Assembly (NCBI RefSeq): GCF_026676115.1
Contig: NZ_JAPONB010000012.1
Span: 1 to 64,000 of the forward strand
Source of the DNA: Salinimicrobium sp. TH3
GTDB taxonomy: Bacteria; Bacteroidota; Bacteroidia; Flavobacteriales; Flavobacteriaceae
Reading direction: 5' to 3'
DNA length: 64,000 bases
Shown here: positions 1 through 64,000 of the stretch, piece by piece
Layout: each line of letters begins with the position of its first letter
How positions within the stretch are numbered: position 1 is the stretch's first letter
Notes under the pieces: generated by a model
The model's input: only the letters and a program-made list of their open reading frames with translations
Databases searched by the model: none
What the model was told of the DNA's origin: nothing
Program-made: the position numbers and the translations under genes

Positions 1-528
1 TCTCTTTATTCACCGGGAAATATTTATCCGCAAAGAAACTTATTTTTCACTTTAGACCCAACTTTTGAGATTGATCCCTGATTCATTTATATCTTCCCCA
101 TTTACCCAACTCTTTGGGCTAGAGGCCCGAGAAGAGAAAAGTCTTTTTAATAAACCTAAGCAACAATCATTTTTCAGTTTGTTTTTTCTCATGATTCCGC
201 CACCTTCAGCATTGGAATTGGCACTTAAGGCGCCACGAGCAAAACACAAGCTCTTGTACAAGATATAATTATTTTTTTTAAAGAAACTGTGCCGCAACCG
301 ATTTTTAAAGCCTGGAATTATAGATTTTGTCACCAAAATTATTTTCTTCCCTCTAACCCTGTTAAGCTTTAATTGTTCTTCAACTAAATCAATCTTCACC
401 AGGAAAATTAAATATCAGCATCTTTTATATGAGCCTAAATACCTCATTTATTGATACTAATCATATTTAATTTCAAATCACATCTTTATCTTTAGTACAG
501 ATCATTTATTAACTTAAACATCAAAACC
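1..528. other. Left-edge intergenic region, decayed sequence
   Basis: No convincing gene is seen here. An open frame of 115 codons lies on the minus strand (52-399), but its translation is a mix of basic and low-information stretches with no recognisable domain, and the DNA reads like eroded intergenic repeat. The useful element is the adhP promoter at its right end (451-494). The gene before the window edge cannot be judged. Confidence 0.5.
451..494 (+). promoter_or_regulatory. CRP/FNR-type site and -7 element of adhP
   Basis: A perfect half-site palindrome TGAT-ACTA-ATCA lies at 452-463, preceded by T and followed by TATTTA. A Bacteroidota -7-like element TATCTTTA (consensus TAnnTTTG, 5 of 6) begins at 487. 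Centre to first -7 base is 29.5 nt, which places the site near -41 and suits activation by a CRP/FNR-family regulator. The same geometry recurs at nrfH, pflB and the OFA transporter in this window. The regulator itself is not in the window. Confidence 0.6.
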
Positions 529-1563
529 ATGCTACCAGAAAAAATGAAGGCTGCGGTGGTTAACCAATTTGGTCAACCTCTATCTATTGAACAAGTTCCT
601 CTTAAAAAACCCGGCCGGGGACAAATTCTCGTGAAAGTTCTTGCGTGTGGCATTTGCCACACAGACCTGCATGCCGCTGAGGGCGACTGGCCGGTAAAAC
701 CATCCTTACCTTTTATTCCCGGACACGAGGGAATTGGCGAAGTGGTAGAAAAGGGAGATGGGGTTGACTTTCTGGAAAAAGGGGATATAGTTGGAATGCC
801 CTGGCTACATACCGCCTGCGGGCATTGTGAATATTGCATTACCGGATGGGAAACATTATGCGACTATCAACAAAATACTGGTTATAGCGTAAATGGCTCC
901 TTTGCCGAATATGTCCTGGCCGACGCAGGATTTGTGGGGAAGTTTCCAAAAGACGTAAATTATCTTGAAATGGCCCCTATTCTTTGCGCCGGTGTTACCG
1001 TATATAAAGGCATTAAAGAAACAGAAGTAAAAGCCGGGGAATGGATTGCTATTTCGGGTGTAGGAGGACTCGGCCACCTGGCGGTTCAATATGCAAAAGC
1101 AATGGGTATGCACGTGGTGGGAATCGATATTTCCCAGGAAAAACTTGACCTGGCAAAAGAACACGGTGCAGACATTGTTGTAAATGGTAAAGATCCTAAA
1201 GCCACAGAAGAAATTAAAGAACGTACCGGTGGCGGGGTACATGGTGTTTTAGTTACAGCGGTTGCGCCTGTAGCATTTGAACAAGCCATTGACATGCTCA
1301 GAAAAAAAGGAACAATTGCTATGGTAGGTCTTCCACCCGGGAGCATAAACCTCCCCATATTCCAGATGGTCTTAAACCGGTTTACTGTGCGGGGTTCTAT
1401 TGTAGGTACGCGCAAAGATCTGCAGGAGGCTATTGATTTTGCTGTTGAAGGTAAGGTACACACAACAGCTCATAAAGTAAGACTGGAAGATGTAAACGAT
1501 GTTTTTGAAAATATGAAGAATAATAAAATCCAGGGACGAATGGTAATTGATATGATGGCCTAG
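529..1563 (+). CDS. adhP: Zinc-dependent alcohol dehydrogenase, AdhP type
   Basis: Cytoplasmic medium-chain dehydrogenase of 344 residues that interconverts primary alcohols and aldehydes with NAD. Catalytic zinc ligands are visible: Cys43 in CGICHTD, His66 in GHE and Cys153. Structural zinc cysteines are 97, 100, 103 and 111. The Rossmann motif GVGGLG is at 177-182. The length and the GHEGIGEVVEKG signature match the propanol-preferring AdhP family. It is monocistronic, with a rho-independent terminator 50 nt after the stop. The CRP/FNR-type site upstream suggests induction under low oxygen, consistent with a fermentative role beside the pyruvate formate-lyase at 45-47 kb; that link is inference. 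Confidence 0.93.
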   Translation: MLPEKMKAAVVNQFGQPLSIEQVPLKKPGRGQILVKVLACGICHTDLHAAEGDWPVKPSLPFIPGHEGIGEVVEKGDGVDFLEKGDIVGMPWLHTACGHCEYCITGWETLCDYQQNTGYSVNGSFAEYVLADAGFVGKFPKDVNYLEMAPILCAGVTVYKGIKETEVKAGEWIAISGVGGLGHLAVQYAKAMGMHVVGIDISQEKLDLAKEHGADIVVNGKDPKATEEIKERTGGGVHGVLVTAVAPVAFEQAIDMLRKKGTIAMVGLPPGSINLPIFQMVLNRFTVRGSIVGTRKDLQEAIDFAVEGKVHTTAHKVRLEDVNDVFENMKNNKIQGRMVIDMMA

Positions 1564-1610
1564 GCGAACCCTGCAAAAAAGAATGCAGAGTAAACCTAAG
1601 GGCAAAGTAG

Positions 1611-1641
1611 AAGCCCCTTTTTTCAGGAAGGGGCTTTTTTT
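1611..1641 (+). terminator. Rho-independent terminator of adhP
   Basis: A nine-base stem AAGCCCCTT/AAGGGGCTT (1611-1619 with 1628-1636) is followed by a run of T. It lies 48 nt past the adhP stop codon. A weaker hairpin CTGCA...TGCAG sits just upstream at 1571-1588. Confidence 0.85.
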
Positions 1642-1863
1642 ATTACCATAAGGAAAGAAAAAACAGGTTCCACCAGTTCTTTTGAAGCGTTGAAGCTATG
1701 ACATTCTTTAAATCCCCTCCAAATCCACCTATTCCTGTTCCTGAAAATTCAAAAAGAACCAGCTTTATAGATCAGGAGTGATTGCCTTAATTAGCTATAA
1801 AAACACTGCTGACAAATAATATTTACGCTCCTCTCGGTAAGGTTATTTTCTTAACTTTTACTC

Positions 1864-2160
1864 ATGCACTTTCTTTATATAATGTTCAGTCAAAAATCGA
1901 ATAAATATTTTACCGGGGAAACAAATAATGTTCCGGCCAGGCTTGAATTGCACAATAGCTATAAAACAATTAAAGCTTTCACTAAAGCCGCCTATGACTG
2001 GGAAGTTAAATTAATATTCAAGTGCAATTCCAGGGAAGAAGCCGTTTACCTGAAAAGAAATATTAAAAGTAGAAGAAGTAGAACTTTTATTGAAAAAGTA
2101 ATCATTCATCCTAAAATTCTTACCGATCTGCTCCGGGAAAGAAAAATAAATGATTATTGA
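1864..2160 (+). CDS. GIY-YIG domain protein, UPF0213/URI type
   Basis: Small single-domain protein of 98 residues resembling stand-alone GIY-YIG proteins. The first strand (LYIMFS), the YFTGET segment corresponding to YIG, and the catalytic-type Arg in ARLELHN followed by basic helices all fit. Family members are putative structure-specific nucleases, though many have no known function. The second motif is diverged (YFTG rather than YTG), and this copy is very basic at its C-terminus. There is no operon partner. The start at 1864 is the first ATG in frame; no clear Shine-Dalgarno is seen, which is common in this phylum. Confidence 0.75.
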   Translation: MHFLYIMFSQKSNKYFTGETNNVPARLELHNSYKTIKAFTKAAYDWEVKLIFKCNSREEAVYLKRNIKSRRSRTFIEKVIIHPKILTDLLRERKINDY

Positions 2161-2468
2161 GTTAAAAAAATAAATTTTTAGAAGTACAACATAAATAGTT
2201 TTTCCTACATTTAAAAACTAGTTAACGAGTAAGGGCAGAAACAATTTCCCTACAAGTTTCTGTCTGTTTTAAATCGATCTGCAGATTTTAAGCAAATTGA
2301 TCAATAATTTCCAGGCAAAGACCTTCTACAACTTTTAAACAAGATTATTTGACAGATCGAAAGTTATTTTCCAATTTTTTGGTCCGCCCAATTACTCCTT
2401 ATTTTTTGGAACCCTTCTCCGGAACAAGCAATTCATTATTAACCATGCCGGGAATAAATCCTAATCAC
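2161..2468. other. AT-rich spacer, no gene seen
   Basis: This 308-nt spacer separates the GIY-YIG gene from the lipoprotein gene. The reading frame of the lipoprotein stays open back to 2349, but that stretch lacks coding character and the lipoprotein signal peptide starts at 2469. A T-rich promoter probably lies here, but I cannot place it confidently. Confidence 0.4.
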
Positions 2469-3437
2469 ATGAAAAAAACCGCATTTTTGATCCTCCTTGT
2501 ATCCTTCATCTTAAGCTCCTGTACCCGCCAGAATCCACAAAATTATAATGAACTTATAGCAGAAGCTCGTGAGCTATATAATGCAGGAGAATATGAAGAT
2601 TCCGGAAAAAAATATTCTGAAGCCTTAGAATCCATAGCAGACAACGACAGTATTTTACATCGTTACGAAGCTGCACAGGCCTTAGCCATGGCAAACCAGA
2701 AAGATGCAGCTTTTGATCAGCTTTTTGAAATCTCTGAGAAAGGCCGTTTTACAAACCTTGGAAAAATTTCTTCGGATAAAGATTTTCATTCCTTAAGCAC
2801 CGATGAACGCTGGATGAAAGTTCTCTCCAGAGTAAGTGAGAATAAAAAAGAAGCTGAGGCTTTTGTACCTGGTGTTGTTTCCATTCTTGATACCGTCTAT
2901 AGAGAAGACCAATATTACCGGCAGCAGGCTAATGATATTCGGGAAAAATACGGCCACGATTCCGAAGAAGTTCGGGCACACTGGGAACTCATTAATCAAC
3001 AGGATTCAGTCAACCTCATAAAGGTAAAGAAGATCCTGGACGAACATGGCTGGCTAAGTTCAAATCTTATTGGCCGAAAGGGAAACAGCGCCCTTTTCCT
3101 CGTCATCCAGCATTCGGATATTGATACACAGGAAAAATATTTGCCAATGTTACGGGAAGCCGTTGAAAAAGGCAATGCTTCTCCACGAGATTTGGCTCTA
3201 CTGGAAGACAGGGTTGCATTAAGGCAGGGCAAAAAACAGATCTATGGTAGCCAAATAGGAATAAATGAGGAAACAGGGGAATATTATGTCTCTCCCCTTG
3301 AGGATCCAGATAATGTCAATGAACGCCGGGCAGAGGTGGGATTAGGACCCATTCAGGATTATGTTGCGAATTGGGATATCATTTGGGATGTTGAGGCTTA
3401 CAAGAAAAAGTTGCCGGAACTTGAAGCAATGGAGTGA
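2469..3437 (+). CDS. Lipoprotein with DUF6624 C-terminal domain
   Basis: Predicted exported lipoprotein of 322 residues. I start it at 2469 because this gives a clean lipoprotein signal peptide with lipobox LSSC (Cys18); the open frame runs 40 codons further upstream without a signal. Residues 25-115 look like TPR-type helical repeats (YNAGEYEDSGKKYSEAL, then an Ala-rich helix pair). The C-terminal half carries the DUF6624 pattern: LALLEDRVALRQGKKQIYGSQ, then NVNERRAEVGLGPIQDY. The function of the domain is not established. It is monocistronic. Confidence 0.8.
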   Translation: MKKTAFLILLVSFILSSCTRQNPQNYNELIAEARELYNAGEYEDSGKKYSEALESIADNDSILHRYEAAQALAMANQKDAAFDQLFEISEKGRFTNLGKISSDKDFHSLSTDERWMKVLSRVSENKKEAEAFVPGVVSILDTVYREDQYYRQQANDIREKYGHDSEEVRAHWELINQQDSVNLIKVKKILDEHGWLSSNLIGRKGNSALFLVIQHSDIDTQEKYLPMLREAVEKGNASPRDLALLEDRVALRQGKKQIYGSQIGINEETGEYYVSPLEDPDNVNERRAEVGLGPIQDYVANWDIIWDVEAYKKKLPELEAME

Positions 3438-3603
3438 TTCCTTATTGACGAAGCTTCAAATTCGAGGGCAGGCAATAAAAAGTTAAAATCCAGGAGCCGG
3501 AAGATTCAAAAATATTAAAAAAAACCATATCCAATTGAAAAGAATAGTATGATTTTAAACCTGGAGTTAACTGCTTACGAAGAGTGATAATCCTACTTAA
3601 ATA

Positions 3604-4473
3604 ATGATAAAGCTTTACAAAGAGATTTATACCTGGATAAAAAATCCCGACGATAACGAATTAAATCTTTCATCAAAAAGAAAATTCCTAATCACTTTCC
3701 AAATATTATTTCTGAAATTGTTATTAGCTTTTCCATTCATAGTCTTAATCCATCTTATTCATTCACATGTTGTAAAGCTTGAAAATCCTCTTATTGATTG
3801 GGGGCCCTATTTAACACTGTTCCTGGTAGTACTGGTAATCCCTTTCATTGAAGAAGTTATTTTCCGCTTCCCTTTAAAGTACCAAAGAAATTATCTCGCT
3901 AGACTGCTGAATTTCCTTTCAAAAGGGCGGCTCAGAAAAAGATGGAATTCAATCTTCAGATATTTATTATATCTCCTGGCTATTCTGTTTGGTCTGGTTC
4001 ACCTAACCAACTACAACAATACCGAAACGATCTTCTATATTCTATCTCCAATTATAATTGGAAGTCAACTAATTGGCGGATTTATTTTAAGCTATATTAG
4101 GATCAAACTGGGCTTTTTATGGTCCGTTTTTCAACATGGGGCTTTTAATTTTAATCTTATAATTCTTTCCTTCATTTTCCTTCACAACAATGAGATAGTA
4201 AGAATATCAAATGAAACGCTTTTCATAAATATTAAAGAACTGGTATTTATAAATAAAGATGATTCCTATTTCCGAACTAAATTTAACAATGATGAAATAT
4301 ATTTAATTGAGGCAAATGATATTAGTCTTTATGAATTTATCGATTCTTTAAAATTGGAAGGACCCAGACCATACGATGATATATGGATAGACGTGAACAT
4401 CTACAGTGAAGATGGAATAACAAAAACCGAATTAGAGAAATTTTTAAAAAGAGAAATAAAATTTGACAAATAA
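3604..4473 (+). CDS. CPBP family intramembrane metalloprotease
   Basis: Polytopic membrane protein of 289 residues with the CPBP (CAAX protease and bacteriocin-processing, Abi) motifs: Glu83-Glu84 and Arg88 in EEVIFR, His133 in FGLVHL, and His178 in FQHGAFN. These residues form the glutamate/histidine active site of the family. About five membrane segments precede a soluble C-terminal tail from roughly residue 205, which I do not recognise. The substrate is unknown; family members process prenylated proteins, peptides or signalling proteins. It stands alone, with no immunity or bacteriocin genes beside it. Confidence 0.8.
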   Translation: MIKLYKEIYTWIKNPDDNELNLSSKRKFLITFQILFLKLLLAFPFIVLIHLIHSHVVKLENPLIDWGPYLTLFLVVLVIPFIEEVIFRFPLKYQRNYLARLLNFLSKGRLRKRWNSIFRYLLYLLAILFGLVHLTNYNNTETIFYILSPIIIGSQLIGGFILSYIRIKLGFLWSVFQHGAFNFNLIILSFIFLHNNEIVRISNETLFINIKELVFINKDDSYFRTKFNNDEIYLIEANDISLYEFIDSLKLEGPRPYDDIWIDVNIYSEDGITKTELEKFLKREIKFDK

Positions 4474-4709
4474 AGCTTCTTCATACCTCTGCTGCGGAAG
4501 GTGTTTTGATATTACGAACAGCCAATTGCGGTTCTAATTTTATAAAAACTTCTTTTTCACCCTAATTTACTTCTGAAGGTGGATAGAAAACCGGAAGATT
4601 GAAATTAAACTACCGGGAAACAAACTGCTTATTCCTTCTCCTTCCTCTATGTTTTTAATTTTACATTTTAGTAAATACACTTATCTTGCCCTCTGAAACA
4701 AAATAAACT

Positions 4710-5585
4710 ATGGCCTCAGGAATATTTGCCCTTCTCGATGATATCGCAACTTTAATGGATGATGTAGCAATGATGTCAAAAGTTGCAGGAAAAAAAACAG
4801 CGGGGATTTTAGGTGATGATCTTGCGGTAAACGCAGAGAAAGCATCGGGGTTTATGTCTTCCAGGGAACTGCCGGTGATTTGGGAGATTACAAAAGGTTC
4901 TTTTCTCAACAAAATAATAATTCTTCCCCTGGCCTTTTTACTAAGCGCGTTTTTACCTTCGGCCGTTACTGTTATCTTAATTATCGGCGGACTTTATCTG
5001 GCCTATGAAGGTGCAGAAAAAATATACGAATTCATTTTCCCGCATGCTCATCAAAAGGACGCTCCTAAACTTCAAAAACTTTCAAAAGAAGAAGTGTTGA
5101 GCCTGGAAAAGGAAAAAATTAAGTCGGCGATCCTCACAGACTTTATACTTTCTGTAGAGATTATAATTATTGCCCTGGGCACCGTTGGAGATCAACCGCT
5201 TCTCACAAAAATCCTCGTGGTTACCATTATCGCCCTGGTAGCTACTGTGGGAGTATATGGAATAGTAGCTTTGATCATAAGAATGGACGAGTTTGGAGCT
5301 AAGCTTATCAATATGAATGATAAGGAAAACAGCATCTCAGATAAAATTGGCGGATTCCTGGTAAGTGCTCTTCCAAAGGTGATCAAAAGCCTTTCGGTCA
5401 TTGGGACAATTGCCCTGCTTTTGGTTTCCGGTGGTATTTTTGTACACAACCTTCATTTCTTCCACGACCTCTTTCCAAATCTACCGGGAATACTTGTTGA
5501 GTTTCTGATTGGCTTAGTAGTAGGTTTTCTGGTGTTGTTGATCATAAAATTAGGTGCTTCTCTTTGGAAAAAATTTAGTCGTTAA
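4710..5585 (+). CDS. DUF808 family inner-membrane protein (YedI-like)
   Basis: Membrane protein of 291 residues whose N-terminus (FALLDDIATLMDDVA, then VAGKKTAGILGDDLAVNAEKA) is the hallmark of DUF808, represented by E. coli YedI. Several hydrophobic segments follow: around residues 72-95, 148-165, 172-190, 225-245 and 258-285. The biochemical role is unknown across the family. It is monocistronic, with about 120 nt of spacer to the next gene. Confidence 0.85.
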   Translation: MASGIFALLDDIATLMDDVAMMSKVAGKKTAGILGDDLAVNAEKASGFMSSRELPVIWEITKGSFLNKIIILPLAFLLSAFLPSAVTVILIIGGLYLAYEGAEKIYEFIFPHAHQKDAPKLQKLSKEEVLSLEKEKIKSAILTDFILSVEIIIIALGTVGDQPLLTKILVVTIIALVATVGVYGIVALIIRMDEFGAKLINMNDKENSISDKIGGFLVSALPKVIKSLSVIGTIALLLVSGGIFVHNLHFFHDLFPNLPGILVEFLIGLVVGFLVLLIIKLGASLWKKFSR

Positions 5586-5751
5586 TATTACTCCAGGCCT
5601 TTTCCTTAACCTTCTTCAGCAATACCTTTTAAAAGAGGGAATTTTGGCTTCTTTTTAATTATTACCTCATTTTTTCTTTCTCCTGCACATAAAACTATGT
5701 GAAAGGCCCTACCCGGATGCCTCAATATTTTTATCTTGAAAGCTGCGGAAT

Positions 5752-6978
5752 ATGGGAGAAAGCACAGTTACGACATCAAAAAGCAGGATTGACACTATAG
5801 ATATATTAAGAGGGTTTGCACTGGCAGGGATTCTTTACGCTCACATGGTGATATGGTATACAGGTGCTGCCTTACCGCCGGAAACTTACACAAAGTACGA
5901 CGGTACTGCCGATGGAATTGCTCTTGGCATCTTTGGAGCTTTGGTTTTTGGAAAATTCTTCTCTGTGTTTTCCTTCCTGTTTGGGTTAAGCTTTTATCTG
6001 CATTTCCAGAAAAAAAGGTCGCAACCGGGTTATTTGCGGACATACATTTGGCGCCTGTTTCTACTTTTTATTATAGGTTTCCTGCATCACATCTTGTGGC
6101 GCGGGGATATACTTGCATTATATGCGGTGCTGGGGATGGTTTTGGTCTTTTTCCGATCCCTTTCCCCAAAGCTAATTCTGGTTACCGGACTCCTGCTGAT
6201 TATAAATCTACCCACACATCTATACGAAGCTTTTCAAACTGAAGCACCCATTGCTCAAGTTGAATTTCCCATGGCCGATGAAGCGGCAAGGTACTACCGC
6301 CTGGTGCAAAAAGAAGACTTTTCTACTGTCTTACTCGATAACTGGAGATCTTGGCCGGCAAAGATTGAGTATCAAATAGAAAGCGGCCGATTGTTAATGA
6401 CTTTTGGATATTTTCTTTTAGGGCTTTATGCGGGCCGCACAAAACTTTTCACTTCTCTTAAGAAGCAACTTTCTAAAGTGAAAAGCTGGAACAAATTCTC
6501 AGAGAGGGCTGTTCTTTTCCTGCTTTTCCTGGGGCTCCTTATGTACCTTTTCGACCTGGTCACCATCCCCGGAATTAAAGTTGTTCCCCAACTGCAATGG
6601 TCGGCAAGCTTCCTTTTTAGTATCTATAATGCCTGTCTAACAATCTTCTATATCACCGGGATTTCTCTCCTCTTTCAAAAAAGGTTTTTCCGGAAAATTC
6701 TGAAACCACTCGCAACCATGGGAAGAATGGCTCTTACCATCTATTTATCGCAAACAATAATCGGCCTGCTGTTATTCTATCAATTTGGTCTTGGACTTTT
6801 TGACCGGACCTCGCCTGCCATAAATGTGCTGATGGGAGTTGCAATATTTTATCTGCAACTAAAGTTCTGCCAATGGTGGCTATGTCATTTCAAACAAGGT
6901 CCCGTAGAGTGGCTCTGGAAAGGCCTTACCTATTTCCATTTTTCCTCTTTAAAAAAGAAAAGACAGGAAGGAAGCTGA
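5752..6978 (+). CDS. DUF418 domain membrane protein (YeiB-like)
   Basis: Membrane protein of 408 residues. The N-terminus TIDILRGFALAGILYAHM is the typical opening of the YeiB/DUF418 and acyltransferase-3-like families. About ten hydrophobic segments can be counted. The C-terminal half (FGYFLLGLYAGR, then MGRMALTIYLSQTIIGLLLFY) matches DUF418. Transport or membrane-modifying roles have been proposed for the family, but its substrate is unknown. It converges on the minus-strand gene that ends at 7029. Confidence 0.82.
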   Translation: MGESTVTTSKSRIDTIDILRGFALAGILYAHMVIWYTGAALPPETYTKYDGTADGIALGIFGALVFGKFFSVFSFLFGLSFYLHFQKKRSQPGYLRTYIWRLFLLFIIGFLHHILWRGDILALYAVLGMVLVFFRSLSPKLILVTGLLLIINLPTHLYEAFQTEAPIAQVEFPMADEAARYYRLVQKEDFSTVLLDNWRSWPAKIEYQIESGRLLMTFGYFLLGLYAGRTKLFTSLKKQLSKVKSWNKFSERAVLFLLFLGLLMYLFDLVTIPGIKVVPQLQWSASFLFSIYNACLTIFYITGISLLFQKRFFRKILKPLATMGRMALTIYLSQTIIGLLLFYQFGLGLFDRTSPAINVLMGVAIFYLQLKFCQWWLCHFKQGPVEWLWKGLTYFHFSSLKKKRQEGS

Positions 6979-7028
6979 GCTTATTCAACATGCTCGGTGA
7001 AATTTTCGCAAATGAAAACACAATGAGT

Positions 7029-8123
7029 TCACTTTGGCATCATTCCCAGCCTCTCCCCCTCTAAAGTCCAGAATTCCCCCATCATTACCGCAGTTGCACA
7101 GGCATGCACCGGTAATATCCCTAGGACATCCCCTATTTTTAGCCCGTCTATTACTTTTGAGGGTAGATCTATTACCCCGTGTTCCTGAGATACCTTAATT
7201 ACTTTCGCATTTGGAATGGGAGCCGTCCATTTCTCTCCTTCCAGGTTTACCACAACCCCATAATAGTTATTCCCATCTACATCAAGAAGTGAATCTTTCC
7301 CCTGATGCACCCAGCCACTGTAAACAACTACTTCCTGTCTTTCGGGATGTACGGCAACCATAGGAACAGCCAGACAAATTGCTATCTCCTCAAAAGTATT
7401 GGCGCCAATACCATGCTGTACAAGATCGTAAAACACGAAATTACCAGGATGAATGCTGTCAATTTCAATAAAATTTTCCATGATACTGCAGGAGGGTGTA
7501 TCGCCAAGTGCTAACTTAAGATTTGGATATATCTTCCTAAAATGCCTTTTTACAGACCTGAGTTTTTCAAGGACTTCTCCAAAAATTGCTTCGACTTCCT
7601 TGGGGGATACAGCATTGTAAGTGTGGCCGGCATGAGTATAAAAACCTAAAAATTCCAGTACCGAATCTTTAGTCACCTCCAGGATCTTTGCAATTGCTGA
7701 AAAGTCTTCAGCATTTACTCCAGATCGTCCATCCCCGACATCTATTTCTATATAAAATTTAACCGGTGTTCTTAACTGCTGCTTCAGGATTGCAGCGGTC
7801 TCTTTGCTGTTCACAAAGATCTTTAGATCAACCAATTTTGCGAGTTCGTTGATCTTATTAATTTCCAGAACGTTTACCGGGAAGGCTATAGTAATGTCTT
7901 TCCATCCATGCTGTGCGAAATATTTAGCCATCTTTACAGAGGTCACCGTGATCGCTCTTACACCTGCCTCCTTAAACCATTCCCCAACCTGTGCAGATTG
8001 GTGGGTTTTGAAATGAGGGATCAATTCCACATTGTGCTTAAGTGCCTTATTGGCCATTTTTCCAATGTTGGCTATACAAATATTCCGATCCAGAAGTAAA
8101 GTAGGTTTGGTTATTTTAAACAT
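7029..8123 (-). CDS. PLP enzyme, D-serine dehydratase/D-threonine aldolase type
   Basis: Fold-III pyridoxal-phosphate enzyme of 364 residues. Lys39 in IPHFKTHQS is the expected PLP lysine at the start of an alanine-racemase-like barrel. The C-terminal His340-x-Cys342 (VHACATAV) matches the zinc pair of eukaryotic-type D-serine dehydratases and D-threonine aldolases. The likely reaction is cleavage or dehydration of a D-hydroxyamino acid. The sequence alone does not decide between D-serine, D-threonine and 3-hydroxy-D-aspartate. It is monocistronic and cytoplasmic, and the start at 8123 gives the standard short N-terminus. Confidence 0.82.
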   Translation of the reverse strand: MFKITKPTLLLDRNICIANIGKMANKALKHNVELIPHFKTHQSAQVGEWFKEAGVRAITVTSVKMAKYFAQHGWKDITIAFPVNVLEINKINELAKLVDLKIFVNSKETAAILKQQLRTPVKFYIEIDVGDGRSGVNAEDFSAIAKILEVTKDSVLEFLGFYTHAGHTYNAVSPKEVEAIFGEVLEKLRSVKRHFRKIYPNLKLALGDTPSCSIMENFIEIDSIHPGNFVFYDLVQHGIGANTFEEIAICLAVPMVAVHPERQEVVVYSGWVHQGKDSLLDVDGNNYYGVVVNLEGEKWTAPIPNAKVIKVSQEHGVIDLPSKVIDGLKIGDVLGILPVHACATAVMMGEFWTLEGERLGMMPK

Positions 8124-8249
8124 AAGTAGAGATTGTCCAGGTTAAAATACGAAGATAGGCTTACATGAATAAAGAAATTTCAGCTAAAGGAATAACCTGC
8201 CAGATTCTTTCAGTGGAACCGCATAGTTTCATGAAAAACCATATATAAA

Positions 8250-8283
8250 AAAAAGGGCTGCCAGTGAATGGCAGCCCTTTTTG
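8250..8283. terminator. Terminator after the triplicated lipoprotein gene
   Basis: A twelve-base perfect stem AAAGGGCTGCCA/TGGCAGCCCTTT (8252-8263 with 8269-8280) has a five-base loop, with A and T runs on both sides. It serves the minus-strand gene ending at 8303. Confidence 0.88.
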
Positions 8284-8302
8284 ATCTTATTTCAATCTAT
8301 AA

Positions 8303-9490
8303 CTATTCAGTAATAGTGATAGGTGTAACAACAATTCCGTCGTCATCCATAAGAGGTAAGTCAAGACCATTAACTCCGTCAAATTCATATACCATTTCTA
8401 CTCCGGTATCATTATGTAACATTACCCAAACTTTATCTCCTACTTCGACATTTGCATCTTCTGTAAAAGTTATTTCTACACTTGGGTTATCACCGGCTTC
8501 AACATAGACAGGTACAGAAATGATCTCAGGCACCATTGGTCCCGATCCGTCCACATTTGAAGCGTGCACTACCACATACCCATCCATATCAACGAAGATA
8601 TTATCTACGGTGATGGTGTTGTCAACAAGAGCCTGATCCTCTACATCAATCGTACCACTCATTGCGGCTGTAGTTACATCAGTAATAGTAATAGAGGTCA
8701 TTACGATATTCTCACCATCCATAACAGGAAGGTCTAAACCATTAACTCCATCAAATTCATACACTTGTTCTTCCCCGGTATCATTGTGAAGCATAATCCA
8801 TAAAACATCACCAGCTTCAACATTAGCATCGTCTTTTAAAGGCACACCTACATTTTCATATTCCCCTGCTTCCAAATAAACTGGTTGAGAAATAATTTGC
8901 GGTACCATTGGACCGTTACCGGCTTCATTTGATGCATGAATTACAACATATCCATCCTGCTCAAGCTTAATAGACTCAACATTAACTACGCCGTTCACAA
9001 GATCCTGTTCATTTGCAGTTACTGCATTAGCTAAAGACACCATAAAAGATTCAGTCACGATATCTCCGGACTCATCTGTAATAGGAGCATCTAGTCCATT
9101 GGTTCCGTTAAATTCATAAGTTCCAATTACTCCATCATCTGTATGAAGCATTACCCAAAGGGTTTCACCATCTTCTACCTCTTCTCCATCTTTAAGTTCG
9201 ATAACAACATCGGAGGTGGTATTTTCCTCTACCATTTTAGGTACAGAAATAATTTCGGGTACCATGGGAGCACCATTATTATCGCGGTGGATCACAACCC
9301 ATCCAGGATTACTCATACTAACGGCATTGATAGTCAACATTCCATCCTCTACCATTTCATCACTATCTACTACTATACTACCTGTAGGAAGGAGAACAGG
9401 ATTATCATCATCATCGTCACTACATGATACTAAAGCAAGACTCAGAATCATCGGCATCATTAAAAGGTAAACTTTCTTTAATCTGATCAT
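8303..9490 (-). CDS. Surface lipoprotein with three DUF7282-like repeats
   Basis: Lipoprotein of 395 residues. The signal peptide ends in LVSC (Cys23) followed by SDDDDD, an acidic stretch like the lipoprotein export signal that sends Bacteroidota lipoproteins to the cell surface. Three tandem units follow, at roughly residues 37-145, 147-262 and 264-395. Each contains a GxVVIH...PMVPxIISxPVY core, an LKDxxxVExGDxLWVMLHxDTG strand pair, and a YEFDGVNGLDxP ending. The units resemble DUF7282-type beta-sandwich modules seen in archaeal and bacterial surface proteins. The whole protein is strongly acidic. No operon partner or enzymatic motif is seen, so a surface structural or binding role is only inference. 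Confidence 0.75.
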   Translation of the reverse strand: MIRLKKVYLLMMPMILSLALVSCSDDDDDNPVLLPTGSIVVDSDEMVEDGMLTINAVSMSNPGWVVIHRDNNGAPMVPEIISVPKMVEENTTSDVVIELKDGEEVEDGETLWVMLHTDDGVIGTYEFNGTNGLDAPITDESGDIVTESFMVSLANAVTANEQDLVNGVVNVESIKLEQDGYVVIHASNEAGNGPMVPQIISQPVYLEAGEYENVGVPLKDDANVEAGDVLWIMLHNDTGEEQVYEFDGVNGLDLPVMDGENIVMTSITITDVTTAAMSGTIDVEDQALVDNTITVDNIFVDMDGYVVVHASNVDGSGPMVPEIISVPVYVEAGDNPSVEITFTEDANVEVGDKVWVMLHNDTGVEMVYEFDGVNGLDLPLMDDDGIVVTPITITE

Positions 9491-9919
9491 AGTTTTTATT
9501 TTTTAAATTCGGCACAAATTAGGCAGTTAAGGAGGGAATCTCCGTTAAGGCTTTACTAAATACCCTCATCAAAAGCCTAATTAATATTTCTTTAATATTC
9601 CACCCCCTCTTTCTCACTGCTTCTTCTACTTTTTGTTAAAGGTTTTTTGTAAGTTTCCTTTAAAATAAATATTCTCTTGTTGTAATGAAGAAAGGGAATA
9701 CAGCCAAGAGGGGCCGCGAGATAAAGATTCTCTGTTAAAACCGCCTTTTCCCCTGATGAAGCTGAAGCAGAAAGAAGATTATCAACCTCCCCCGGTTTGA
9801 TACTTCCAGGCAATTCCTGTCTTTTGCCCGCTGAATTAACAACGAAAAAGCATCTGCAAATACAGATGCTTTGATTAATTTACGTTAGAAGAAATTATAT
9901 TCTTCTAAAATGCCATTTT
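9491..9919. other. Spacer without a supported gene
   Basis: This 429-nt region holds the promoter area of the lipoprotein gene (near 9490-9530) and, at its right end, the terminator of the gene at 9920. An open frame of 73 codons on the minus strand (9592-9813) has no domain, no signal peptide and no neighbour coupling, so I do not call it a gene. Confidence 0.5.
9845..9873 (-). terminator. Rho-independent terminator
   Basis: A ten-base stem AAAGCATCTG/CAGATGCTTT (9847-9856 with 9863-9872) lies 47 nt past the stop of the minus-strand gene at 9920. The flanking A run on the plus strand reads as T on the transcript. Confidence 0.8.
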
Positions 9920-10441
9920 TTATCTCTTTTTATCCCGGGTAAGCAAAAGCAGTACTCCTGCTAGTGCAGCTGCCGTAACTGCCGATTTAAGCACAAAATT
10001 TTTCCTGTTATACTTCCATTCAGATTTGAGCCCGTGTTCGGCAAAAAGATTTGGCACATGGCCCTTTTTTAGATCTTCAAAAATACCTTCTACTTCTCCA
10101 ATTCTGTCGGCCATTACGAGCGGAAGCCATCTTCCATAACTCGATTCGCTATACTTAAATGCCAGTCTTCGTAGAGCACCACTAAGACCCGATGGAGGTT
10201 GCGCCGTTCCAAAAACTGCAGTAATATTAGGACGTTCTACCGAATGTAGCACCTCAATATCTACAGGTTGTTGTTCTGGCCGCTCCCAGGTATACCCCTC
10301 TATTTCTTTATCTGTTCTATGCTTCATGGGGTAAGTTGGATCATTTTTTGGATCCCGGTCAATTCCCCATCCTTTTATATGGCTATGGTCGCCCCCTCTT
10401 TCATTTCTAAATTCTTCGGGTTTGGTTTGATCTCCGATCAT
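9920..10441 (-). CDS. Conserved hypothetical protein with C-terminal membrane anchor
   Basis: Protein of 173 residues that I cannot assign to a named family. The first half is polar and rich in Asp, Glu, His and Pro (ERGGDHSHIKGWGIDRD, then YTWERPEQQP). Residues 85-140 form a likely helical domain. A hydrophobic segment at about 149-166 is followed by a basic tail, which suggests a tail-anchored inner-membrane protein. It starts 32 nt after the zinc dehydrogenase on the same strand, so the two are probably co-transcribed. The partnership suggests a membrane-associated aldehyde/alcohol conversion unit, but that is inference. Confidence 0.6.
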   Translation of the reverse strand: MIGDQTKPEEFRNERGGDHSHIKGWGIDRDPKNDPTYPMKHRTDKEIEGYTWERPEQQPVDIEVLHSVERPNITAVFGTAQPPSGLSGALRRLAFKYSESSYGRWLPLVMADRIGEVEGIFEDLKKGHVPNLFAEHGLKSEWKYNRKNFVLKSAVTAAALAGVLLLLTRDKKR

Positions 10442-10473
10442 AAACTTCTTCTTTTAATTTTTTATTACTGTTC

Positions 10474-11625
10474 CTATGCCGTTGGTGGGATTAGAACCGT
10501 TTTAATACAATTATCAAGTTTTTTACTAAAGATGTGATAACCTTCGGCTACTTCCTCTAAAGGTATCCTGTGAGTGATTATTTCTTTAGGGTTGATATTT
10601 CCCGTTTTAACATGTTCGATCATTTTAGGCAACAGTCGCTTCACGGAACATTGTCCAGCTCTAATTGTGATCCCTTTATTTACAACATTACCAATGGGCA
10701 CCAGGGCATCAATAGGACCATATACTCCTACTATTGAAACAATCCCACCTTTTTTAACCGAATTTATTGCCCAGTGCAAGGCTGTTGTTGAACCTCCCTG
10801 CATTAGCAGTTTCCTGCCCATCATGGTGTTCATAGTGTCTCCTGCAGCTTCGGCACCCACTGCATCAATACATACATCGGCTCCCAGGGAATCGGTTATT
10901 TTTTTGATGAAAACTACTGGGTCTTCCAGGGCAGTAAAGTTATAGACTTCACATTGTGCAAAATCCTTGACAAATTCCAGGCGGTAATCAAGCTTATCAA
11001 TAACGATAACTCTTCCCGCTCCAAAGAGCCACGCACTTTTAGCGGCCATTATTCCTATTGGTCCGGCACCAAATACCACTACAGTATCTCCTTCCTGGAT
11101 GCCCCCCATTTCGGCGGCCTGGTATCCTGTGGGTACTACGTCGGTGAGCAATACTGCATCATCGGGATCCATCCAGTCGGGTATAACTGTAGGACCAACA
11201 TTGGCATAAGGAACCCGTACATATTCTGCCTGCCCGCCGTGGTAACCACCTGTAGTATGGGAGTATCCAAATATTCCCCCGGCAGCTGTAGACTGCGGGT
11301 TAGCTTCATGGCACATCCCGTACATTTCCTGTTTGCAAAAAGCACATTTTCCGCAGGCAATATTAAAAGGCACCATTACCTGGTCCCCTACTTTTACTTT
11401 ATTTACAGACGATCCTACCTCAACTACTTCTCCTATAAATTCATGCCCAAAAGTAGTTCCCACACGGGTATCGGGCACAAGGCCATGATACAGGTGGAGA
11501 TCAGAGCCGCAAATACAGCTTCTGGTTACTTTTACTATGGCATCTTCGGGATGCTCAATTTCCGGGAAGGGACTATCACGATCTACACGTATCCTAAAGG
11601 GACCGCGGTAATTCATTGCTAACAT
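10474..11625 (-). CDS. Zinc-dependent dehydrogenase, formaldehyde dehydrogenase-like
   Basis: Medium-chain dehydrogenase of 383 residues related to glutathione-independent formaldehyde dehydrogenase and threonine-dehydrogenase-like enzymes. The catalytic zinc motif CGSDLH lies near residue 39, the GHE motif near 60, and the structural zinc cluster is CGKCAFCKQEMYGMC. The NAD-binding motif GAGPIG follows near 185. An insertion around residues 250-290 (ADTMNTMMGRKLLMQGGST) is typical of the FDH-like branch. The substrate is uncertain: formaldehyde, another aldehyde or an alcohol. It is the first gene of a two-gene unit with the membrane-anchored protein downstream. Confidence 0.85.
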   Translation of the reverse strand: MLAMNYRGPFRIRVDRDSPFPEIEHPEDAIVKVTRSCICGSDLHLYHGLVPDTRVGTTFGHEFIGEVVEVGSSVNKVKVGDQVMVPFNIACGKCAFCKQEMYGMCHEANPQSTAAGGIFGYSHTTGGYHGGQAEYVRVPYANVGPTVIPDWMDPDDAVLLTDVVPTGYQAAEMGGIQEGDTVVVFGAGPIGIMAAKSAWLFGAGRVIVIDKLDYRLEFVKDFAQCEVYNFTALEDPVVFIKKITDSLGADVCIDAVGAEAAGDTMNTMMGRKLLMQGGSTTALHWAINSVKKGGIVSIVGVYGPIDALVPIGNVVNKGITIRAGQCSVKRLLPKMIEHVKTGNINPKEIITHRIPLEEVAEGYHIFSKKLDNCIKTVLIPPTA

Positions 11626-11805
11626 ACTGGTAAGTTTTTCTTTGCTAAAGCGTAAACAAATCGGGTAATATTTACATTAACCTGATTTTCTGCATCTTAA
11701 AAGTAAAGAAAGTGGTTTTCCAATAAAAGTATTTAACGATACTTTATAGACAAAGATGAGATTTTTGGGATGCTGCTAACATTCCTTACATTATATAGGA
11801 CACAA

Positions 11806-11833
11806 AAAAAAGCGGCATCACTGCCGCTTTTAA
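11806..11833 (-). terminator. Terminator of the DUF4168 gene
   Basis: A ten-base stem AAAAGCGGCA/TGCCGCTTTT (11808-11817 with 11822-11831) has a four-base loop. It lies 20 nt past the stop of the minus-strand gene at 11852. Confidence 0.85.
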
Positions 11834-11851
11834 AATTTCTATGGGATTAGC

Positions 11852-12328
11852 TTACCCCTGTATCATTTGCTGAATCCTCTGTTGAAGTTGAGTATCAGAC
11901 TGAAGTCTCATGGCAATTTGCTCATATCTTTCAAGCGAAAGCCCCTGATCTTTAATTAAATTCTCCAGTTGTTCCTGAATTCCCGCCTGCATGGTTTCAA
12001 GTTCTCCTATGATCTTTTTGTGTGCTGCTTTCTCTTCGGAAGTGGCTTCTACCCCAACCTCGGGATCTACTGAAGCCTGATGGATTTCATTGAACCTTGG
12101 AATTTCCATTCCTTCTTCCTGCACCATTTGCATCATTTTTTGTTGTGCCTGCTGGGTCACCATTTGCACACCTTTAAGAGCCTCTACAAATTTAGTAAGT
12201 TCCGCATCGGTCACTTCCGTTTGTTGCTGCTCTTGTTGTGGCATTTGTGGCGTTTGGGCAAATACGGCAGTACTACCTAACATCATAAAAAACATTATCA
12301 TTCCCGCCATTTTGTTTGATCTAATCAT
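11852..12328 (-). CDS. DUF4168 domain secreted protein
   Basis: Protein of 158 residues with a Sec signal peptide (about residues 1-24, ending VFAQ), a Gln-rich linker (QMPQQEQQQ), and a helical domain starting at VTDAELTKFVEALKGVQ. That opening and the LSLERYEQIAMRLQSD segment fit DUF4168, a short helical domain in exported proteins of several phyla. It is probably periplasmic. The function is unknown. It is monocistronic with its own terminator. Met and Gln content is high. Confidence 0.78.
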   Translation of the reverse strand: MIRSNKMAGMIMFFMMLGSTAVFAQTPQMPQQEQQQTEVTDAELTKFVEALKGVQMVTQQAQQKMMQMVQEEGMEIPRFNEIHQASVDPEVGVEATSEEKAAHKKIIGELETMQAGIQEQLENLIKDQGLSLERYEQIAMRLQSDTQLQQRIQQMIQG

Positions 12329-12461
12329 AATTTAATTTTTTGTTGTTCGGTTTAATTCAAGTATCATGCCAGCGTAGCAACAGAGATTGAGATTGCCAAT
12401 AAAAGCCCATAAACTTCTTTTGTGGAATTTAATTAATTTATGACTTTAAAAAATTTGAGAT

Positions 12462-13355
12462 ATGAACATATTACAGGTCAGCGCCCCAAAATCAGGTAGT
12501 TTCTGGCTTAACACCGTTCTAAAGAAAACTCTGGAAAGAGCCGGAGAAGATATTTCCTATTTCATCAAAACACGACCCGAATATCAAATTCTGAAGCATA
12601 AAAAACTCAGCTTTAAAGATCAGGCGGGAACAGATATGCTGGATATTGAAGGCGACGGAGTATTTTTTAGAGTGAGTTCGTTGCTCAAGGAGCCGGTTCC
12701 CAATATTGCAGATTATTCAAAAAAAGCTACCCTGGCCTGGACGCATTCCACCTGGTGCCAAAAAACGCCAGAAGTTTTTACCTTTTTTGACAGGAGAGTT
12801 TGTATTGTGAGAGATCCACGAGATACGGCACTTTCGGCTGCTAAATTTGCTTTCACACCATATATGCAGGAGCATTACCCCTCACCTTATAAGTCAGTTG
12901 AGGAATTCTTTTCTGCGGAATATGAAAACCTGCTGGAACAGTGGGTCTGGTTATACGGAAATTACCTGCTTCACTCCAAAGATCTGAAGCTGCATTTTGT
13001 TTTTTATGAGAACCTGCTAAAGTCTTTTCCAAAGGAATATGATTCCTTGCTGAAATACCTGGAATTGGAACTTCCAGCTCAGGAAAAACAGAAAATTGAA
13101 TCGGAAGTCAGCTTTTCAAGTATGAAAGAAGAGAGTCCCCGGCATTTACGCAAGGGTAAAAGCCGCAAGTGGGTTGATCAACTTTCAATTGAAGAGATAG
13201 AGAAGGCATCGATAAAGGCCGGGGCTTTGATGAGAATTTTTGGATACCCACTCACGCCGGGGGAAGGAGATAAACTTCCTGCCATTCCACGTGAGATACC
13301 AAAAAAGGAATTGCAGTCCATCCTTGAAAAAATTGATTGGAAAAAGCTTTATTAA
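12462..13355 (+). CDS. Sulfotransferase domain protein
   Basis: Protein of 297 residues. The N-terminal VSAPKSGSFWLNTVL (residues 6-20) is the PAPS 5'-phosphosulfate-binding loop of cytosolic-type sulfotransferases, and VRDPRDTALSAAKF near residue 122 is the 3'-phosphate-binding segment. A C-terminal RKGKSRKW-type stretch also fits PAPS binding. It would transfer sulfate from PAPS to an alcohol or amine acceptor that cannot be predicted. No PAPS synthesis genes lie nearby. The gene sits on the plus strand shortly before the arsenosugar cluster but is separated from it by a small membrane protein gene and a promoter. Confidence 0.8.
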   Translation: MNILQVSAPKSGSFWLNTVLKKTLERAGEDISYFIKTRPEYQILKHKKLSFKDQAGTDMLDIEGDGVFFRVSSLLKEPVPNIADYSKKATLAWTHSTWCQKTPEVFTFFDRRVCIVRDPRDTALSAAKFAFTPYMQEHYPSPYKSVEEFFSAEYENLLEQWVWLYGNYLLHSKDLKLHFVFYENLLKSFPKEYDSLLKYLELELPAQEKQKIESEVSFSSMKEESPRHLRKGKSRKWVDQLSIEEIEKASIKAGALMRIFGYPLTPGEGDKLPAIPREIPKKELQSILEKIDWKKLY

Positions 13356-13457
13356 GGTAGTAACTTCTAAAATTTTCATAATTGTGCTCCTCTGGTTTTT
13401 GAGAAAATTCAAGGTCTAGGTGCATTTTTGTACCTTAAAGTTTTAAAATCTTTTATC

Positions 13458-13646
13458 ATGGAAACCAACGATCGTACAGAAAACAAAAAATCTACTCCCG
13501 TAGAAAATAAAAAGACAGATAAAAAGTATCATGTCAATCAGTCAACCGAAGAAAAAAGTGGCGGAAACCTGGGAATGATCGCGATCATCGTGATCATTGC
13601 CATAATAGTACTGGGTCTGCTGTTCTTTTCGGACCTCTTCGCGTAA
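13458..13646 (+). CDS. Small single-pass membrane protein
   Basis: A 62-residue protein when started at the ATG at 13458, the second in-frame ATG; the first, at 13428, adds ten residues without purpose. The N-terminal 36 residues are hydrophilic and rich in Lys, Glu and Asn. A single hydrophobic helix (MIAIIVIIAIIVLGLLFF) occupies about 40-57. I know no named family. It may be an assembly or anchoring micro-protein. It precedes the arsenosugar cluster by 95 nt, but the promoter-like elements in the gap suggest separate transcription. Confidence 0.55.
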   Translation: METNDRTENKKSTPVENKKTDKKYHVNQSTEEKSGGNLGMIAIIVIIAIIVLGLLFFSDLFA

Positions 13647-13653
13647 CAATCTT

Positions 13654-13699
13654 TCAAAAATGACATTTTTGACAGGTTTTATTTTTTGAGGTCTCTTTG
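13654..13699 (+). promoter_or_regulatory. Candidate operator-promoter of the arsenosugar cluster
   Basis: A perfect inverted repeat TCAAAAATG-A-CATTTTTGA spans 13654-13672. Its right arm contains a -33-like TTTTTG, and a -7-like TCTCTTTG (one mismatch to TAnnTTTG) begins at 13692. The ATG of the first cluster gene is at 13742. The overlap of a palindrome with the -33 element is the classical position of a repressor operator. An alternative -7 (TATCTTAG, 13716) is possible. Confidence 0.4.
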
Positions 13700-13741
13700 T
13701 TCTGCAGGCACTTCTTATCTTAGGGCCTCAAAAAAATTATT

Positions 13742-14077
13742 ATGTCAAAAACATATTACGATCCCGCCGATCTTAAAAAGTTTGGGAAAATTTCGGAATG
13801 GGATGAAGAACTTGGCAGCAAGTTCTTTGATTATTATAATAGCGTATTCGAGGAAGGAGCACTAACAGCCCGTGAAAAATCCCTTATCGCCCTTGCAGTT
13901 TCCCACGTGGTGCAGTGTCCATATTGCATAGACGCATACACCAAAGACGGCCTGGAGCGGGGAATAGAAAAAGAAGAAATGATGGAAGCCATCCACGTAG
14001 GCGCAGCTATAAAAGGCGGTGCAACGCTGGTCCATGGAGTCCAAATGATGAACAAGTACAACAAGTTGTCCATGTGA
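13742..14077 (+). CDS. Arsenosugar-associated AhpD/carboxymuconolactone decarboxylase-like protein
   Basis: Protein of 111 residues in the alkylhydroperoxidase AhpD-like fold. The redox pair Cys59-x-x-Cys62 (QCPYCIDAYTKD) sits in the LTAREKSLIALAVSHVVQ context typical of this fold, and an MHVGAAIKGGA-type helix follows. The N-terminus YYDPADLKKFG and the neighbouring ArsS identify the subfamily annotated as arsenosugar biosynthesis-associated peroxidase-like. Its precise reaction is unknown; a thiol-redox role on arsenic intermediates or in keeping ArsS reduced is plausible. It is the first gene of the cluster and ends with TGA at 14075, which I read as a true stop. Confidence 0.85.
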   Translation: MSKTYYDPADLKKFGKISEWDEELGSKFFDYYNSVFEEGALTAREKSLIALAVSHVVQCPYCIDAYTKDGLERGIEKEEMMEAIHVGAAIKGGATLVHGVQMMNKYNKLSM

Positions 14078-14199
14078 GCAGATCCAGGGAAGCCGGAACG
14101 GCTGACGTAGGAGTCGCTCATCCCGACAAAGGAGGGATCTCAAGTAAAGCCGTTGCATGCAACGGCTCAAGAGCCTTATCTTCCACAATAATCTAATAC
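14078..14199 (+). promoter_or_regulatory. Structured spacer between the AhpD-like gene and arsS
   Basis: This 122-nt spacer is packed with inverted repeats: AGCCG-GAA-CGGCT (14091-14103), ATCCC...GGGAT around 14118-14137, a perfect 20-base palindrome centred at 14157/14158 (14148-14167, core GTTGCATGCAAC), and GGCTC-AA-GAGCC (14164-14175). The last two overlap and are mutually exclusive, which could act as an attenuator or a processing site. The CATCCCGACAAAGGAGGGATCTC part resembles dispersed flavobacterial repeats, so a mobile-repeat origin is the main alternative. Confidence 0.45.
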
Positions 14200-15255
14200 A
14201 TGCAAAAAAAATCTCTATCAGCAAGAAAAAACAACCTCTCCAATCCTGCCGAACAGCTAAAATACCTTAGCAATGGCATTTTTGGGGCAGGGGAATTACC
14301 GCTGTTCCAGGATAAGGCAGAGAAGACAGGAGCATTTCCTTTAAAGCCTAAAAAGCTGGAGATCCTACAGATCAACCTGGGGTATATGTGTAACCAGGTG
14401 TGTTCGCATTGCCATGTGGATGCAGGACCCGACCGAAAGGAGATCATGACCCGGGAAACAATGCAGCTCTGCCTGGATGTGATAAAAAAATCTGAGGCAC
14501 ATACTCTGGACCTTACCGGCGGTGCACCCGAAATGAATCCCAATTTCAGGTGGTTCGTAGAAGAAGCCTCCAAAGCGGGGATCAGGGATTTTATAGTTCG
14601 CTCCAACCTTACCATTATTGTGGCAAATAAGAAATATTATGACCTGCCACAATTCTTTAAAAAGCATAATATTCATGTCGTATCTTCTCTGCCTTTCTAT
14701 AAGCGGGAGAAAACCGATCGTCAACGCGGTAGCGGGGTGTTTGATAAGTCAATTGAAGCTCTTAAGATGCTGAATGCAGCAGGATATGGCAAAAAGGACA
14801 GCGGACTAAAGTTAGACTTGGTCTACAATCCCGCGGGAGCCTTCCTGCCAACCAACCAACAAGCTATGGAACGGGATTTTAAAAAGGCTTTAAAACAGGA
14901 CTTTGATATAGATTTCAACGAACTCTTTTGTATCACCAATTTACCTATTAGCAGATTCCTGGAGTACCTTATAGCGTCCGAAAATTATGAGGACTATATG
15001 ACCGCTTTGGTAGAAGCTTTCAATCCTGCTGCCTTTCAAAACGTAATGTGTACCAACACCCTATCTGTAAGCTGGGACGGCTGGCTGTACGACTGTGATT
15101 TTAACCAGATGCTAAGTTTAAAGGTAGATTCAAAAAGTCAGCACTTAAAAGATTTTGAACCTCAACTGCTGCAAAAAAGAGAAATACGCACCTCACAACA
15201 CTGCTATGGCTGTACGGCCGGTGCGGGTAGTAGTTGCCAGGGAAGCGTGATTTAA
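14200..15255 (+). CDS. arsS: Arsenosugar biosynthesis radical SAM protein ArsS
   Basis: Radical SAM enzyme of 351 residues. The cluster-binding motif is Cys64-x3-Cys68-x2-Cys71 (CNQVCSHC). The C-terminal Cys-rich domain carries CDFNQM and HCYGCTAGAGSSCQG (Cys335, 338, 346), the signature of the rSAM/Cys-rich family now called ArsS. Homologues can carry selenocysteine in this family; here all positions are Cys or Ala and no in-frame TGA occurs. Known ArsS joins the 5'-deoxyadenosyl group of SAM to dimethylated arsenic, giving 5'-dimethylarsinoyl-5'-deoxyadenosine. It is immediately followed, with one base between, by the glycosyltransferase gene. Confidence 0.9.
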   Translation: MQKKSLSARKNNLSNPAEQLKYLSNGIFGAGELPLFQDKAEKTGAFPLKPKKLEILQINLGYMCNQVCSHCHVDAGPDRKEIMTRETMQLCLDVIKKSEAHTLDLTGGAPEMNPNFRWFVEEASKAGIRDFIVRSNLTIIVANKKYYDLPQFFKKHNIHVVSSLPFYKREKTDRQRGSGVFDKSIEALKMLNAAGYGKKDSGLKLDLVYNPAGAFLPTNQQAMERDFKKALKQDFDIDFNELFCITNLPISRFLEYLIASENYEDYMTALVEAFNPAAFQNVMCTNTLSVSWDGWLYDCDFNQMLSLKVDSKSQHLKDFEPQLLQKREIRTSQHCYGCTAGAGSSCQGSVI

Positions 15256-15256
15256 T

Positions 15257-15946
15257 ATGAGAAAAGAATCTTCCACAGGTGGGGAATTGCTCCTCATCTT
15301 TACCCGAAATCCTGAGTTAGGAAAAGTAAAGAAACGATTGGCTGCAGGCATAGGAAATATGGCAGCTTTGAAGATCTATAAACATCTATTGCAGCATACT
15401 GTTGAGATCACCAAAAACCTGCAGGTAGAAAAATGGGTATTTTATTCCGAAGAAATCCCGGACAAGGATATCTGGGAGAAAAAATACTTCAGTAAAAAAC
15501 TGCAGCAGGGAAATGAACTGGGAGAGCGAATGGAGAATGCTTTCCGCAGCGGCTTTGAAGCCGGCTTCAGCAGTATCATCATAATTGGCAGCGATCTATA
15601 CGACCTTTCAGAAGAAGATCTGAAAAAGGCATTTTTGGCACTTAAAGATTCTGAAGCTGTCATAGGGCCTGCCACAGATGGGGGATACTATTTATTAGGG
15701 ATGAAATCCTTAACTTCACGGGTCTTTAAAAACAAGAACTGGGGCAGCAATCTGGTACTTGAAGCCACCCTAAAAGACCTCAAAGGATATAAAATAACAC
15801 AGCTGGAGGCGCGGAATGATATTGACCGGCTTGAAGACATGAGGCCCCACCGGGAGCTAATGAAAATATTGAAAAAACAGAGGAATTATGAAGAAGATGC
15901 AATTTTTATTAATATTAATGATTACAGCTACTATTTTTGGCTGTAA
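15257..15946 (+). CDS. TIGR04282-type arsenosugar glycosyltransferase
   Basis: GT-A fold nucleotidyl/glycosyl transferase-like protein of 229 residues. The N-terminus LLLIFTRNPELGKVKKRLA, the IIGSDLYDLSEEDLKKAF segment and the VIGPATDGGYYLLGMK core match the TIGR04282 family, which co-occurs with ArsS. In an arsenosugar pathway it could attach the arsenoribose to an aglycone or handle a sugar phosphate; the reaction is not established. Its last 19 codons overlap the start of the msrB-like gene by 59 nt, an unusually long but readable overlap. Confidence 0.85.
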   Translation: MRKESSTGGELLLIFTRNPELGKVKKRLAAGIGNMAALKIYKHLLQHTVEITKNLQVEKWVFYSEEIPDKDIWEKKYFSKKLQQGNELGERMENAFRSGFEAGFSSIIIIGSDLYDLSEEDLKKAFLALKDSEAVIGPATDGGYYLLGMKSLTSRVFKNKNWGSNLVLEATLKDLKGYKITQLEARNDIDRLEDMRPHRELMKILKKQRNYEEDAIFININDYSYYFWL

Positions 15947-16451
15947 GGAAGAGCAGAAGGAAATAAATGCTGGCTCTGTAATGACCCAGGCCGAAGAAGT
16001 AGCTGTTCAAACCCAAGAAGTGAATGATCCTGTCAAAGCAGATACCATTGAGGTAGGAAATGTCACAAGAACAAAAGAGGAATGGAAGGAAAAACTTAGT
16101 CCCGAGGAATATCACATTTTGAGGGAAGCAGGCACAGAACCAGCTTTTAGAAATCAGTTTTACGACAATAAAAAAGAGGGAATTTATTACTGTGGCGGTT
16201 GTAGTCTACCGCTGTACAGTTCGAACACCAAATTTGATTCTGGTACAGGTTGGCCCAGCTTTTATGCTCCTATAGATCCAAAACTTGTAAAGAGGAAAAT
16301 GGACCGCCGTTACGGCATGGAGCGGGTAGAAGTTGTTTGCGCACAATGTGATTCCCATCTGGGACACATTTTTCCTTATGAAGGAGTACCTACAGAGGAG
16401 CGGCATTGCTTGAATTCATTGGCGCTCGATTTTAAACAAACAGATATTTAA
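15888..16451 (+). CDS. msrB: Lipoprotein methionine-(R)-sulfoxide reductase MsrB
   Basis: Protein of 187 residues with a lipoprotein signal (TIFGC, Cys19), a 45-residue linker, and a complete MsrB domain. Zinc ligands are Cys102/Cys105 and Cys151/Cys154, the substrate segment GTGWPSF is at 119-125, and the catalytic Cys174 is in ERHCLNS. It reduces methionine-R-sulfoxide, here in the periplasm or envelope. An AGAGGA purine run lies just before the ATG, which decides this start inside the upstream gene. Its place inside the arsenosugar cluster may reflect oxidative damage by arsenic or a reductase role on an oxidised As or S species; both are inference. Confidence 0.9.
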   Translation: MKKMQFLLILMITATIFGCKEEQKEINAGSVMTQAEEVAVQTQEVNDPVKADTIEVGNVTRTKEEWKEKLSPEEYHILREAGTEPAFRNQFYDNKKEGIYYCGGCSLPLYSSNTKFDSGTGWPSFYAPIDPKLVKRKMDRRYGMERVEVVCAQCDSHLGHIFPYEGVPTEERHCLNSLALDFKQTDI

Positions 16452-16461
16452 AAAATAATCA

Positions 16462-17292
16462 ATGCTTAAAGATTTAGAACACACTACAGAGTTTCTTGAG
16501 GCCAGGGGCTTTGACAAACCCGAAATTGGGATCATACTGGGCACCGGACTGGGAAAACTTATTGATGAACTGGAAGTTATTTCTGAAGTTAGTTACAATC
16601 ACATCCCGGGTTTCCCTACAGCTACAGTAGAATTTCATAGAGGAAAGCTCATCTTTGGGAAACTTGATGACAAAAAAGTAGTGGTAATGCAGGGTCGCTT
16701 TCATATTTATGAAGGTTACTCCCTTTGGGACGTCACCTTTCCTGTTCGGGTGATGAAACGCCTTGGAATTAAAAAACTCCTCATCTCAAACGCTGCAGGT
16801 TCTCTTAATCCAGACTTCAAAAAAGGAGAGATCATGCTTATTGACGACCATATAAACTTACAGGGAGGATCCCCTTTAGCTTTTAGAGGAGTGGAACAAT
16901 TGGGAACAAGGTTTACAGATATGAGTGCTCCCTACGATCAAGAAAGTGGTCGCATCCTGCAGGAGATCGCAAAAGAGAACGGTTTTCCGCTGCATAAAGG
17001 AGTCTATGTTTCGGTTGTTGGACCGCAGCTGGAAACACGGGCAGAATATAGATATTTGAGAACCATTGGTGGAGATGCAGTTGGGATGAGTACGGTGCCG
17101 GAAGTCATTGTTGCCAACCATTTAAAGATTCCTATTGCAGCAGTCTCTGTATTGACCGATGAAGGCAATCCCGATGATCTAAAACCAGTAAATATCCAGG
17201 ATATCATTGAAACTGCCGGGAAGGCAGAGCCTCAAATGATCACCCTTTTTAGAGAACTTATTAAACGAATAGAGCTTAAACCGGCAGAATAA
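16462..17292 (+). CDS. punA: Purine nucleoside phosphorylase
   Basis: Trimeric-type PNP of 276 residues: GIILGTGLGKL (23-33), phosphate-site His and Arg residues around SNAAGS (109-114), Glu191 and Met209 (VGMSTVPE). The position matching human Asn243 is Asp233 (VLTDEGNP). In human PNP, Asn-to-Asp at this site lets the enzyme accept adenosine, so this enzyme may act on 6-aminopurines. In the cluster it would cleave adenine from dimethylarsinoyl-deoxyadenosine and leave the arsenoribose 1-phosphate. That fits the context but is not proven; ordinary purine salvage is the alternative. The stop overlaps the next start by one base (TAATG). Confidence 0.9.
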   Translation: MLKDLEHTTEFLEARGFDKPEIGIILGTGLGKLIDELEVISEVSYNHIPGFPTATVEFHRGKLIFGKLDDKKVVVMQGRFHIYEGYSLWDVTFPVRVMKRLGIKKLLISNAAGSLNPDFKKGEIMLIDDHINLQGGSPLAFRGVEQLGTRFTDMSAPYDQESGRILQEIAKENGFPLHKGVYVSVVGPQLETRAEYRYLRTIGGDAVGMSTVPEVIVANHLKIPIAAVSVLTDEGNPDDLKPVNIQDIIETAGKAEPQMITLFRELIKRIELKPAE

Positions 17293-18590
17293 TGTCATCA
17301 ACAGAACATGTGGTCATCATTGGAAACGGCGTGGCCGGCATCACTGCCGCACGTCATATTCGCCGCATTTCCAATAAAAAGATCACGGTGATCTCTGCGG
17401 AAAGTGATTATTTCTTTTCCCGCACCGCCTTAATGTACGTGTACATGGGCCACATGAAATGGGAGCACCTCAAGCCTTACGAAGACTGGTTTTGGGAGGA
17501 GAATCGAATTGAGCTGAAGAAGGCTTATGTCGAAAAAATAGAACCCGCCTCAAAAATGCTCTTTTTGAAAGGTGAAGAGAAAATGTCTTATGACAAGCTC
17601 ATCCTTGCGACCGGCTCTGTCCCAAGATTTCTGGGCTGGGATGGGCAAGAACTCAAAGGAGTACAGGGACTGGTCTCCAAGCAGGACCTGGAACTTTTAG
17701 AGGATAATACCCGAAATTGCAAAAGCGCGGTAATAGTTGGTGGAGGACTTATAGGTGTGGAACTGGCCGAAATGCTGCACACGCGAAATATTCCGGTGAC
17801 CATGCTCATCAGGGAAAAAGCATCTTGGCAGAATGTTCTGCCGCTTCAAGATGCTGAATTCATTTCCCGGCATATCCAGAGCCAGGGAATTGTTTTAAAA
17901 CATGAAACCGAACTAAAGAAGATCAATGGCACAAATGGAAGAGTAAGTTCTGTAAACACCTCTTCGGGAGAGGAGATCAATTGCAATCTTCTGGGTGTCT
18001 CGGTAGGTGTGAAGCCAAATATCACATTTTTGAAAGGAACAGAAATAGAAACCGATATGGGAATTCTGGTGAATCCCCATCTGCAAACGAACATTCCCGA
18101 CGTGTACGCCATTGGAGACTGTGCGCAGCACCGGGAGCCACAAAACGGTAGAAAAGATATTGAAGCGGTATGGTATACTGCCCGAATGATGGGAGAAACT
18201 GTGGCGCAAACCATCTGTGGTCAAACTTTTAAATACAAACCCGGTCACTGGTTCAACAGCGCGAAGTTTTTCAATATCGAATTTCAGACCTATGGACTTG
18301 TGAATGCAGAACCCGGAGAAGATGAGAAGCATTTTCACTGGGAAAATAAGGAGGGTGAGAAGGCGATCACTATTGCCTTTGATCCTGCAACTTCTAAATT
18401 TCTTGGTATTAATACTTTTGGAATTAGAATGCGACATGAAGTATTTGACCGCTGGCTTACTCAACAACGGGACCTGGAGTTCATTTTAAGGAACTTTCGG
18501 GAAGCCAATTTTGACCCCGAATTCTACGATCGCCACGAGAAGGAGATTTTTAGTAGTTTTAAGGATCAATTAGCGAACTCCCAAACCTAA
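17292..18590 (+). CDS. FAD/NAD(P)-dependent oxidoreductase
   Basis: Pyridine-nucleotide-disulfide oxidoreductase-like protein of 432 residues. The FAD motif GNGVAG is at 11-16, an NAD(P) motif GGGLIG at 150-155, and the FAD-closing YAIGDCA near 272. There is no CxxxxC redox disulfide, so it resembles rubredoxin/ferredoxin reductases and the nitrite reductase flavin domain. With the polyferredoxin gene next to it, it could pass NAD(P)H electrons to a low-potential carrier, for instance for ArsS. Its TAA stop codon (18588-18590) lies inside the left arm of a hairpin repeat, so the repeat defines the C-terminus of the protein. Confidence 0.85.
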   Translation: MSSTEHVVIIGNGVAGITAARHIRRISNKKITVISAESDYFFSRTALMYVYMGHMKWEHLKPYEDWFWEENRIELKKAYVEKIEPASKMLFLKGEEKMSYDKLILATGSVPRFLGWDGQELKGVQGLVSKQDLELLEDNTRNCKSAVIVGGGLIGVELAEMLHTRNIPVTMLIREKASWQNVLPLQDAEFISRHIQSQGIVLKHETELKKINGTNGRVSSVNTSSGEEINCNLLGVSVGVKPNITFLKGTEIETDMGILVNPHLQTNIPDVYAIGDCAQHREPQNGRKDIEAVWYTARMMGETVAQTICGQTFKYKPGHWFNSAKFFNIEFQTYGLVNAEPGEDEKHFHWENKEGEKAITIAFDPATSKFLGINTFGIRMRHEVFDRWLTQQRDLEFILRNFREANFDPEFYDRHEKEIFSSFKDQLANSQT

Positions 18591-18615
18591 CAGGTTTCGA
18601 AAACCTGTTAGGTTT
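18583..18615. repeat. Hairpin repeat copy 1 (AACCTAACAGGTTT family)
   Basis: Perfect inverted repeat with 15-base arms and a 3-base loop (CGA): 18583-18597 pairs with 18601-18615. A second copy with a CCA loop lies at 22409-22441. The left arm supplies the stop codon of the FAD oxidoreductase gene. It could form a strong RNA hairpin between that gene and the polyferredoxin gene. It ends in TTTT and may act as a weak terminator. Confidence 0.85.
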
Positions 18616-18628
18616 TAAACCCCTTGCA

Positions 18629-20227
18629 ATGTCCACACCTCAAAATAACATGTCTCTTTCGGGAGAAGCACCCGCAAAACTCTCCACTACTCAAAAGGTA
18701 GCCACGGGACTTGGCTGGACAGGACTTTTTATTCTTTTTCTTGCGCTGTTCAACCTGGAATTACCCTCAGCTTTTCTCTGGTCGGCTCTGGCACTCATTT
18801 CTGTGGGTGTGATCATATTTGCAAATGATCTTTACATGGGAAAATCGGCCGGAGTGAAAAACGACGGCATCTGGTTCAGGTCGATGACTGCCCGCGGCAT
18901 CCTCGCCTGGGGCACGGGGATAGTACTCACCATGTTCTATATAGTTTTATACTGGTTTCCACAATACCTTGGGCATAATCCAGAAGGCTCGAACACCGGA
19001 CTCATAGCACTTTTCGACCCGCTTAGCAGATTCATCAGCGGTCATGCAGCAAGTCAATGGTTTGTTTACGGAACTTTATATACCCTTGCCATTCTCGCTT
19101 TTGGCTACAAGTTCCTGCTAAAATACAGGCATAACAAATACGAAGTTTTGCGCACCTATTCGGTAATGTTCTTCCAGCTGGGTTTTGCATTTCTTATTCC
19201 CGAGATCCTCATGCGCCTTAATCAGCCGTATTTTAATCCGGTGAATATATGGCCGCTTAATTATGACCTTTTCGCGGGATATAAACTATCCGAATTCTTC
19301 TCCGCCGGAAATATAGGTTTGCTTATGCTCTTCTTCGGAATAGCCTCAATTTTTGTAATTACTCCTATTCTCACTTATTTCTACGGAAAAAGATGGTACT
19401 GCTCATGGGTTTGCGGCTGTGGCGGACTCGCTGAAACTGCCGGAGATCCTTACAGACATTTGTCTGACAAAAGCAGGGCTTCCTGGAAATTTGAGCGTTA
19501 CATCATCCACACAGTTTTAGTATTGGTAGTGATTATGACAATTGCCGTGGTATACTCCTTTCTAAATGAAAATCCGGAGCAGTTCTGGCTAGACAAGAAT
19601 GTTTTTCTTCTGGGATCGGCAGCTTTTCTGGTCCTGCTTTTTGGGCTTATCTGGATATTCAAAAGGCACAGGCTGGCAAGAGATGCCAAAAAAGGTGCAA
19701 TTATCTCCCTAAGCATCGTTCTGGCAATTATCGCTGCATTTTACTTCAGCGGAATGACCTATGGATATTTGCTAAGACAGTGGTACGGATTTTTAATTGG
19801 CGCAGCTTTTTCTGGAGTCATAGGAGTGGGCTTTTATCCCATTTTTGGAAACCGGGTATGGTGCCGTTTTGGTTGCCCTATGGCAGCAGTGTTGGGAATG
19901 CAGCAGCGGTTATTCTCGAAATTCAGGATCACCACAAATGGGGGGCAATGTATCTCCTGCGGAAACTGTTCCACCTATTGCGAAATGGGTATTGATGTGC
20001 GGGCATATGCTCAAAAAGGGGAAAACATAGTTCGCTCCAGTTGTGTTGGTTGCGGAATATGTAGTGCCGTTTGCCCCCGTGGAGTACTAAAATTAGAAAA
20101 TGGACCTTTGGATGGCAGGATCAACGGCGATGCCGTTTTGTTAGGAAATGATGTGGACCTCCTGGATTTAATTCAGCAACAGAAAAAAGTCACGCGGGAT
20201 CCAAAAAGTTCTCACTTCAATTCCTGA
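18629..20227 (+). CDS. Membrane 4Fe-4S polyferredoxin (NapH/CcoG-like)
   Basis: Integral membrane protein of 532 residues with about eight hydrophobic segments. Cysteine motifs near WYCSWVCGCGGLAE (about residue 256) and WCRFGCPMAA (about 412) resemble the NapH/NosR type. Two C-terminal ferredoxin clusters follow, CISCGNCSTYC and CVGCGICSAVC (about 443-490). Such proteins move electrons between quinol or ferredoxin pools across the membrane. It follows the FAD oxidoreductase with a 38-nt gap filled by the hairpin repeat. In this cluster it may deliver reducing power to arsenic chemistry. The electron partners are unknown. Confidence 0.82.
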   Translation: MSTPQNNMSLSGEAPAKLSTTQKVATGLGWTGLFILFLALFNLELPSAFLWSALALISVGVIIFANDLYMGKSAGVKNDGIWFRSMTARGILAWGTGIVLTMFYIVLYWFPQYLGHNPEGSNTGLIALFDPLSRFISGHAASQWFVYGTLYTLAILAFGYKFLLKYRHNKYEVLRTYSVMFFQLGFAFLIPEILMRLNQPYFNPVNIWPLNYDLFAGYKLSEFFSAGNIGLLMLFFGIASIFVITPILTYFYGKRWYCSWVCGCGGLAETAGDPYRHLSDKSRASWKFERYIIHTVLVLVVIMTIAVVYSFLNENPEQFWLDKNVFLLGSAAFLVLLFGLIWIFKRHRLARDAKKGAIISLSIVLAIIAAFYFSGMTYGYLLRQWYGFLIGAAFSGVIGVGFYPIFGNRVWCRFGCPMAAVLGMQQRLFSKFRITTNGGQCISCGNCSTYCEMGIDVRAYAQKGENIVRSSCVGCGICSAVCPRGVLKLENGPLDGRINGDAVLLGNDVDLLDLIQQQKKVTRDPKSSHFNS

Positions 20228-20258
20228 TTTTTCCCTTTGCTTTATTTTTCTTTGCGGA

Positions 20259-20948
20259 ATGCCTGACATAAAAGTCATTATTCCCGCATATAACGAGGCC
20301 AATTCGATTGGTCATGTGATAAAGGATATTCCTGAAAATGTGGATGAGGTAATTGTGGTGAGCAATAATTCCACCGATGCCACGGAAGCTAATGCCAAAA
20401 AAGCAGGAGCCACCGTTTTACAGGAGTCTCGAAAAGGTTATGGCTACGCCTGCCTAAAAGGAATGGATTACATCTCCCAACTTCCTGAAAAGCCGGAAAT
20501 TATCGTATTTTTAGATGGGGATTTCAGCGATTATCCTCAAGAACTGGAAAAGATCGTGGAACCAATCCTGCAGCGGGATGTAGACCTGGTCATTGGCGCC
20601 AGAGTAAAACGCTGGCGGGAAAAAGGCGCAATGACCTTCCCGCAGATCTTTGGGAACTGGCTTGCAACCAACCTGATGAAGTTGTTTTTCAACGCCCGGT
20701 TTACAGATCTTGGACCCTTCAGGGCCGTTAAGTATGAAAAGCTACTGGCGCTCAATATGGAAGATAAGACTTATGGCTGGACCGTGGAAATGCAGCTAAA
20801 GGCATTAAAAAAGAACTACAGCTATGAAGAAGTACCGGTACATTACCGTAACCGGATAGGAGTTTCCAAAGTTTCAGGTACCGTAAAAGGTGCATTCATG
20901 GCCGGAGTGAAGATCCTTACCTGGATCTTTAAATACAGTTTTAAATAA
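20259..20948 (+). CDS. GT2 glycosyltransferase, dolichyl-phosphate sugar synthase-like
   Basis: Cytoplasmic GT-A fold protein of 229 residues: KVIIPAYNEANSIGHVI at the N-terminus, the acidic motif FLDGDFSDYP near residue 88, and a LGPFRAVKYEKLLAL region with ETEV-like WTVEMQLKAL. This is the pattern of DPM1/polyprenyl-phosphate mannose or glucose synthases without membrane anchors. It would charge a polyprenyl phosphate with a sugar for use by a GT-C enzyme, and one is encoded two genes downstream. The stop is shared with the next start (TAATGG, one-base overlap). Confidence 0.85.
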   Translation: MPDIKVIIPAYNEANSIGHVIKDIPENVDEVIVVSNNSTDATEANAKKAGATVLQESRKGYGYACLKGMDYISQLPEKPEIIVFLDGDFSDYPQELEKIVEPILQRDVDLVIGARVKRWREKGAMTFPQIFGNWLATNLMKLFFNARFTDLGPFRAVKYEKLLALNMEDKTYGWTVEMQLKALKKNYSYEEVPVHYRNRIGVSKVSGTVKGAFMAGVKILTWIFKYSFK

Positions 20949-22453
20949 TGGAGTTAGCAATATTGATCCTATTTTCTTTATTGATGTTGGCCGTATTTCT
21001 TTACAGTCTTTCCCTTCTGCACCTGCTTATTAATTTCCGAAAAAGCCGATTTCAAAAAGATACCTCCCAAAAATGGGATTTTTCAGATCCTTCTCAAATC
21101 CCTTTTGTAACCATACAGCTGCCGCTCTTCAATGATAAACCTGTTGTGGAAAGGCTGCTTCGGAATATTGCCGAAATAGATTACCCTCACGATAAACTGG
21201 AAGTGCAGGTACTCGATGATTCCACAGATGATTCTGTAACCCTCACCTCACAACTTGTTTCAGAATTAAAATCTGAAGGTTTTCCTATTCAGCACATCAG
21301 CCGAAGTCACCGCAAAGGCTTTAAGGCCGGTGCACTCAAAGCCGGACTGGAAATAGCAAAGGGAGAATTTATTGCTGTTTTTGACTCCGATTTTTTACCT
21401 CAACCTGATTGGCTTAAAAAGACCATTCCCTACTTTAAAAACAAGAACCTTGGCGTAGTGCAGACCCGCTGGGGACATCTTAATAAAAACTATTCCTTAC
21501 TTACCAAACTGCAGGCATTCCTGCTCGATTATCACTTTATCCTGGAGCAAACCGGGCGCAACTTTGGTAAACATTTTATCAACTTCAACGGTACGGCAGG
21601 AGTCTGGCGCAAAAGCTGTATCCTGGACGCAGGAAATTGGGAAGGGGATACCCTCACCGAGGATCTTGACCTTAGTTACAGGGCGCAGTTAAAAGGCTGG
21701 GAATTTAAATACCTGAGAGAAGTTGAAACGCCGGCAGAACTACCAATCACCATTGCTGCTGCGCGTTCCCAACAGTTTAGGTGGAATAAAGGGGCGGCAG
21801 AAAACTTTCAGAAGAATTATAAAAAAGTTCTGACCAGTAAAAAAGTAAACTTTGGAACCCGCTTCCACAGCTTTTTCCATCTCCTGAACAGCAGCTTCTT
21901 TTTTGTGGTACTTTTAATGGGAATTCTAAGTATACCTGTGCTGTTTTTCCTGGACCACCCGGCCTACTCAAGTATTTTTACAGGAATGACCGTATTTATC
22001 TTAAGTCCTGTGATCTTCTTCATCACCTATTATGCAGCTTATAAAGAACTGCATCAAAAAGAGCGTTTTTCCTTTTTTAAATTTATCGGAATCTTTTTCA
22101 CCTTCTTTTCAATTGCCATGGGGCTTTCCCTGCACAATAGTATCGCAATTCTGGAGGGACACTTTGGAAAGAAAAGTGAGTTTATAAGAACCCCCAAGTT
22201 CAACCTCGGCAGTAAGTCTGGTGCAGACTTAAAGTCCCCGGTGAAAATCAATTTTCAATTGCTCCTCGAAATCCTGTTAATGCTGCTTTTTGCCTTCGGA
22301 ATTTTCTCTGCATTCAGGATCGGCACCTATAGTCTTCTGCCCTTTCACCTCATGATGTTCTTCGGATTTTCGTACGTTGTTCTGGCTTCTTTAAATATCG
22401 AAATTGGGAGACCTAACAGGTTTCCAAAACCTGTTAGGTCTATGGAAAAATGA
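20948..22453 (+). CDS. Membrane GT2 glycosyltransferase, cellulose synthase-like
   Basis: Processive-type GT2 protein of 501 residues: an N-terminal membrane helix (3-28), VTIQLPLFNDKPVVERLL, the DSD motif in VFDSDFLPQ near 146, TEDLDLSYRAQLKGW near 236, QQFRWNKGA near 276, and four C-terminal helices. It resembles ceramide/diacylglycerol glucosyltransferase and cellulose-synthase-like enzymes. The last codons before the stop are encoded by the second hairpin repeat (RPNRFPKPVRS), so the C-terminus has been remodelled by the insertion. The stop overlaps the next start by four bases (ATGA). It may glycosylate a lipid acceptor in the arsenosugar pathway, or it may be an independent glycolipid gene. 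Confidence 0.83.
   Translation: MELAILILFSLLMLAVFLYSLSLLHLLINFRKSRFQKDTSQKWDFSDPSQIPFVTIQLPLFNDKPVVERLLRNIAEIDYPHDKLEVQVLDDSTDDSVTLTSQLVSELKSEGFPIQHISRSHRKGFKAGALKAGLEIAKGEFIAVFDSDFLPQPDWLKKTIPYFKNKNLGVVQTRWGHLNKNYSLLTKLQAFLLDYHFILEQTGRNFGKHFINFNGTAGVWRKSCILDAGNWEGDTLTEDLDLSYRAQLKGWEFKYLREVETPAELPITIAAARSQQFRWNKGAAENFQKNYKKVLTSKKVNFGTRFHSFFHLLNSSFFFVVLLMGILSIPVLFFLDHPAYSSIFTGMTVFILSPVIFFITYYAAYKELHQKERFSFFKFIGIFFTFFSIAMGLSLHNSIAILEGHFGKKSEFIRTPKFNLGSKSGADLKSPVKINFQLLLEILLMLLFAFGIFSAFRIGTYSLLPFHLMMFFGFSYVVLASLNIEIGRPNRFPKPVRSMEK
22409..22441. repeat. Hairpin repeat copy 2 (AACCTAACAGGTTT family)
   Basis: Inverted repeat with 15-base perfect arms and loop CCA: 22409-22423 pairs with 22427-22441. 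It sits within the 3' end of the GT2 gene and is translated in frame. It differs from copy 1 only in the outermost arm bases and the loop, so the two copies either moved recently or are maintained. Confidence 0.85.
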
Positions 22454-23814
22454 AAAAGTTCCTGCTCCTCTACAAGATCCCCCTTCTCATATTCCTTAGC
22501 TGCTGCGCCTTTTATTTTGCCTTCGCGTACAACCTGGAGAGGACCGACTTTTTTAAACTTTTAACCCTCTACGGCGGACTCTTCTTTCTAAGCTGGAAGT
22601 TCTTCAAAATGCAGAGGTACAATTTGAAAATACTTTTAGCTGCAGCAGTTATTTTTAGGTTGCTGTTTCTGTTTGCCGTTCCCAATTTGTCTCAGGATTT
22701 CTACAGGTTCATTTGGGACGGTAGATTATTACTGGAAGGAATCAATCCCTATTTAATGACTCCTGCTGAATATTTCGCCGCCGGGAATTTACCATTTTTG
22801 GGAGCACAAGAACTTTATGATGGGATGGGCAGTCTTAGCGCTGGGAATCCAACTAATTATCCACCGCTCAACCAGCTTTTCTTTGCACTGGCTGCCTTTC
22901 TCGGCGGAAAAAGCATCCTTGGCAGTGTCATCTGGCTACGAGTCTTCATCATCGCTGCCGATATCGGGATCTTCTATTTAGGAAGAAAAATTCTGAGGAA
23001 CCTCAACCTTCCTGAAAGCAATATCTTTCTGTATCTGCTTAATCCTCTTATCATCATCGAACTCACCGGAAATCTTCATTTTGAAGGGGTCATGCTGTTC
23101 TTTCTCCTGGCTGCACTCTATTTACTACAGTGTCAAAAATGGCTTTTTAGTGCCCTCTTCTTTTCCTGTTCTATTGCGGTGAAATTGATCCCGCTAATGT
23201 TTCTTCCACTCCTCTTCAGAAGGCTTGGCTGGAAAAGAGCTTTGGTATATTATGCAGCCACAGGTATAATCTTACTTCTCTTCTTCCTGCCGTTTCTTTC
23301 GGGTGTATTTGCAGAAAATTTCTTCAGCAGCATAAATCTCTGGTTTCAGAAGTTTGAGTTTAATGCGGGTTTTTATTACGTCATTAGATGGATAGGTTAT
23401 GAGGTTGAAGGATATAATATTATTAGCTATGCCGGACCTACACTGGCGGGTGTGGTGTTTGTCTCGATCCTCATTATGGCCATTTTAGAACGGAATCACA
23501 AAATGCGAGGTTTACTCACCAGTATGATGTTTGGAATGTTCATTTATTTGTCACTGGCCACTACAGTACATCCCTGGTACCTGGCCACTCCGTTGGTACT
23601 GTCTGTTTTTACCCGATACAAATTTGTGCATGTTTGGAGCCTGATGGTGGTGCTGAGCTATTTTGCATATTCTCAGGCTGGTTTTCAGGAGAATTTGTGG
23701 CTGGTAGCTGTGGAGTATGTGGTTGTGATTGGAATGATGGGATATGAGCTATTTTTTCAACCATCAGACACAAAATACCAGGAAATAAAAAGTGGCATGG
23801 AAAATTCGATATAA
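22450..23814 (+). CDS. GT-C membrane glycosyltransferase (GT87/mannosyltransferase-like)
   Basis: Polytopic membrane protein of 454 residues with about eleven hydrophobic segments. The SQDFYRFIWDGRLLLEGINPYL stretch after the third helix region, followed by NPTNYPPLNQ, is typical of GT-C transferases that use polyprenyl-phosphate sugars (GT87 and related mannosyltransferases). The catalytic Asp would lie in the first periplasmic loop. It probably acts on the outer face of the membrane with the sugar donor made by the DPM1-like protein at 20259. It is translationally coupled to the upstream GT2 (ATGA) and is the last gene of the block before a terminator. Confidence 0.82.
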   Translation: MKKFLLLYKIPLLIFLSCCAFYFAFAYNLERTDFFKLLTLYGGLFFLSWKFFKMQRYNLKILLAAAVIFRLLFLFAVPNLSQDFYRFIWDGRLLLEGINPYLMTPAEYFAAGNLPFLGAQELYDGMGSLSAGNPTNYPPLNQLFFALAAFLGGKSILGSVIWLRVFIIAADIGIFYLGRKILRNLNLPESNIFLYLLNPLIIIELTGNLHFEGVMLFFLLAALYLLQCQKWLFSALFFSCSIAVKLIPLMFLPLLFRRLGWKRALVYYAATGIILLLFFLPFLSGVFAENFFSSINLWFQKFEFNAGFYYVIRWIGYEVEGYNIISYAGPTLAGVVFVSILIMAILERNHKMRGLLTSMMFGMFIYLSLATTVHPWYLATPLVLSVFTRYKFVHVWSLMVVLSYFAYSQAGFQENLWLVAVEYVVVIGMMGYELFFQPSDTKYQEIKSGMENSI

Positions 23815-23832
23815 GCAAAGAAAGAAAACTCC

Positions 23833-23880
23833 TTGACCTCTCGACTCCACTTCGACTACCGCTCAGTGCAGGCTGCTCGA
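23833..23880. repeat. Dispersed intergenic repeat fragment
   Basis: This sequence, with an imperfect CTCGA...CTCGAGG inverted pair and the core CCGCTCAGTGCAGGCTGCTCGAGG, resembles intergenic repeats common in Flavobacteriaceae genomes. Only one copy is seen here. The following stretch (23895-23935, ATCTGTGCATCCGTGG) resembles the reverse of the repeat at 60000-60025. Confidence 0.4.
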
Positions 23881-23960
23881 GGAGACAACGAAAAAATTAT
23901 CTGTGCATCCGTGGCTCAGAACTATTGATGAAGATCAGATTTGAAAAATTTTGGGGAATA

Positions 23961-24001
23961 AAAAAACTCCGAAAACATTGCTGCTTCCGGAGTTCTTTCT
24001 T
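23961..24001. terminator. Bidirectional terminator between the GT-C and deoxyhypusine synthase-like genes
   Basis: A seven-base stem AACTCCG/CGGAGTT (23965-23971 with 23988-23994) has an A run on the left and a T-rich run on the right. It sits between two converging genes and can serve both. Confidence 0.7.
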
Positions 24002-24018
24002 TTTCTTTAATCTTGAGT

Positions 24019-24990
24019 CTACCAACCAAGCAGATAAGCAAACACAAGCGGTGCCACAATAGTAGCATCACTTTCTATTACGAACTTCGGAGTATCTTTA
24101 TCCAATTTCCCCCAGGTAATCTTTTCATTAGGCACAGCACCCGAATAACTTCCGTAGCTGGTTGTAGAATCTGATATCTGGCAGAAATAGCTCCAGAAAG
24201 GAATATCATGCATTTCCATATCCTGATATAACATTGGTACAACACAAATAGGGAAATCACCGGCTATACCACCTCCAATTTGGAAGAATCCAACACCTTT
24301 ATCAGTGTTTTTGGTATACCAATCGGCGATAAAGCCCATATATTCTATTCCTGATTTCATGGTGCTTGCCTTCAATTCACCTTTCATTACGTAAGAAGCG
24401 AAAATGTTCCCCATGGTGCTGTCTTCCCAGCCCGGAACCACCATTGGCAGGTTCTTTTCGGCTGCAGCATACATCCAGGAATCTTTTAGATCGATCTCAT
24501 AGTATTCTTCCATCACTCCACTAAGCAACAGCTTATACATGTATTCATGCGGGAAATATCTCTCCCCTGCAGCTTCAGCATCTTTCCAGATCTTCACAAT
24601 ATGCTTCTGAATTCTTCGGAAAGCTTCTTCTTCAGGAATACAGGTATCTGTTACCCTGTTTAGACCACGCTCCAGCAGGTCCCACTCGTCCTGGGCAGTA
24701 AGGTCCCGATAGTGAGGCACACGTTCATAATGTGAATGTGCCACAAGGTTCATCACATCCTCTTCCAGGTTTGCACCTGTACAGGATATGAACTGCACCT
24801 TATCCTGACGGATCATTTCAGCAAAACTTTTTCCTATCTCGGCAGTACTCATCGCACCTGCCAGGGTAACAAGCATTTTGTTCCCCTTGTCAAGTTGATC
24901 CTGATATCCTTTTGCAGCATCTACAAGAGCCGCTGAGTTAAAATGTTTAAAATGTTTTTCTATAAATTCCGTAACCGGTCCTTTACTCAT
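24019..24990 (-). CDS. Deoxyhypusine synthase-like protein, possible homospermidine synthase
   Basis: Protein of 323 residues of the DHS family. The nucleophile lysine is kept: Lys295 in TWGKL corresponds to Lys329 in the SWGKI motif of human DHS. NAD-binding stretches are present (GAMSTAEIGKSFAEMI, FISCTGANLEEDV). Bacteria have no eIF5A, and bacterial DHS homologues include homospermidine synthases that move an aminobutyl group between polyamines. Flavobacteria are known for homospermidine. Here it overlaps the agmatinase gene by eight bases and lies two genes below arginine decarboxylase, so a polyamine product made from putrescine is the most economical reading. A role in protein modification cannot be excluded. 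Confidence 0.8.
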   Translation of the reverse strand: MSKGPVTEFIEKHFKHFNSAALVDAAKGYQDQLDKGNKMLVTLAGAMSTAEIGKSFAEMIRQDKVQFISCTGANLEEDVMNLVAHSHYERVPHYRDLTAQDEWDLLERGLNRVTDTCIPEEEAFRRIQKHIVKIWKDAEAAGERYFPHEYMYKLLLSGVMEEYYEIDLKDSWMYAAAEKNLPMVVPGWEDSTMGNIFASYVMKGELKASTMKSGIEYMGFIADWYTKNTDKGVGFFQIGGGIAGDFPICVVPMLYQDMEMHDIPFWSYFCQISDSTTSYGSYSGAVPNEKITWGKLDKDTPKFVIESDATIVAPLVFAYLLGW

Positions 24991-25858
24991 CGTCTTCGTC
25001 TTCGTTATGATTTAAATATTTGAATTTGTAGCTCAACATCTTATAGTAAAGTTTAGCCGCAAGAAAATCTGATGATCTTTCATTCTCGTTTGGATTAAGC
25101 TCTACGATGTCAAACCCTACCACGTTCTTCTTTTTGAACATTAGCTTTAAAAATTCCAGTGTCTCATACCAGAACATTCCGCCGGGCTCGGGAGTACCTG
25201 TAGATGGAAGGATCGAAGGATCGAAGGCATCAAGATCGATGGTAATAAAAACGTTCGGCGTCATTTGCCCAATAGCATCATCCATCCAGTCTTCATAAAG
25301 ATCATGTGCCCAGTATACCTGATTCTCGTCCATATGATCCAATTCTGAAATATCCATAGAACGTATCCCTACCTGAAGGAGGTTGGTCTTCTTACTGGCT
25401 TCATGTACCGCACAGGCATGGTTGCAGGTTGAACCTTCATACTCGGGACGAAGGTCTGCATGTGCATCAATTTGAACAACGGTAAGATCTTCAAAGCTTT
25501 CATTAAAAGCACGAATAGTCCCTATAGAAACTGAATGCTCACCGCCAAAAATGGTAACAAATTTGTCCTGCTTGATATAGTTTTTTACGGTCTTATGAAC
25601 CGCTTCCACCATTTTTTCCGGAGAAGAATCCTCGGTCACCGGTGGTGCGAGATAGACTCCTTTTTTATAGACTTCTGTACGGGTTTCGATATCAAAAAGC
25701 TCCATGTTTTCTGAAGCTTCGAGAAAAGCGTCGGGTCCTTTATCGGCTCCCTTACCCCAGGTACTTGTCCCATCATAGGGAACCGGGATCAAAACTACTT
25801 TTGCGTCATCTAAACGTGCATACTTGTCCGGAATGCCGGCGTAATTCTTTTTGTTCAT
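24983..25858 (-). CDS. speB: Agmatinase
   Basis: Ureohydrolase of 291 residues. The manganese ligands are all present: His108 in GGEHS, Asp131/His133/Asp135 in DAHADLR, and Asp208/Asp210 in TIDLDAFDP. It hydrolyses agmatine to putrescine and urea, the second step from arginine. The ureohydrolase core and length are typical; the acidic C-terminal tail (HNEDEDDE) is a lineage detail. It lies between arginine decarboxylase upstream and the DHS-like gene downstream, with an eight-base overlap to the latter. Confidence 0.92.
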   Translation of the reverse strand: MNKKNYAGIPDKYARLDDAKVVLIPVPYDGTSTWGKGADKGPDAFLEASENMELFDIETRTEVYKKGVYLAPPVTEDSSPEKMVEAVHKTVKNYIKQDKFVTIFGGEHSVSIGTIRAFNESFEDLTVVQIDAHADLRPEYEGSTCNHACAVHEASKKTNLLQVGIRSMDISELDHMDENQVYWAHDLYEDWMDDAIGQMTPNVFITIDLDAFDPSILPSTGTPEPGGMFWYETLEFLKLMFKKKNVVGFDIVELNPNENERSSDFLAAKLYYKMLSYKFKYLNHNEDEDDE

Positions 25859-25916
25859 TTTATTAGCGATTGGTGTGTTCTAATTGCTTCAACTATAGAT
25901 TAAAAGTATAAAAATA

Positions 25917-27314
25917 TTATTTCTCGTAACCGAGTATTTTTAGAAAGTCGTGAGGTTCCTGTTGCTCGCTGAATAAGGTAGTTTCAAGATTTCCGTTCTC
26001 ATCTCTGTTAATTAAAATCTGTTTTGGCTGCGGAATCAAACAGTGCTGTAACCCTCCAAAACCACCAATGGTATCCTGATAAGCTCCAGTGTTAAAAAAC
26101 CCTATGTACAGGGGCTTGTCCCGCTTGTATTTAGGCAAGTAAATGGCGTTGGTATTCTGCTCGGAGTTGTAATAGTCATCACTGTCACAAGTTAGACCGC
26201 CAAGTAATACCCGCTCATACTCGTCATTCCAACGGTTCACCGCCAGCATAACAAATTTCTTGCTAATCGCCCAGGTATCGGGCAGGGTGGTAATGAAAGA
26301 TGAATTGATCATATTCCATTTCTCACGGTCATTCTGCTGTTTCTGATATAGAATTTCATAAATAGCACCCCCGCTTTCCCCTACAGTAAAGGACCCGAAT
26401 TCTGTAAAAATGTTCGGCACATCCACTTCGGCTTCATCACAGGCGATTTTGATCTGGTTCACGATCTCCTCCACCATATATTTATAATCATATTCGAAAT
26501 GAAGAGAGTTTTTCACTGGAAAACCACCACCAATATTAAGACTGTCAAGGGAAGGGCAAATCTTCTTTAAATTGATATATACCCGTAGACATTTCAACAA
26601 TTCATTCCAGTAATAGGCAGTATCGCGAATTCCGGTATTAATGAAAAAGTGTAGCATCTTCAGCTCCACCTGCTCATTGTCCTTGATCTGTTTGTTAAAG
26701 AAAGGAACAATATTTTTATAACCTATCCCCAGCCGGGAGGTGTAAAATTCAAATTTCGGCTCCTCTTCAGAAGCAATTCTTATCCCAATCTTGTACTTCC
26801 CGTCGATAGCTTCGGAAAGCAAATCGATCTCTTCATAATTATCAATTATGGGAATACAATTCTTGTGACCCCCGTTAATAAGGTTAGCAATATTGGTAAT
26901 ATAGCCGTTCCTTTTAAAACCGTTACAAATGACATAAGTGTCATTGGTGATCTTTCCTTTCTTCTTAAGGTTCTCAACAATATTTATATCTACTGAAGCT
27001 GATGTTTCAATATGAATATCATTCTTCAAAGCTTCATTAAGAACATGCTGAAAATGCGAGCTTTTTGTGCAATAGCAATAATTGTAACTGCCCTTATAAT
27101 CATGCTTTCTTAAAGCTTCGGCAAACCAATCTTTTGCTCTGTTAATATTTTGCGAGATCTTAGGCAGGTAGGTAAACTTTAAAGGCGCACCATACTCTTT
27201 TACAAGTTCCATAAGATCAATACCATGAAATTGCAGTTCGCCACTTTCAACAGTAAATTCTTCCTGGGGGAAATAATATGTCTGGTCGATTAAATCGCTG
27301 TACTTCGTATTCAA
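25917..27314 (-). CDS. speA: Arginine decarboxylase, short Bacteroidota type
   Basis: Fold-III PLP decarboxylase of 465 residues, shorter than the roughly 650-residue proteobacterial SpeA but usual for this phylum. The PLP lysine is Lys84 in CYCTKSSHF. The SLNIGGGFPVKN segment near 260 binds the phosphate. The C-terminal GFFNTGAYQDTIGGFGG stretch carries the expected active-site Tyr and Asp region. It converts arginine to agmatine and CO2 in the cytoplasm. It heads the speA-speB-DHS-like unit; the 58-nt gap to speB has no obvious terminator. Confidence 0.88.
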   Translation of the reverse strand: MNTKYSDLIDQTYYFPQEEFTVESGELQFHGIDLMELVKEYGAPLKFTYLPKISQNINRAKDWFAEALRKHDYKGSYNYCYCTKSSHFQHVLNEALKNDIHIETSASVDINIVENLKKKGKITNDTYVICNGFKRNGYITNIANLINGGHKNCIPIIDNYEEIDLLSEAIDGKYKIGIRIASEEEPKFEFYTSRLGIGYKNIVPFFNKQIKDNEQVELKMLHFFINTGIRDTAYYWNELLKCLRVYINLKKICPSLDSLNIGGGFPVKNSLHFEYDYKYMVEEIVNQIKIACDEAEVDVPNIFTEFGSFTVGESGGAIYEILYQKQQNDREKWNMINSSFITTLPDTWAISKKFVMLAVNRWNDEYERVLLGGLTCDSDDYYNSEQNTNAIYLPKYKRDKPLYIGFFNTGAYQDTIGGFGGLQHCLIPQPKQILINRDENGNLETTLFSEQQEPHDFLKILGYEK

Positions 27315-27494
27315 TTTTTACGTAATAATGTTTAAAGTTAAAAAGTAGAAATTATAAGCCAATGCTGAAAAAATAAGGTGATAAAAGTTTGTTAAGGCCA
27401 AAACAGCCAGGGAGGGAAAATACTATAAACCAACCGGGTAGCGCCCGTGGTGTTTCTTTCATCATATTTGCTAAGCTAAAGCAAATGTATCAAA

Positions 27495-27550
27495 AAGCCG
27501 GAAAGTTGAAGGATTTTTTTCATATCTCCTTTTAAAACTTTCCGGCCTTA
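27495..27550 (-). terminator. Terminator of the pseudouridine synthase gene
   Basis: An eleven-base stem GCCGGAAAGTT/AACTTTCCGGC (27497-27507 with 27536-27546) has a 28-base loop that can pair further. The A run at 27492-27496 reads as U on the minus-strand transcript. Confidence 0.7.
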
Positions 27551-27577
27551 ATTTTTATACTTTATTCCAAAGGGAAA

Positions 27578-28483
27578 TTAAATATTCGAAAGGTTGATCA
27601 CCTCCTGTTTACTTAACACTCTCCAGTGCCCACGCGTGAGATCTTTTTTAGTAAGGCCTCCATAAACCACGCGATCAAGTTTCACAATTTCGTATCCAAG
27701 GCTTTTAAAAATCCTCTGAACAATGTGGGGTTTGGTACTTTTTATCTCAAGACCTATCTCCCTCTTTGGTTTGTTCTCTACATAACTCACCTCGGTAACT
27801 TTAGCAGTACCGTCTTCCAGCTTAACACCTTCCTTTATCTTTTGTAGATCATCATAGGCAAGATCTTTATCCAGTTCTATGTGGTAGATCTGTCTAATTC
27901 CGTTTTTAGGATTGGCAAGATTCTTTGCCATAGTTCCATCATTGGTAAACAGCAGTAAACCCGTCGATTGTGTCTCAAGTTTACCAACTGGATCAAGTTT
28001 TGATTTTGAAGCCCCGGCGATAAGGTCCATAACGGTTCTATTCTTGTTATCAAGACTTCCTGTCACGAAAAACCCTTTTGGCTTGTTGAGAAGGATATAT
28101 TCCGGTTTCTCGGGATAGATACGCCTGCCGTCAAATTTCACTTCGTCCTTTAGTTGCACCTTATGGCCCATTTCTGTAACCACCTGCCCGTTCACTGTCA
28201 CGCTTCCTGCGGCTATATAGATATCGGCATCTCTCCTGGAGCACACGCCGGAGTTTGCTACAAATTTATTTAGTCTTATTCCTTCACTCTTAGCCGCACC
28301 CTGCTTCTTTTTTACAGGAGCATTGCCACGGGAAATATTTTTAGGATCCTTTTCATCTCGGCTTACCGGAGCATTTCCGCGGGAATGGGATTTGGAACGG
28401 CCAGCACCGCTCTGTCTTCCGCTACTCGTTTTGTTGGAAGAGCGGTCTCCCCTGCTTCCAGATGACCTGTCATTTCTGCTCAT
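27578..28483 (-). CDS. RsuA/RluB-family pseudouridine synthase with altered catalytic motif
   Basis: Protein of 301 residues: a Ser/Gly/Arg/Lys-rich disordered N-terminus (1-70), an S4 RNA-binding domain (about 72-120, RLNKFVANSGVCSRRDADIYI), and a RsuA/RluB/RluE/RluF-type catalytic domain. The family motif GRLD, whose Asp forms the covalent adduct with uridine, here reads GKLE (PVGKLETQSTGLLLFTND). Both the Arg and the catalytic Asp are conservatively replaced. The rest of the fold is intact (LLNKPKGF, RTVMDLI, KLDRVVYGGL). It may be inactive on RNA but still bind it, or have altered chemistry, unless the codon GAG is a sequencing error for GAT/GAC. Confidence 0.85.
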   Translation of the reverse strand: MSRNDRSSGSRGDRSSNKTSSGRQSGAGRSKSHSRGNAPVSRDEKDPKNISRGNAPVKKKQGAAKSEGIRLNKFVANSGVCSRRDADIYIAAGSVTVNGQVVTEMGHKVQLKDEVKFDGRRIYPEKPEYILLNKPKGFFVTGSLDNKNRTVMDLIAGASKSKLDPVGKLETQSTGLLLFTNDGTMAKNLANPKNGIRQIYHIELDKDLAYDDLQKIKEGVKLEDGTAKVTEVSYVENKPKREIGLEIKSTKPHIVQRIFKSLGYEIVKLDRVVYGGLTKKDLTRGHWRVLSKQEVINLSNI

Positions 28484-28758
28484 ATTAAATAATTTTGTAC
28501 AAAGATACTAGTTTGTTTAACAATACGATTGCAAGCACCAAATTCCAACTTCCAAAATGGTAAATTAGAGATTAGTGATTAGGAATATTTTTTTATTCTA
28601 TTGAAAATCTGCGAAGACCAGCGTCATCTGCGAAAAAGTATTTCAATGATCAATAAACAATGAGCAAAATTTCTTTGCATTCTTAGCGGGTCTCGGGGAT
28701 TTCTATTTTAACAATCATTAAAGTCTTTACTCTTGACTCTAATTTCCTGGTTCTAATT
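28484..28758. other. Spacer with dispersed repeat, no gene
   Basis: This 275-nt spacer contains degenerate repeat material. 28533-28590 resembles the reverse of the GGTGCTTGTAATTTGG element seen near 57030 and 63480. 28598-28690 (TCTGCGAAGACCAG, then TGATCAATAAACAATGAG) is a reverse-oriented relative of the repeats at 57066 and 59938. No coding potential is seen. Confidence 0.5.
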
Positions 28759-29664
28759 TTAAAACACTCTGCTAAGCAATGCGTCCACATCAATTAGCAG
28801 AATGCTGAAAACCCCCGCCACGATGATGAATTTCAACAGGTTGTGTAACAATACGTACTGCCATTTTGCTTTGCTAAAATAGAGCACCAGCAGGAAAATT
28901 ACCTGCACAACCAGGGCTCCGTAAAAAAAATAGTACATCTTCCCGATCTCAAAATGAAAAATAAGTAAATAAACCGGGATCATAGATAAAAAAGTAAGTG
29001 CCGTAATTAAGCTCTTGCTGGCATTCTCGCCATATACAATAGGAATAGTCCTGTAGCCCTGCGCTATGTCGCCCTTCATATTCTCAAGGTCCTTTACAGG
29101 TTCGCGCATGAGGATGATAAGGTATAAAAAGGCTGCGTGTACCAGGATCACGGTATCAAAATTCTTGTAATACAGGAAAACCGCAAAGAATGGGGTAATA
29201 GTAATTACAGAGGCCACCAAATTATTGAAAAAAAGTATTTTTTTGAGACGGTGGGAATAAAACCAGATCACAAAAATATATATAGCAAAGAAAGATACCG
29301 CCCTAAAAGAGAGGTAGCTGGCAAAAAATATACCGGCAAGGTTAAGAATAAAATATACAGAAAGCTTGGTACGCTGACTTACAAACCTGTCGAGCATCGT
29401 CTTTTGCGGCCGATTGATCAGGTCTTTCTCACTGTCGTAAAAATTATTGATGATATATCCTGCAGCCACAATAGAAGCCGTAGCCAGCACCATAAAAAAT
29501 AAATTGGGATCAAAGAGCACCTGCCCCATGGGATGATCGGGTGCCAGAATGAATATAGAAGTGAGATACTGGGCAATGACAAGCACCAGGATATTGTAGC
29601 CCCTAATGACCGAAATAAAGCTGAGAATCTTGAGCAGAAGCCGCTTTTTGGAAATAGAAGCCAT
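28759..29664 (-). CDS. UbiA family prenyltransferase
   Basis: Membrane prenyltransferase of 301 residues with about eight helices. Both aspartate-rich motifs that bind the prenyl diphosphate through magnesium are present: NNFYDSEKD near residue 67 and REPVKDLENMKGD near 187. Bacteroidota proteins of this type are usually named geranylgeranylglycerol-phosphate geranylgeranyltransferase; the true acceptor in these bacteria is uncertain. It follows mevalonate kinase by 8 nt on the same strand, which ties it to isoprenoid supply. Confidence 0.85.
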   Translation of the reverse strand: MASISKKRLLLKILSFISVIRGYNILVLVIAQYLTSIFILAPDHPMGQVLFDPNLFFMVLATASIVAAGYIINNFYDSEKDLINRPQKTMLDRFVSQRTKLSVYFILNLAGIFFASYLSFRAVSFFAIYIFVIWFYSHRLKKILFFNNLVASVITITPFFAVFLYYKNFDTVILVHAAFLYLIILMREPVKDLENMKGDIAQGYRTIPIVYGENASKSLITALTFLSMIPVYLLIFHFEIGKMYYFFYGALVVQVIFLLVLYFSKAKWQYVLLHNLLKFIIVAGVFSILLIDVDALLSRVF

Positions 29665-29672
29665 GGATCGCT

Positions 29673-30611
29673 TTAGAAGTTGTAGACTACTTCCAGGCGG
29701 TAATCCTTTAATGCTTTTCTGGCTTTTTCAATATCTTCTGTAAACCCTAAAATGTAACCACCACCACCAGAGCCACAAAGCTTAAGGTAATAGTCGTTGG
29801 TTTCAATCCCGTTCTTCCAGAGTTTGTGGAATTGAGCAGGGATCATAGGTTTAAAGTTATCAAGCACAACATGAGACAACTTCTTCATATTCCCAAAAAG
29901 GGATTTTACATCACCTTTTAAGAAATCATCGACACAGGCATCGGTATGTTTTACGAACTGATCTTTCAGCATTTTCCTAAAAGGTTCCTGCTTCATGTTC
30001 TCCATGAAGATGTTCACCATAGGAGCAGTCTCTCCAACAGATCCACTGTCAAGAAGGAAAACCGCGCCTTTCCCGTTCTGGGTTTGTGACGGAATTCCGG
30101 CAGGTTCGATATTGTCTTTTGAGTTGATAAGAATTGGAATGCTTAAGTAAGAGTTCAAAGGATCAAGTCCCGAGGATTTCCCGTGGAAAAAAGACTCCAT
30201 TTCTCCAAAGACCTTTTTCAATTTTAAAAGCTTCTCTCTGGTAAGGTTTTCCAGAACAGTGATCTTTTCAATAGCATACTCATCGTATATCGCAGCCACT
30301 AAAGCGCCACTACTCCCCACTCCATACCCCTGCGGAATACTGGAATCGAAATACATACCTTTTTCAATATCTGTCTTAAGTTCTTTCAAATTGAACTGGA
30401 CAAGCTCCGGCATTTTCTCCTGCAGCTCCTCAAGATAATCTACAAATCTTTTGAGGCTTTGATTTGATTTTTGTGCTTCTTCAGATGGATTTTCATCAAC
30501 CTTTAAAGCCCCATTATAGAAATTATAGGGAATAGATAAACCTTTGGAATCTTTGATGATCCCATATTCTCCGAAGAGTAAGATTTTTGAGTAAAATAAA
30601 GGTCCTTTCAT
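29673..30611 (-). CDS. GHMP kinase, probably mevalonate kinase
   Basis: GHMP-superfamily kinase of 312 residues. The N-terminal KILLFGEYG, the ATP-binding PQGYGVGSSGALVAA near 93-107, and the C-terminal LKLCGSGGGGYILGF are in order. With mvaD in the same operon and a UbiA gene downstream, phosphorylation of mevalonate (or phosphomevalonate) is the likely job. The third kinase of the pathway is not in the window, so which step this enzyme catalyses is not fixed by the sequence. Its ATG overlaps the stop of the DUF2442 gene (ATGA). Confidence 0.85.
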   Translation of the reverse strand: MKGPLFYSKILLFGEYGIIKDSKGLSIPYNFYNGALKVDENPSEEAQKSNQSLKRFVDYLEELQEKMPELVQFNLKELKTDIEKGMYFDSSIPQGYGVGSSGALVAAIYDEYAIEKITVLENLTREKLLKLKKVFGEMESFFHGKSSGLDPLNSYLSIPILINSKDNIEPAGIPSQTQNGKGAVFLLDSGSVGETAPMVNIFMENMKQEPFRKMLKDQFVKHTDACVDDFLKGDVKSLFGNMKKLSHVVLDNFKPMIPAQFHKLWKNGIETNDYYLKLCGSGGGGYILGFTEDIEKARKALKDYRLEVVYNF

Positions 30612-30883
30612 AGTGACTGGGTATTATTTTTCTGGTCATGAGTTAACATTCCGTAGGCAGAAAGATCCTCATCTACCTTATTCCAATGCACCCCATAACC
30701 ACCGGGAGAAATTGAAAAATCCAACAGTTCTTCTTTAGACGCTTTGTATAATCTCGGATACCACTCTAAAGGAGCGCCAATCTCACGACCATCTTCTAAA
30801 GAAAAGAAAACTTTCTCATCCCTGAAGAATACATCCTTAATTTTTATGTCAGTCTTAACTGTTTTCATTTCCTTGATACTCAT
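30608..30883 (-). CDS. DUF2442 domain protein
   Basis: Protein of 91 residues whose core (VFFSLEDGREIGAPLEWYPRLYKAS, then LLDFSISPGGYGVHWNKVDEDLS) is DUF2442, a small domain usually paired with DUF4160. The pair often looks like a two-gene addiction or regulatory module, but no activity is established. It overlaps the DUF4160 gene upstream by 29 bases and mevalonate kinase downstream by four, so translation is probably coupled within the mevalonate operon. Confidence 0.85.
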   Translation of the reverse strand: MSIKEMKTVKTDIKIKDVFFRDEKVFFSLEDGREIGAPLEWYPRLYKASKEELLDFSISPGGYGVHWNKVDEDLSAYGMLTHDQKNNTQSL

Positions 30884-31097
30884 CCCATTTTCTGAGAAAG
30901 TAAAATCTTTTTTGTTTTACAATTTCCAAAGCAGCATTAATATCCTGTTTTTTGAAATTATAAATGTAACTCACCTTTAACGATTCAAGATCAATTTTTA
31001 ATTCTCCACCTTTCCCCTCAACATGAATGTGTTTAGGCAAATGTTCATTAGAGTAAAAAAAGAACCTGAAGCCTTTTTCAAGGTGTATTGTTGGCAT
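30855..31097 (-). CDS. DUF4160 domain protein
   Basis: Protein of 80 residues when started at ATG 31097, the usual MPTI start; an upstream ATG at 31127 would add ten residues. The core FRFFFYSNEHLPKHIHVEGKGGELKIDLE is the diagnostic DUF4160 pattern with conserved His residues. It is the first member of a DUF4160-DUF2442 pair lying between mvaD and mevalonate kinase. The mode of action is unknown. Confidence 0.87.
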   Translation of the reverse strand: MPTIHLEKGFRFFFYSNEHLPKHIHVEGKGGELKIDLESLKVSYIYNFKKQDINAALEIVKQKRFYFLRKWDEYQGNENS

Positions 31098-31174
31098 TAA
31101 ACTTCTCTTTGCGTGACAAAGATACACATTTAGCTGAAATGTAATCTATTACAGCATATGACAGAAGTCAAATT

Positions 31175-32260
31175 TCAGGCCATTTTTTTTGCTCCACTGC
31201 CCACTTTGTCATTGATATACTGGCTGTTCTGGCAGTACTGCTTAAGCTCGTTTTCTATAAATTCCAGGGTTTGCTCTGCCTCGTTATCCGGATAGAGCAA
31301 ATGAACATTCGCACCTGCATCAAGAGTAAAACACGCGTGCAGACCGGTTTCTTCCCTAAACCTGAAAATTTTGTTGATGATTGCCAGCGTATTAGGCTTC
31401 ATCAGGAGAAAATACGGCTGACTCGTCATCATCATCGCATGCAATGTTAATGCTTCACTTTCCACAACTTTTATAAATTCCTCGAGGTCGCCACTGCGAA
31501 AGATCTTTTTGAGCTTATCCAAATTGTCATGTGCCTGGCGAAACCGGGTTTCGGCGTAAGGGTGGTCATTCATTAGATCATGGCCAACAGTACTGCTCAC
31601 CTGTTTCTCTCCCTTATCCACCAGCAAGATCGTGTCGCGGTAATTCTTGAAATTTTCGTGAACCTCATCTCTAAAAGGCACACCGTACAGGTCACTGCTT
31701 TGATAAATGCTATTGTGCATTCCCCAAACAACAAGCTCCCCTTCAATACTGCGGCAGGCACTGCCCGAGCCCAGCCTTGCCAAAAATGAGCTTTTTCGGG
31801 TGAAATATTCCTCATCCATTTCAGGATCCAACTGCTTTTCCAAACTCATAAAACAAAGCGCCAATGCGCTCATTCCGCTAGCCGAAGAGGCGATCCCGCT
31901 ACTATGAGGAAAAGAGTTTGAAGTTTCAATAGTAAAACTATAATCCTTCAAAAAAGGCAAATAAGGTTCCACCCTTTCCAGGAACTTCTGAATTTTAGGC
32001 CTAAAAGATTCTTTTTTCTCCCCTTCAAAAACCAATTCAAAATCAAAATTGGAAGCAGTTCTTTGTTTCTTCTGAAACTTCAACGTTGTTGTTGTCCGGC
32101 AATGATCCAGGGTAAAACTGATGGAAGGATTCGCCGGAATTTGATTTTCCAGTTTCCCCCAATATTTTACAAGAGCGATATTGCTTGGACTTTCCCACGT
32201 CACTTCCCCTTGCTGTAAGGAAGACTTGTATGGCTTCGGAATGAAATCTTTTTTGGTCAT
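31175..32260 (-). CDS. mvaD: Diphosphomevalonate decarboxylase
   Basis: GHMP-family decarboxylase of 361 residues. Hallmarks are SNIALVKYWGK near 26-36, the ATP loop FPHSSGIASSASGMSAL near 115-130, and the catalytic Asp region TLDAGANVHLLY near 325. It converts mevalonate 5-diphosphate to isopentenyl diphosphate in the cytosol. It is the first gene of the mvaD-DUF4160-DUF2442-kinase-UbiA operon. The intergenic 88 nt ahead of the Met start face the divergent SDR gene, so the promoters are back-to-back. Confidence 0.92.
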   Translation of the reverse strand: MTKKDFIPKPYKSSLQQGEVTWESPSNIALVKYWGKLENQIPANPSISFTLDHCRTTTTLKFQKKQRTASNFDFELVFEGEKKESFRPKIQKFLERVEPYLPFLKDYSFTIETSNSFPHSSGIASSASGMSALALCFMSLEKQLDPEMDEEYFTRKSSFLARLGSGSACRSIEGELVVWGMHNSIYQSSDLYGVPFRDEVHENFKNYRDTILLVDKGEKQVSSTVGHDLMNDHPYAETRFRQAHDNLDKLKKIFRSGDLEEFIKVVESEALTLHAMMMTSQPYFLLMKPNTLAIINKIFRFREETGLHACFTLDAGANVHLLYPDNEAEQTLEFIENELKQYCQNSQYINDKVGSGAKKMA

Positions 32261-32347
32261 GCTTGCAGTTTACGCAAAGATAGATTTTCCTGAAAAAGCT
32301 AAAGCCGTTAAAAAATGCTATTTTAGAGAGGCGATAAAAATAAAACT

Positions 32348-33163
32348 ATGAGCAAGACCATATTGATCACCGGTGCCTCCAGCGGAATTGGCAGGGCAAC
32401 AGCAAAGCTTTTTGCTGAAAAAGGCTGGAATGTTGCAGCAACCATGCGTTCTCCCGAAGAAGAAAAGGAGCTTAAGGAGCTTCCAAACCTTAGGCTTTAC
32501 ACGCTGGATGTCACTAAAAAAGAGCATTTGAAAAAAATACTTCCTGAAGTGGAAAAAGATTTCTCATCCATCGATGTGCTATTTAACAATGCGGGCTACG
32601 GTGCCGTAGGTGCTTTTGAAAAATCTTCGGAGGAACAGGTTTTGCATCAGTTTCAGGTTAATGTCTTTGGAGTTATGGATCTCACCCGGGAATTTATTCC
32701 CTACTTCAAAAAAAGAGGGGAAGGCATGATCATCAATACCTCCTCTGTGGTAGGCCGGTTCACCATTCCGCTTTACAGTTTGTACTGTTCCAGCAAATGG
32801 GCATTGGAAGGTTTTACCGAAGCATTGCAATTCGAACTAAAGCAGTTCAACATCAAGGTTAAAATGATAGAACCCGCCGCTATTAAAACCGATTTCCATG
32901 GCAGGTCTCTCAAAGTTTTTGAAAATGATGCCGTCAAAGGTTACAATAAAATGGAGAAAAATATTCTAAGTGGAATGAGGAAAAGAAATGAAAAAGCACC
33001 CGGACCCGAAGTAGTTGCAAAAACAGTTTTTAAAGCCGCTACAGATGGATCTCAGAAATTAAGATATCCTACCGGAAAAGGCGCCGGGGCGGTACTCTTT
33101 GCCCGGAAGATCCTTCCCACCTCCTGGTTCAATAAATTGGTTTTTAAGCAACAGAGTCGGTAG
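32348..33163 (+). CDS. Short-chain dehydrogenase/reductase
   Basis: Classical SDR of 271 residues: cofactor motif TGASSGIGRA (7-16), NNAGYG near 80, and the catalytic YCSSK (Tyr-x3-Lys) near 145. The basic residue in TMRSPEEEK after the second strand hints at NADP preference. The substrate is unknown; family members reduce retinal-like or fatty aldehydes and keto groups. Its 3' end overlaps the converging flavoprotein gene by 20 bases. Confidence 0.85.
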   Translation: MSKTILITGASSGIGRATAKLFAEKGWNVAATMRSPEEEKELKELPNLRLYTLDVTKKEHLKKILPEVEKDFSSIDVLFNNAGYGAVGAFEKSSEEQVLHQFQVNVFGVMDLTREFIPYFKKRGEGMIINTSSVVGRFTIPLYSLYCSSKWALEGFTEALQFELKQFNIKVKMIEPAAIKTDFHGRSLKVFENDAVKGYNKMEKNILSGMRKRNEKAPGPEVVAKTVFKAATDGSQKLRYPTGKGAGAVLFARKILPTSWFNKLVFKQQSR

Positions 33164-34409
33164 TCATAGCCTTTGCAGCAAGAAATCCGCCGGTCCAGGC
33201 ATTCTGGAAGTTGAAGCCGCCGGTAATGGCATCTATATTCAAAACTTCACCTGCCAAAAAAAGGTTTTTACAGACCTTGCTTTCAAAGGTTTTAAAATTC
33301 ACCTCCTTAAGTTCCACTCCGCCGGCGGTGACAAATTCTTCTTTAAAGGTGCTTTTCCCGTGCACCTGAAATGTACCACAGCCAAGCTGGTTCGTTAATT
33401 CCTCCAGCTGCTGCTTATTGAGATCGGCCCAGCGAACCTCAGCCCCAATTCCTGAAGCATTGACCAAACTTTGCCACAGTCGTTTTGGTAAACCGAATTG
33501 CGCATAATTCTGCGGATGCTGCTTTGCATTCTCTTTTTTGAGGCGTTGCAGTTCTTCAGAAATTTCTTCAGGAGAAAATTCGGGCAGCCAGTTGACTTCG
33601 ATCTCAAAATTCTTTCTATCACTAAGCTCCCTGGCACCCCAGGCAGAAAGTTTGAGAATAGCAGGGCCGCTCATGCCCCAATGGGTGATCAACAGCGGTC
33701 CTGAAGTTTCAAGTTTTTCTCTTTTTACTCGAACCACGGCATCTGTCGCCACTCCGGGGAGATCTTTAATTCGGGCATCTGTGATCTTGAAGGTAAATAA
33801 AGAAGGTACTCCGGGCACAACCGTATGACCAAGATCCTTCAGCATTTCCCACATTTTTGGATTGCTTCCTGTGGCTACAAGAACTTTTTCTGCAGTAAAA
33901 TTTTCCTGTAAAGTCGTGACTTCCCATCGTCCATCCTTCTGCTTAAGGCCCTGCACCGCCCTTTTTGTAAGCACTTCAATATTTAACCTTTTTGACTCCT
34001 CTAGAAAAAGATCTATGATGGTTTCTGAAGAATTGGATTCAGGGAACATCCTGCCGTCTTCTTCGATCTTTAGCGGAACTCCTCTTTTCTCAAACCATTC
34101 TATGGTATCTCCCGTCATAAAGCTGTGGAAAGGTCCACGTAATTCTTTTTCTCCCCGGGGATAATTGCGTGTGAGCTCCTTCGGAAGAAATTCGGCGTGG
34201 GTGACATTACAGCGGCCACCGCCCGAGATGCGGACCTTCGTAAGCAGCTCCTTTCCCCTTTCCAGGATACAAATGCGGGCTTCAGGCGCCATTTCGGCAG
34301 CATTTATTGCAGTGAAAAATCCGGCAGCACCGCCACCAATAATTATTATGTCGTAAGAAAGAGGTTCCAAAATGTCATTTTTCAGCCTCAAAGGTAGAGA
34401 TTTCTGCAA
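33144..34409 (-). CDS. HI0933-family flavoprotein (NAD(P)/FAD-dependent oxidoreductase)
   Basis: Protein of 421 residues of the HI0933/YhiN family: an FAD-binding IIIGGGAAGFFTAINAA motif near 22-38, KVRISGGGRCNVTHA near 62, and the C-terminal NLFLAGEVLNIDAITGGFNFQNAWTGG closure. The role of the family is unsettled. No ATG precedes the FAD motif in frame, so the start must be a TTG: 34409, or one nearer the motif such as the TTG before EPLSYD. The end overlaps the SDR gene on the other strand. Confidence 0.85.
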   Translation of the reverse strand: MQKSLPLRLKNDILEPLSYDIIIIGGGAAGFFTAINAAEMAPEARICILERGKELLTKVRISGGGRCNVTHAEFLPKELTRNYPRGEKELRGPFHSFMTGDTIEWFEKRGVPLKIEEDGRMFPESNSSETIIDLFLEESKRLNIEVLTKRAVQGLKQKDGRWEVTTLQENFTAEKVLVATGSNPKMWEMLKDLGHTVVPGVPSLFTFKITDARIKDLPGVATDAVVRVKREKLETSGPLLITHWGMSGPAILKLSAWGARELSDRKNFEIEVNWLPEFSPEEISEELQRLKKENAKQHPQNYAQFGLPKRLWQSLVNASGIGAEVRWADLNKQQLEELTNQLGCGTFQVHGKSTFKEEFVTAGGVELKEVNFKTFESKVCKNLFLAGEVLNIDAITGGFNFQNAWTGGFLAAKAMTTDSVA

Positions 34410-34504
34410 GACGTTATTCTTTGTTAAAGACAGCGCTAAATCTTTCTTAAACCTTCCGCAGCCTTGAGAGCGCTTCTATAACTTTAAATTTCAAAAGTTG
34501 AATT

Positions 34505-35362
34505 ATGAGCAAACCAAAAGACCTTCCGAAGCAGGAGCAGAAAAAACAACCCGGGAAACAGCAAAAAATGCAGCCCGAGCCCGAGGTGATCAGGAAAGAT
34601 TACAAGGGCAGTGATAAATTAAAGGGAAAAGTGGCTCTTATCACCGGAGGCGATAGCGGAATTGGCCAAAGCGTTGCCGTGCATTTTGCCAAAGAAGGTG
34701 CAAAAGTGGCCATAGTCTATCTTTCTGAAGACAAGGATGCTGAAGAAACTGTAAAAATGATTGAGGAAGCAAGGTCTGAAGCTCTGGCCTTAAAAGGCGA
34801 TCTCAAAGAAGAAGCTTTTTGTAAGGAAGTGGTAAAGAAAACCGTTGAAAAATTCGGCGGACTCAATATTCTTGTAAACAATGCAGCCATGCAATTCCCA
34901 CAGGAGAACCCTGAGCATGTCTCTTCAAACCAGGTGAAAAAAACTTTTGAAACTAATATCTATCCTTATTTCTTTACCGTAACAGAGGCTTTAAAACACC
35001 TTTCAAATGGGGATTGTATAATCAACACCACTTCGGTAACTGCTTACAGGGGCAGTGAACACCTGCTGGATTATTCCAGTACCAAAGGAGCAATAACGGC
35101 TTATACCCGCTCCCTTTCCAAAATGCTGGCAGAAAAGAACATTCGGGTGAATGGGGTGGCACCGGGCCCTATCTGGACTCCGCTCATCCCGGCTAGTTTC
35201 GATGCAGAACACGTAAAAGAATTCGGGAAAAAAGTCCCAATGGGAAGAGCAGGACAACCCAGTGAAGTGGGGCCCGCTTATGTCTTTTTAGCCAGCAAGG
35301 ACGGCAGTTACATCACAGGGCAGGTGATCCATGTTAATGGTGGCGAAGTTGTGGGAGCTTAA
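34505..35362 (+). CDS. Short-chain dehydrogenase, general stress GSP39/YhxD type
   Basis: SDR of 285 residues with the long charged N-terminus (KPKDLPKQEQKKQP, then DYKGSDKLKGKVA) that marks the YhxD/GSP39 glucose- and stress-dehydrogenase-like group. The cofactor motif GGDSGIGQ is near 49, NNAAMQ near 127, and the catalytic YSSTK near 194. Homologues respond to general stress; the substrate is unknown. It is directly followed, with no spacer, by the SemiSWEET gene. Confidence 0.87.
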   Translation: MSKPKDLPKQEQKKQPGKQQKMQPEPEVIRKDYKGSDKLKGKVALITGGDSGIGQSVAVHFAKEGAKVAIVYLSEDKDAEETVKMIEEARSEALALKGDLKEEAFCKEVVKKTVEKFGGLNILVNNAAMQFPQENPEHVSSNQVKKTFETNIYPYFFTVTEALKHLSNGDCIINTTSVTAYRGSEHLLDYSSTKGAITAYTRSLSKMLAEKNIRVNGVAPGPIWTPLIPASFDAEHVKEFGKKVPMGRAGQPSEVGPAYVFLASKDGSYITGQVIHVNGGEVVGA

Positions 35363-35629
35363 ATGTTAGGCTGGACAGAAATATTAGGTCTCACCGCCGG
35401 CGTTTTTACGACAGCCGCAGTTACCCCGCAGATCTGGAAGGCCTGGAAGACGAAAGAGGTGGATGATGTTTCTCCCGGAATGTTCTTTGTACTCATAACA
35501 GGACTGGCTCTTTGGGTGGCTTATGGGATCATTACCAAAGACATACCCATTATTGCTACAAATGGGGTTGCATTCACACTTAATAGTTTTATGCTCTTTC
35601 TCATTTACCGCTATCGGGAGAAAAACTAA
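35363..35629 (+). CDS. SemiSWEET sugar transporter, PQ-loop type
   Basis: Protein of 88 residues with three membrane helices (about 6-25, 37-56, 63-82) and the PQ motif in AAVTPQIWKAWKTK, followed by VDDVSPGMF. This is a bacterial SemiSWEET, which dimerises to form a sugar or small-solute pore. The first base follows the SDR stop directly, so the two are co-translated, perhaps for uptake of the SDR substrate (inference). Confidence 0.9.
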   Translation: MLGWTEILGLTAGVFTTAAVTPQIWKAWKTKEVDDVSPGMFFVLITGLALWVAYGIITKDIPIIATNGVAFTLNSFMLFLIYRYREKN

Positions 35630-35734
35630 CTCATATCATATTAAGCTGTTAATCTTACTTAAAATTCAATTAAGAGATTCTTAAACCTGCTGATAAAAAG
35701 CACTTGAGGCTTTATTTTTACACAAATCCTATTT

Positions 35735-36418
35735 ATGTCACGTGTACAAGCCCCAGAAGTTGAGAGTAATTCATCTTCTTCCAAAACAAAATTCGAAGAT
35801 TTTATCATCGCTAAGGACCATCCATGTTTAATGGCCCAGACGGTCTTTAGTATGGATAAGGTTGACTTTCATGAATATGATAACTTCGGAAGCAGGGAAA
35901 CTGCAAAAGCAATTCTGGCAGACCTAAAAAAGTACATCGCGGCTTATGACTTTGAGAGCAATGAATTTCTAACCTTTCTGGTGGGCTTTAAAGGAAAGCA
36001 GGATTATACTGAAGAGGAATTTGAAAAAACCCTGTGGGAACAATTACAACATTTGCATGAGGTAGACGATACCGAATGGGATGAAGCAGTAAGCGCCGAT
36101 CCCGAAAATAAAAATTTCAGCTTTAGCCTGGGCGGAAAAGCTTTTTACATTGTTGGTTTACATCCAAACAGTTCCCGCAAAGCCAGGCAGGCACCTTATC
36201 CTGCTATTGCTTTTAATCTACACTGGCAATTTGAGAAATTAAGAGAAATGAATACGTATCATACCGTTAGGGATAAGATACGGGAAAGAGATACTGCCTT
36301 GCAGGGTGACATTAATCCCATGCTCGAAGATTTTGGAGAAAACAGTGAGGCAAGACAGTATAGCGGCCAAAAAGTTGGAGAAGAATGGAAATGTCCTTTT
36401 CTTCACGGAAAGAAATAA
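35735..36418 (+). CDS. YqcI/YcgG family protein, heme-dependent N-hydroxylase-like
   Basis: Protein of 227 residues with the family core GLHPNSSRKARQAPYPAIA near 142-160 and the N-terminal HPCLMAQTVF. In guanitoxin biosynthesis a family member (GntA) is a heme-dependent N-hydroxylase of a guanidino group, and other members are thought to oxidise similar substrates. Here it starts a three-gene operon with a PaiB-like flavin protein and a DUF1989 protein. That context suggests oxidation and later breakdown of a guanidine or polyamine compound, but the substrate is not known. Confidence 0.85.
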   Translation: MSRVQAPEVESNSSSSKTKFEDFIIAKDHPCLMAQTVFSMDKVDFHEYDNFGSRETAKAILADLKKYIAAYDFESNEFLTFLVGFKGKQDYTEEEFEKTLWEQLQHLHEVDDTEWDEAVSADPENKNFSFSLGGKAFYIVGLHPNSSRKARQAPYPAIAFNLHWQFEKLREMNTYHTVRDKIRERDTALQGDINPMLEDFGENSEARQYSGQKVGEEWKCPFLHGKK

Positions 36419-36421
36419 TAT

Positions 36422-37033
36422 ATGTTTCGGCAAAAGAAATATCTTAAACAAGATCCCCAATACATTTTTGATTTTATCCAGCAACATCCATTCGCAACTT
36501 TTGTTCTGAATGGAGAAGACCTATTGGCCACACATATTCCGGTCCTGCTGAAAGGTACTCCGGAAAAATTCCTTTTGTACGGTCATATTGCCGAAGCCAA
36601 TGAGCAGTACAAATTTCTAAAAGACGGTCTGGAGGCCCTTCTTATCTTTCACGGAGCACAAGGTTACGTATCCTCCTCCTGGTATAAGGATATTGATATA
36701 AGCACATGGGATTATTCAGCCGTACACGTGAACGTAAAGCTGAAGTTACAGACTACCGAAGAGCTGGAGGAAAGCCTGGAAAATCTTATAAAGAGATTCG
36801 AGAACGACAAACATGATCCAATCTATTATAAAGATCTTCCAAGGGAAATGATAGAGGATCATCTACCGCTCATTACTGGTTTTTGGTGTGAACCGGTAAA
36901 GGTGCAGGCTATCGCGAAATTGCACCAGGGATTCGACAAAGAAGATGTAAAGTCGGTATGCACTCATTTGGAAAAGAGGCAGGATATCGCATTAAGTAAA
37001 AATCTTAAAAAAGAACATGGTACAGATCATTAA
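36422..37033 (+). CDS. PaiB-like FMN-binding protein
   Basis: Protein of 203 residues of the PaiB/FMN-binding split-barrel family: FIQQHPFATFVLNGEDLLATHIPVLL at the N-terminus and LLIFHGAQGYVSSSWY near 71-86. Bacillus PaiB was named a negative regulator, but the fold is that of pyridoxamine-phosphate-oxidase-like flavin proteins. It starts three bases after the YqcI/YcgG stop and overlaps the DUF1989 gene by 17 bases, so it is part of one tightly packed unit. Confidence 0.88.
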   Translation: MFRQKKYLKQDPQYIFDFIQQHPFATFVLNGEDLLATHIPVLLKGTPEKFLLYGHIAEANEQYKFLKDGLEALLIFHGAQGYVSSSWYKDIDISTWDYSAVHVNVKLKLQTTEELEESLENLIKRFENDKHDPIYYKDLPREMIEDHLPLITGFWCEPVKVQAIAKLHQGFDKEDVKSVCTHLEKRQDIALSKNLKKEHGTDH

Positions 37034-37598
37034 AAAACAAACCGGCGCAGCCTTCAAGCTTCAAAAAGGGCAAAAATTAAAGGTGATCGATCCACATGGT
37101 GAGCAGGTAAGTGATATGGTTTTGTTTAATGCCCAGGATCCCCGGGAAAAGATCTCTTCGGGGAAAACTTTGGATTTTGAGGAAAGTATTTTGATCACAA
37201 AAGGCGACTGGTTGTGGAGTAACCGAAGCCATAAAATGATGAAGATCCTGGAGGACACCAATGGTCGCAATGACTTTCTACTGGCCCCGTGCAGCCCCGA
37301 GACTTTTAAGATCATGTACAACAATCCGGACTATCATCCAAGTTGCTTTGAAAATCTCTACACGAATCTCGCTCCCTTCGGGATAGAACCCGATGATGTA
37401 CCCACAGCGTTCAATATATTTATGAATGTGCAATTTGATGAGAAGGGAAAATTAAGTGTGGATCCACCCCTAAGTAAAGCCGGAGATTTTGTTCTCTTTG
37501 AAGCCGAAATGGATCTGATAGTTGCCCTCACCGCCTGCTCTGCCGAGGACAGCAACAACGGCAGCTTCAAGCCAATTCACTTCGAAATCCTGGATTAA
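37017..37598 (+). CDS. DUF1989 (urea carboxylase-associated) family protein
   Basis: Protein of 193 residues matching DUF1989: GQKLKVIDPHGEQVSDMVLF (19-37), PCSPETFKIMYN (91-102) and YHPSCFENL (106-114). Cys92, His107 and Cys110 are candidate metal ligands. DUF1989 proteins in guanidine degradation clusters form carboxyguanidine deiminase; others sit next to urea carboxylase. A stand-alone single copy next to a YqcI/YcgG hydroxylase and a flavin protein is a different setting. It ends shortly before a strong terminator. Confidence 0.88.
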   Translation: MVQIIKKQTGAAFKLQKGQKLKVIDPHGEQVSDMVLFNAQDPREKISSGKTLDFEESILITKGDWLWSNRSHKMMKILEDTNGRNDFLLAPCSPETFKIMYNNPDYHPSCFENLYTNLAPFGIEPDDVPTAFNIFMNVQFDEKGKLSVDPPLSKAGDFVLFEAEMDLIVALTACSAEDSNNGSFKPIHFEILD

Positions 37599-37604
37599 TC
37601 TTTA

Positions 37605-37642
37605 AGAAAAAAATAAACCGGAGCTTTCTCCGGTTTATTTTG
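37605..37642. terminator. Strong bidirectional terminator
   Basis: A thirteen-base perfect stem AAATAAACCGGAG/CTCCGGTTTATTT (37611-37623 with 37628-37640) has a CTTT loop. It closes the YqcI-PaiB-DUF1989 operon and can also serve the small minus-strand gene at 37666. Confidence 0.9.
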
Positions 37643-37665
37643 CAAATTATTTCGCACGACTCTTT

Positions 37666-37761
37666 TTAAATGAGCGAAAACAAATAGATCATATAAAAGG
37701 CCGCCACTAATCCAAATACAAAGACAGCAAAAACAACCGCTTTATTAATTTTAAACTTCAT
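37666..37761 (-). CDS. Micro-protein with one membrane helix, 31 residues
   Basis: A short open frame ATG (37761) to TAA (37666) encodes a basic start (MKFKINK) and one hydrophobic helix (AVVFAVFVFGLVAAFYMIYL). This composition, basic N-terminus then a clean helix, is unlikely by chance and fits a small membrane protein. It sits between TerC (its upstream neighbour on the same strand, 118 nt away) and the terminator at 37605. No Shine-Dalgarno is seen. Function unknown. Confidence 0.45.
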   Translation of the reverse strand: MKFKINKAVVFAVFVFGLVAAFYMIYLFSLI

Positions 37762-37879
37762 TAATTCTTAATTCTTGTTTAAATGTAAAAAATACCTTTT
37801 ATCGTTCAGGATCATTAACAAAGGTTTAGTTTAAATTCAATAAATATTCGACGAAATACCCGTTTTTAACGTTAAACGG

Positions 37880-38602
37880 TTAGGTTGTAGTAGATTTCTT
37901 TTGCTTACTCCTAAATCTTATGTTTAGCATTTCGATACAAAGAGAGAAGAATACCGCGAAGTAAATATATCCTTTAGGAACATGATATTGCAATGCTTCC
38001 ATGACCAGCATAAATCCTATTAAAATAAGGAAAGACAGTGCGAGGATTTGTATAGTGGGGTATTTGTTCACAAATTCTCCAATAGCTTTGGCAAAGATCA
38101 TCATAACGATAATGGAGACTATGACGGCAATAACCATAAGTACAAGTTCATCTGTCAAACCTACTGCCGTCAAAATAGAATCGAATGAAAAAATGATGTC
38201 CAGCATGACGATCTGGAATATGGCATAACCAAAAGAGGAAATCTGTTTTAGTTCATGCTCATGTTCATCTCCTTCCACTTTTGAGTGAATTTCCATAATT
38301 GACTTGAGAAGCAGGAAGATTCCCCCGGCGGCCAGTATAATATCACGCCAACTAAAATCATACCCAAACATAGAAAAAACGGGTTCGGTTAAACTTATGA
38401 GCCAGGTGATGCTAAACAATAAAGCAATCCTCATTATCAAAGCAAGAGAAAGACCTGCAAGACGGGCCTTATTTTGTTGTTCTTTGGGAAGTTTGCCTGC
38501 TACAATAGAGATAAAAATAATGTTGTCAATGCCCAGAACGATCTCCATAAAAGTCAATGTGAGGAGCGCGATCCAGGTGTCTACTTGAAGAAAAATGTCC
38601 AT
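37880..38602 (-). CDS. TerC family integral membrane protein
   Basis: Membrane protein of 240 residues with seven to eight helices. The TerC signature is clear: FMEIVLGIDNIIFISIVAGKLP near 19-40 and the second half DIIFSFDSILTAVGLTDE near 135-152, both with conserved acidic residues in the membrane that suggest metal-ion transport. Members take part in manganese export to secreted enzymes or tellurite resistance. No other ter genes are adjacent, so metal homeostasis is the safer guess. Confidence 0.9.
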   Translation of the reverse strand: MDIFLQVDTWIALLTLTFMEIVLGIDNIIFISIVAGKLPKEQQNKARLAGLSLALIMRIALLFSITWLISLTEPVFSMFGYDFSWRDIILAAGGIFLLLKSIMEIHSKVEGDEHEHELKQISSFGYAIFQIVMLDIIFSFDSILTAVGLTDELVLMVIAVIVSIIVMMIFAKAIGEFVNKYPTIQILALSFLILIGFMLVMEALQYHVPKGYIYFAVFFSLCIEMLNIRFRSKQKKSTTT

Positions 38603-38787
38603 AAAAAAGATGAGAAATTTTGGTTGAGCAGGTGAAGGTATAGCATACTATTCTTACACCAAATCTTTCTTAGAAAAGTTTAAGGTTCTAAAATTAAAAT
38701 TGGCTTCCCAATTTTTTATTCATCTTCCACTAATTTTCTACGGAACCTGTAAAACGACCAGAACAGAATATTTCTTAGCTTTAAAGA

Positions 38788-39237
38788 ATGAGAGAGAGCG
38801 TTTTCAAGGAATCACAAAAATTCTCCCAATGGTGGTTGTGGCTATTATTACTGTCTCTTGGTGCTTTACTTTTCTATACGGCCCCTGCCAACCTGGGAGC
38901 CTTAATACTCCTAGTGGTAAGCCTTCTCTTCCTGGTCATGCGGTTAGTGACACAAGTTGACAAAGAAGGGATAAGGTACCGGTTTTTCCCATTTATCAAA
39001 AGGCGTTATCAATGGCACGAAATAGCTTCTGCCAAGGTGGTGGATTACGGCTTTGTTGGCGGTTGGGGGATACGGCTTTTTACCTCTTACGGGACAATTT
39101 ATAATGTAAAAGGTAGCAAGGGTTTGGCGGTGGAACTTAAAGACGGTAAGAAATTTTGTCTTGGAACACAAAAGCCTGAAGAACTTCAAAATATACTTTC
39201 ATCAATACTTTCTAAACCTTCTAAAAATGGTAATTAA
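38788..39237 (+). CDS. Membrane protein with PH-like domain, unknown
   Basis: Protein of 149 residues: two close membrane helices (about 16-50), then a compact beta-rich part (IRYRFFPFIKRRYQWHEIASAKVVDYG, GGWGIRLFTSYG, and a ...VELKDGKKFCLGTQKPEELQ end) like the bacterial PH domains found behind membrane hairpins. I do not recognise a named family with certainty. The function is unknown. It overlaps the next gene by 11 bases. Confidence 0.7.
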   Translation: MRESVFKESQKFSQWWLWLLLLSLGALLFYTAPANLGALILLVVSLLFLVMRLVTQVDKEGIRYRFFPFIKRRYQWHEIASAKVVDYGFVGGWGIRLFTSYGTIYNVKGSKGLAVELKDGKKFCLGTQKPEELQNILSSILSKPSKNGN

Positions 39238-39721
39238 AGCATTTCTTTATTCTTTTTTCGCATTTTTCATTACTCTGCCTGTTCTTTCCCAGGAAGCCAG
39301 AGATTCTGAACTTTTCCAAACCCTAAAAAAGAAGGACAGCCTTTTGTTCGATGCAGGGTTTAACCACTGCGACATCGCTGCTTTTGAGCATCTAATAAGT
39401 GAGGATCTTGAATTTTATCACGACCAGGGAGGCCTTACCACGAATAAAAAAGATTTCCTCAACAATGTGCGAAACAACATTTGCTCCTCCCCTAACAAAA
39501 AACCATTTAGAAAATTAGATGCAGAAAGCCTGCAGGTCTATCCATTGTACCAGAACGGCAAATTATACGGCGCAATTCAAAAGGGGCGGCATGATTTCTT
39601 CATTAAGGAGCCGGGGAAGGAACTGTACCAAACCAGTACTGCTCTTTTTACTCATGTATGGCTCCTGGAAGATGAAAAATGGATCCTAAAACGGGTACTA
39701 AGCTATGATCACAAAGGCTAG
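39227..39721 (+). CDS. Secreted NTF2-like (DUF4440) protein
   Basis: Protein of 164 residues when started at ATG 39227, which gives a Sec signal peptide (FLYSFFAFFITLPVLSQ). The open frame reaches back to 39161 but would bury the signal. The mature part has the DUF4440/NTF2-like cone pattern: FDAGFNHCDIAAFEHLISEDLEFYHDQGG and a C-terminal FTHVWLLEDEKWILKRVLSYDH. It is likely a periplasmic ligand-binding or small-molecule-modifying domain without a known substrate. It is translationally coupled to the membrane protein before it. Confidence 0.8.
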   Translation: MVIKAFLYSFFAFFITLPVLSQEARDSELFQTLKKKDSLLFDAGFNHCDIAAFEHLISEDLEFYHDQGGLTTNKKDFLNNVRNNICSSPNKKPFRKLDAESLQVYPLYQNGKLYGAIQKGRHDFFIKEPGKELYQTSTALFTHVWLLEDEKWILKRVLSYDHKG

Positions 39722-39808
39722 AGGTTCAAAAAAAGCATTTTCTGCTGTCAATTAATTTTCACTTCTACACTTCTCTTTTAGATGAACTGGATCCTATTAG
39801 GGATCAAA

Positions 39809-39841
39809 TAAAAAGGCCGCAGAATTTCTGCGGCCTTTTAA
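39809..39841. terminator. Bidirectional terminator
   Basis: A twelve-base stem AAAAGGCCGCAG/CTGCGGCCTTTT (39811-39822 with 39828-39839) lies between converging genes and serves mainly the minus-strand gene ending at 39861. Confidence 0.88.
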
Positions 39842-39860
39842 ACTTTATTTTATTTCAAGA

Positions 39861-40634
39861 TTAACCATCACTATTGTCATCGTCGTCGTCATCATCATCA
39901 TCATCGTCATCATCTCCATTGTGATCATCAACGCTCACGAAAGCACCTCCAGAATCAAATTTTAGCTCCATACCATTGTTCAAAGTAACCTCAAAAGAAT
40001 TGTCATCCTCTTTTTCGGCTTCAATGATGCTGTTGTCTGGATAATTTTCGGCTATATAATCTCTTATCACCTGCGGCAATTCTGATACTGCAATGTCATC
40101 ATCATCCTTGTCATCGTTATCATCATCGTCTGCACGGCCCAGGAATTCCCCGTCGGCGTCAAAGATCAATTCTACATCATTGGAGAGTTCAATTTCATAA
40201 TTCCCATTGTTTTCCTTTTCTGCTTCTTCAATGGTGGTACCGGGGAAGTATGTGGTGACGAAATTCCTTATGTTTTCAGGAAGACTTGCCGGTGCAATGT
40301 GCTCATCTCCAAAATCATCGTCATCATCGTCATCAATTCCCAGGAAGTTTCCCTGCTGATCAAAAATAAGTTCTGTTTCGTCGTTGAGCTCTACCTCGTA
40401 ATTATTGTTATCCTCAATTTCGGACTCATAAATGGTGTTTTCGGGGTAATGGGTACTTATGTAATCAAGGATTACCTGTGGTAGCGCGGCTGTGTTCACA
40501 TGATTATCGGCTCGTGGCGCTGTGAGGTTGAGATCCACATCTGTTCCATTATCTCCGCCATCATCATCACTTGAACAGGAATTAAAAGTGAGCATGGCCA
40601 CAATTGCCAGGCTAAAAAGCTTCAGTTCTTTCAT
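39861..40634 (-). CDS. PepSY-like lipoprotein with three repeats and Asp runs
   Basis: Lipoprotein of 257 residues (signal ending FNSC at Cys20, then SSDDD). Three PepSY-like/BLIP-type units lie near 47-100, 113-167 and 181-235. Each opens with LPxxIxxYIxxxYPxxxIxEAExExxNxYEVxLNxxxELxFDxxGxFL. They are separated by linkers of consecutive Asp (for example residues 102-108) and the protein ends in an Asp run of about 13. The acidic linkers look calcium- or cation-binding and surface-directed. The function is unknown; PepSY-like domains are often inhibitors or ligand sensors. The Asp codon runs (GAT/GAC) are prone to length change. Confidence 0.8.
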   Translation of the reverse strand: MKELKLFSLAIVAMLTFNSCSSDDDGGDNGTDVDLNLTAPRADNHVNTAALPQVILDYISTHYPENTIYESEIEDNNNYEVELNDETELIFDQQGNFLGIDDDDDDDFGDEHIAPASLPENIRNFVTTYFPGTTIEEAEKENNGNYEIELSNDVELIFDADGEFLGRADDDDNDDKDDDDIAVSELPQVIRDYIAENYPDNSIIEAEKEDDNSFEVTLNNGMELKFDSGGAFVSVDDHNGDDDDDDDDDDDDDNSDG

Positions 40635-40833
40635 AATACAATTATTTATAGTGGTTTGCGCCTGTAAAACGCGGGAACTGGCTTCAAATTTTAAACTGCT
40701 GCAGATTTAGCACAATTTTAGCATTAACCGGGTTTTCTTAACTTTTGCTTATTCGGAAAAAAATTGCTCCAGGCCTGCCTGCCTCGCACCTCGATCCCTT
40801 AAAATTCAATTGCGTAGCGTTCTGAATTACGAA

Positions 40834-42180
40834 TCATTCAGAAGAAGAGTCTACAGCTTTTATTACTTCTTGCAGAAATGTATTAATATTAAAATCGGGG
40901 TGCTCCACCAGTCCCAGACGAACCACTACCAGGTCTTTCGAAGGAATAATAAACACATGCTGCCCCTGGAAACCGTTAGCTGAAAACAGATCCCGCGGCA
41001 CATCGGGATATAATCCGCCGGCATTGAGCCAAAAATGTGCACCATATTCACCATTGGAGCCCTCGACAGGTTTTACAGTGTATTCCACCCAATCTTTGTT
41101 GATGATCTGTTCCCCATTCCAGTTCCCCTCATTAAGGTACAGCAAACCGAATTTTGCCCAGTCGCGGGCAGTGGCCCAGGAATAGGAAGATCCTACATAG
41201 TTCCCGGCAAGATCGGTTTCCAGGGTCATGGAATGCATTCCTATCTTATCAATAAGTTCCTTGTACCAAAAGTCCAGGTAATCCCGGTAGGAACTAAATT
41301 GATCCCGAATAAGGCCTGATAGAAGATTAGAGGTACCCGAGGAATAGTTCCAGATGCTACCCGGCTCGCCAACCAGGGGTTTGTAAAGCTGCACTTCACT
41401 CATATCTTCGGCCAGAAAAAGCATTTTTGTAACATCTGATATTTTAGTGTAATCTTCTTCCCAGGCGAGTCCGCTGTTCATGTGCAGGAGATCATTGATC
41501 GTGATCTGATTTCTTTCATCCTCCTCCCATTCCGGGAAAAGGTGGTCCTGTTCCAGATCAATTTCTCCCTGTTTTTCCAACACCCCGAGTACGGCACTGG
41601 TAATACTTTTAGTCATGGACCAGCCCAATAATTTTGTGTCTTCAGAAAAACCCGGCGCATATCTTTCGGCTATTAGGTGATCTTTATAAAGAATTACGAC
41701 AGCCCTGGTTTTATGCTCCTCTAAAAAGGCATTTTCAAGTGCTGTTTCCAGCTGAGCAGCATTAACTTCAGCAAAAACCGTATCCCGCGGACTCTCATGT
41801 CCATAGGGATAAGGCGCTGCAACAGGAGTTTGCACCCGCTGCGGGCTTGCTTCCGGCAGGTCATTTTTATCACTTCCTTCGGGAAGAAGAGTGCAACCGA
41901 GTCCGGGATTAAACTGTGCCGTACGCTTTTTAAGCCCAAAGACAGTAGCTGAAGCTGAACGTTTATCATAATCTATTTCATAGTCTGCAAGATCTACAGG
42001 GTCAAAGCCGTTGTCCTGGGAAGCTACGGTCTCGGGATCACGATTGGCTTCAAATACGCAGGAACAATGGTTCTTCGCTGCAAAACCGGTGATGAGATTA
42101 AGACGGGGATAGTAGATGTAAGCAACAATTCCAAGGGCGAGGAGAATGAAGATAATAACGGCAGTAAAGATCTTTTTCAT
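40834..42180 (-). CDS. Membrane-anchored serine hydrolase, class C beta-lactamase fold
   Basis: Protein of 448 residues with an N-terminal membrane helix (5-24) and a beta-lactamase/transpeptidase-like domain. Ser-x-x-Lys is in GWSMTKSITS near 188, and the Tyr-x-Ser/Asn element is YSSGTSN near 278. The third motif is at the C-terminal GQHVFIIPSKDL region. It is probably an esterase, peptidase or peptidoglycan amidohydrolase in the envelope. Beta-lactam resistance should not be inferred. Confidence 0.83.
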   Translation of the reverse strand: MKKIFTAVIIFILLALGIVAYIYYPRLNLITGFAAKNHCSCVFEANRDPETVASQDNGFDPVDLADYEIDYDKRSASATVFGLKKRTAQFNPGLGCTLLPEGSDKNDLPEASPQRVQTPVAAPYPYGHESPRDTVFAEVNAAQLETALENAFLEEHKTRAVVILYKDHLIAERYAPGFSEDTKLLGWSMTKSITSAVLGVLEKQGEIDLEQDHLFPEWEEDERNQITINDLLHMNSGLAWEEDYTKISDVTKMLFLAEDMSEVQLYKPLVGEPGSIWNYSSGTSNLLSGLIRDQFSSYRDYLDFWYKELIDKIGMHSMTLETDLAGNYVGSSYSWATARDWAKFGLLYLNEGNWNGEQIINKDWVEYTVKPVEGSNGEYGAHFWLNAGGLYPDVPRDLFSANGFQGQHVFIIPSKDLVVVRLGLVEHPDFNINTFLQEVIKAVDSSSE

Positions 42181-42331
42181 GGAGAAATATTGGGAATTTA
42201 AATATAAACGTAAATCCCAATACCCTCCAAAAATGAGGGAATAATATGGTTCTATTACAGAATTAAATATAACCGGAATAGTGTCTGGAAAAGTTTAGAC
42301 CCTCTTATCCATAGATCCTTTGTCCCGTTTT

Positions 42332-43954
42332 TTATAAAATATAACTAAGAACCTGGGTGAAAATGATAATAGCAACCAGCGCAAAAGGATATACAGTTGC
42401 ATAAGCTACCTGTGGGCCTTCACTACTTGTCATTGAATCAACAGCACTTAGCCCCGGGGTACTGGTCATACCACCTGTCAAAGCTCCCAACACTGACAGA
42501 AAATTCATTTGAAGAAAAAGCCTGGCTACCAGGACTACAAAGATCATTGGGATTAAAGTTATCGCCGCCCCAATTGCAAAGAGACTCAGCCCATACTCCT
42601 GTATGGTAGGACCTAACTGGCTTCCTGCAGCCAGGCCTACAGGAATTAAAAAGAGTAAAAGACCAAATTGCCGGAGGATGTGATTTCCGGTTCCCGGAAG
42701 ATTCCATAAAATTGGTCCTGTTTTTCCAATTCTGCTCAAAACAAGGGCAGCTAACAATACCCCGCCTGTAAGACCCAGTGAAAATGAGCTTCCCCCGGGA
42801 AGAGGTATTTCAATATTCCCCAGGACCAAGCCAATTACGATACCCAGTGCTACCGGTAAAAAACTGGTAGTTTCCACTTCCTTCATGCTATCACCAAAAA
42901 GCAAACTGAGACCATTGACATTTCCCCTGGTGGAGGAAATAAAAAGCCGGTCACCAAATTTTAGTTTTACAGATGGTCTTGCAGGCAGATCAATACCTGC
43001 CCTTCTAATCCTGGTAACGGTAGCTTTATAATTCTCTCTTAAGTTTAATTCCCCTAAGGTTTTGTTTACCACATTACGTTTTGAAACTACATACCATCTT
43101 ACTTCAAACATACCGCTCTCGGGGATATCGATCTCTGTTGGCTTTCCTAAAAGCAATTCTACTCTTTTGAGCGCTTCATTCGTCCCTACAGCACGTACGA
43201 GATCACCCTTTCGCAGAACAAGATCTGCTGCAGGGGGAATGGACGTTTCATTTGCCCTCATGACCCTGGAAATATTCGCCTTGGTCATTAGCCTAATATC
43301 TAATTCCCTAATAGTTTTCCCGTCGGCATTCTCATTGGTTATTATGAAATTCTTATGGGTAACTTCAGGGATTTGGGTTTGGGTTTCTTCTGCATATTTC
43401 TGTTCTTCCTTAGCCATATTGGTGGCAAAAATTTTTGGAATCAGCCTAACGAAAAGGATTACCCCTACAACCCCAAAAGGATAAGCAATCCCATATCCAA
43501 TAGATGCCAAAGATGAGCCCGTAGCTTCAATAGCTGCTGCCAGACCCGGCGTGCTGGTTAGCGCTCCCGAAAACAAGCCTACAGAGATCCTGTAGTCAAT
43601 ATCAAAAACGATGGCTGAGACAAAAGTTGTAATAGCACCCACCACAACAGTCAAAAAAGCCATACTTATAAGTTTCATTCCTTGCGACTTATAAACTTCA
43701 AAAAAAGTGGGCCCGGCCTGCATTCCAATAGTAAAGATGAAAAGCAATAACCCTATTTGCTGAATGATTCCCGGAAAGGCAAACTCAATGCCCTGAGAAA
43801 ACATTACATAGCCATAGAACATGGCAACAAAAATCACGGCCGAAGAATCCAGGGAGAGACCCCTAAAGGATACCTTACCCAGAATGATACCTATACCAAT
43901 GATTATGAACAGAGCAACATAGTCAACGCTAAGGAAGTCAAGGAGTGAAGACAT
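42332..43954 (-). CDS. AspT/YidE-type antiporter with two TrkA-C domains
   Basis: Membrane protein of 540 residues built as two homologous membrane halves (about 1-185 and 370-540) with two TrkA-C (RCK_C) domains between (about 200-365, for example KTIRELDIRLMTKANISRVMR and NKTLGELNLRENYKATVTRI). Each half repeats ALTxTPGLAAA / ALTGGMTSTPGLSA. This is the layout of aspartate:alanine exchangers and YidE/YbjL transporters. The substrate is unknown; organic or amino acids are likely. It lies upstream of the pfl genes but faces the same way with a 200-nt gap, so co-regulation is open. Confidence 0.87.
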   Translation of the reverse strand: MSSLLDFLSVDYVALFIIIGIGIILGKVSFRGLSLDSSAVIFVAMFYGYVMFSQGIEFAFPGIIQQIGLLLFIFTIGMQAGPTFFEVYKSQGMKLISMAFLTVVVGAITTFVSAIVFDIDYRISVGLFSGALTSTPGLAAAIEATGSSLASIGYGIAYPFGVVGVILFVRLIPKIFATNMAKEEQKYAEETQTQIPEVTHKNFIITNENADGKTIRELDIRLMTKANISRVMRANETSIPPAADLVLRKGDLVRAVGTNEALKRVELLLGKPTEIDIPESGMFEVRWYVVSKRNVVNKTLGELNLRENYKATVTRIRRAGIDLPARPSVKLKFGDRLFISSTRGNVNGLSLLFGDSMKEVETTSFLPVALGIVIGLVLGNIEIPLPGGSSFSLGLTGGVLLAALVLSRIGKTGPILWNLPGTGNHILRQFGLLLFLIPVGLAAGSQLGPTIQEYGLSLFAIGAAITLIPMIFVVLVARLFLQMNFLSVLGALTGGMTSTPGLSAVDSMTSSEGPQVAYATVYPFALVAIIIFTQVLSYIL

Positions 43955-44158
43955 TTAAGATCTGATTTTAATTACTTTCAACCGTCGATAAACCACTTAA
44001 AAATGGCTTTTTGAAAAACAATTTTCCGCTGCAAAGATCAGGCATTTGGTACAAGATTTAACGTGTCTTCCTAAAAAAAGCAAGGGATCAAATGGAAATT
44101 TATTATCACCAACAATTCTTAATTCTTGCTTCTTGATTCTTGAGCATATCGGTGTTTT

Positions 44159-44947
44159 TTAATTCACCCGCACATCCTGAAAGTAATTCCTGAAAATGGC
44201 TGCAGTTTTTTCCAGGATTTGAGTGTCGGGTGGATTTACATCTTTAAGCTTGTATTCCATTCCCAAAGCTTCCCACTTATGCACCCCTAACTGGTGATAA
44301 GGCAGGATCTCTACCCGCTCTATAGTTTTGTAGTTTTTAAAATGTTGTCCAAGCCCATGTAAATGCTCCTCCTGGTCACTCCAACCAGGAACCAGCACAT
44401 ATCTTAGCCACATAGGCTTTCCCGTGGACTCCCTGTATTCGGCTACTTTAAAAGTGCTGGTATTAGAAACGCGGGTAAGTTTTTTGTGCCATTCATTGTT
44501 GAAATGCTTCACGTCCAGCATTAGCAGATCGGTTACATCCAGCAGGTCCTTTGCAGGCTTATCAATGAGACGGCCATTGGAATCAAGTACCGTATTGATG
44601 TTTTCTTCATGCAGCCTGTCGAAAAGTTTTTTAATGATGCTGCGTTGCAGTAGCGGTTCTCCACCGGATACGGTAACCCCTCCTTTTTTTCTAAAGTAAG
44701 GCTTCTGTTTGATCGCCCTGCTTACAAGCTCTTCGATCTCCAAAAAATGCCCGCCCTTTACATCCATTGTGTCGGGATTAGCACAGTAAAGACAGCGAAA
44801 TTGGCATCCCTGGACAAATACCACCATTCGAATACCGGGGCCATCATGGGTTCCAAAAGATTCAATGGAATGCACTCTAAGTTGTTGAGAAGATCCCGTG
44901 TTCAATTGTTCTACTTCCTGTGCAACCAGCAAACCATCTTTTATCAT
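44159..44947 (-). CDS. pflA: Pyruvate formate-lyase activating enzyme
   Basis: Radical SAM protein of 262 residues with Cys-x3-Cys-x2-Cys in CQFRCLYC near 49-56 and GGVTVSGGEPLLQ near 94. It uses SAM to create the glycyl radical in PflB. The N-terminus is slightly long, and the first helix may be a lineage extension. It is the second gene after pflB on the minus strand, with a terminator-like hairpin in the 106-nt gap. Confidence 0.93.
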   Translation of the reverse strand: MIKDGLLVAQEVEQLNTGSSQQLRVHSIESFGTHDGPGIRMVVFVQGCQFRCLYCANPDTMDVKGGHFLEIEELVSRAIKQKPYFRKKGGVTVSGGEPLLQRSIIKKLFDRLHEENINTVLDSNGRLIDKPAKDLLDVTDLLMLDVKHFNNEWHKKLTRVSNTSTFKVAEYRESTGKPMWLRYVLVPGWSDQEEHLHGLGQHFKNYKTIERVEILPYHQLGVHKWEALGMEYKLKDVNPPDTQILEKTAAIFRNYFQDVRVN

Positions 44948-44970
44948 AATCCTGTATTTTGTATAAAGTA

Positions 44971-45021
44971 ATAAAAAAACATCAGGAGATCGCTTTAGGG
45001 GGGAAGGCTGAAATCTCCTGA
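44971..45021 (-). terminator. Hairpin between pflB and pflA
   Basis: A nine-base stem TCAGGAGAT/ATCTCCTGA (44982-44990 with 45013-45021) has a 22-base loop, followed on the minus-strand transcript by seven U residues. It looks like a partial terminator that would lower pflA expression relative to pflB, which suits an activase needed in small amounts. Confidence 0.6.
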
Positions 45022-45053
45022 CGTTAATTAAAAACTCAATCCTAAACTTAAAC

Positions 45054-47291
45054 TTACATTCTTTCGTGGAAGGTTCTTGCGATCACCTCCAGTTGATGTG
45101 CTTTTGAAAGCCTTATGAAATTCACGGCATATCCCGAAACCCTTATTGTTAATTGCGGGTAATTCTCGGGGTGCTCGTAAGCATCCATTAAGGTTTCCCT
45201 GTTGAGCACGTTGACATTGAGATGGAAACCACCCAATCCAAAATAAGCATCCAATAATCCTGTTAGGTTATCGATCTGTGCTTCCCTGTCGCTGCCAAGA
45301 GATTTGGGTACTATTGAGAAGGTGTTTGATATTCCATCCTGCGCGTCACGGTAATCCAGCTTGGCAACAGAGTTCAAAGAAGCTATAGCTCCATGTTCAT
45401 CGCGACCGTGCATAGGGTTCGCACCGGGAGCAAATGCTTCTCCTGCTTTTCTGCCATCGGGGGTTGAGCCCGTCTTTTTGCCGTACATTACATTTGAGGT
45501 AATGGTGAGCAGAGAAAGCGTGGAAAATGCATTTTTATAACATTTATGTTTTGCCAGTTCCTGAGAAAAGAATTTGGTGATCTCACGGGCAATGTTATCC
45601 ACTCTCTCGTCGTCATTCCCGAATTTTGGATATTCCCCTTCTACTTTAAAATCTACAGTAAGCCCATCTTCATTACGTATAGGTTTTACTTTACCGTATT
45701 TAATTGCCGAAAGAGAATCTGCAATGATCGATATTCCGGCTATTCCATAAGCCATGTCAATGCCGGGATCTGAATCTACAAAAGCTAATTGTGCTTTCTC
45801 GTAGTAATATTTATCGTGCATGTAATGGATGATGTTCATGGTCTTGGAATAAACCCTTGCCACTTCCACCATAGACTTTTTAAAATTGGCCATTACTGCC
45901 TCGTAGTCCAAATACTCATCCTGCAGGGAAGGTATTCCCTCCAGTAAAGACTGACCCGAATTTTCTTCGCGACCTTCATTAAGAGCCATTAATAAAGTTT
46001 TTGGAAGGTTTACACGCGCTCCAAAGAACTGTATTCTTTTCCCGAGTTCCTGGTAGGAAACGCAACATGCGATCCCATAATCATCAGATCCTCTTACTTC
46101 TCTCATTAAATCATCATTCTCATACTGTATTGAGGAAGTATCAATAGATACCTGAGCACAAAATTCTTTAAATCCTTCAGGAAGATTCTGTGACCAAAGC
46201 ACAGTAAGGTTTGGTTCGGGCGAAGCTCCAAGGTTGTAAAGAGTTTGTAAAAACCGGAAAGAAGTTTTAGTAACCTTTGTTCTGCCGTCATTGAACTGGC
46301 CACCAATAGCTTCGGTCACCCAGGTTGGGTCTCCACCAAAGATCTCATCATAAGCTTCCGGACGCAGGTGTCGAACCATGCGCAGCTTCATTACGAACTG
46401 GTCAATAAATTCCTGTGCCTCTTCTTCAGTAATAATACCTTCAGCAAGATCTTTCTCAATAAAAATATCAAGGAAAGAAGAAACGTTACCCAAAGACATC
46501 GCGGCACCATCCTGTTCTTTTACAGCGGCGAGGTAGGCCATATACACCCATTGTACTGCTTCCCGGGCGTTTTGTGCAGGTCTTGCAAGATCTAGACCAT
46601 ACATTTCACCCATCTTTTTGATGTCTTTAAGAGCTATAATTTGATCTGTGATCTCTTCTCTTAACCTAATTTTATGTTCGGTCATTTCGCCATCCACAAG
46701 CCTCTTGTCCTCTTCTTTTGCTTCAATAAGACGATCTATTCCGTAAAGGGCTAAACGGCGGTAATCTCCAATGATCCTTCCGCGGGCATAATTGTCGGGT
46801 AATCCAGTAAGAATTCCCTGAGAACGATAATTCCTTATCTCCTCATCGTATGCAGCAAACACAGCGTTGTTATGGTCTTTAGTATAATTAAAAACGTCTT
46901 TAACACGCTGCGTTACCTGCTGACCTTTTTCGGCCACTGCTCCTTCCACCACACGAATTCCGCCAAAAGGCTTCATGGCTCGTTTTAAAAGCTCATCTGT
47001 TTGCAGACCTACAATTACTTCAAGATCTTTATTGATATAACCTGGTCCATGACTTGTAATACTGGAGATATTTTCTGTATCAATAGCCCTGCAGCCATTC
47101 CTTTCCCTCTCCTCCTTCATTGCGATAAGGCAGGTTTCCCACAGTTCTTTTGTTCTTTCGGTGGCACCGGCCAGGAAAGAAGCGTCCCCATAATAAGGAC
47201 TCACGTTTAATGTCACAAAATCCCTGACATCGATCTTCCTGTTCCAGGCTCCTTCGCGGAGCGCGAGTACTTCTTGAGATAGGTTAAGCAT
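45054..47291 (-). CDS. pflB: Pyruvate formate-lyase (formate C-acetyltransferase)
   Basis: Glycyl radical enzyme of 745 residues from the ATG at 47291. The frame extends to 47357, but the -7 element of the mapped promoter lies at 47360-47367, so the longer start would be at or ahead of the transcript start. The adjacent cysteines of the active site are in [10 protein letters not shown], and the radical glycine is in RVSGYAVNF near the C-terminus. It converts pyruvate and CoA to acetyl-CoA and formate without oxygen. PFL in a flavobacterium, with nrfHA nearby, points to real anaerobic metabolism. A CRP/FNR-type site lies upstream. Confidence 0.95.
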
Positions 47292-47359
47292 AATTTTTGT
47301 TTTAGCTGAAGAAGGTATTACCCAATTATTGACAAGTACCTCTTCCTTTAATTTCAAAG

Positions 47360-47402
47360 CAAATTTCCGTCAGAAATCACAGCTCTAATATGACAATTAT
47401 CA
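47360..47402 (-). promoter_or_regulatory. CRP/FNR-type site and -7 element of pflB
   Basis: On the minus strand TGAT-AATT-GTCA (plus 47391-47402) is followed by TATTAG, and a -7-like element GAAATTTG (5 of 6 to TAnnTTTG) begins at 47367. Centre-to-element spacing is 29.5 nt, the same as at adhP, nrfH and the OFA transporter. Confidence 0.65.
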
Positions 47403-47525
47403 GGATTTGGCGTTCCCTACAGCCGGCAGAATTCTTCAATCGTTTTAGTTGATAACTAAAATTATAATGTGAGAATTAATAGTATGCCAATTAAAAAAAC
47501 CTCTGCTACATTTAAGAAAAAAGCA

Positions 47526-47560
47526 AAAAAAAGATGAAGCTGAACGCTTCATCTTTTTTA
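47526..47560 (-). terminator. Terminator of the OFA transporter gene
   Basis: A fourteen-base perfect stem AAAAAAGATGAAGC/GCTTCATCTTTTTT (47527-47540 with 47546-47559) has a TGAAC loop. It lies 20 nt past the transporter stop. Confidence 0.9.
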
Positions 47561-47578
47561 TGAATTAAATAGGAACAG

Positions 47579-48874
47579 TTAAGTTTTCACAACTTCCAAT
47601 CCCGGGCTTACAGGTTGTGTCCTAATTTCGGTTCTTAGATTTTTTGCCTTTAGCTTCTTAATGTCTCTTTGAATAAGGAAAGAGAAGATCAACGCTACCA
47701 CAAGAAGTCCCGCGAAGAAATACAATGTAACATTATAATTATCTGATACCGTTCTGGTCCAGGCGGCGAACAATGGACCTGCCATCCCCGCTGCTGCCCA
47801 GGCTGTTAAAATATAGCCATGGATAGCTCCCAGTTGTTTTGTACCAAAAACATCCCCAATATATGCCGGGATAGTAGCAAAACCACCTCCGTAACAGGAA
47901 AGGATCAAAAATATGATACCCTGAAAAACAATTGGATTTGTTGCTGTTGGAAGGATAAAGAAAGCTACTACCTGGATGGCAAAGAAGATCGTGTACATTG
48001 CCGGTCTACCTATGTAATCTGAGAAACTTGCCCATCCTATACGACCGGCACCGTTAAACAGCCCCATAATTCCTACCATGGTAGCCGCAGCGACCACAGT
48101 CATGCCTGCATATTCCTGTGCCATTGGCGAGGCAACCGAAATTATTGCAATTCCGCAGGAAATATTGATAAAAAGCATAAGCCATAAATACCAGAAACGC
48201 TTTGTCTTTACTGCTTCATTAGCTGTTAACTGAGAGAGGTCCTGTTGTACCTTTTTCTTTCCCGAAGCTTCTGTAACATGAAAACCTTTTGGCACCCAGT
48301 CTTTAGGAGGAGGTGCAAGATAAAGGGATGAGAAAAAGATGATAATAAAATAAAGACTTCCCATAATAAAGAAGGTATTGGCTATTCCTACTGCAGAAAT
48401 AAGATAAACTATTACCGGACTACTAATAAGTGCGGCAAAACCAAAACCCATAATGGCAAGACCAGTGGCAAGACCACGTTTATCTGGAAACCACTTTACC
48501 AGAGTAGATACCGGGGTAATGTACCCAAGACCAAGACCTATTCCTCCAAAAACCCCGTAGAAAAGATAGAGTAGGTAAATGGATTCAAGATAAATTGCAA
48601 GGCCAGAACCCGCTATTCCAATTCCGAAGAAAATTGCCGCCAGCAGTCCCGATTTTCGGGGACCTTTCTTTTCCAGGTAATGCCCCAGGAATGCAGCTGA
48701 GATCCCTAAAAAAAATATTGCGAGGCTAAAAGTAAATTGGGTATCGGCAAGTTCCCAGCCAAATTTTTGAATAAGGGGTTTGGTGAAAACGCTCCATGCA
48801 TAAACAGAACCAATAGAAATGTGGATACCCACGGCAGATGCGGCTATAAGCCATCTATTTTTAATTTTTCCCAT
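47579..48874 (-). CDS. OFA-family MFS transporter
   Basis: Twelve-helix MFS protein of 431 residues. The N-terminus RWLIAASAVGIHISIGSVYAWSVFTKPL and the following GPRKSGLLAAIFFG and PVSTLVKWFPDKRGLATGLAI motifs are those of the oxalate/formate antiporter (OFA) family, which also carries lactate and pyruvate. A C-terminal basic tail (RDIKKLKAK) fits. It is transcribed on its own next to pflB and shares the CRP/FNR-type site, so export of formate or another fermentation acid is the likely role; the substrate is not proven. Confidence 0.87.
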   Translation of the reverse strand: MGKIKNRWLIAASAVGIHISIGSVYAWSVFTKPLIQKFGWELADTQFTFSLAIFFLGISAAFLGHYLEKKGPRKSGLLAAIFFGIGIAGSGLAIYLESIYLLYLFYGVFGGIGLGLGYITPVSTLVKWFPDKRGLATGLAIMGFGFAALISSPVIVYLISAVGIANTFFIMGSLYFIIIFFSSLYLAPPPKDWVPKGFHVTEASGKKKVQQDLSQLTANEAVKTKRFWYLWLMLFINISCGIAIISVASPMAQEYAGMTVVAAATMVGIMGLFNGAGRIGWASFSDYIGRPAMYTIFFAIQVVAFFILPTATNPIVFQGIIFLILSCYGGGFATIPAYIGDVFGTKQLGAIHGYILTAWAAAGMAGPLFAAWTRTVSDNYNVTLYFFAGLLVVALIFSFLIQRDIKKLKAKNLRTEIRTQPVSPGLEVVKT

Positions 48875-48908
48875 GAGAGAAATTTTTATAAGAAATTTAA
48901 TAATTCAA

Positions 48909-48951
48909 CAAAATAATGACAGTCGCCCGTAAAAAAATATGACTGCGGTCA
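48909..48951 (-). promoter_or_regulatory. CRP/FNR-type site and -7 element of the OFA transporter
   Basis: On the minus strand the half-sites TGAC-CGCA-GTCA (plus 48940-48951) form a perfect palindrome arrangement, followed by TATTTT. A -7-like TTATTTTG (5 of 6) begins at 48916. Spacing is 29.5 nt, as at the three other promoters. Confidence 0.65.
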
Positions 48952-49052
48952 GCCCGGTACAAATGCTTAAGAATATCTGTTGAAATCAATTCCTTTCTAC
49001 TCTTTTCAAGGAAAAACCTGTAAATTTACGGCCGCTAACCAAAAACATTAAA

Positions 49053-49448
49053 ATGATAGGACAGGAAGAGTACAGGGAAGAAAAAACACCCGAATTATAT
49101 TCAAAAACCCTCATCCTCATCTTTGCTATTCTTTTCTCCACGATCTTTGCAGCTGCCCTGTTTATCGTCAACCTAAGAATCTTAGGAAAGACAAAAGAGG
49201 CCTTTTGGGTATTGATCTTTGCTATTGTTTATCTTATTGCCACCGGTCTTGTGATGCAGGTATTTGGCCTTGCTCCCAGCATGACCATTATTGCCAATGT
49301 TATTGGAGCCGCTATTCTAAACGAGTTCTTCTGGAACAAATTCATTGGCAGCGAATTCTCTTACAAAAAGAAAAGCTGGATCAAACCTACTTTAATTTCT
49401 GTAGGGATTGCCTTGCTATTCTTCCTGTTGGTGATGGGAAGTATGTAG
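49053..49448 (+). CDS. Small polytopic membrane protein, unknown
   Basis: Protein of 131 residues with four hydrophobic helices (about 20-43, 50-72, 76-92 and 110-129) and a charged N-terminus (EEYREEKTPELY). I do not recognise a named family. It stands alone on the plus strand between the minus-strand transporter and ccsBA genes. The start at 49053 is the first ATG and keeps the acidic N-terminus typical of cytoplasmic ends. Confidence 0.6.
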   Translation: MIGQEEYREEKTPELYSKTLILIFAILFSTIFAAALFIVNLRILGKTKEAFWVLIFAIVYLIATGLVMQVFGLAPSMTIIANVIGAAILNEFFWNKFIGSEFSYKKKSWIKPTLISVGIALLFFLLVMGSM

Positions 49449-49562
49449 ATTAGTGGCAGTGGGCAGTGGGCAGTGATCAGCAGGCAGAACAAACAAACAC
49501 TTAACTCTCTTAGAAACCAATCAATTCCCGGTTCCCCCGGTGAAAATGATAACAGGTTAACC

Positions 49563-49611
49563 ATCATGAGATTTCTCGGTCGCGAAAAAGCTTCTTCGAA
49601 ATGACATTTTC
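49563..49611 (-). repeat. Dispersed repeat family A, copy 1
   Basis: On the minus strand it reads TGTCATTTCGA, AGAAGCTTTTT, CGCGACCGAGAAATCTCATG. The same order occurs on the plus strand at 59881, 63054 and 63512. All copies are intergenic and degenerate. Confidence 0.75.
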
Positions 49612-49718
49612 ACAATCTTTTCTTCGTGCTCTTATTTCTTAGATTATTGGACTTAGGAAAAAACATTTTCAGAAAAAATCAAGATAGGCTCCAAATTTAA
49701 AATTTGAATGGGAGGCAA

Positions 49719-49751
49719 AAAGAAAAACCTCCCAAGGGAAGGTTTTTCTTG
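49719..49751 (-). terminator. Terminator of ccsBA
   Basis: A long stem AGAAAAACC-TCCC / GGGA-GGTTTTTCT (49721-49733 with 49736-49749, one bulge) lies 17 nt past the stop of the minus-strand gene at 49768. Confidence 0.8.
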
Positions 49752-49767
49752 TTTAAAATCAACTTAT

Positions 49768-52700
49768 CTATACTGCCAGCAGGTTTTTCTGTTCCTGCTT
49801 CGACATTCTTTTATAACGCACGATTGCTATAAAAGTAATAGCCAGTAATATTCCGGTCATCCAATAGATCCATCCAGGAATTGGAACAGGATCTCCCGAA
49901 GCATACGAATGTAAGCCGGACAGATAATAATTCACCCCGAACGATGTCATAAGAATAGATGAAAATGCCCATAGACTGGCAATGTTGAGAACCAGAGAGT
50001 TTTTGAGTTTAGGAATAAGCCTTAGGTGCAGCACAAAGGCATAGACCATAATTGAAATTAAAGCCCAGGTTTCCTTTGGATCCCATGCCCAGTAACGGCC
50101 CCAGCTCTCATTGGCCCATACCCCGCCCAAAAAGGTACCTACAGCAAGAAGAAATAGACCAATAGTGATCGACATCTCGTTTACCATGCTTAGCTCCTGC
50201 ATGCTCTTCCACCATTTTGCCGAAGGTTTTAAAGGTTTGAATATTAAAAGAATTAAACTCAGCAGAGCCAGCAGGGCAGCAAGGGCAAGCGGTGCATATC
50301 CACTTACAATAACTGCTACATGTATCTTGAGCCAGTAAGAATGAAGGACAGGCATAAGATTAGTGATCTCGGGGTTCAGCCAGTCAAGGAAGGCAACGAA
50401 AAGTAAGGTTCCCGAAAAGAGGATTCCCAGAGGTACTGTAAAATGTGATTTTTTCTCAAAGACTAATCCGAAGAGGAGAATACACCAGGCCACAAAAACC
50501 AGCATTTCGAAACCATCGCTCCAGGGAGCGCGTCCCGCGATATACCATCGCAATCCAAGGTGGATGGTAAAGAGTGCCAATCCTGCCCAGGCAACTGCAA
50601 GACCTGCAATCCAGGAATAGCGTAACCATTTTGGTTGTGAAAACAACTTAATAATTGCCAGCACCAGCATTACCGCCCCAAGGATCCAAAATATTCCAAA
50701 CAGCCTGTTTCCGAGATTTAGTTTATTATAAATAATTTCTGTCTGCAGCCTTTCTTCTCCGGGATGCACCTCTGCCCCGGCTTTTTCCTGAAACAGTTCT
50801 ATATAAGACAGCACTTCGTTAGCCTCTGCATAGTTACCTGTAGCAATACCTTTATTAAGTGCAGACAAATAAAGAGGGGTGATGCTTTTCACGAAGAGCG
50901 CATCCTCTTCATCAAATCCCATGTTATGTTGGTTAGCAGTAAACCAGGTATTGTTCTCATCCAACCGGTTTGGAAAGAGCTTTAAAAAGTCACCTCTTAA
51001 GATCGCATAGAAAATATTGAATCGCTCATCAACTTTCAAAAGTTCTTTATGCGCTTCGTTTCTTTCTGAAGGCTTGAGTCTGTTGGCTTCCTCTACCAAT
51101 CCCTGCAGAAGGTAATTTCCATCGGGATCGATCAATTCCTGGAAACTCACACTGCTCACCGGGGCGTGCCCTATAGCTTCAAATATGGCGGCTCCTTTCT
51201 TTTCATCAACCTTGATCAATGGCAAAGCACTAAATCTTCCCGGGTCCAGCTGCACGGCAAGTAAAAATTGTTCGGCGGTAAGTTCAATTTCTCCTCCGGG
51301 TTGATCAATACTAATAGTGGAGCGACCGCTTAATTTCCTGGTGATCTCGTTGGCAAGAGTATTGAGAGGTTTCATACGCCCATCAAGATCCTGTACCACA
51401 AGATTGCCATACGCCTGAGCCTGGGAAAGCGGAACCACAGCCTCCCGTATATTGGGCACTTCATTGTGCCCATACATCTTCATCCCAATAAACAGAGAAA
51501 GCAGAAGGGCCAGAAAAGTAAGAGCGGTAGCCTTCGGAATTACAAATTTAGGTACTGTCTCCATTCCCTCTTCCTTAAGGGATCCATTTTCTGAAACTTT
51601 GATCCCGCCGGGCATTTTTGGCCCCTTTTCATTTATGGTTTTGATCCTGCGGTTGAGAATGCTGAACCTGCTACCCTTCACAAAAAAGGTAAAGAACATT
51701 CCAATGGTAAGCAGAGTATAAGATAAATAGGTGATGTAGGTACCGGGTCGATCCTGACTCACAGAAAGAACAGTCCCCATTTCATCTGTATCATAAGAGG
51801 CCTGGTAAAAACGGTAACCTTTATGGTCGAGAACATTATTCATAAAAACCCGGTATGGGAAACTGGCTTCCTCATCGATTACCTGCAGTTCACTGGCATA
51901 GCTGGAAGGACTTTGACTTCCCGGATACCGCTCCAGTTGAAATTCCCGGAGCTGTAAAGCAAAAGGTAAAGTCTCCTGGCGGGGACCATATGAAAGGGAA
52001 TATTTTTTACCATCTGCAAAGAATACGTGTTTTTGCGGATCCCTTGTAACTATGGGAGTGTAGGTGCTTAATAATTCCTCTCCCCGGGCATTAGTTACCT
52101 TTAGCCTTAGCATTGTAGGCAGTTCTTTGGCAATTTCTTCATCTTCTTCAGCAAAATAAACCAGTTGCTTACCTTCATAAACCCCTTTTACAAGAAAAGC
52201 AGAGCTATCTGCCTGGTAAAGATTTCTTACCTGTAAGGGAGATACCTCCCCGGCTTTTAACACACCCATTGCCTGGGTTGTCATCTCCACCACATGCATA
52301 TTCCTGTCACTTGTGATCATCCATTTTCCATCTTCCTTAAAAACCTTTATGTTTCCTGTTCCCTCTTTGGAAGTAGACAATTTCATTTTCCCAAACGGGA
52401 GATCTTCTCCTACTGGAAGGAGATGATCTTCACGATCTGCCCCAAAGGCCATTGCAATATCAACAAGAGTATCTTTTCCCGGCAGGTATTCTCCCCGGGC
52501 TCCTTCAACATACCTGTCAAGGGAGACCGTAAAAATCTTCTCATTTATATTTACGACCACTTCCTGGGGCTTAAATTCATAAGAGCTTATCTCAAGCGGC
52601 TTTTCAAACCGTAAGTTTCCTTCTCCTACCCCTTCTTCACTGAGCTGCAAAAATTTATCTGCCGAATAGTAAGTGTTTTTCGTCTCTCCTTCCCTAATAT

Positions 52701-53019
52701 GAATAATCCCTTCATTGCTGAAGTACCTCGTAACTCCGGCTCCTAAAATCATAAGCACAAAAGCAATATGAAAAAGACCCAAGGGCCAGCGCTTTTGAGT
52801 GAACAATTTGTACTTCCCAATATGAGCTACAAAATTGACTGCCAGCCACACCATTATCACTTCAAACCACCATGCCTCGTAAACCAACTCCCTGGCAACG
52901 GCTGTGCCGTGATCATTTTCAATAAAAGTGGCAACTGCCATTGCTCCTGCAAAGGCAACTATGAGTAAAAAAGACACTTTAGTGGACAATAAGATTCTTC
53001 CTAATTTCATTTTGATCAA
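49768..53019 (-). CDS. ccsBA: Fused ResB-CcsA cytochrome c synthetase (NrfI-like)
   Basis: Membrane protein of 1083 residues that fuses CcsB/ResB and CcsA. ResB features are the N-terminal helices (GRILLSTKVSFLLIVAFAGAM, about 5-30) and a large periplasmic domain. A second region with helices starts near 480, and the CcsA part (about 750-1080) has the WWD-type heme-handling motif WGRYWAWDPKETW near 985 with flanking His. It exports and attaches heme to apocytochromes c. It follows nrfA, like nrfI of Wolinella nrfHAIJ, whose product is needed for the unusual CXXCK heme of NrfA; the NrfI role is inference. Confidence 0.92.
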   Translation of the reverse strand: MIKMKLGRILLSTKVSFLLIVAFAGAMAVATFIENDHGTAVARELVYEAWWFEVIMVWLAVNFVAHIGKYKLFTQKRWPLGLFHIAFVLMILGAGVTRYFSNEGIIHIREGETKNTYYSADKFLQLSEEGVGEGNLRFEKPLEISSYEFKPQEVVVNINEKIFTVSLDRYVEGARGEYLPGKDTLVDIAMAFGADREDHLLPVGEDLPFGKMKLSTSKEGTGNIKVFKEDGKWMITSDRNMHVVEMTTQAMGVLKAGEVSPLQVRNLYQADSSAFLVKGVYEGKQLVYFAEEDEEIAKELPTMLRLKVTNARGEELLSTYTPIVTRDPQKHVFFADGKKYSLSYGPRQETLPFALQLREFQLERYPGSQSPSSYASELQVIDEEASFPYRVFMNNVLDHKGYRFYQASYDTDEMGTVLSVSQDRPGTYITYLSYTLLTIGMFFTFFVKGSRFSILNRRIKTINEKGPKMPGGIKVSENGSLKEEGMETVPKFVIPKATALTFLALLLSLFIGMKMYGHNEVPNIREAVVPLSQAQAYGNLVVQDLDGRMKPLNTLANEITRKLSGRSTISIDQPGGEIELTAEQFLLAVQLDPGRFSALPLIKVDEKKGAAIFEAIGHAPVSSVSFQELIDPDGNYLLQGLVEEANRLKPSERNEAHKELLKVDERFNIFYAILRGDFLKLFPNRLDENNTWFTANQHNMGFDEEDALFVKSITPLYLSALNKGIATGNYAEANEVLSYIELFQEKAGAEVHPGEERLQTEIIYNKLNLGNRLFGIFWILGAVMLVLAIIKLFSQPKWLRYSWIAGLAVAWAGLALFTIHLGLRWYIAGRAPWSDGFEMLVFVAWCILLFGLVFEKKSHFTVPLGILFSGTLLFVAFLDWLNPEITNLMPVLHSYWLKIHVAVIVSGYAPLALAALLALLSLILLIFKPLKPSAKWWKSMQELSMVNEMSITIGLFLLAVGTFLGGVWANESWGRYWAWDPKETWALISIMVYAFVLHLRLIPKLKNSLVLNIASLWAFSSILMTSFGVNYYLSGLHSYASGDPVPIPGWIYWMTGILLAITFIAIVRYKRMSKQEQKNLLAV

Positions 53020-53064
53020 TTTAACCTTGACACCTCTGGCAGCAGTACTGCCCCCAATTTTTTA

Positions 53065-53115
53065 TATAAAAAAGGCCAGCCTGAAAATTCCGGTAACTGT
53101 TATTTTCAGGCCGGC
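53065..53115 (-). terminator. Terminator between nrfA and ccsBA
   Basis: A ten-base stem GCCTGAAAAT/ATTTTCAGGC (53078-53087 with 53101-53110), extended by GGCC/GGCC across one mismatch, is followed on the minus transcript by six U. It should reduce read-through into ccsBA. Confidence 0.75.
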
Positions 53116-53136
53116 CGGCAACTACAAACTTTCTAA

Positions 53137-54633
53137 TTATCTACTGCTCACTTTTTTAACTGAAAGGGTTCTTGCTTCCCTTTCCTTACCTTCTTTAATC
53201 CAGTGAGGAATTACTTCTTCGAGAAACTTTTCTTTTGTTTCAAGTTCTTCAGGCATATCAAGGCCAATATATTTTTGCAGCACGTCCTTATCATTCAAAT
53301 CGGGCATTTCCACTGGTTCAATTTGCCCTAATTCGGCTAAAAGACGGGTAAGGGCGATACGGGCTTCCTGAACTTTACCGGTAGCTGAAGTTACTATCCT
53401 GCTGGTTTCAAGCGGCGCATGGAAAGCTGCTCCATGAGAGGCTACAGAAAAGTCCCAGCGCCATTGAGCGTGTCTTATTTTAAGCAGAATATCTTCCATT
53501 TGAGCTTCTGTAGCTCCAAGCTCCCAGGCTTTTTTTGCTTCGATATGGGCCTGTGCAAGCTGCTTTTGTAAATACCCGGTGCCTTCTTTGATCTTACGTT
53601 GACGCTCATAAACATCGTTCACTAAATCTTCTTTTTTCTCCCTGTGACACACAAAGCAGGAATTTTCAACATTAGAGAGAGGAGAACCTATATGGTGATC
53701 TGTGAATTTTTGTCCGCCTTCGGTTTTATATGGCATGTGACAATCTGCACATGATACACCCCTTTTAGCATGAACACCCATGGAGAAGATTTCATAATCG
53801 GGGTGCTGCGCCTTGATCATAGGTGTTTTACTTAATGGATGCACCCAGTCTGCAAAATCGATATTATCGTAATATTCTTCCATGGCTTCTACGGTTAAAC
53901 CACCTTCCCAGGGAAATTTAAGGTAAGCCGCGCCTTCCTTACCGGGTAAGTCCTTTGCAAAATAATACTCCACATGGCACTGGGCACAAACCAGGGAACG
54001 CATTTCCTGGTGGGACACATCACTTATATTTTTATTCATGGCCTCAAAAGCCTCAACAAGAGCCGGACGGGTAATTGTGAGGTTCATGGTTTCGCTGTCA
54101 TGGCAGTCTGCACAACCTATAGGGTTGATCATTTCACTTCCAAAATCAGATAATTTATGGCTGTAGAACTCGGTCACTCCTATTTCATCCATAAGCCGTG
54201 GCACATCTGTACTCTTACAAGTCCAACAGGTGCTGGGCATAGGCCCTTCTCCCTTTTCCCAGGGGGAGCCAATTCTTGCAGTAGCTCTAATATCGGTCAG
54301 GGCATGGGCGTGACCTCTTGGCTGGTTGTAATCCTTACTAAAACCATATCCTGCCCACAAGATCACCAATTCGGGTTGGGCATCGAGAACATCGGCAAAA
54401 CCGCTGGTACTGTAAAGTCCTTTAAATGTCGTGTCGGCAGTTTTTTTATAGGATTGGTATTGTCTCGGGTAGTTAAGACCCCAAACAGAATCCCTTGGCT
54501 CTATCCCTTCTATTTCTACCTTAGGCTGATAGGCAAAGCGGGCTTCGGCTCGCCGGTCCATGATCGTATAGGCCAGCAGCGCCAGCAGAAATACAGCTAT
54601 TACGGTTACTATAAAAATGATCCAGTTTTTCAT
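53137..54633 (-). CDS. nrfA: Ammonia-forming cytochrome c nitrite reductase NrfA
   Basis: Pentaheme enzyme of 498 residues. The active-site heme motif is CWTCK (CXXCK) near residue 136. Four CXXCH motifs follow: CADCH, CAQCH, CADCH and CFVCH. The conserved PVEMPDLNDKD region and a KEK-like end are present. An uncleaved-looking membrane helix (4-24) begins the protein. It reduces nitrite to ammonium with six electrons in the periplasm, fed by NrfH. It starts 42 nt after nrfH and is followed by the fused ccsBA gene for heme attachment. Confidence 0.95.
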   Translation of the reverse strand: MKNWIIFIVTVIAVFLLALLAYTIMDRRAEARFAYQPKVEIEGIEPRDSVWGLNYPRQYQSYKKTADTTFKGLYSTSGFADVLDAQPELVILWAGYGFSKDYNQPRGHAHALTDIRATARIGSPWEKGEGPMPSTCWTCKSTDVPRLMDEIGVTEFYSHKLSDFGSEMINPIGCADCHDSETMNLTITRPALVEAFEAMNKNISDVSHQEMRSLVCAQCHVEYYFAKDLPGKEGAAYLKFPWEGGLTVEAMEEYYDNIDFADWVHPLSKTPMIKAQHPDYEIFSMGVHAKRGVSCADCHMPYKTEGGQKFTDHHIGSPLSNVENSCFVCHREKKEDLVNDVYERQRKIKEGTGYLQKQLAQAHIEAKKAWELGATEAQMEDILLKIRHAQWRWDFSVASHGAAFHAPLETSRIVTSATGKVQEARIALTRLLAELGQIEPVEMPDLNDKDVLQKYIGLDMPEELETKEKFLEEVIPHWIKEGKEREARTLSVKKVSSR

Positions 54634-54675
54634 AATTCTATGGTTAGTATCAGGTTGTGCAGACTTTTATTGTTT

Positions 54676-55338
54676 TTATGGATTTGTTGGTCGAACTGTG
54701 GAAACAGTATCTATTTCTTTGTCTTCGGCTATATAATCCTTTAACCAGGATGGAATCACATCCCGGTCTTCGGGCACATGCATTTCAACAGGTTCTATCT
54801 GGTATCCCACGGCCGAAAGGCTTTTAACCCTGCCGTGAGGTACTTCCCGGTGGCATTCCCAGCAGGTGCGGTCTGTTCTGTGCACCTCATGGTCCACTAC
54901 GGTTGCCGCAAGTTTAGGATCTGTGATACGGGCATCATGGCAGCGAATACAGTTGTTCTGTATTACTTCAACAGATGGCTCCCGCGCCTTAATCACTTCA
55001 GGTTCTGCCCGTAAAGTAAAAATGGTGGAATGATAAAGCCCATCCATTGCTTTAAAGTAATATGAATTGAAAACATTATCCTGGGGCACGTGGCAATCGT
55101 TACAACTTGCTACCTCCCTATGAGAGCTTTTGTTCCAGGTGAGGTACTGTGGCGTCATGACGTGACAATTAATACAGGCTTTAGGATCATCGGAGAGATA
55201 AGAAGTAGCGTTGCTGAGTTTTAAAACGTAAAATCCAAGACCCAGAAATGCCCCCATTGATATCGCCGCAGCAAGCCCCCATTTTTTGGGAGGCAGAAGA
55301 CGACGGAAAAAGGACTTCTTTTTGGAAGGCTTTGTCAT
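54676..55338 (-). CDS. nrfH: Cytochrome c nitrite reductase small subunit NrfH
   Basis: Membrane-anchored tetraheme quinol dehydrogenase of 220 residues: one N-terminal helix (about 18-40) and heme motifs CINCH, CNDCH, CIRCH and CWECH. It passes electrons from menaquinol to NrfA. The C-terminal tail beyond the last heme is longer than in short NrfH proteins and contains QIEPVEM, a seven-residue match to the NrfA C-terminal region. The gene heads the nrfH-nrfA-ccsBA set and has a CRP/FNR-type site 50 nt before its ATG. Confidence 0.93.
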   Translation of the reverse strand: MTKPSKKKSFFRRLLPPKKWGLAAAISMGAFLGLGFYVLKLSNATSYLSDDPKACINCHVMTPQYLTWNKSSHREVASCNDCHVPQDNVFNSYYFKAMDGLYHSTIFTLRAEPEVIKAREPSVEVIQNNCIRCHDARITDPKLAATVVDHEVHRTDRTCWECHREVPHGRVKSLSAVGYQIEPVEMHVPEDRDVIPSWLKDYIAEDKEIDTVSTVRPTNP

Positions 55339-55356
55339 AACCTACTATTTGTGGTG

Positions 55357-55399
55357 TAAAAATACTTTCCCGATGCTTTTTAAAATATGACAATTATCA
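55357..55399 (-). promoter_or_regulatory. CRP/FNR-type site and -7 element of nrfH
   Basis: On the minus strand TGAT-AATT-GTCA (plus 55388-55399) is followed by TATTTT, and a -7-like TATTTTTA (5 of 6) begins at 55364. The 12-base site is identical to the one at pflB, including four bases beyond it, and the spacing of 29.5 nt is the same. Confidence 0.7.
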
Positions 55400-55483
55400 G
55401 ATTGAATTGAAAATCCTGAGAAATTGGAAGTTATTTTTAGAAAATTCCTGAGAATAACGGGCGCTCAATTTCTTTGAAGTAGC

Positions 55484-57016
55484 TTATCCCTTCAGGACCC
55501 TGTCATCTCCCCGTTGAATTGGAAATAAAATGATGACAGCGAGAAATAAAAGATAGAGAAGGCTTAAATAAGCAAACCATTTCATAGCCACAGGAAAAAG
55601 AGAGGCCGGTTCAAAATAGGCAGCAGTTATAGCATAAAGCAGCAGCCCGGCAAGTCCCAGAAAGATCAGCAGGCAAAAACTTCTTCTCCATGCCTGCTGT
55701 GGAGAAAAGGGTGCAAAATGTCTTTTTTGGGACCCCAAATCCTCAAAAACCTGCCAGGTTTTCCAAAGCCACAGGAATAACAAGAGTCCGAAAAAGAACC
55801 AGATGGCCTTTGCAGCGATCACTAATTTCCCCATGCCAATAGCTCCATATCCTTCAAAGCTGCCCCATTCATTGAGGATAGCTGCAAAAAAAGGCCAACT
55901 CCTCTGGCTGTTGGAAAAAATTACCAGGCCGTTTCCATCTTCGGGAACTGCATAGAATTGGGTCATCCATCCGGTTCCCTGTCCGCCGTGGGAGACGGCC
56001 CTTTTCCCTTCTGGAAGCTGATCAATGAAGTGACCAAATCCGTAGTACTCGAAAGCAACTCCATACAAACCCGCGATGTACACCCGGGGAGTATACATAC
56101 TTTGGATCGATTCTTTGGAAAGCACGCGGCTGCTTCGAGGATCCCCCGGAAAACCTGCAATTACGAATTGCATCACATCATCCAGCGTGGCAAACAAACC
56201 TCCTGCAGCTTTGTCGGGATAGACATATACGGGAATGGGATCTCCGGATGAATCGTACCCGTTTGCAACCGGCGGACTGAATGTCGAATCCCATTCAAAA
56301 CTGCTTTTTTGCATCCCCAAGGGAAGCAGGACCTCCTGTTCCATGAATTGAGAAAAGCTTCTTTGTTTAACCTCTTCGATCAAGAGTTCCAACAGAATAA
56401 AACCAGTGTTGGAATAGGAAAATTCTTTGCCGGGCTCTTCCTGCAGGACAGCATCTTTTGAAAGCAATTCATGCAGGGAAGGCTTTTCTGAAGTTGGGGA
56501 ATATCTTATACCAATCGTTCCCAGGGGCATCCCCGCCTGCTGACTCAACAGCAATCTTGTTGTCACCTGCTCTTCGTCATAAGGAGACGGCGGAAATTTC
56601 CAGGTTTTGAGATATTTCACAACGGGTGTATCCAGGTGGATCTTACCCTCTTCTACCAGTTTCATGACGCCCCAGGCGGATACAGATTTGGAGATGGATT
56701 CCATCCTGCAATAGGTATCGGTAGTCATCCTGCGACCCGCCTCCACATCGGCAGCCCCATAAGCATTTTTCCAGACCGGTCTTCCGTCAGAGATCATACC
56801 TATCACCACTCCCGGGATTTTGTACGCTTCCATTAAGCGAGGGATCTCCTGGTCTAAAAAGGCTATAAATTCTTCAGAAGTATTTGTTGAGGCCGCTTTC
56901 TGCTGAAAAGTAAAAACAGGAGCGAGCCAATAAGTAATCCCTACCGAAATTAATAACAACATAAGAAACCGGTAAATGCCCTTCTTTTTCGAATTCTCAA
57001 ATCCCCACATCTTCAA
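55484..57016 (-). CDS. Membrane serine hydrolase, beta-lactamase fold
   Basis: Protein of 510 residues: an N-terminal helix (about 15-35), a class C beta-lactamase-like domain (about 45-370), and three C-terminal helices (about 395-500). Ser-x-x-Lys is in MESISKSVSAWG near 109, Tyr-x-Asn in FSYSNTGF near 202, and HGGQGTGW near 345 replaces KTG. It is likely an esterase or D-peptidase facing the periplasm. The first residues MKMWGFEN are encoded by a dispersed repeat that recurs at 57247, so the repeat may have supplied or replaced the start codon. Confidence 0.83.
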   Translation of the reverse strand: MKMWGFENSKKKGIYRFLMLLLISVGITYWLAPVFTFQQKAASTNTSEEFIAFLDQEIPRLMEAYKIPGVVIGMISDGRPVWKNAYGAADVEAGRRMTTDTYCRMESISKSVSAWGVMKLVEEGKIHLDTPVVKYLKTWKFPPSPYDEEQVTTRLLLSQQAGMPLGTIGIRYSPTSEKPSLHELLSKDAVLQEEPGKEFSYSNTGFILLELLIEEVKQRSFSQFMEQEVLLPLGMQKSSFEWDSTFSPPVANGYDSSGDPIPVYVYPDKAAGGLFATLDDVMQFVIAGFPGDPRSSRVLSKESIQSMYTPRVYIAGLYGVAFEYYGFGHFIDQLPEGKRAVSHGGQGTGWMTQFYAVPEDGNGLVIFSNSQRSWPFFAAILNEWGSFEGYGAIGMGKLVIAAKAIWFFFGLLLFLWLWKTWQVFEDLGSQKRHFAPFSPQQAWRRSFCLLIFLGLAGLLLYAITAAYFEPASLFPVAMKWFAYLSLLYLLFLAVIILFPIQRGDDRVLKG

Positions 57017-57018
57017 AT
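56995..57018 (-). repeat. Dispersed repeat family C, copy at the start codon
   Basis: The plus-strand text TTCTCAAATCCCCACATCTT lies over the start codon of the serine hydrolase gene. The same text occurs 252 nt further at 57247-57270 and in diverged form at 62391-62418. Both near copies are accompanied by the GGTGCTTGTAATTTGG-type element. Confidence 0.7.
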
Positions 57019-57328
57019 CAATTTTTTAGAATTTGGTGCTTGTAATTTGGAATTTCCTTGTGGGTTTCACGCAAAGGCCACAAAGAAATCCTGTTCATTG
57101 GTTAATGATCATAGTTAATTGAAAAAGGTTTCCCGCAGATCACACAGATTTTCGCAGAACAACTAATCCCCAATGCACCATTCTCTAATTTACCCTTCTT
57201 GGAATTTAGTGCTGGTGATTAGGAATTTCTTCCATTTCCTCTTTAAATTCTCAAATCCCCACATCTTCAAAACTCTTTGTAAAGTTTATACATTATAAAA
57301 TATACCTTTTTCAATAAACCTTATACCT
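57017..57328. other. Repeat-rich spacer
   Basis: No gene is seen. It contains a family C element (57029-57055), a family B element (57066-57160: GCAAAGGCCACAAAG, then TTGAAAAAGG, then CGCAGATCACACAGATTTTCGCAGA), a second family C element (57198-57228) and the repeat of the start-codon text (57247-57270). The promoter of the serine hydrolase must lie within this repeat array. Confidence 0.6.
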
Positions 57329-58420
57329 TTAAAACGCCTCTCCCAGGGTGACGTAAAAACCTCCCGTATCCTTTCCCACTCCGTAATCGAGCCTTATGAA
57401 GGTAGGATTGGCCTTATTGATATTATAGCGCAGACCGCCACCTGCAGTCCATTTAATATATTCTGTTTGCAGCTCATCGAAGCCGGGGCCAACAACTCCC
57501 AATGCACCAAAAGCCACAACCCCAAAACGCCCTGTGAGGATGCGACGAAACTCGGTCTGCACCTGTGCCCCTGTTCTGTCCCTGTACCTGCCTTTCATAT
57601 AGCCCCGCATGATCTCCTGCCCTCCCAGCATGGCAAGTTCGCGGAATGGAACTTCTCCCGCAGTATGTTCTATGCGGGCGTGAAAGGCAAGCACATTCTT
57701 TCCGCCGGAAGTAAAGTCATAGTATTTCCTCGCGTCCAGCAGGTAAGACTGAAAATTAAAGTCTCCAAACCAGTTGGTGGAAAAGAAAAGCGTGGAAAAT
57801 TCAAGATAATGGTTGGTGGTGGGGGTCATGATGCTGTTCCTTTTATCCCAGATAAAGCTCGCACCCAGGCCTAGGTTCGCTCCTCCTTCTGCACCGGTTA
57901 CCGCCGGGGCTTTTATCTCTTCATCTTCATTGAGGAAATAGGCTACATTAAACATGTTGGTATACTGCAAATAAGGTCCTGCAAAAAGATTTGATTTCCA
58001 CTGTTGAAGAAATTTCTGCCGAAAAATAATCTTTTGATATTCCACTTTGACCTCATCCTCCTCCAGGGTTTCGGGACCGATTCCCCAAAAGCTTTCCGGC
58101 CATTTCTGGTAAGAGGCATAACCTTTCCAGAACCATCTTTCATGCGGAAATATTATGGTATAATCGGCCTCTACACTGCTCTGCTCATTAAAGGAAAAAG
58201 CAGTAGAAAGCAGCGCATTGGAGGCCCGGGTCTCCGGCCCTGCCTGGCCGGGTTTAAACTGCACCAGCAACAATGCCCCAAGCACAAGACGCGTATCTGG
58301 GGAGTAACTTATATTAGGTAAGGGTGTGTAGGTGGTCTTGAACCTAATAGTATCCTCCTGCCCAAAACAGATTATGGACATAAGACTAAATACGAGCAGC
58401 AGGAATTTTGCCTTTTTCAT
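57329..58420 (-). CDS. BamA/TamA-like outer membrane beta-barrel protein
   Basis: Protein of 363 residues with a Sec signal peptide (ending IICFGQ, about 1-21), no POTRA domain, and a C-terminal 16-strand-type barrel of the surface antigen/Omp85 family: regular alternation, the GGQEIMRGYMKGRYRDR turn with RGY near 274, and terminal Phe (VTLGEAF). It is an outer-membrane pore or secretion barrel without the usual periplasmic arm. Its ATG overlaps the stop of the CPBP gene by four bases, so both are made together. Confidence 0.82.
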   Translation of the reverse strand: MKKAKFLLLVFSLMSIICFGQEDTIRFKTTYTPLPNISYSPDTRLVLGALLLVQFKPGQAGPETRASNALLSTAFSFNEQSSVEADYTIIFPHERWFWKGYASYQKWPESFWGIGPETLEEDEVKVEYQKIIFRQKFLQQWKSNLFAGPYLQYTNMFNVAYFLNEDEEIKAPAVTGAEGGANLGLGASFIWDKRNSIMTPTTNHYLEFSTLFFSTNWFGDFNFQSYLLDARKYYDFTSGGKNVLAFHARIEHTAGEVPFRELAMLGGQEIMRGYMKGRYRDRTGAQVQTEFRRILTGRFGVVAFGALGVVGPGFDELQTEYIKWTAGGGLRYNINKANPTFIRLDYGVGKDTGGFYVTLGEAF

Positions 58421-59247
58421 GACACATAGGATTTAAGCGGAGAACTGAGAGATGGCCCCAGCCTGAGAATTAAATAGAAGATGACGAAATATTTGATCCC
58501 TATAGCCCACACTTCGGCAGCTGTGGAATAATCAATAAGTACCCCAAAATAATTTATGGAAAAGTGAAAAAGAATAGCGGCAGGAATACTACCTCCCGTA
58601 TTTACAAAGATCCAGGCATACAGCACTGCAGAGCCAACTATATCGACCATCCATATCCAGAAACCGGCAGTGAGGAAGCCTTCAGTATACTGGTAGGTTC
58701 CGGGAATGACGAACATGGGCAGGTGCCAAATTCCCCAGACCACACCAACAATAAGTCCCGAAAATAAAGTGTTTTGTCTCTTCTGAAAAAAATCCTGCAG
58801 CCAGCCCCTCCAGGCAGGTTCTTCCACCAGTGGACCAAATACAAAAATAAAAATGATAAATCCCGGGTTAAGGTATTCCCTCAATTCCGGAACAAAATAC
58901 GCCTGCCAATTCGCAGGAAAAGAACCACCGAATATAGAGGCAGTAATGATCCCGGAGATTTTCAGGAAAAACGGGAGAAAAGGGATGATCAGGAGCCATT
59001 TCCAGCTAATGAGCGACAGGTCCCTTAACCTTCTCCAGTAATTTCGTCGGGCTTCTGCAGTACTTCTAAAAAAAAGCGCTGCCATAGCACCTAACAAAGG
59101 ACCAATGCCCGCTATTCCAAAAAGCACTTTCCCCAAGAGGTTGTCGAAGCTTTCATTGAGCAACAGGATGGAAAAGAGAAAGAACCAGGTCCATCCATGT
59201 GAAAAGAGAAAAAAGAAAAACAGAGATCTGCGCCTTTGTTTTTTCAT
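58417..59247 (-). CDS. CPBP family intramembrane protease
   Basis: Membrane protein of 276 residues started at ATG 59247 (MKKQRRRS, a positive-inside N-terminus); the open frame reaches 59295 but adds a Cys-containing stretch without support. The motif EEPAWRGWLQDF (EExxxR) near 153, GIWHLPMF near 186 and HFSINYFG near 245 are the three CPBP active-site elements. The substrate is unknown. It is translationally coupled to the beta-barrel gene downstream, an uncommon pairing. Confidence 0.83.
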   Translation of the reverse strand: MKKQRRRSLFFFFLFSHGWTWFFLFSILLLNESFDNLLGKVLFGIAGIGPLLGAMAALFFRSTAEARRNYWRRLRDLSLISWKWLLIIPFLPFFLKISGIITASIFGGSFPANWQAYFVPELREYLNPGFIIFIFVFGPLVEEPAWRGWLQDFFQKRQNTLFSGLIVGVVWGIWHLPMFVIPGTYQYTEGFLTAGFWIWMVDIVGSAVLYAWIFVNTGGSIPAAILFHFSINYFGVLIDYSTAAEVWAIGIKYFVIFYLILRLGPSLSSPLKSYVS

Positions 59248-59503
59248 AATCCCAAATTTTAGCCCCGAAAAAACCTCCCGGCAATCCCCGAACATTGATA
59301 GTCACAAAGTTAGCTTAGGAAATAAGAGAAGAACCTGATATTTATCAAATTGAGAAGAAATTCCTCAACCTGAAGAAGCCAAAACAAAAGCATTCAAAAT
59401 GTCTTTTTTAAGACCTGTTTGGGAATAGGTTTTTTTAATTTAAAAATTAAATTAAGATCTTATTACTTAATTTTGAACCGGTTGCCCCTTTATCAAATGA
59501 GCT

Positions 59504-59848
59504 ATGGAAATGGATAAAAAGCTCCTGGCGATAAAACTCCTGCACACCCTGGTGTGGGCATTTTTTGTGACTATCATTTTCTATATCTTTTATTCGGGTC
59601 TTGCAAATAAACTCACCACTTTTACCTGGATCTCCATTGGATTGGTCATTGGTGAAGGGCTTGTGCTGCTTCTGTTCAAAATGTTTTGTCCGCTCACGGT
59701 TATAGCCAGGAAATATTCAGATTCAGAAAAGGCAAATTTCGACATCTTTTTACCCGAGTGGCTGGCAAAGTACAACAAGGAAATTTTTACTGCTATTTAT
59801 GCTCTAGGGGTAGCATTGGTTCTATTGAGATATTTTAAAGTTTTCTAA
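59504..59848 (+). CDS. Small membrane protein, unknown
   Basis: Protein of 114 residues with three to four helices (about 7-30, 40-60 and 93-110). A conserved-looking MFCPLTVIARKYSD loop with Cys-Pro after helix two recalls DUF2784-type proteins, but the match is too weak to name. A TAATTTTG -7 element at 59468-59475 fits the TAnnTTTG consensus. Function unknown. Confidence 0.6.
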   Translation: MEMDKKLLAIKLLHTLVWAFFVTIIFYIFYSGLANKLTTFTWISIGLVIGEGLVLLLFKMFCPLTVIARKYSDSEKANFDIFLPEWLAKYNKEIFTAIYALGVALVLLRYFKVF

Positions 59849-60217
59849 ACCCTGGGGACCGGCCAATCTTTTATTTTTTTCTCATTTCGAGGGAGCTTTT
59901 TTTGCGACCGGGAAATCTCATGATGTGTATAAAAATTTCCCGCAAAGGCCGTAAATAGATCCTGTTCGTTGTTTATTGATGTTTGTTAACTGAAAAAAGG
60001 CCACAGATGCACAGATCATTTTTAGTTACTCATACTCCTCTTCTTCTCATTTTCAAATCTTCAAATCATCTCATCACCAAATCACTTCCTTGAATTTACA
60101 AGAGTGTAAAGCGGAGAGATTTGTTAGCACCTAAACCACTGAATAATAAAAATTTGAATTATCTTAGAACCTCCCTCCCAGATCGGTTTCTCAAGTAACC
60201 AATTATTCATTATAGTT
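59849..60217. other. Repeat-rich spacer
   Basis: No gene is seen. 59881-59925 is family A copy 2 and 59938-60030 is a family B element (GCAAAGGCCGTAAATAGATCC, ending GGCCACAGATGCACAGATCA). 60045-60090 has TTCAAATCTTCAAATCATCTCATC, a relative of family C text. The serine hydrolase promoter is probably near 60140-60200. Confidence 0.55.
59881..59925 (+). repeat. Dispersed repeat family A, copy 2
   Basis: It reads TCATTTCGAGGGAGCTTTTT, TTGCGACCGGGAAATCTCATGATG. The order of blocks is the same as at 49563 (reverse strand), 63054 and 63512. Confidence 0.75.
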
Positions 60218-61684
60218 ATGAAGCAAGTAATTCAAACCCTTCAAAAAAACGGCTTTCTGGCAGCTGTTTTCTTCCTGAGCACCGGAATATTTTTTGCGCA
60301 GGATAAAGCTCAGCAGATCGAAAACCTGCTAAGCAAATACCATGAATATGATCAATTCAACGGCTCTGTTCTGGTAGCAGATGACGGGAAAATCATTTTT
60401 TCAGATGGTTTTGGAATGGCCAATATGGAACATGACATTCCTAACACTCCAGAAACAAAACATCGAATAGGTTCCATAACTAAACAATTCACTGCCGCCC
60501 TGATCCTGCAGTTGGCAGAGCAGGGAAAACTGGAACTGGACACACCTATTTCAACTTACCTTCCCGATTATGAAGGACCTGCAGCCGATGTTGTGACCAT
60601 CCACCACCTGCTCACCCATAGCTCGGGCATTCCCAGTTACACTTCTTTTCCAAACTTCTTTGAGGAAGAAAGCCGGGATCCCCGCACTCCGAAGGAATTT
60701 GTAAAAGTATTTTCCGATTCCACTTTGCAATTCACTCCGGGGGAGCGGTTTGTTTACAACAATTCAGGATATTTCCTGCTGGGCCATATCATTGAGGAAG
60801 TAACAGGCAAATCTTATGAGCAGGTGCTGCAGGAAAATATACTGGACCCACTCGATATGAACGACACCGGCTATGACCACCATAGTACGATCATCAAGAA
60901 CAGGGCGACAGGATATGAAAAAGATGGCGATGGCTACGTTAACGCGCCATATTTGGATATGTCCCTACCCTACGCAGCGGGCTCGCTGTATTCTACTGTA
61001 GAAGACCTCTACAAATGGGACAGGGCACTGTATAAGAATGAGATACTTTCCGAAGAGTCCAAAAAGCTCATGTTCACTCCTCAAATGCCAGATGGTAATT
61101 CTCAATACGGCTATGGCTGGAGCATAGGAGCATTGCCTTTAGGTAATTCGAATGACAGTATACCCATTGTGGCTCACGGGGGCGGCATCAATGGTTTTAA
61201 TACCCTTATCGTTCGTTTCCCCGAAGAGGACGACCTGGTCGTACTGCTCAACAATACCGGCGGCACCAGGTTGAGAGATATGGCTATTGGTATAAACAAT
61301 ATCCTGCACGGGAAGGAGGCAGAAATGCCTAAAAAATCTGTGGCGATGGAGGTACTTCCGGTTTTTATGGACGAAGGTGTGAATGCCGGACTGGCCAAAT
61401 ACAAGGAGCTGAAAGCTAATGATACCTATGCCCTCCGGGAACCTGAAATGAACCAGATTGGATACCGGCTCTTGCAAAACGGAAAAACCAAAGAAGCCAT
61501 TGAAGTCTTTAAGATCAATGTGGCCGAATTTCCTGAATCCTGGAATACCTATGACAGCCTTGGGGAAGGATATATGATGGACGGGCAGAAGGAAAAAGCT
61601 ATTGAGAACTACGAGAAGTCAATAGAAATGAATCCCGAAAATGATAACGGAAAGCAGATGCTGGCGAAAATAAGGGCACAATAA
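60218..61684 (+). CDS. Secreted serine hydrolase with C-terminal TPR units
   Basis: Protein of 488 residues: a Sec signal peptide (about 1-27, ending FFAQ), a beta-lactamase-fold domain (about 30-370) and two TPR-like helix pairs at the C-terminus (QNGKTKEAIEVFKIN and MMDGQKEKAIENYEKSIE). Ser-x-x-Lys is in RIGSITKQFTAAL near 87, Tyr-x-Asn in FVYNNSGYFLLG near 181, and HGGGINGF near 320. It is probably a periplasmic or secreted esterase or peptidase; the C-terminal repeats may bind a partner. A strong terminator follows. Confidence 0.87.
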   Translation: MKQVIQTLQKNGFLAAVFFLSTGIFFAQDKAQQIENLLSKYHEYDQFNGSVLVADDGKIIFSDGFGMANMEHDIPNTPETKHRIGSITKQFTAALILQLAEQGKLELDTPISTYLPDYEGPAADVVTIHHLLTHSSGIPSYTSFPNFFEEESRDPRTPKEFVKVFSDSTLQFTPGERFVYNNSGYFLLGHIIEEVTGKSYEQVLQENILDPLDMNDTGYDHHSTIIKNRATGYEKDGDGYVNAPYLDMSLPYAAGSLYSTVEDLYKWDRALYKNEILSEESKKLMFTPQMPDGNSQYGYGWSIGALPLGNSNDSIPIVAHGGGINGFNTLIVRFPEEDDLVVLLNNTGGTRLRDMAIGINNILHGKEAEMPKKSVAMEVLPVFMDEGVNAGLAKYKELKANDTYALREPEMNQIGYRLLQNGKTKEAIEVFKINVAEFPESWNTYDSLGEGYMMDGQKEKAIENYEKSIEMNPENDNGKQMLAKIRAQ

Positions 61685-61704
61685 AAGAAAAATAGCATCA
61701 ACTT

Positions 61705-61735
61705 AAAAACCTTCCGCTCCGGAAGGTTTTTTTTC
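61705..61735 (+). terminator. Terminator of the serine hydrolase gene
   Basis: An eleven-base stem AAAACCTTCCG/CGGAAGGTTTT (61706-61716 with 61720-61730) has a CTC loop and a following T run. Confidence 0.9.
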
Positions 61736-61850
61736 TTACATGAGCCATTCATTCAACAGCTACTGCCTCCCCCATAATACCATTCCAAAGTACCTTTTTT
61801 GGGGCTGATAAATTTTAGCTGTATTAGATATATTTCTTAAATTTAATGGG

Positions 61851-62258
61851 ATGCAAAAAAGCAATATCTTAAGAATTCTTCTGGGAAGCCTGGAGGCAGT
61901 TAACGGTCTTAGTGCATTGCTGGGCGGATTCATGCTTATTGAAGATCCCACAGGTGAAAGCCTCGGCCTGAATTTGGAATGGCTGCAAAACACCCCCTTC
62001 CCAAACTACCTGGTGCCGGGGATTGTACTTTTTTTCCTGATTGGACTAACCAATATCTTGGGAATGTGGCTCAGCTTTAATAAGAAGAAAAACCTCGCAG
62101 TATTTGGAACTGTTTTTGGCCTGGTCCTAATGGGCTGGATCATAGGGCAGGTGATCTGGATAGGATATCAGGATTTCCTGCAACCCCTCTACTTCACCAC
62201 CGGCCTCCTCCAAACGTTTGCCGGTCTGGCTTTGGCCTCTCAGCTAAAAAGAGCCTGA
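61851..62258 (+). CDS. Small membrane protein, unknown
   Basis: Protein of 135 residues with four hydrophobic helices (about 8-27, 52-74, 82-105 and 112-130). There are few charged residues in the helices and no catalytic motif. I do not recognise a family with certainty. It is monocistronic. Confidence 0.6.
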   Translation: MQKSNILRILLGSLEAVNGLSALLGGFMLIEDPTGESLGLNLEWLQNTPFPNYLVPGIVLFFLIGLTNILGMWLSFNKKKNLAVFGTVFGLVLMGWIIGQVIWIGYQDFLQPLYFTTGLLQTFAGLALASQLKRA

Positions 62259-62445
62259 AAAAGCCCTTTTCTGAAAAAGTGGTCAGGGATCAGGAAAAAT
62301 GGTAGAATGTAAATTCCCAATTAACCATTCCCTAATCCCCACTTCCCGGAATTCGGTGTTTGTTGCCTGCAATATACCCACCCTCATCATCAAATTTTCA
62401 AATCCTCACATCTTCGAATAAGATTAAGATTATCTTTATCTCCTT

Positions 62446-63012
62446 ATGATCAACGAGCAATATTTTCAGGAATTTCCGGAGCTAAAGACCTCAAGGCTGT
62501 TTCTTCGGAAGCAGGAGCTAAAGGATGCGGCATCGCTGCAGCAATTGCGTTCCAATGAGGAAGTGATGAAATACATGGATTCAGATAAGCACAATGATTT
62601 AAAGACTTCTGAAGCTTTTATAGACAGGAACCTGAGAACCTATCAAAAGAAAAAGGGATTTTTCTGGGTGATCACAGCAGGTGAATCGGGAAGTTTCATG
62701 GGAGATATTATTTTACACAAGATCGACAGGACCAATGCCCGGGCCGAGGTTGGCTACACCCTTCATCCCAATTACTGGGGCCACGGCTATATGAAAGAAG
62801 CCATGCGTGCAGTGATCTCCTTTGGGTTTCATGACCTCGGGCTTCATAGCATCGAAGCCAATATCAATCCCGCCAATGAAACCTCCCGCGCCCTCCTCCT
62901 AAAAATGGGTTTTAAAAAAGAGGCTTACTTCAGGGAGAATTATTACTATAATGGGAAGTTCCTGGACAGCGAGATCTATTCTTTACTGGAGAAGGATTTT
63001 TTGAAGAAGTAA
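62446..63012 (+). CDS. GNAT family N-acetyltransferase, RimJ/RimL-like
   Basis: Protein of 188 residues: LKTSRLFLRKQELKDAASLQQLRSNEEV at the N-terminus, the acetyl-CoA-binding segment EVGYTLHPNYWGHGYMKEAMRAVI near 104-127 and the C-terminal NETSRALLLKMGFKKEAYFRENYYYNG motif. This is the RimJ/RimL/Acetyltransf_3 pattern of enzymes that acetylate protein N-termini, amino groups of antibiotics or metabolites. The acceptor cannot be predicted. It is monocistronic. Confidence 0.9.
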   Translation: MINEQYFQEFPELKTSRLFLRKQELKDAASLQQLRSNEEVMKYMDSDKHNDLKTSEAFIDRNLRTYQKKKGFFWVITAGESGSFMGDIILHKIDRTNARAEVGYTLHPNYWGHGYMKEAMRAVISFGFHDLGLHSIEANINPANETSRALLLKMGFKKEAYFRENYYYNGKFLDSEIYSLLEKDFLKK

Positions 63013-63053
63013 AATGTTTTCATAGCCAGGATTAAGAAAAAAGGTGCCAAAAA

Positions 63054-63113
63054 TGTCATTTCGAACCCGCCTGCCAGACGGGCAGGGGAGCTTTTTTGCG
63101 ACTGAGAAATCTT
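63054..63113 (+). repeat. Dispersed repeat family A, copy 3, interrupted
   Basis: The family A text TGTCATTTCGA is followed by a nested palindrome (CGCCTGCC, AGAC, GGGCAGGGG), then AGCTTTTTTGCGACTGAGAAAT. The insertion sits exactly between the two blocks that are continuous in copy 2 and copy 4. Confidence 0.75.
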
Positions 63114-63511
63114 TATCTCCTGTTCTTTTTCCATTGATGAAAAAGAACCAAAAAATCTAGGCTTACGAAAATGGATCTCAATTTTTCGTTCGATGCCTAA
63201 ATTTTCTGAACTCGCGGGAAAAATTTTTAGGACGATAAAGGTGCGTTTCGCTCAAACAGCAGAAAATTTAAACGTCATCTCACTTCGAATTTGACGATCA
63301 ATTTTCGATAGGCCGCTTAAAATCTCGAAAATATACAGTTTGAATTGAGAATTATTCCCCGTCAGTTCGAGCCTGCCTGCCGCTAGGCAGGTGAATCCGG
63401 ATCTGCGGGAGCAGGAACGGATTTGTATCGAGAACAACCATTTTGGCCCTCCTCCGCTAAAAAGCTCCGGCGGGTAAAAAATTGGTGCTTGTAAATTGGG
63501 ATTTTCTAAAA

Positions 63512-63575
63512 ATGTCATTTCGAAGGAGCTTTTTTGCGACTGAGAAAGCGCAGCTTCGACGCAGTCAAATCTCAT
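63512..63575 (+). repeat. Dispersed repeat family A, copy 4, interrupted
   Basis: It reads ATGTCATTTCGAAGGAGCTT, then TTTTGCGACTGAGAAAG, a 20-base insertion containing GCAGCTTCGACGCAGTC, and the family ending AAATCTCATG. The insertion point differs from that of copy 3. Confidence 0.75.
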
Positions 63576-63755
63576 GCTTCAACAACCCAATCCCCACTAG
63601 CGTCTACACGGAATTTTCCCTGAAAACTATAAATTAAGCTAAATCTCTACAAAAGATCCATCTGCACACGCGGCATTTGGCCAAAAATGGGTAAATTAGG
63701 ACTTCAGGGAAAAACCTGATCAAAAAAACTTACCAACTAAAAAGTTTCTTACAAT

Positions 63756-64000
63756 ATGAACATCTACGAAGCCATTAGGGAAGACCATGATATACAAAGA
63801 GATCTTTGTGACAAGTTATTAAAGACTTCAGGAGAATCTAAAGAGCGTAAAGAGCTTTGGCCTAAGCTGAGAAAAGAACTGGAGGTCCATGAAGTAGCCG
63901 AAGAACGCTATTTTTATTCCCCCCTCATAGACACCGACAGTATGCAGGAAGATGCACGCCATGGAATGGCAGAGCACCATGAGATCGATGAACTTATCCA
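63756..64000 (+). CDS. Hemerythrin domain protein (truncated by window end)
   Basis: The visible 81 residues start MNIYEAIREDHDIQRDLCDKL and continue with EVHEVAEERYFYSPLI and GMAEHHEIDEL. The histidines at 11, 54 and 73-74 and the glutamates at 57-58 are arranged like the HHE cation-binding (hemerythrin) domain that holds a di-iron site. Members sense or bind oxygen, nitric oxide or iron; stand-alone ones are cytoplasmic. The gene continues beyond the window, so length and C-terminus are unknown. Confidence 0.82.
   Translation, partial: MNIYEAIREDHDIQRDLCDKLLKTSGESKERKELWPKLRKELEVHEVAEERYFYSPLIDTDSMQEDARHGMAEHHEIDELI

Follow-up and report, generated by a model that had tools for sequence, protein, structure and literature searches.

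A run of ten genes in Salinimicrobium sp. TH3, located in the 64,000-nucleotide stretch of contig NZ_JAPONB010000012.1 analysed here (the window), joins an arsenosugar core to redox and glycosyltransferase genes. We read this run, at about even confidence, as a condensed version of an arsenosugar locus that is widespread in Bacteroidota, in which the late genes, above all the one for a DPM1/AglJ-like GT2 (DPM), encode pathway partners and not bystanders. DPM probably does belong with the arsenosugar genes, because it adjoins arsS in four distant genomes and because two MAGs of other phyla encode it fused with TIGR04282 and TIGR04283. The FAD oxidoreductase, the membrane polyferredoxin (PFD) and the GT-C transferase (GTC) are plausible partners of which we are less sure, and the cellulose-synthase-like gene (CESA) is the weakest candidate of the late genes.

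Ten same-strand genes with short gaps or overlaps had been described in the first-pass annotation, and this is borne out by the ORF coordinates and the family models (Table 1). All ten frames are open on the + strand between positions 13742 and 23814, and the largest gap anywhere in the run is the 122 bp between ahpD and arsS. The arsS and TIGR04282 genes are 1 bp apart, TIGR04282 and MsrB overlap by 59 bp, and 10 bp separate MsrB from the purine nucleoside phosphorylase (PNP). Further on, PNP and FAD overlap by 1 bp, gaps of 38 and 31 bp flank the polyferredoxin gene, and overlaps of 1 and 4 bp connect DPM to CESA and CESA to GT-C. A consensus scan counted 14 terminator-like sites where shuffled sequence gives 12.1, and 16 promoter-like sites where it gives 18.6, and is uninformative; none of the gaps between the ten genes contains a + strand terminator-like site. 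Among 14 control genomes, only Synechococcus elongatus scored over the ArsS cut-off.

Table 1. Genes of the ten-gene run, with positions in the window and the model scores on which the assignments are based.
Feature	Position	Strand	Score
AhpD-like arsenosugar-associated protein, TIGR04169	13742..14077	+	196.4 bits, cut-off 120
arsS, radical SAM enzyme, TIGR04167, PF12345	14200..15255	+	447.5 bits, cut-off 300
TIGR04282 / DUF2064, CofC-like, probably nucleotidyltransferase	15257..15946	+	206.4 bits, cut-off 134
MsrB, lipoprotein-like start (by eye)	15888..16451	+	TIGR00357 153 bits, cut-off 113
Trimeric-type purine nucleoside phosphorylase (PNP)	16462..17292	+	NF006054 342.5 bits, cut-off 218
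FAD/NAD(P) oxidoreductase, NirB-N-terminus-like	17292..18590	+	Pyr_redox_2 180.9 bits
Membrane polyferredoxin (PFD), NapH-like	18629..20227	+	TIGR02163 52 bits, below cut-off 213; Fer4 domains
DPM1/AglJ-like GT2, polyprenyl-phosphate sugar synthase-like	20259..20948	+	AglJ model 127.6 bits, below cut-off 325
Cellulose-synthase-like processive GT2 (CESA), CelA/PgaC-like	20948..22453	+	TIGR03030 114 bits, below cut-off; best PDB matches are cellulose synthases
GT-C / GT87, MptB-like transferase	22450..23814	+	NF038066 43.2 bits, cut-off 40; PF09594 26.1 bits, cut-off 25

Of the 299 Flavobacteriaceae genomes sampled, 215 carry arsS over the cut-off. Both arsS and DPM were found in 210 of the 299, arsS only in 5 (68–96% complete), DPM only in 19 of the 84 arsS-negative genomes and neither in 65 (p 5e-42, phylogeny ignored). 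The association is also seen in the phylum (43 both, 61 arsS only, 19 DPM only, 124 neither; p 7e-7) and in the phylum minus the family (31, 60, 16, 113; p 2e-4), again with phylogeny ignored. Among comparable genera, arsS presence differs in five (g10, g14, g30, g42, g80), and DPM follows arsS in two. Positions of arsS were available for 127 family genomes and of DPM for 97 of these, weaker-scoring matches falling outside the listing; among the matches listed, 72 of the 97 genomes have a DPM-like gene no more than 40 kb from arsS, in every one of the 72 downstream and on the same strand. Gene order was compared in 80 family arsS loci, which are high scorers and not a random draw and which end 14 kb after arsS, so that late genes are under-counted. 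In these loci and in the MAGs, genes were named with our own profiles from family loci and our own thresholds; NCBIfam models were applied to ten proteins of this set. The AhpD-like gene is present in 78 of the 80 loci, MsrB was matched in only one (L041, same genus), and in relatives the FAD oxidoreductase is paired with the polyferredoxin.

Linkage inside one family could simply be inherited, and the chief rival, which we consider rather unlikely, is that the product of FAD-PFD-DPM-CESA-GTC is a membrane glycan unrelated to arsenic and that the block merely adjoins the arsenosugar core, intervening genes having been deleted in the window's genus to give one run. The interval from arsS to the late block is indeed a conserved chromosomal neighbourhood, and arsS is separated from DPM by genes on the opposite strand, GH113 among them, in 20 of 27 family loci; in the window's genus these are gone. 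The complete late block is also found without arsS (L165, L167, L171, and L170 with inserted ORFs), there with a peptide deformylase gene and an argG-like ORF (the latter recognized by eye) close by, and in other Bacteroidia the DPM-CESA-GTC triple stands on its own. Against this, seven of the 27 family loci, belonging to six genera by label, have no opposite-strand gene between arsS and DPM.

Outside the class, arsS and DPM are linked in 5 of the 24 genomes holding both. In four of these, which belong to distant families, DPM directly follows arsS, at distances from a 4 bp overlap to 24 bp apart, and one distant genome (L210) has the order FAD-PFD-ahpD-arsS-DPM. In MAGs of Syntrophaceae (L237) and Lentisphaerae (L265), a DPM+TIGR04282+TIGR04283 fusion is encoded close to ahpD and arsS, where ArsS, TIGR04282 and TIGR04283 all score over cut-off. 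Further genes of the Lentisphaerae locus encode a MIP channel that scores over cut-off and an ArsM-like protein (187.6 bits, cut-off 263), and a GT-C-like gene stands near arsS and the fusion there (144 bits by our own profile, below curated cut-offs). By our own profiles, a Paludibacter MAG (L291) shows DUF547-ahpD-arsS-rhodanese-TIGR04282-x-PNP-FAD-PFD-x-x-DPM-CESA-GTC and a Flavobacteriales MAG (L258) FAD-PFD-DPM-CESA-GTC-x-DUF547-arsS-TIGR04282-TIGR04283-PNP. In a DPM tree the arsS-linked proteins are placed in several branches, requiring 11 changes, at least 3 of them forced by starred branches. Because of the distant adjacencies and fusions, a bystander role is no longer our first choice for the late block.

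The linkage is not universal. In other families of the same class, arsS and DPM lie within 40 kb in 0 of 7 genomes with both (one pair shares a contig, 0.74 Mb apart), and an arsS locus in another family (L295) carries TIGR04282-TIGR04283 without DPM. Viewed from DPM, arsS was found within the flanks of only 6 of 80 named loci, one in the window's family, many of these loci being cut by contig ends. Twelve of the 30 genomes of named DPM loci are without arsS over cut-off; eight of them, in distant phyla, hold DPM beside TIGR04282/83 or alone. Linkage of the late glycosyltransferases to arsS in relatives, whose absence would have told against the first-pass annotation, is upheld for DPM within and beyond the family, but the late block is not confined to arsS genomes. 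The first-pass interpretation is partly supported in this respect. The redox pair abuts ahpD-arsS-DPM in one distant genome (L210), and a GT-C-like gene is near arsS in the Lentisphaerae MAG; CESA occurred in the vicinity of arsS only where DPM was part of the locus as well.

The DPM-like GT2 resembles polyprenyl-phosphate sugar synthases in sequence. A family profile searched against the PDB retrieved dolichol-P-mannose synthase first (5mlz, 53.3 bits, columns 4–211), and AglJ is the nearest NCBIfam model. With the known DPM1/AglJ systems that work with a GT-C transferase, the window shares these nearest profiles and the DPM-CESA-GTC gene pairing; it differs in its score below the AglJ cut-off and in the links or fusions of DPM to arsenosugar genes in places, and donor and acceptor are putative. 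Alternatively, the protein could be a soluble transferase of the GpgS kind that transfers arsenoribose straight onto a glycerol-type acceptor, giving a classical glycerol arsenosugar without polyprenyl carrier or export, with CESA and GT-C unrelated. The known algal arsenosugars have glycerol aglycones, the protein has only 229 aa, about a bare GT2 catalytic domain, and searching the PDB with the single sequence puts glucosyl-3-phosphoglycerate synthase at the top. In the family profile search, however, GpgS aligns only over columns 5–117, although its score is close (51.6 bits), and 47 of 80 named DPM loci also carry a GT-C gene, which would be expected if the donor is polyprenyl-linked. We consider the soluble enzyme improbable and retain the polyprenyl-phosphate synthase as the preferred reading.

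For the TIGR04282 protein the earlier label of glycosyltransferase is doubtful, and, judged from sequence, it probably is a CofC-type nucleotidyltransferase. It matches CofC PF01983 with 24.6 bits (cut-off 22) but stays below the cut-off of the curated CofC model TIGR03552 (31.2 bits, cut-off 105). Three aspartates (D113, D188, D190), conserved without exception in one alignment of 27 rows and in a second of 18 rows, align with CofC 2I5E, albeit weakly (E 0.099). They resemble the motif of FbiD, in which three Asp residues (D116, D188, D190) bind two Mg ions. In contrast to CofC and FbiD, the neighbour is not a set of F420 genes but a phosphorylase that would yield a sugar phosphate.

The PNP has Asp and Ile at what we take to be human positions 243 and 257. 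Presumably it shares with MTAP-type adenine nucleoside phosphorylases the Asp at 243 and a hydrophobic residue at 257, but it retains Glu201 and scores far higher with the PNP model (342 bits) than with that for MTAP (97 bits). Asp is present in 65 of 65 arsS-linked PNPs (64 loci and the window), as is Ile or Val. The same combination occurs in 3 of 3 PNPs from genomes with arsS elsewhere and in 9 of 9 further rows, six from arsS-negative genomes and one repeating the G217 enzyme. The residues were therefore rejected as proof of co-adaptation with arsS and appear only permissive; PNP itself is a family-wide gene (263 of 299 genomes at E 1e-70). Glu201 is kept in the window's enzyme, whereas the human PNP engineered to cleave adenosine prodrugs is reported to have both residues changed (PMC2799393).

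Compared with the ArsM-ArsS arsenosugar pathway (TIGR04167, NF038099, TIGR04282, TIGR04283), the window shares adjacent ArsS, AhpD-like and TIGR04282 genes and adds to this run PNP, the redox pair and the three late glycosyltransferases. The arsenosugar-type ArsM (NF038099) and TIGR04283 gave no match over cut-off in the window's genome, and the dedicated arsM and TIGR04283 of relatives are gone in its genus. This could mean that the locus is decaying, with DUF547 and rhodanese genes also lost from it and AhpD, ArsS and PNP serving, for example, 5'-deoxyadenosine disposal or the use of environmental methylated arsenic. By subtraction, 31 of the 215 arsS-positive family genomes are without an ArsM match at E 1e-20; the ArsM split (167/168; 17, 7, 31) and the cross-tabulations were counted by hand from the result tables. 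However, a canonical ArsM (NF008823, 375.7 bits, cut-off 263) is present in the genome, unlinked to arsS, the arsS gene is 81–86% identical to its two same-genus counterparts, and the run has no interrupted frame. Decay is accordingly the least probable explanation, and a very unlikely one.

The reactions of ArsM and ArsS are known from the literature. In view of the above, we propose that ArsS, PNP, TIGR04282, DPM and GT-C form a route to lipid-linked arsenoribose; the sequences show the presence, linkage and fusions of the genes, from which we infer the steps after ArsS. The unlinked ArsM would supply dimethylarsenite, to which ArsS would attach a 5'-deoxyadenosyl group. PNP could then take off adenine to give arsenoribose 1-phosphate, which TIGR04282 may convert to an NDP-sugar. 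The DPM-like GT2 would put the activated arsenoribose on polyprenyl phosphate, and GT-C could move it to a lipid or glycan acceptor on the far membrane side. The FAD enzyme and polyferredoxin might supply electrons for radical SAM or arsenic reduction steps. A broader and doubtful extension is that DPM, TIGR04282 and TIGR04283 with the redox pair and GT-C are a widespread bacterial module that would activate an unusual 5-modified ribose and load it onto a polyprenyl carrier; together with ArsS and ArsM it would produce membrane-anchored or surface arsenoribose glycoconjugates, and in ArsS-free genomes it would handle another ribose derivative.

Arsenic adenosylation by a radical SAM enzyme is stated in a review. 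Among open-licence PMC papers, which miss most subscription journals, we found none that names a step after ArsS or describes a pathway to lipid-linked organoarsenic sugars. The repeated adjacency of DPM and arsS, together with the DPM+TIGR04282+TIGR04283 fusion, provides concrete candidate enzymes, and a candidate order, for the missing steps from the ArsS product to the glycosides and lipids of marine life. With arsS so frequent in the sampled family genomes, flavobacteria could contribute arsenosugars or arsenolipids on a large scale, and the linkage hints at how arsenic sugars may become attached to membranes.

The ten-gene same-strand run described in the first-pass annotation was recovered by ORF coordinates and profile searches (see table), with a largest gap of 122 bp and several overlaps. 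The polyferredoxin, AglJ/DPM-like (hereafter DPM) and cellulose-synthase-like (CESA) proteins score below the curated cut-offs of their models. The G+C content of the run (0.42-0.44) lies inside the whole-window range (0.38-0.44); the genome, 3.69 Mb in 21 contigs, carries the window on contig C3. Among the collected loci, the upstream sulfotransferase-domain gene was matched only in two same-genus genomes (81% and 62%). Since sulfated arsenosugars are known compounds, it might be a tailoring enzyme.

Features in and around the run
Coordinates	Strand	Feature
8303-9490	-	Predicted protein, about three similar modules of ~110 residues each (by eye)
12462-13355	+	Gene with a sulfotransferase domain (PF00685, 62 bits); 386 bp separate it from ahpD downstream
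13742-23814	+	AhpD-like TIGR04169, ArsS TIGR04167, TIGR04282, MsrB, PNP, Pyr_redox_2 (FAD) oxidoreductase, NapH-like polyferredoxin, AglJ/DPM-like GT2, cellulose-synthase-like GT2, MptB/GT87-like GT-C
24019-27314	-	Deoxyhypusine synthase-like gene (PF01916), then agmatinase-like and arginine-decarboxylase-like genes (last two by eye); transcribed towards the GT-C gene

In 299 sampled Flavobacteriaceae genomes arsS scored above cut-off in 215 and a DPM-like gene was found at E 1e-70 in 229 (hand cross-tabulation: both 210, arsS only 5, DPM only 19, neither 65). The linkage to arsS in relatives on which the first-pass annotation had staked its late glycosyltransferases was checked for DPM and held in 72 of the 97 genomes with both positions listed, where DPM lies within 40 kb, always downstream and on the same strand; in the other 25 it is on another contig (18) or farther away (7). 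Eighty family arsS loci, each at most 20 kb long, were fetched. The most frequent arrangement begins with ahpD-arsS-rhodanese-TIGR04282-PNP-arsM-(fatty-acid hydroxylase)-DUF547-TIGR04283; genes on the opposite strand, GH113 among them, come next, and FAD-polyferredoxin-DPM-CESA-GT-C follows. The tallies are ahpD 78, TIGR04282 76, PNP 64, arsM 59, DUF547 55, rhodanese 53, TIGR04283 48, GH113 38 (always on the other strand), fatty-acid hydroxylase 33, FAD 37, polyferredoxin 31, DPM 27, CESA 25 and GT-C 12, the late genes being out of view in many loci because the stretches stop 14 kb past arsS. In seven of the 27 loci reaching DPM, from six genera, the stretch from arsS to DPM is free of opposite-strand genes. 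Arsenosugar-type arsM and TIGR04283 gave no match above cut-off in the window's genus (three genomes) or in genome G257, so the run is a compaction of the commoner arrangement. Arsenosugar-type ArsM is nearly confined to arsS-positive family genomes (167 of 168, hand count); 17 arsS-positive genomes have only a sub-cut-off match, which in the window's genome is a canonical ArsM unlinked to arsS (NF008823, 375.7 bits), and 31 gave none at E 1e-20. A second locus type comprises divergent TIGR04282, ahpD, arsS and a TetR regulator (L046, L051, L073, L081, L093, L101, L106, L108); PNP and the late block were not found within these stretches.

Several observations weaken a partnership of arsS with the late block. 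The block from GH113 to GT-C is kept in arsS-negative genomes (L165, L167, L171; L170 with inserted ORFs); beyond it some of them show a weakly matching acetyltransferase and an ORF with an argG-like start (by eye). TIGR04282-PNP-TIGR04283 persists in L166 and L169 with neither arsS nor arsM nearby. In six genomes with arsS distant or on another contig (L172, L175-L178, L181) PNP-(arsM)-TIGR04283 still adjoins the block, with TIGR04282 also in view in four. PNP occurs in 263 of 299 family genomes and CESA relatives in 115 of a 247-genome phylum sample, from which 7 of 20 loci carry the DPM-CESA-GT-C triple or a pair with no arsS in the stretch (L190, L191, L194, L195, L200, L201, L202).

Distant adjacencies and fusions speak again for an arsS-DPM partnership. 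In the phylum sample 43 genomes have both genes, 61 have arsS but not DPM, 19 have DPM but not arsS and 124 have neither (hand cross-tabulation). Outside the class, 5 of 24 genomes carrying both have them linked: DPM directly follows arsS in L210-L213 and lies 3.4 kb upstream in L214. The order is FAD-polyferredoxin-ahpD-arsS-DPM in L210, and a TIGR04283+TIGR04282 fusion (our own profiles), DUF547, ahpD, arsS, DPM in L211 and L212. Among 80 DPM loci from a scan of named genomes, six have arsS in their flanks (L215, L237, L258, L265, L271, L291; L271 comes from the same family as the window). With our own profiles, TIGR04282 or TIGR04283 was recognised in 27 of the 80; for L252 and L224 a check placed them above the NCBIfam cut-offs. 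The gene set is nearly complete in L291 (Paludibacter) and L258 (Flavobacteriales). Of 30 searched genomes from which these DPM loci came, 18 carry arsS above cut-off and 12 do not. In L237 (Syntrophaceae, 683 aa) and L265 (Lentisphaerae, 675 aa), with ahpD and arsS nearby, one protein joins an AglJ-like part to TIGR04282 and TIGR04283, both above cut-off. L265 further encodes a MIP channel, an ArsM-like protein with a sub-cut-off score (187.6 bits) and a GT-C-like protein under curated cut-offs (144 bits with our own profile). On a DPM tree (quick method) arsS-linked DPMs fall in several branches, with 11 changes, at least three forced by starred branches; the label is also clustered, since the shuffled mean is 17.6.

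Two other loci were noted. L295 (genome G455) has a 453 aa probable FAD oxidoreductase (from its N-terminus, by eye), then arsS, TIGR04282 and TIGR04283; sampled arsS-positive members of its family had no DPM at E 1e-50. On a Pseudanabaena galeata plasmid (L301) a mercuric reductase by annotation, another pyridine nucleotide oxidoreductase adjoining arsenosugar genes, precedes arsM and arsS.

A review passage, which cites a reference for it, describes adenosylation of arsenic by a radical SAM enzyme in arsenosugar synthesis (PMC12159101). TIGR04282 resembles CofC (PF01983 above cut-off; TIGR03552 31 bits, below cut-off). Its three invariant Asp align with CofC 2I5E (weakly, E 0.099) and match the FbiD metal motif (PMC6450877). 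This likeness suggests that TIGR04282 would activate a sugar phosphate, which PNP may supply. In the fused proteins TIGR04282 is joined to two GT2 domains, which fits activation followed by transfer. The top match of the DPM profile is dolichol-phosphate-mannose synthase. Among the late genes that the first-pass annotation drew into arsenosugar synthesis, CESA is a weak candidate and FAD/polyferredoxin and GT-C are plausible partners; the arsenosugar lipid or surface glycoconjugate that it proposed as the product is hypothetical, and the interpretation as a whole is partly carried by the new evidence for DPM, namely its distant adjacency to arsS and the fusions.
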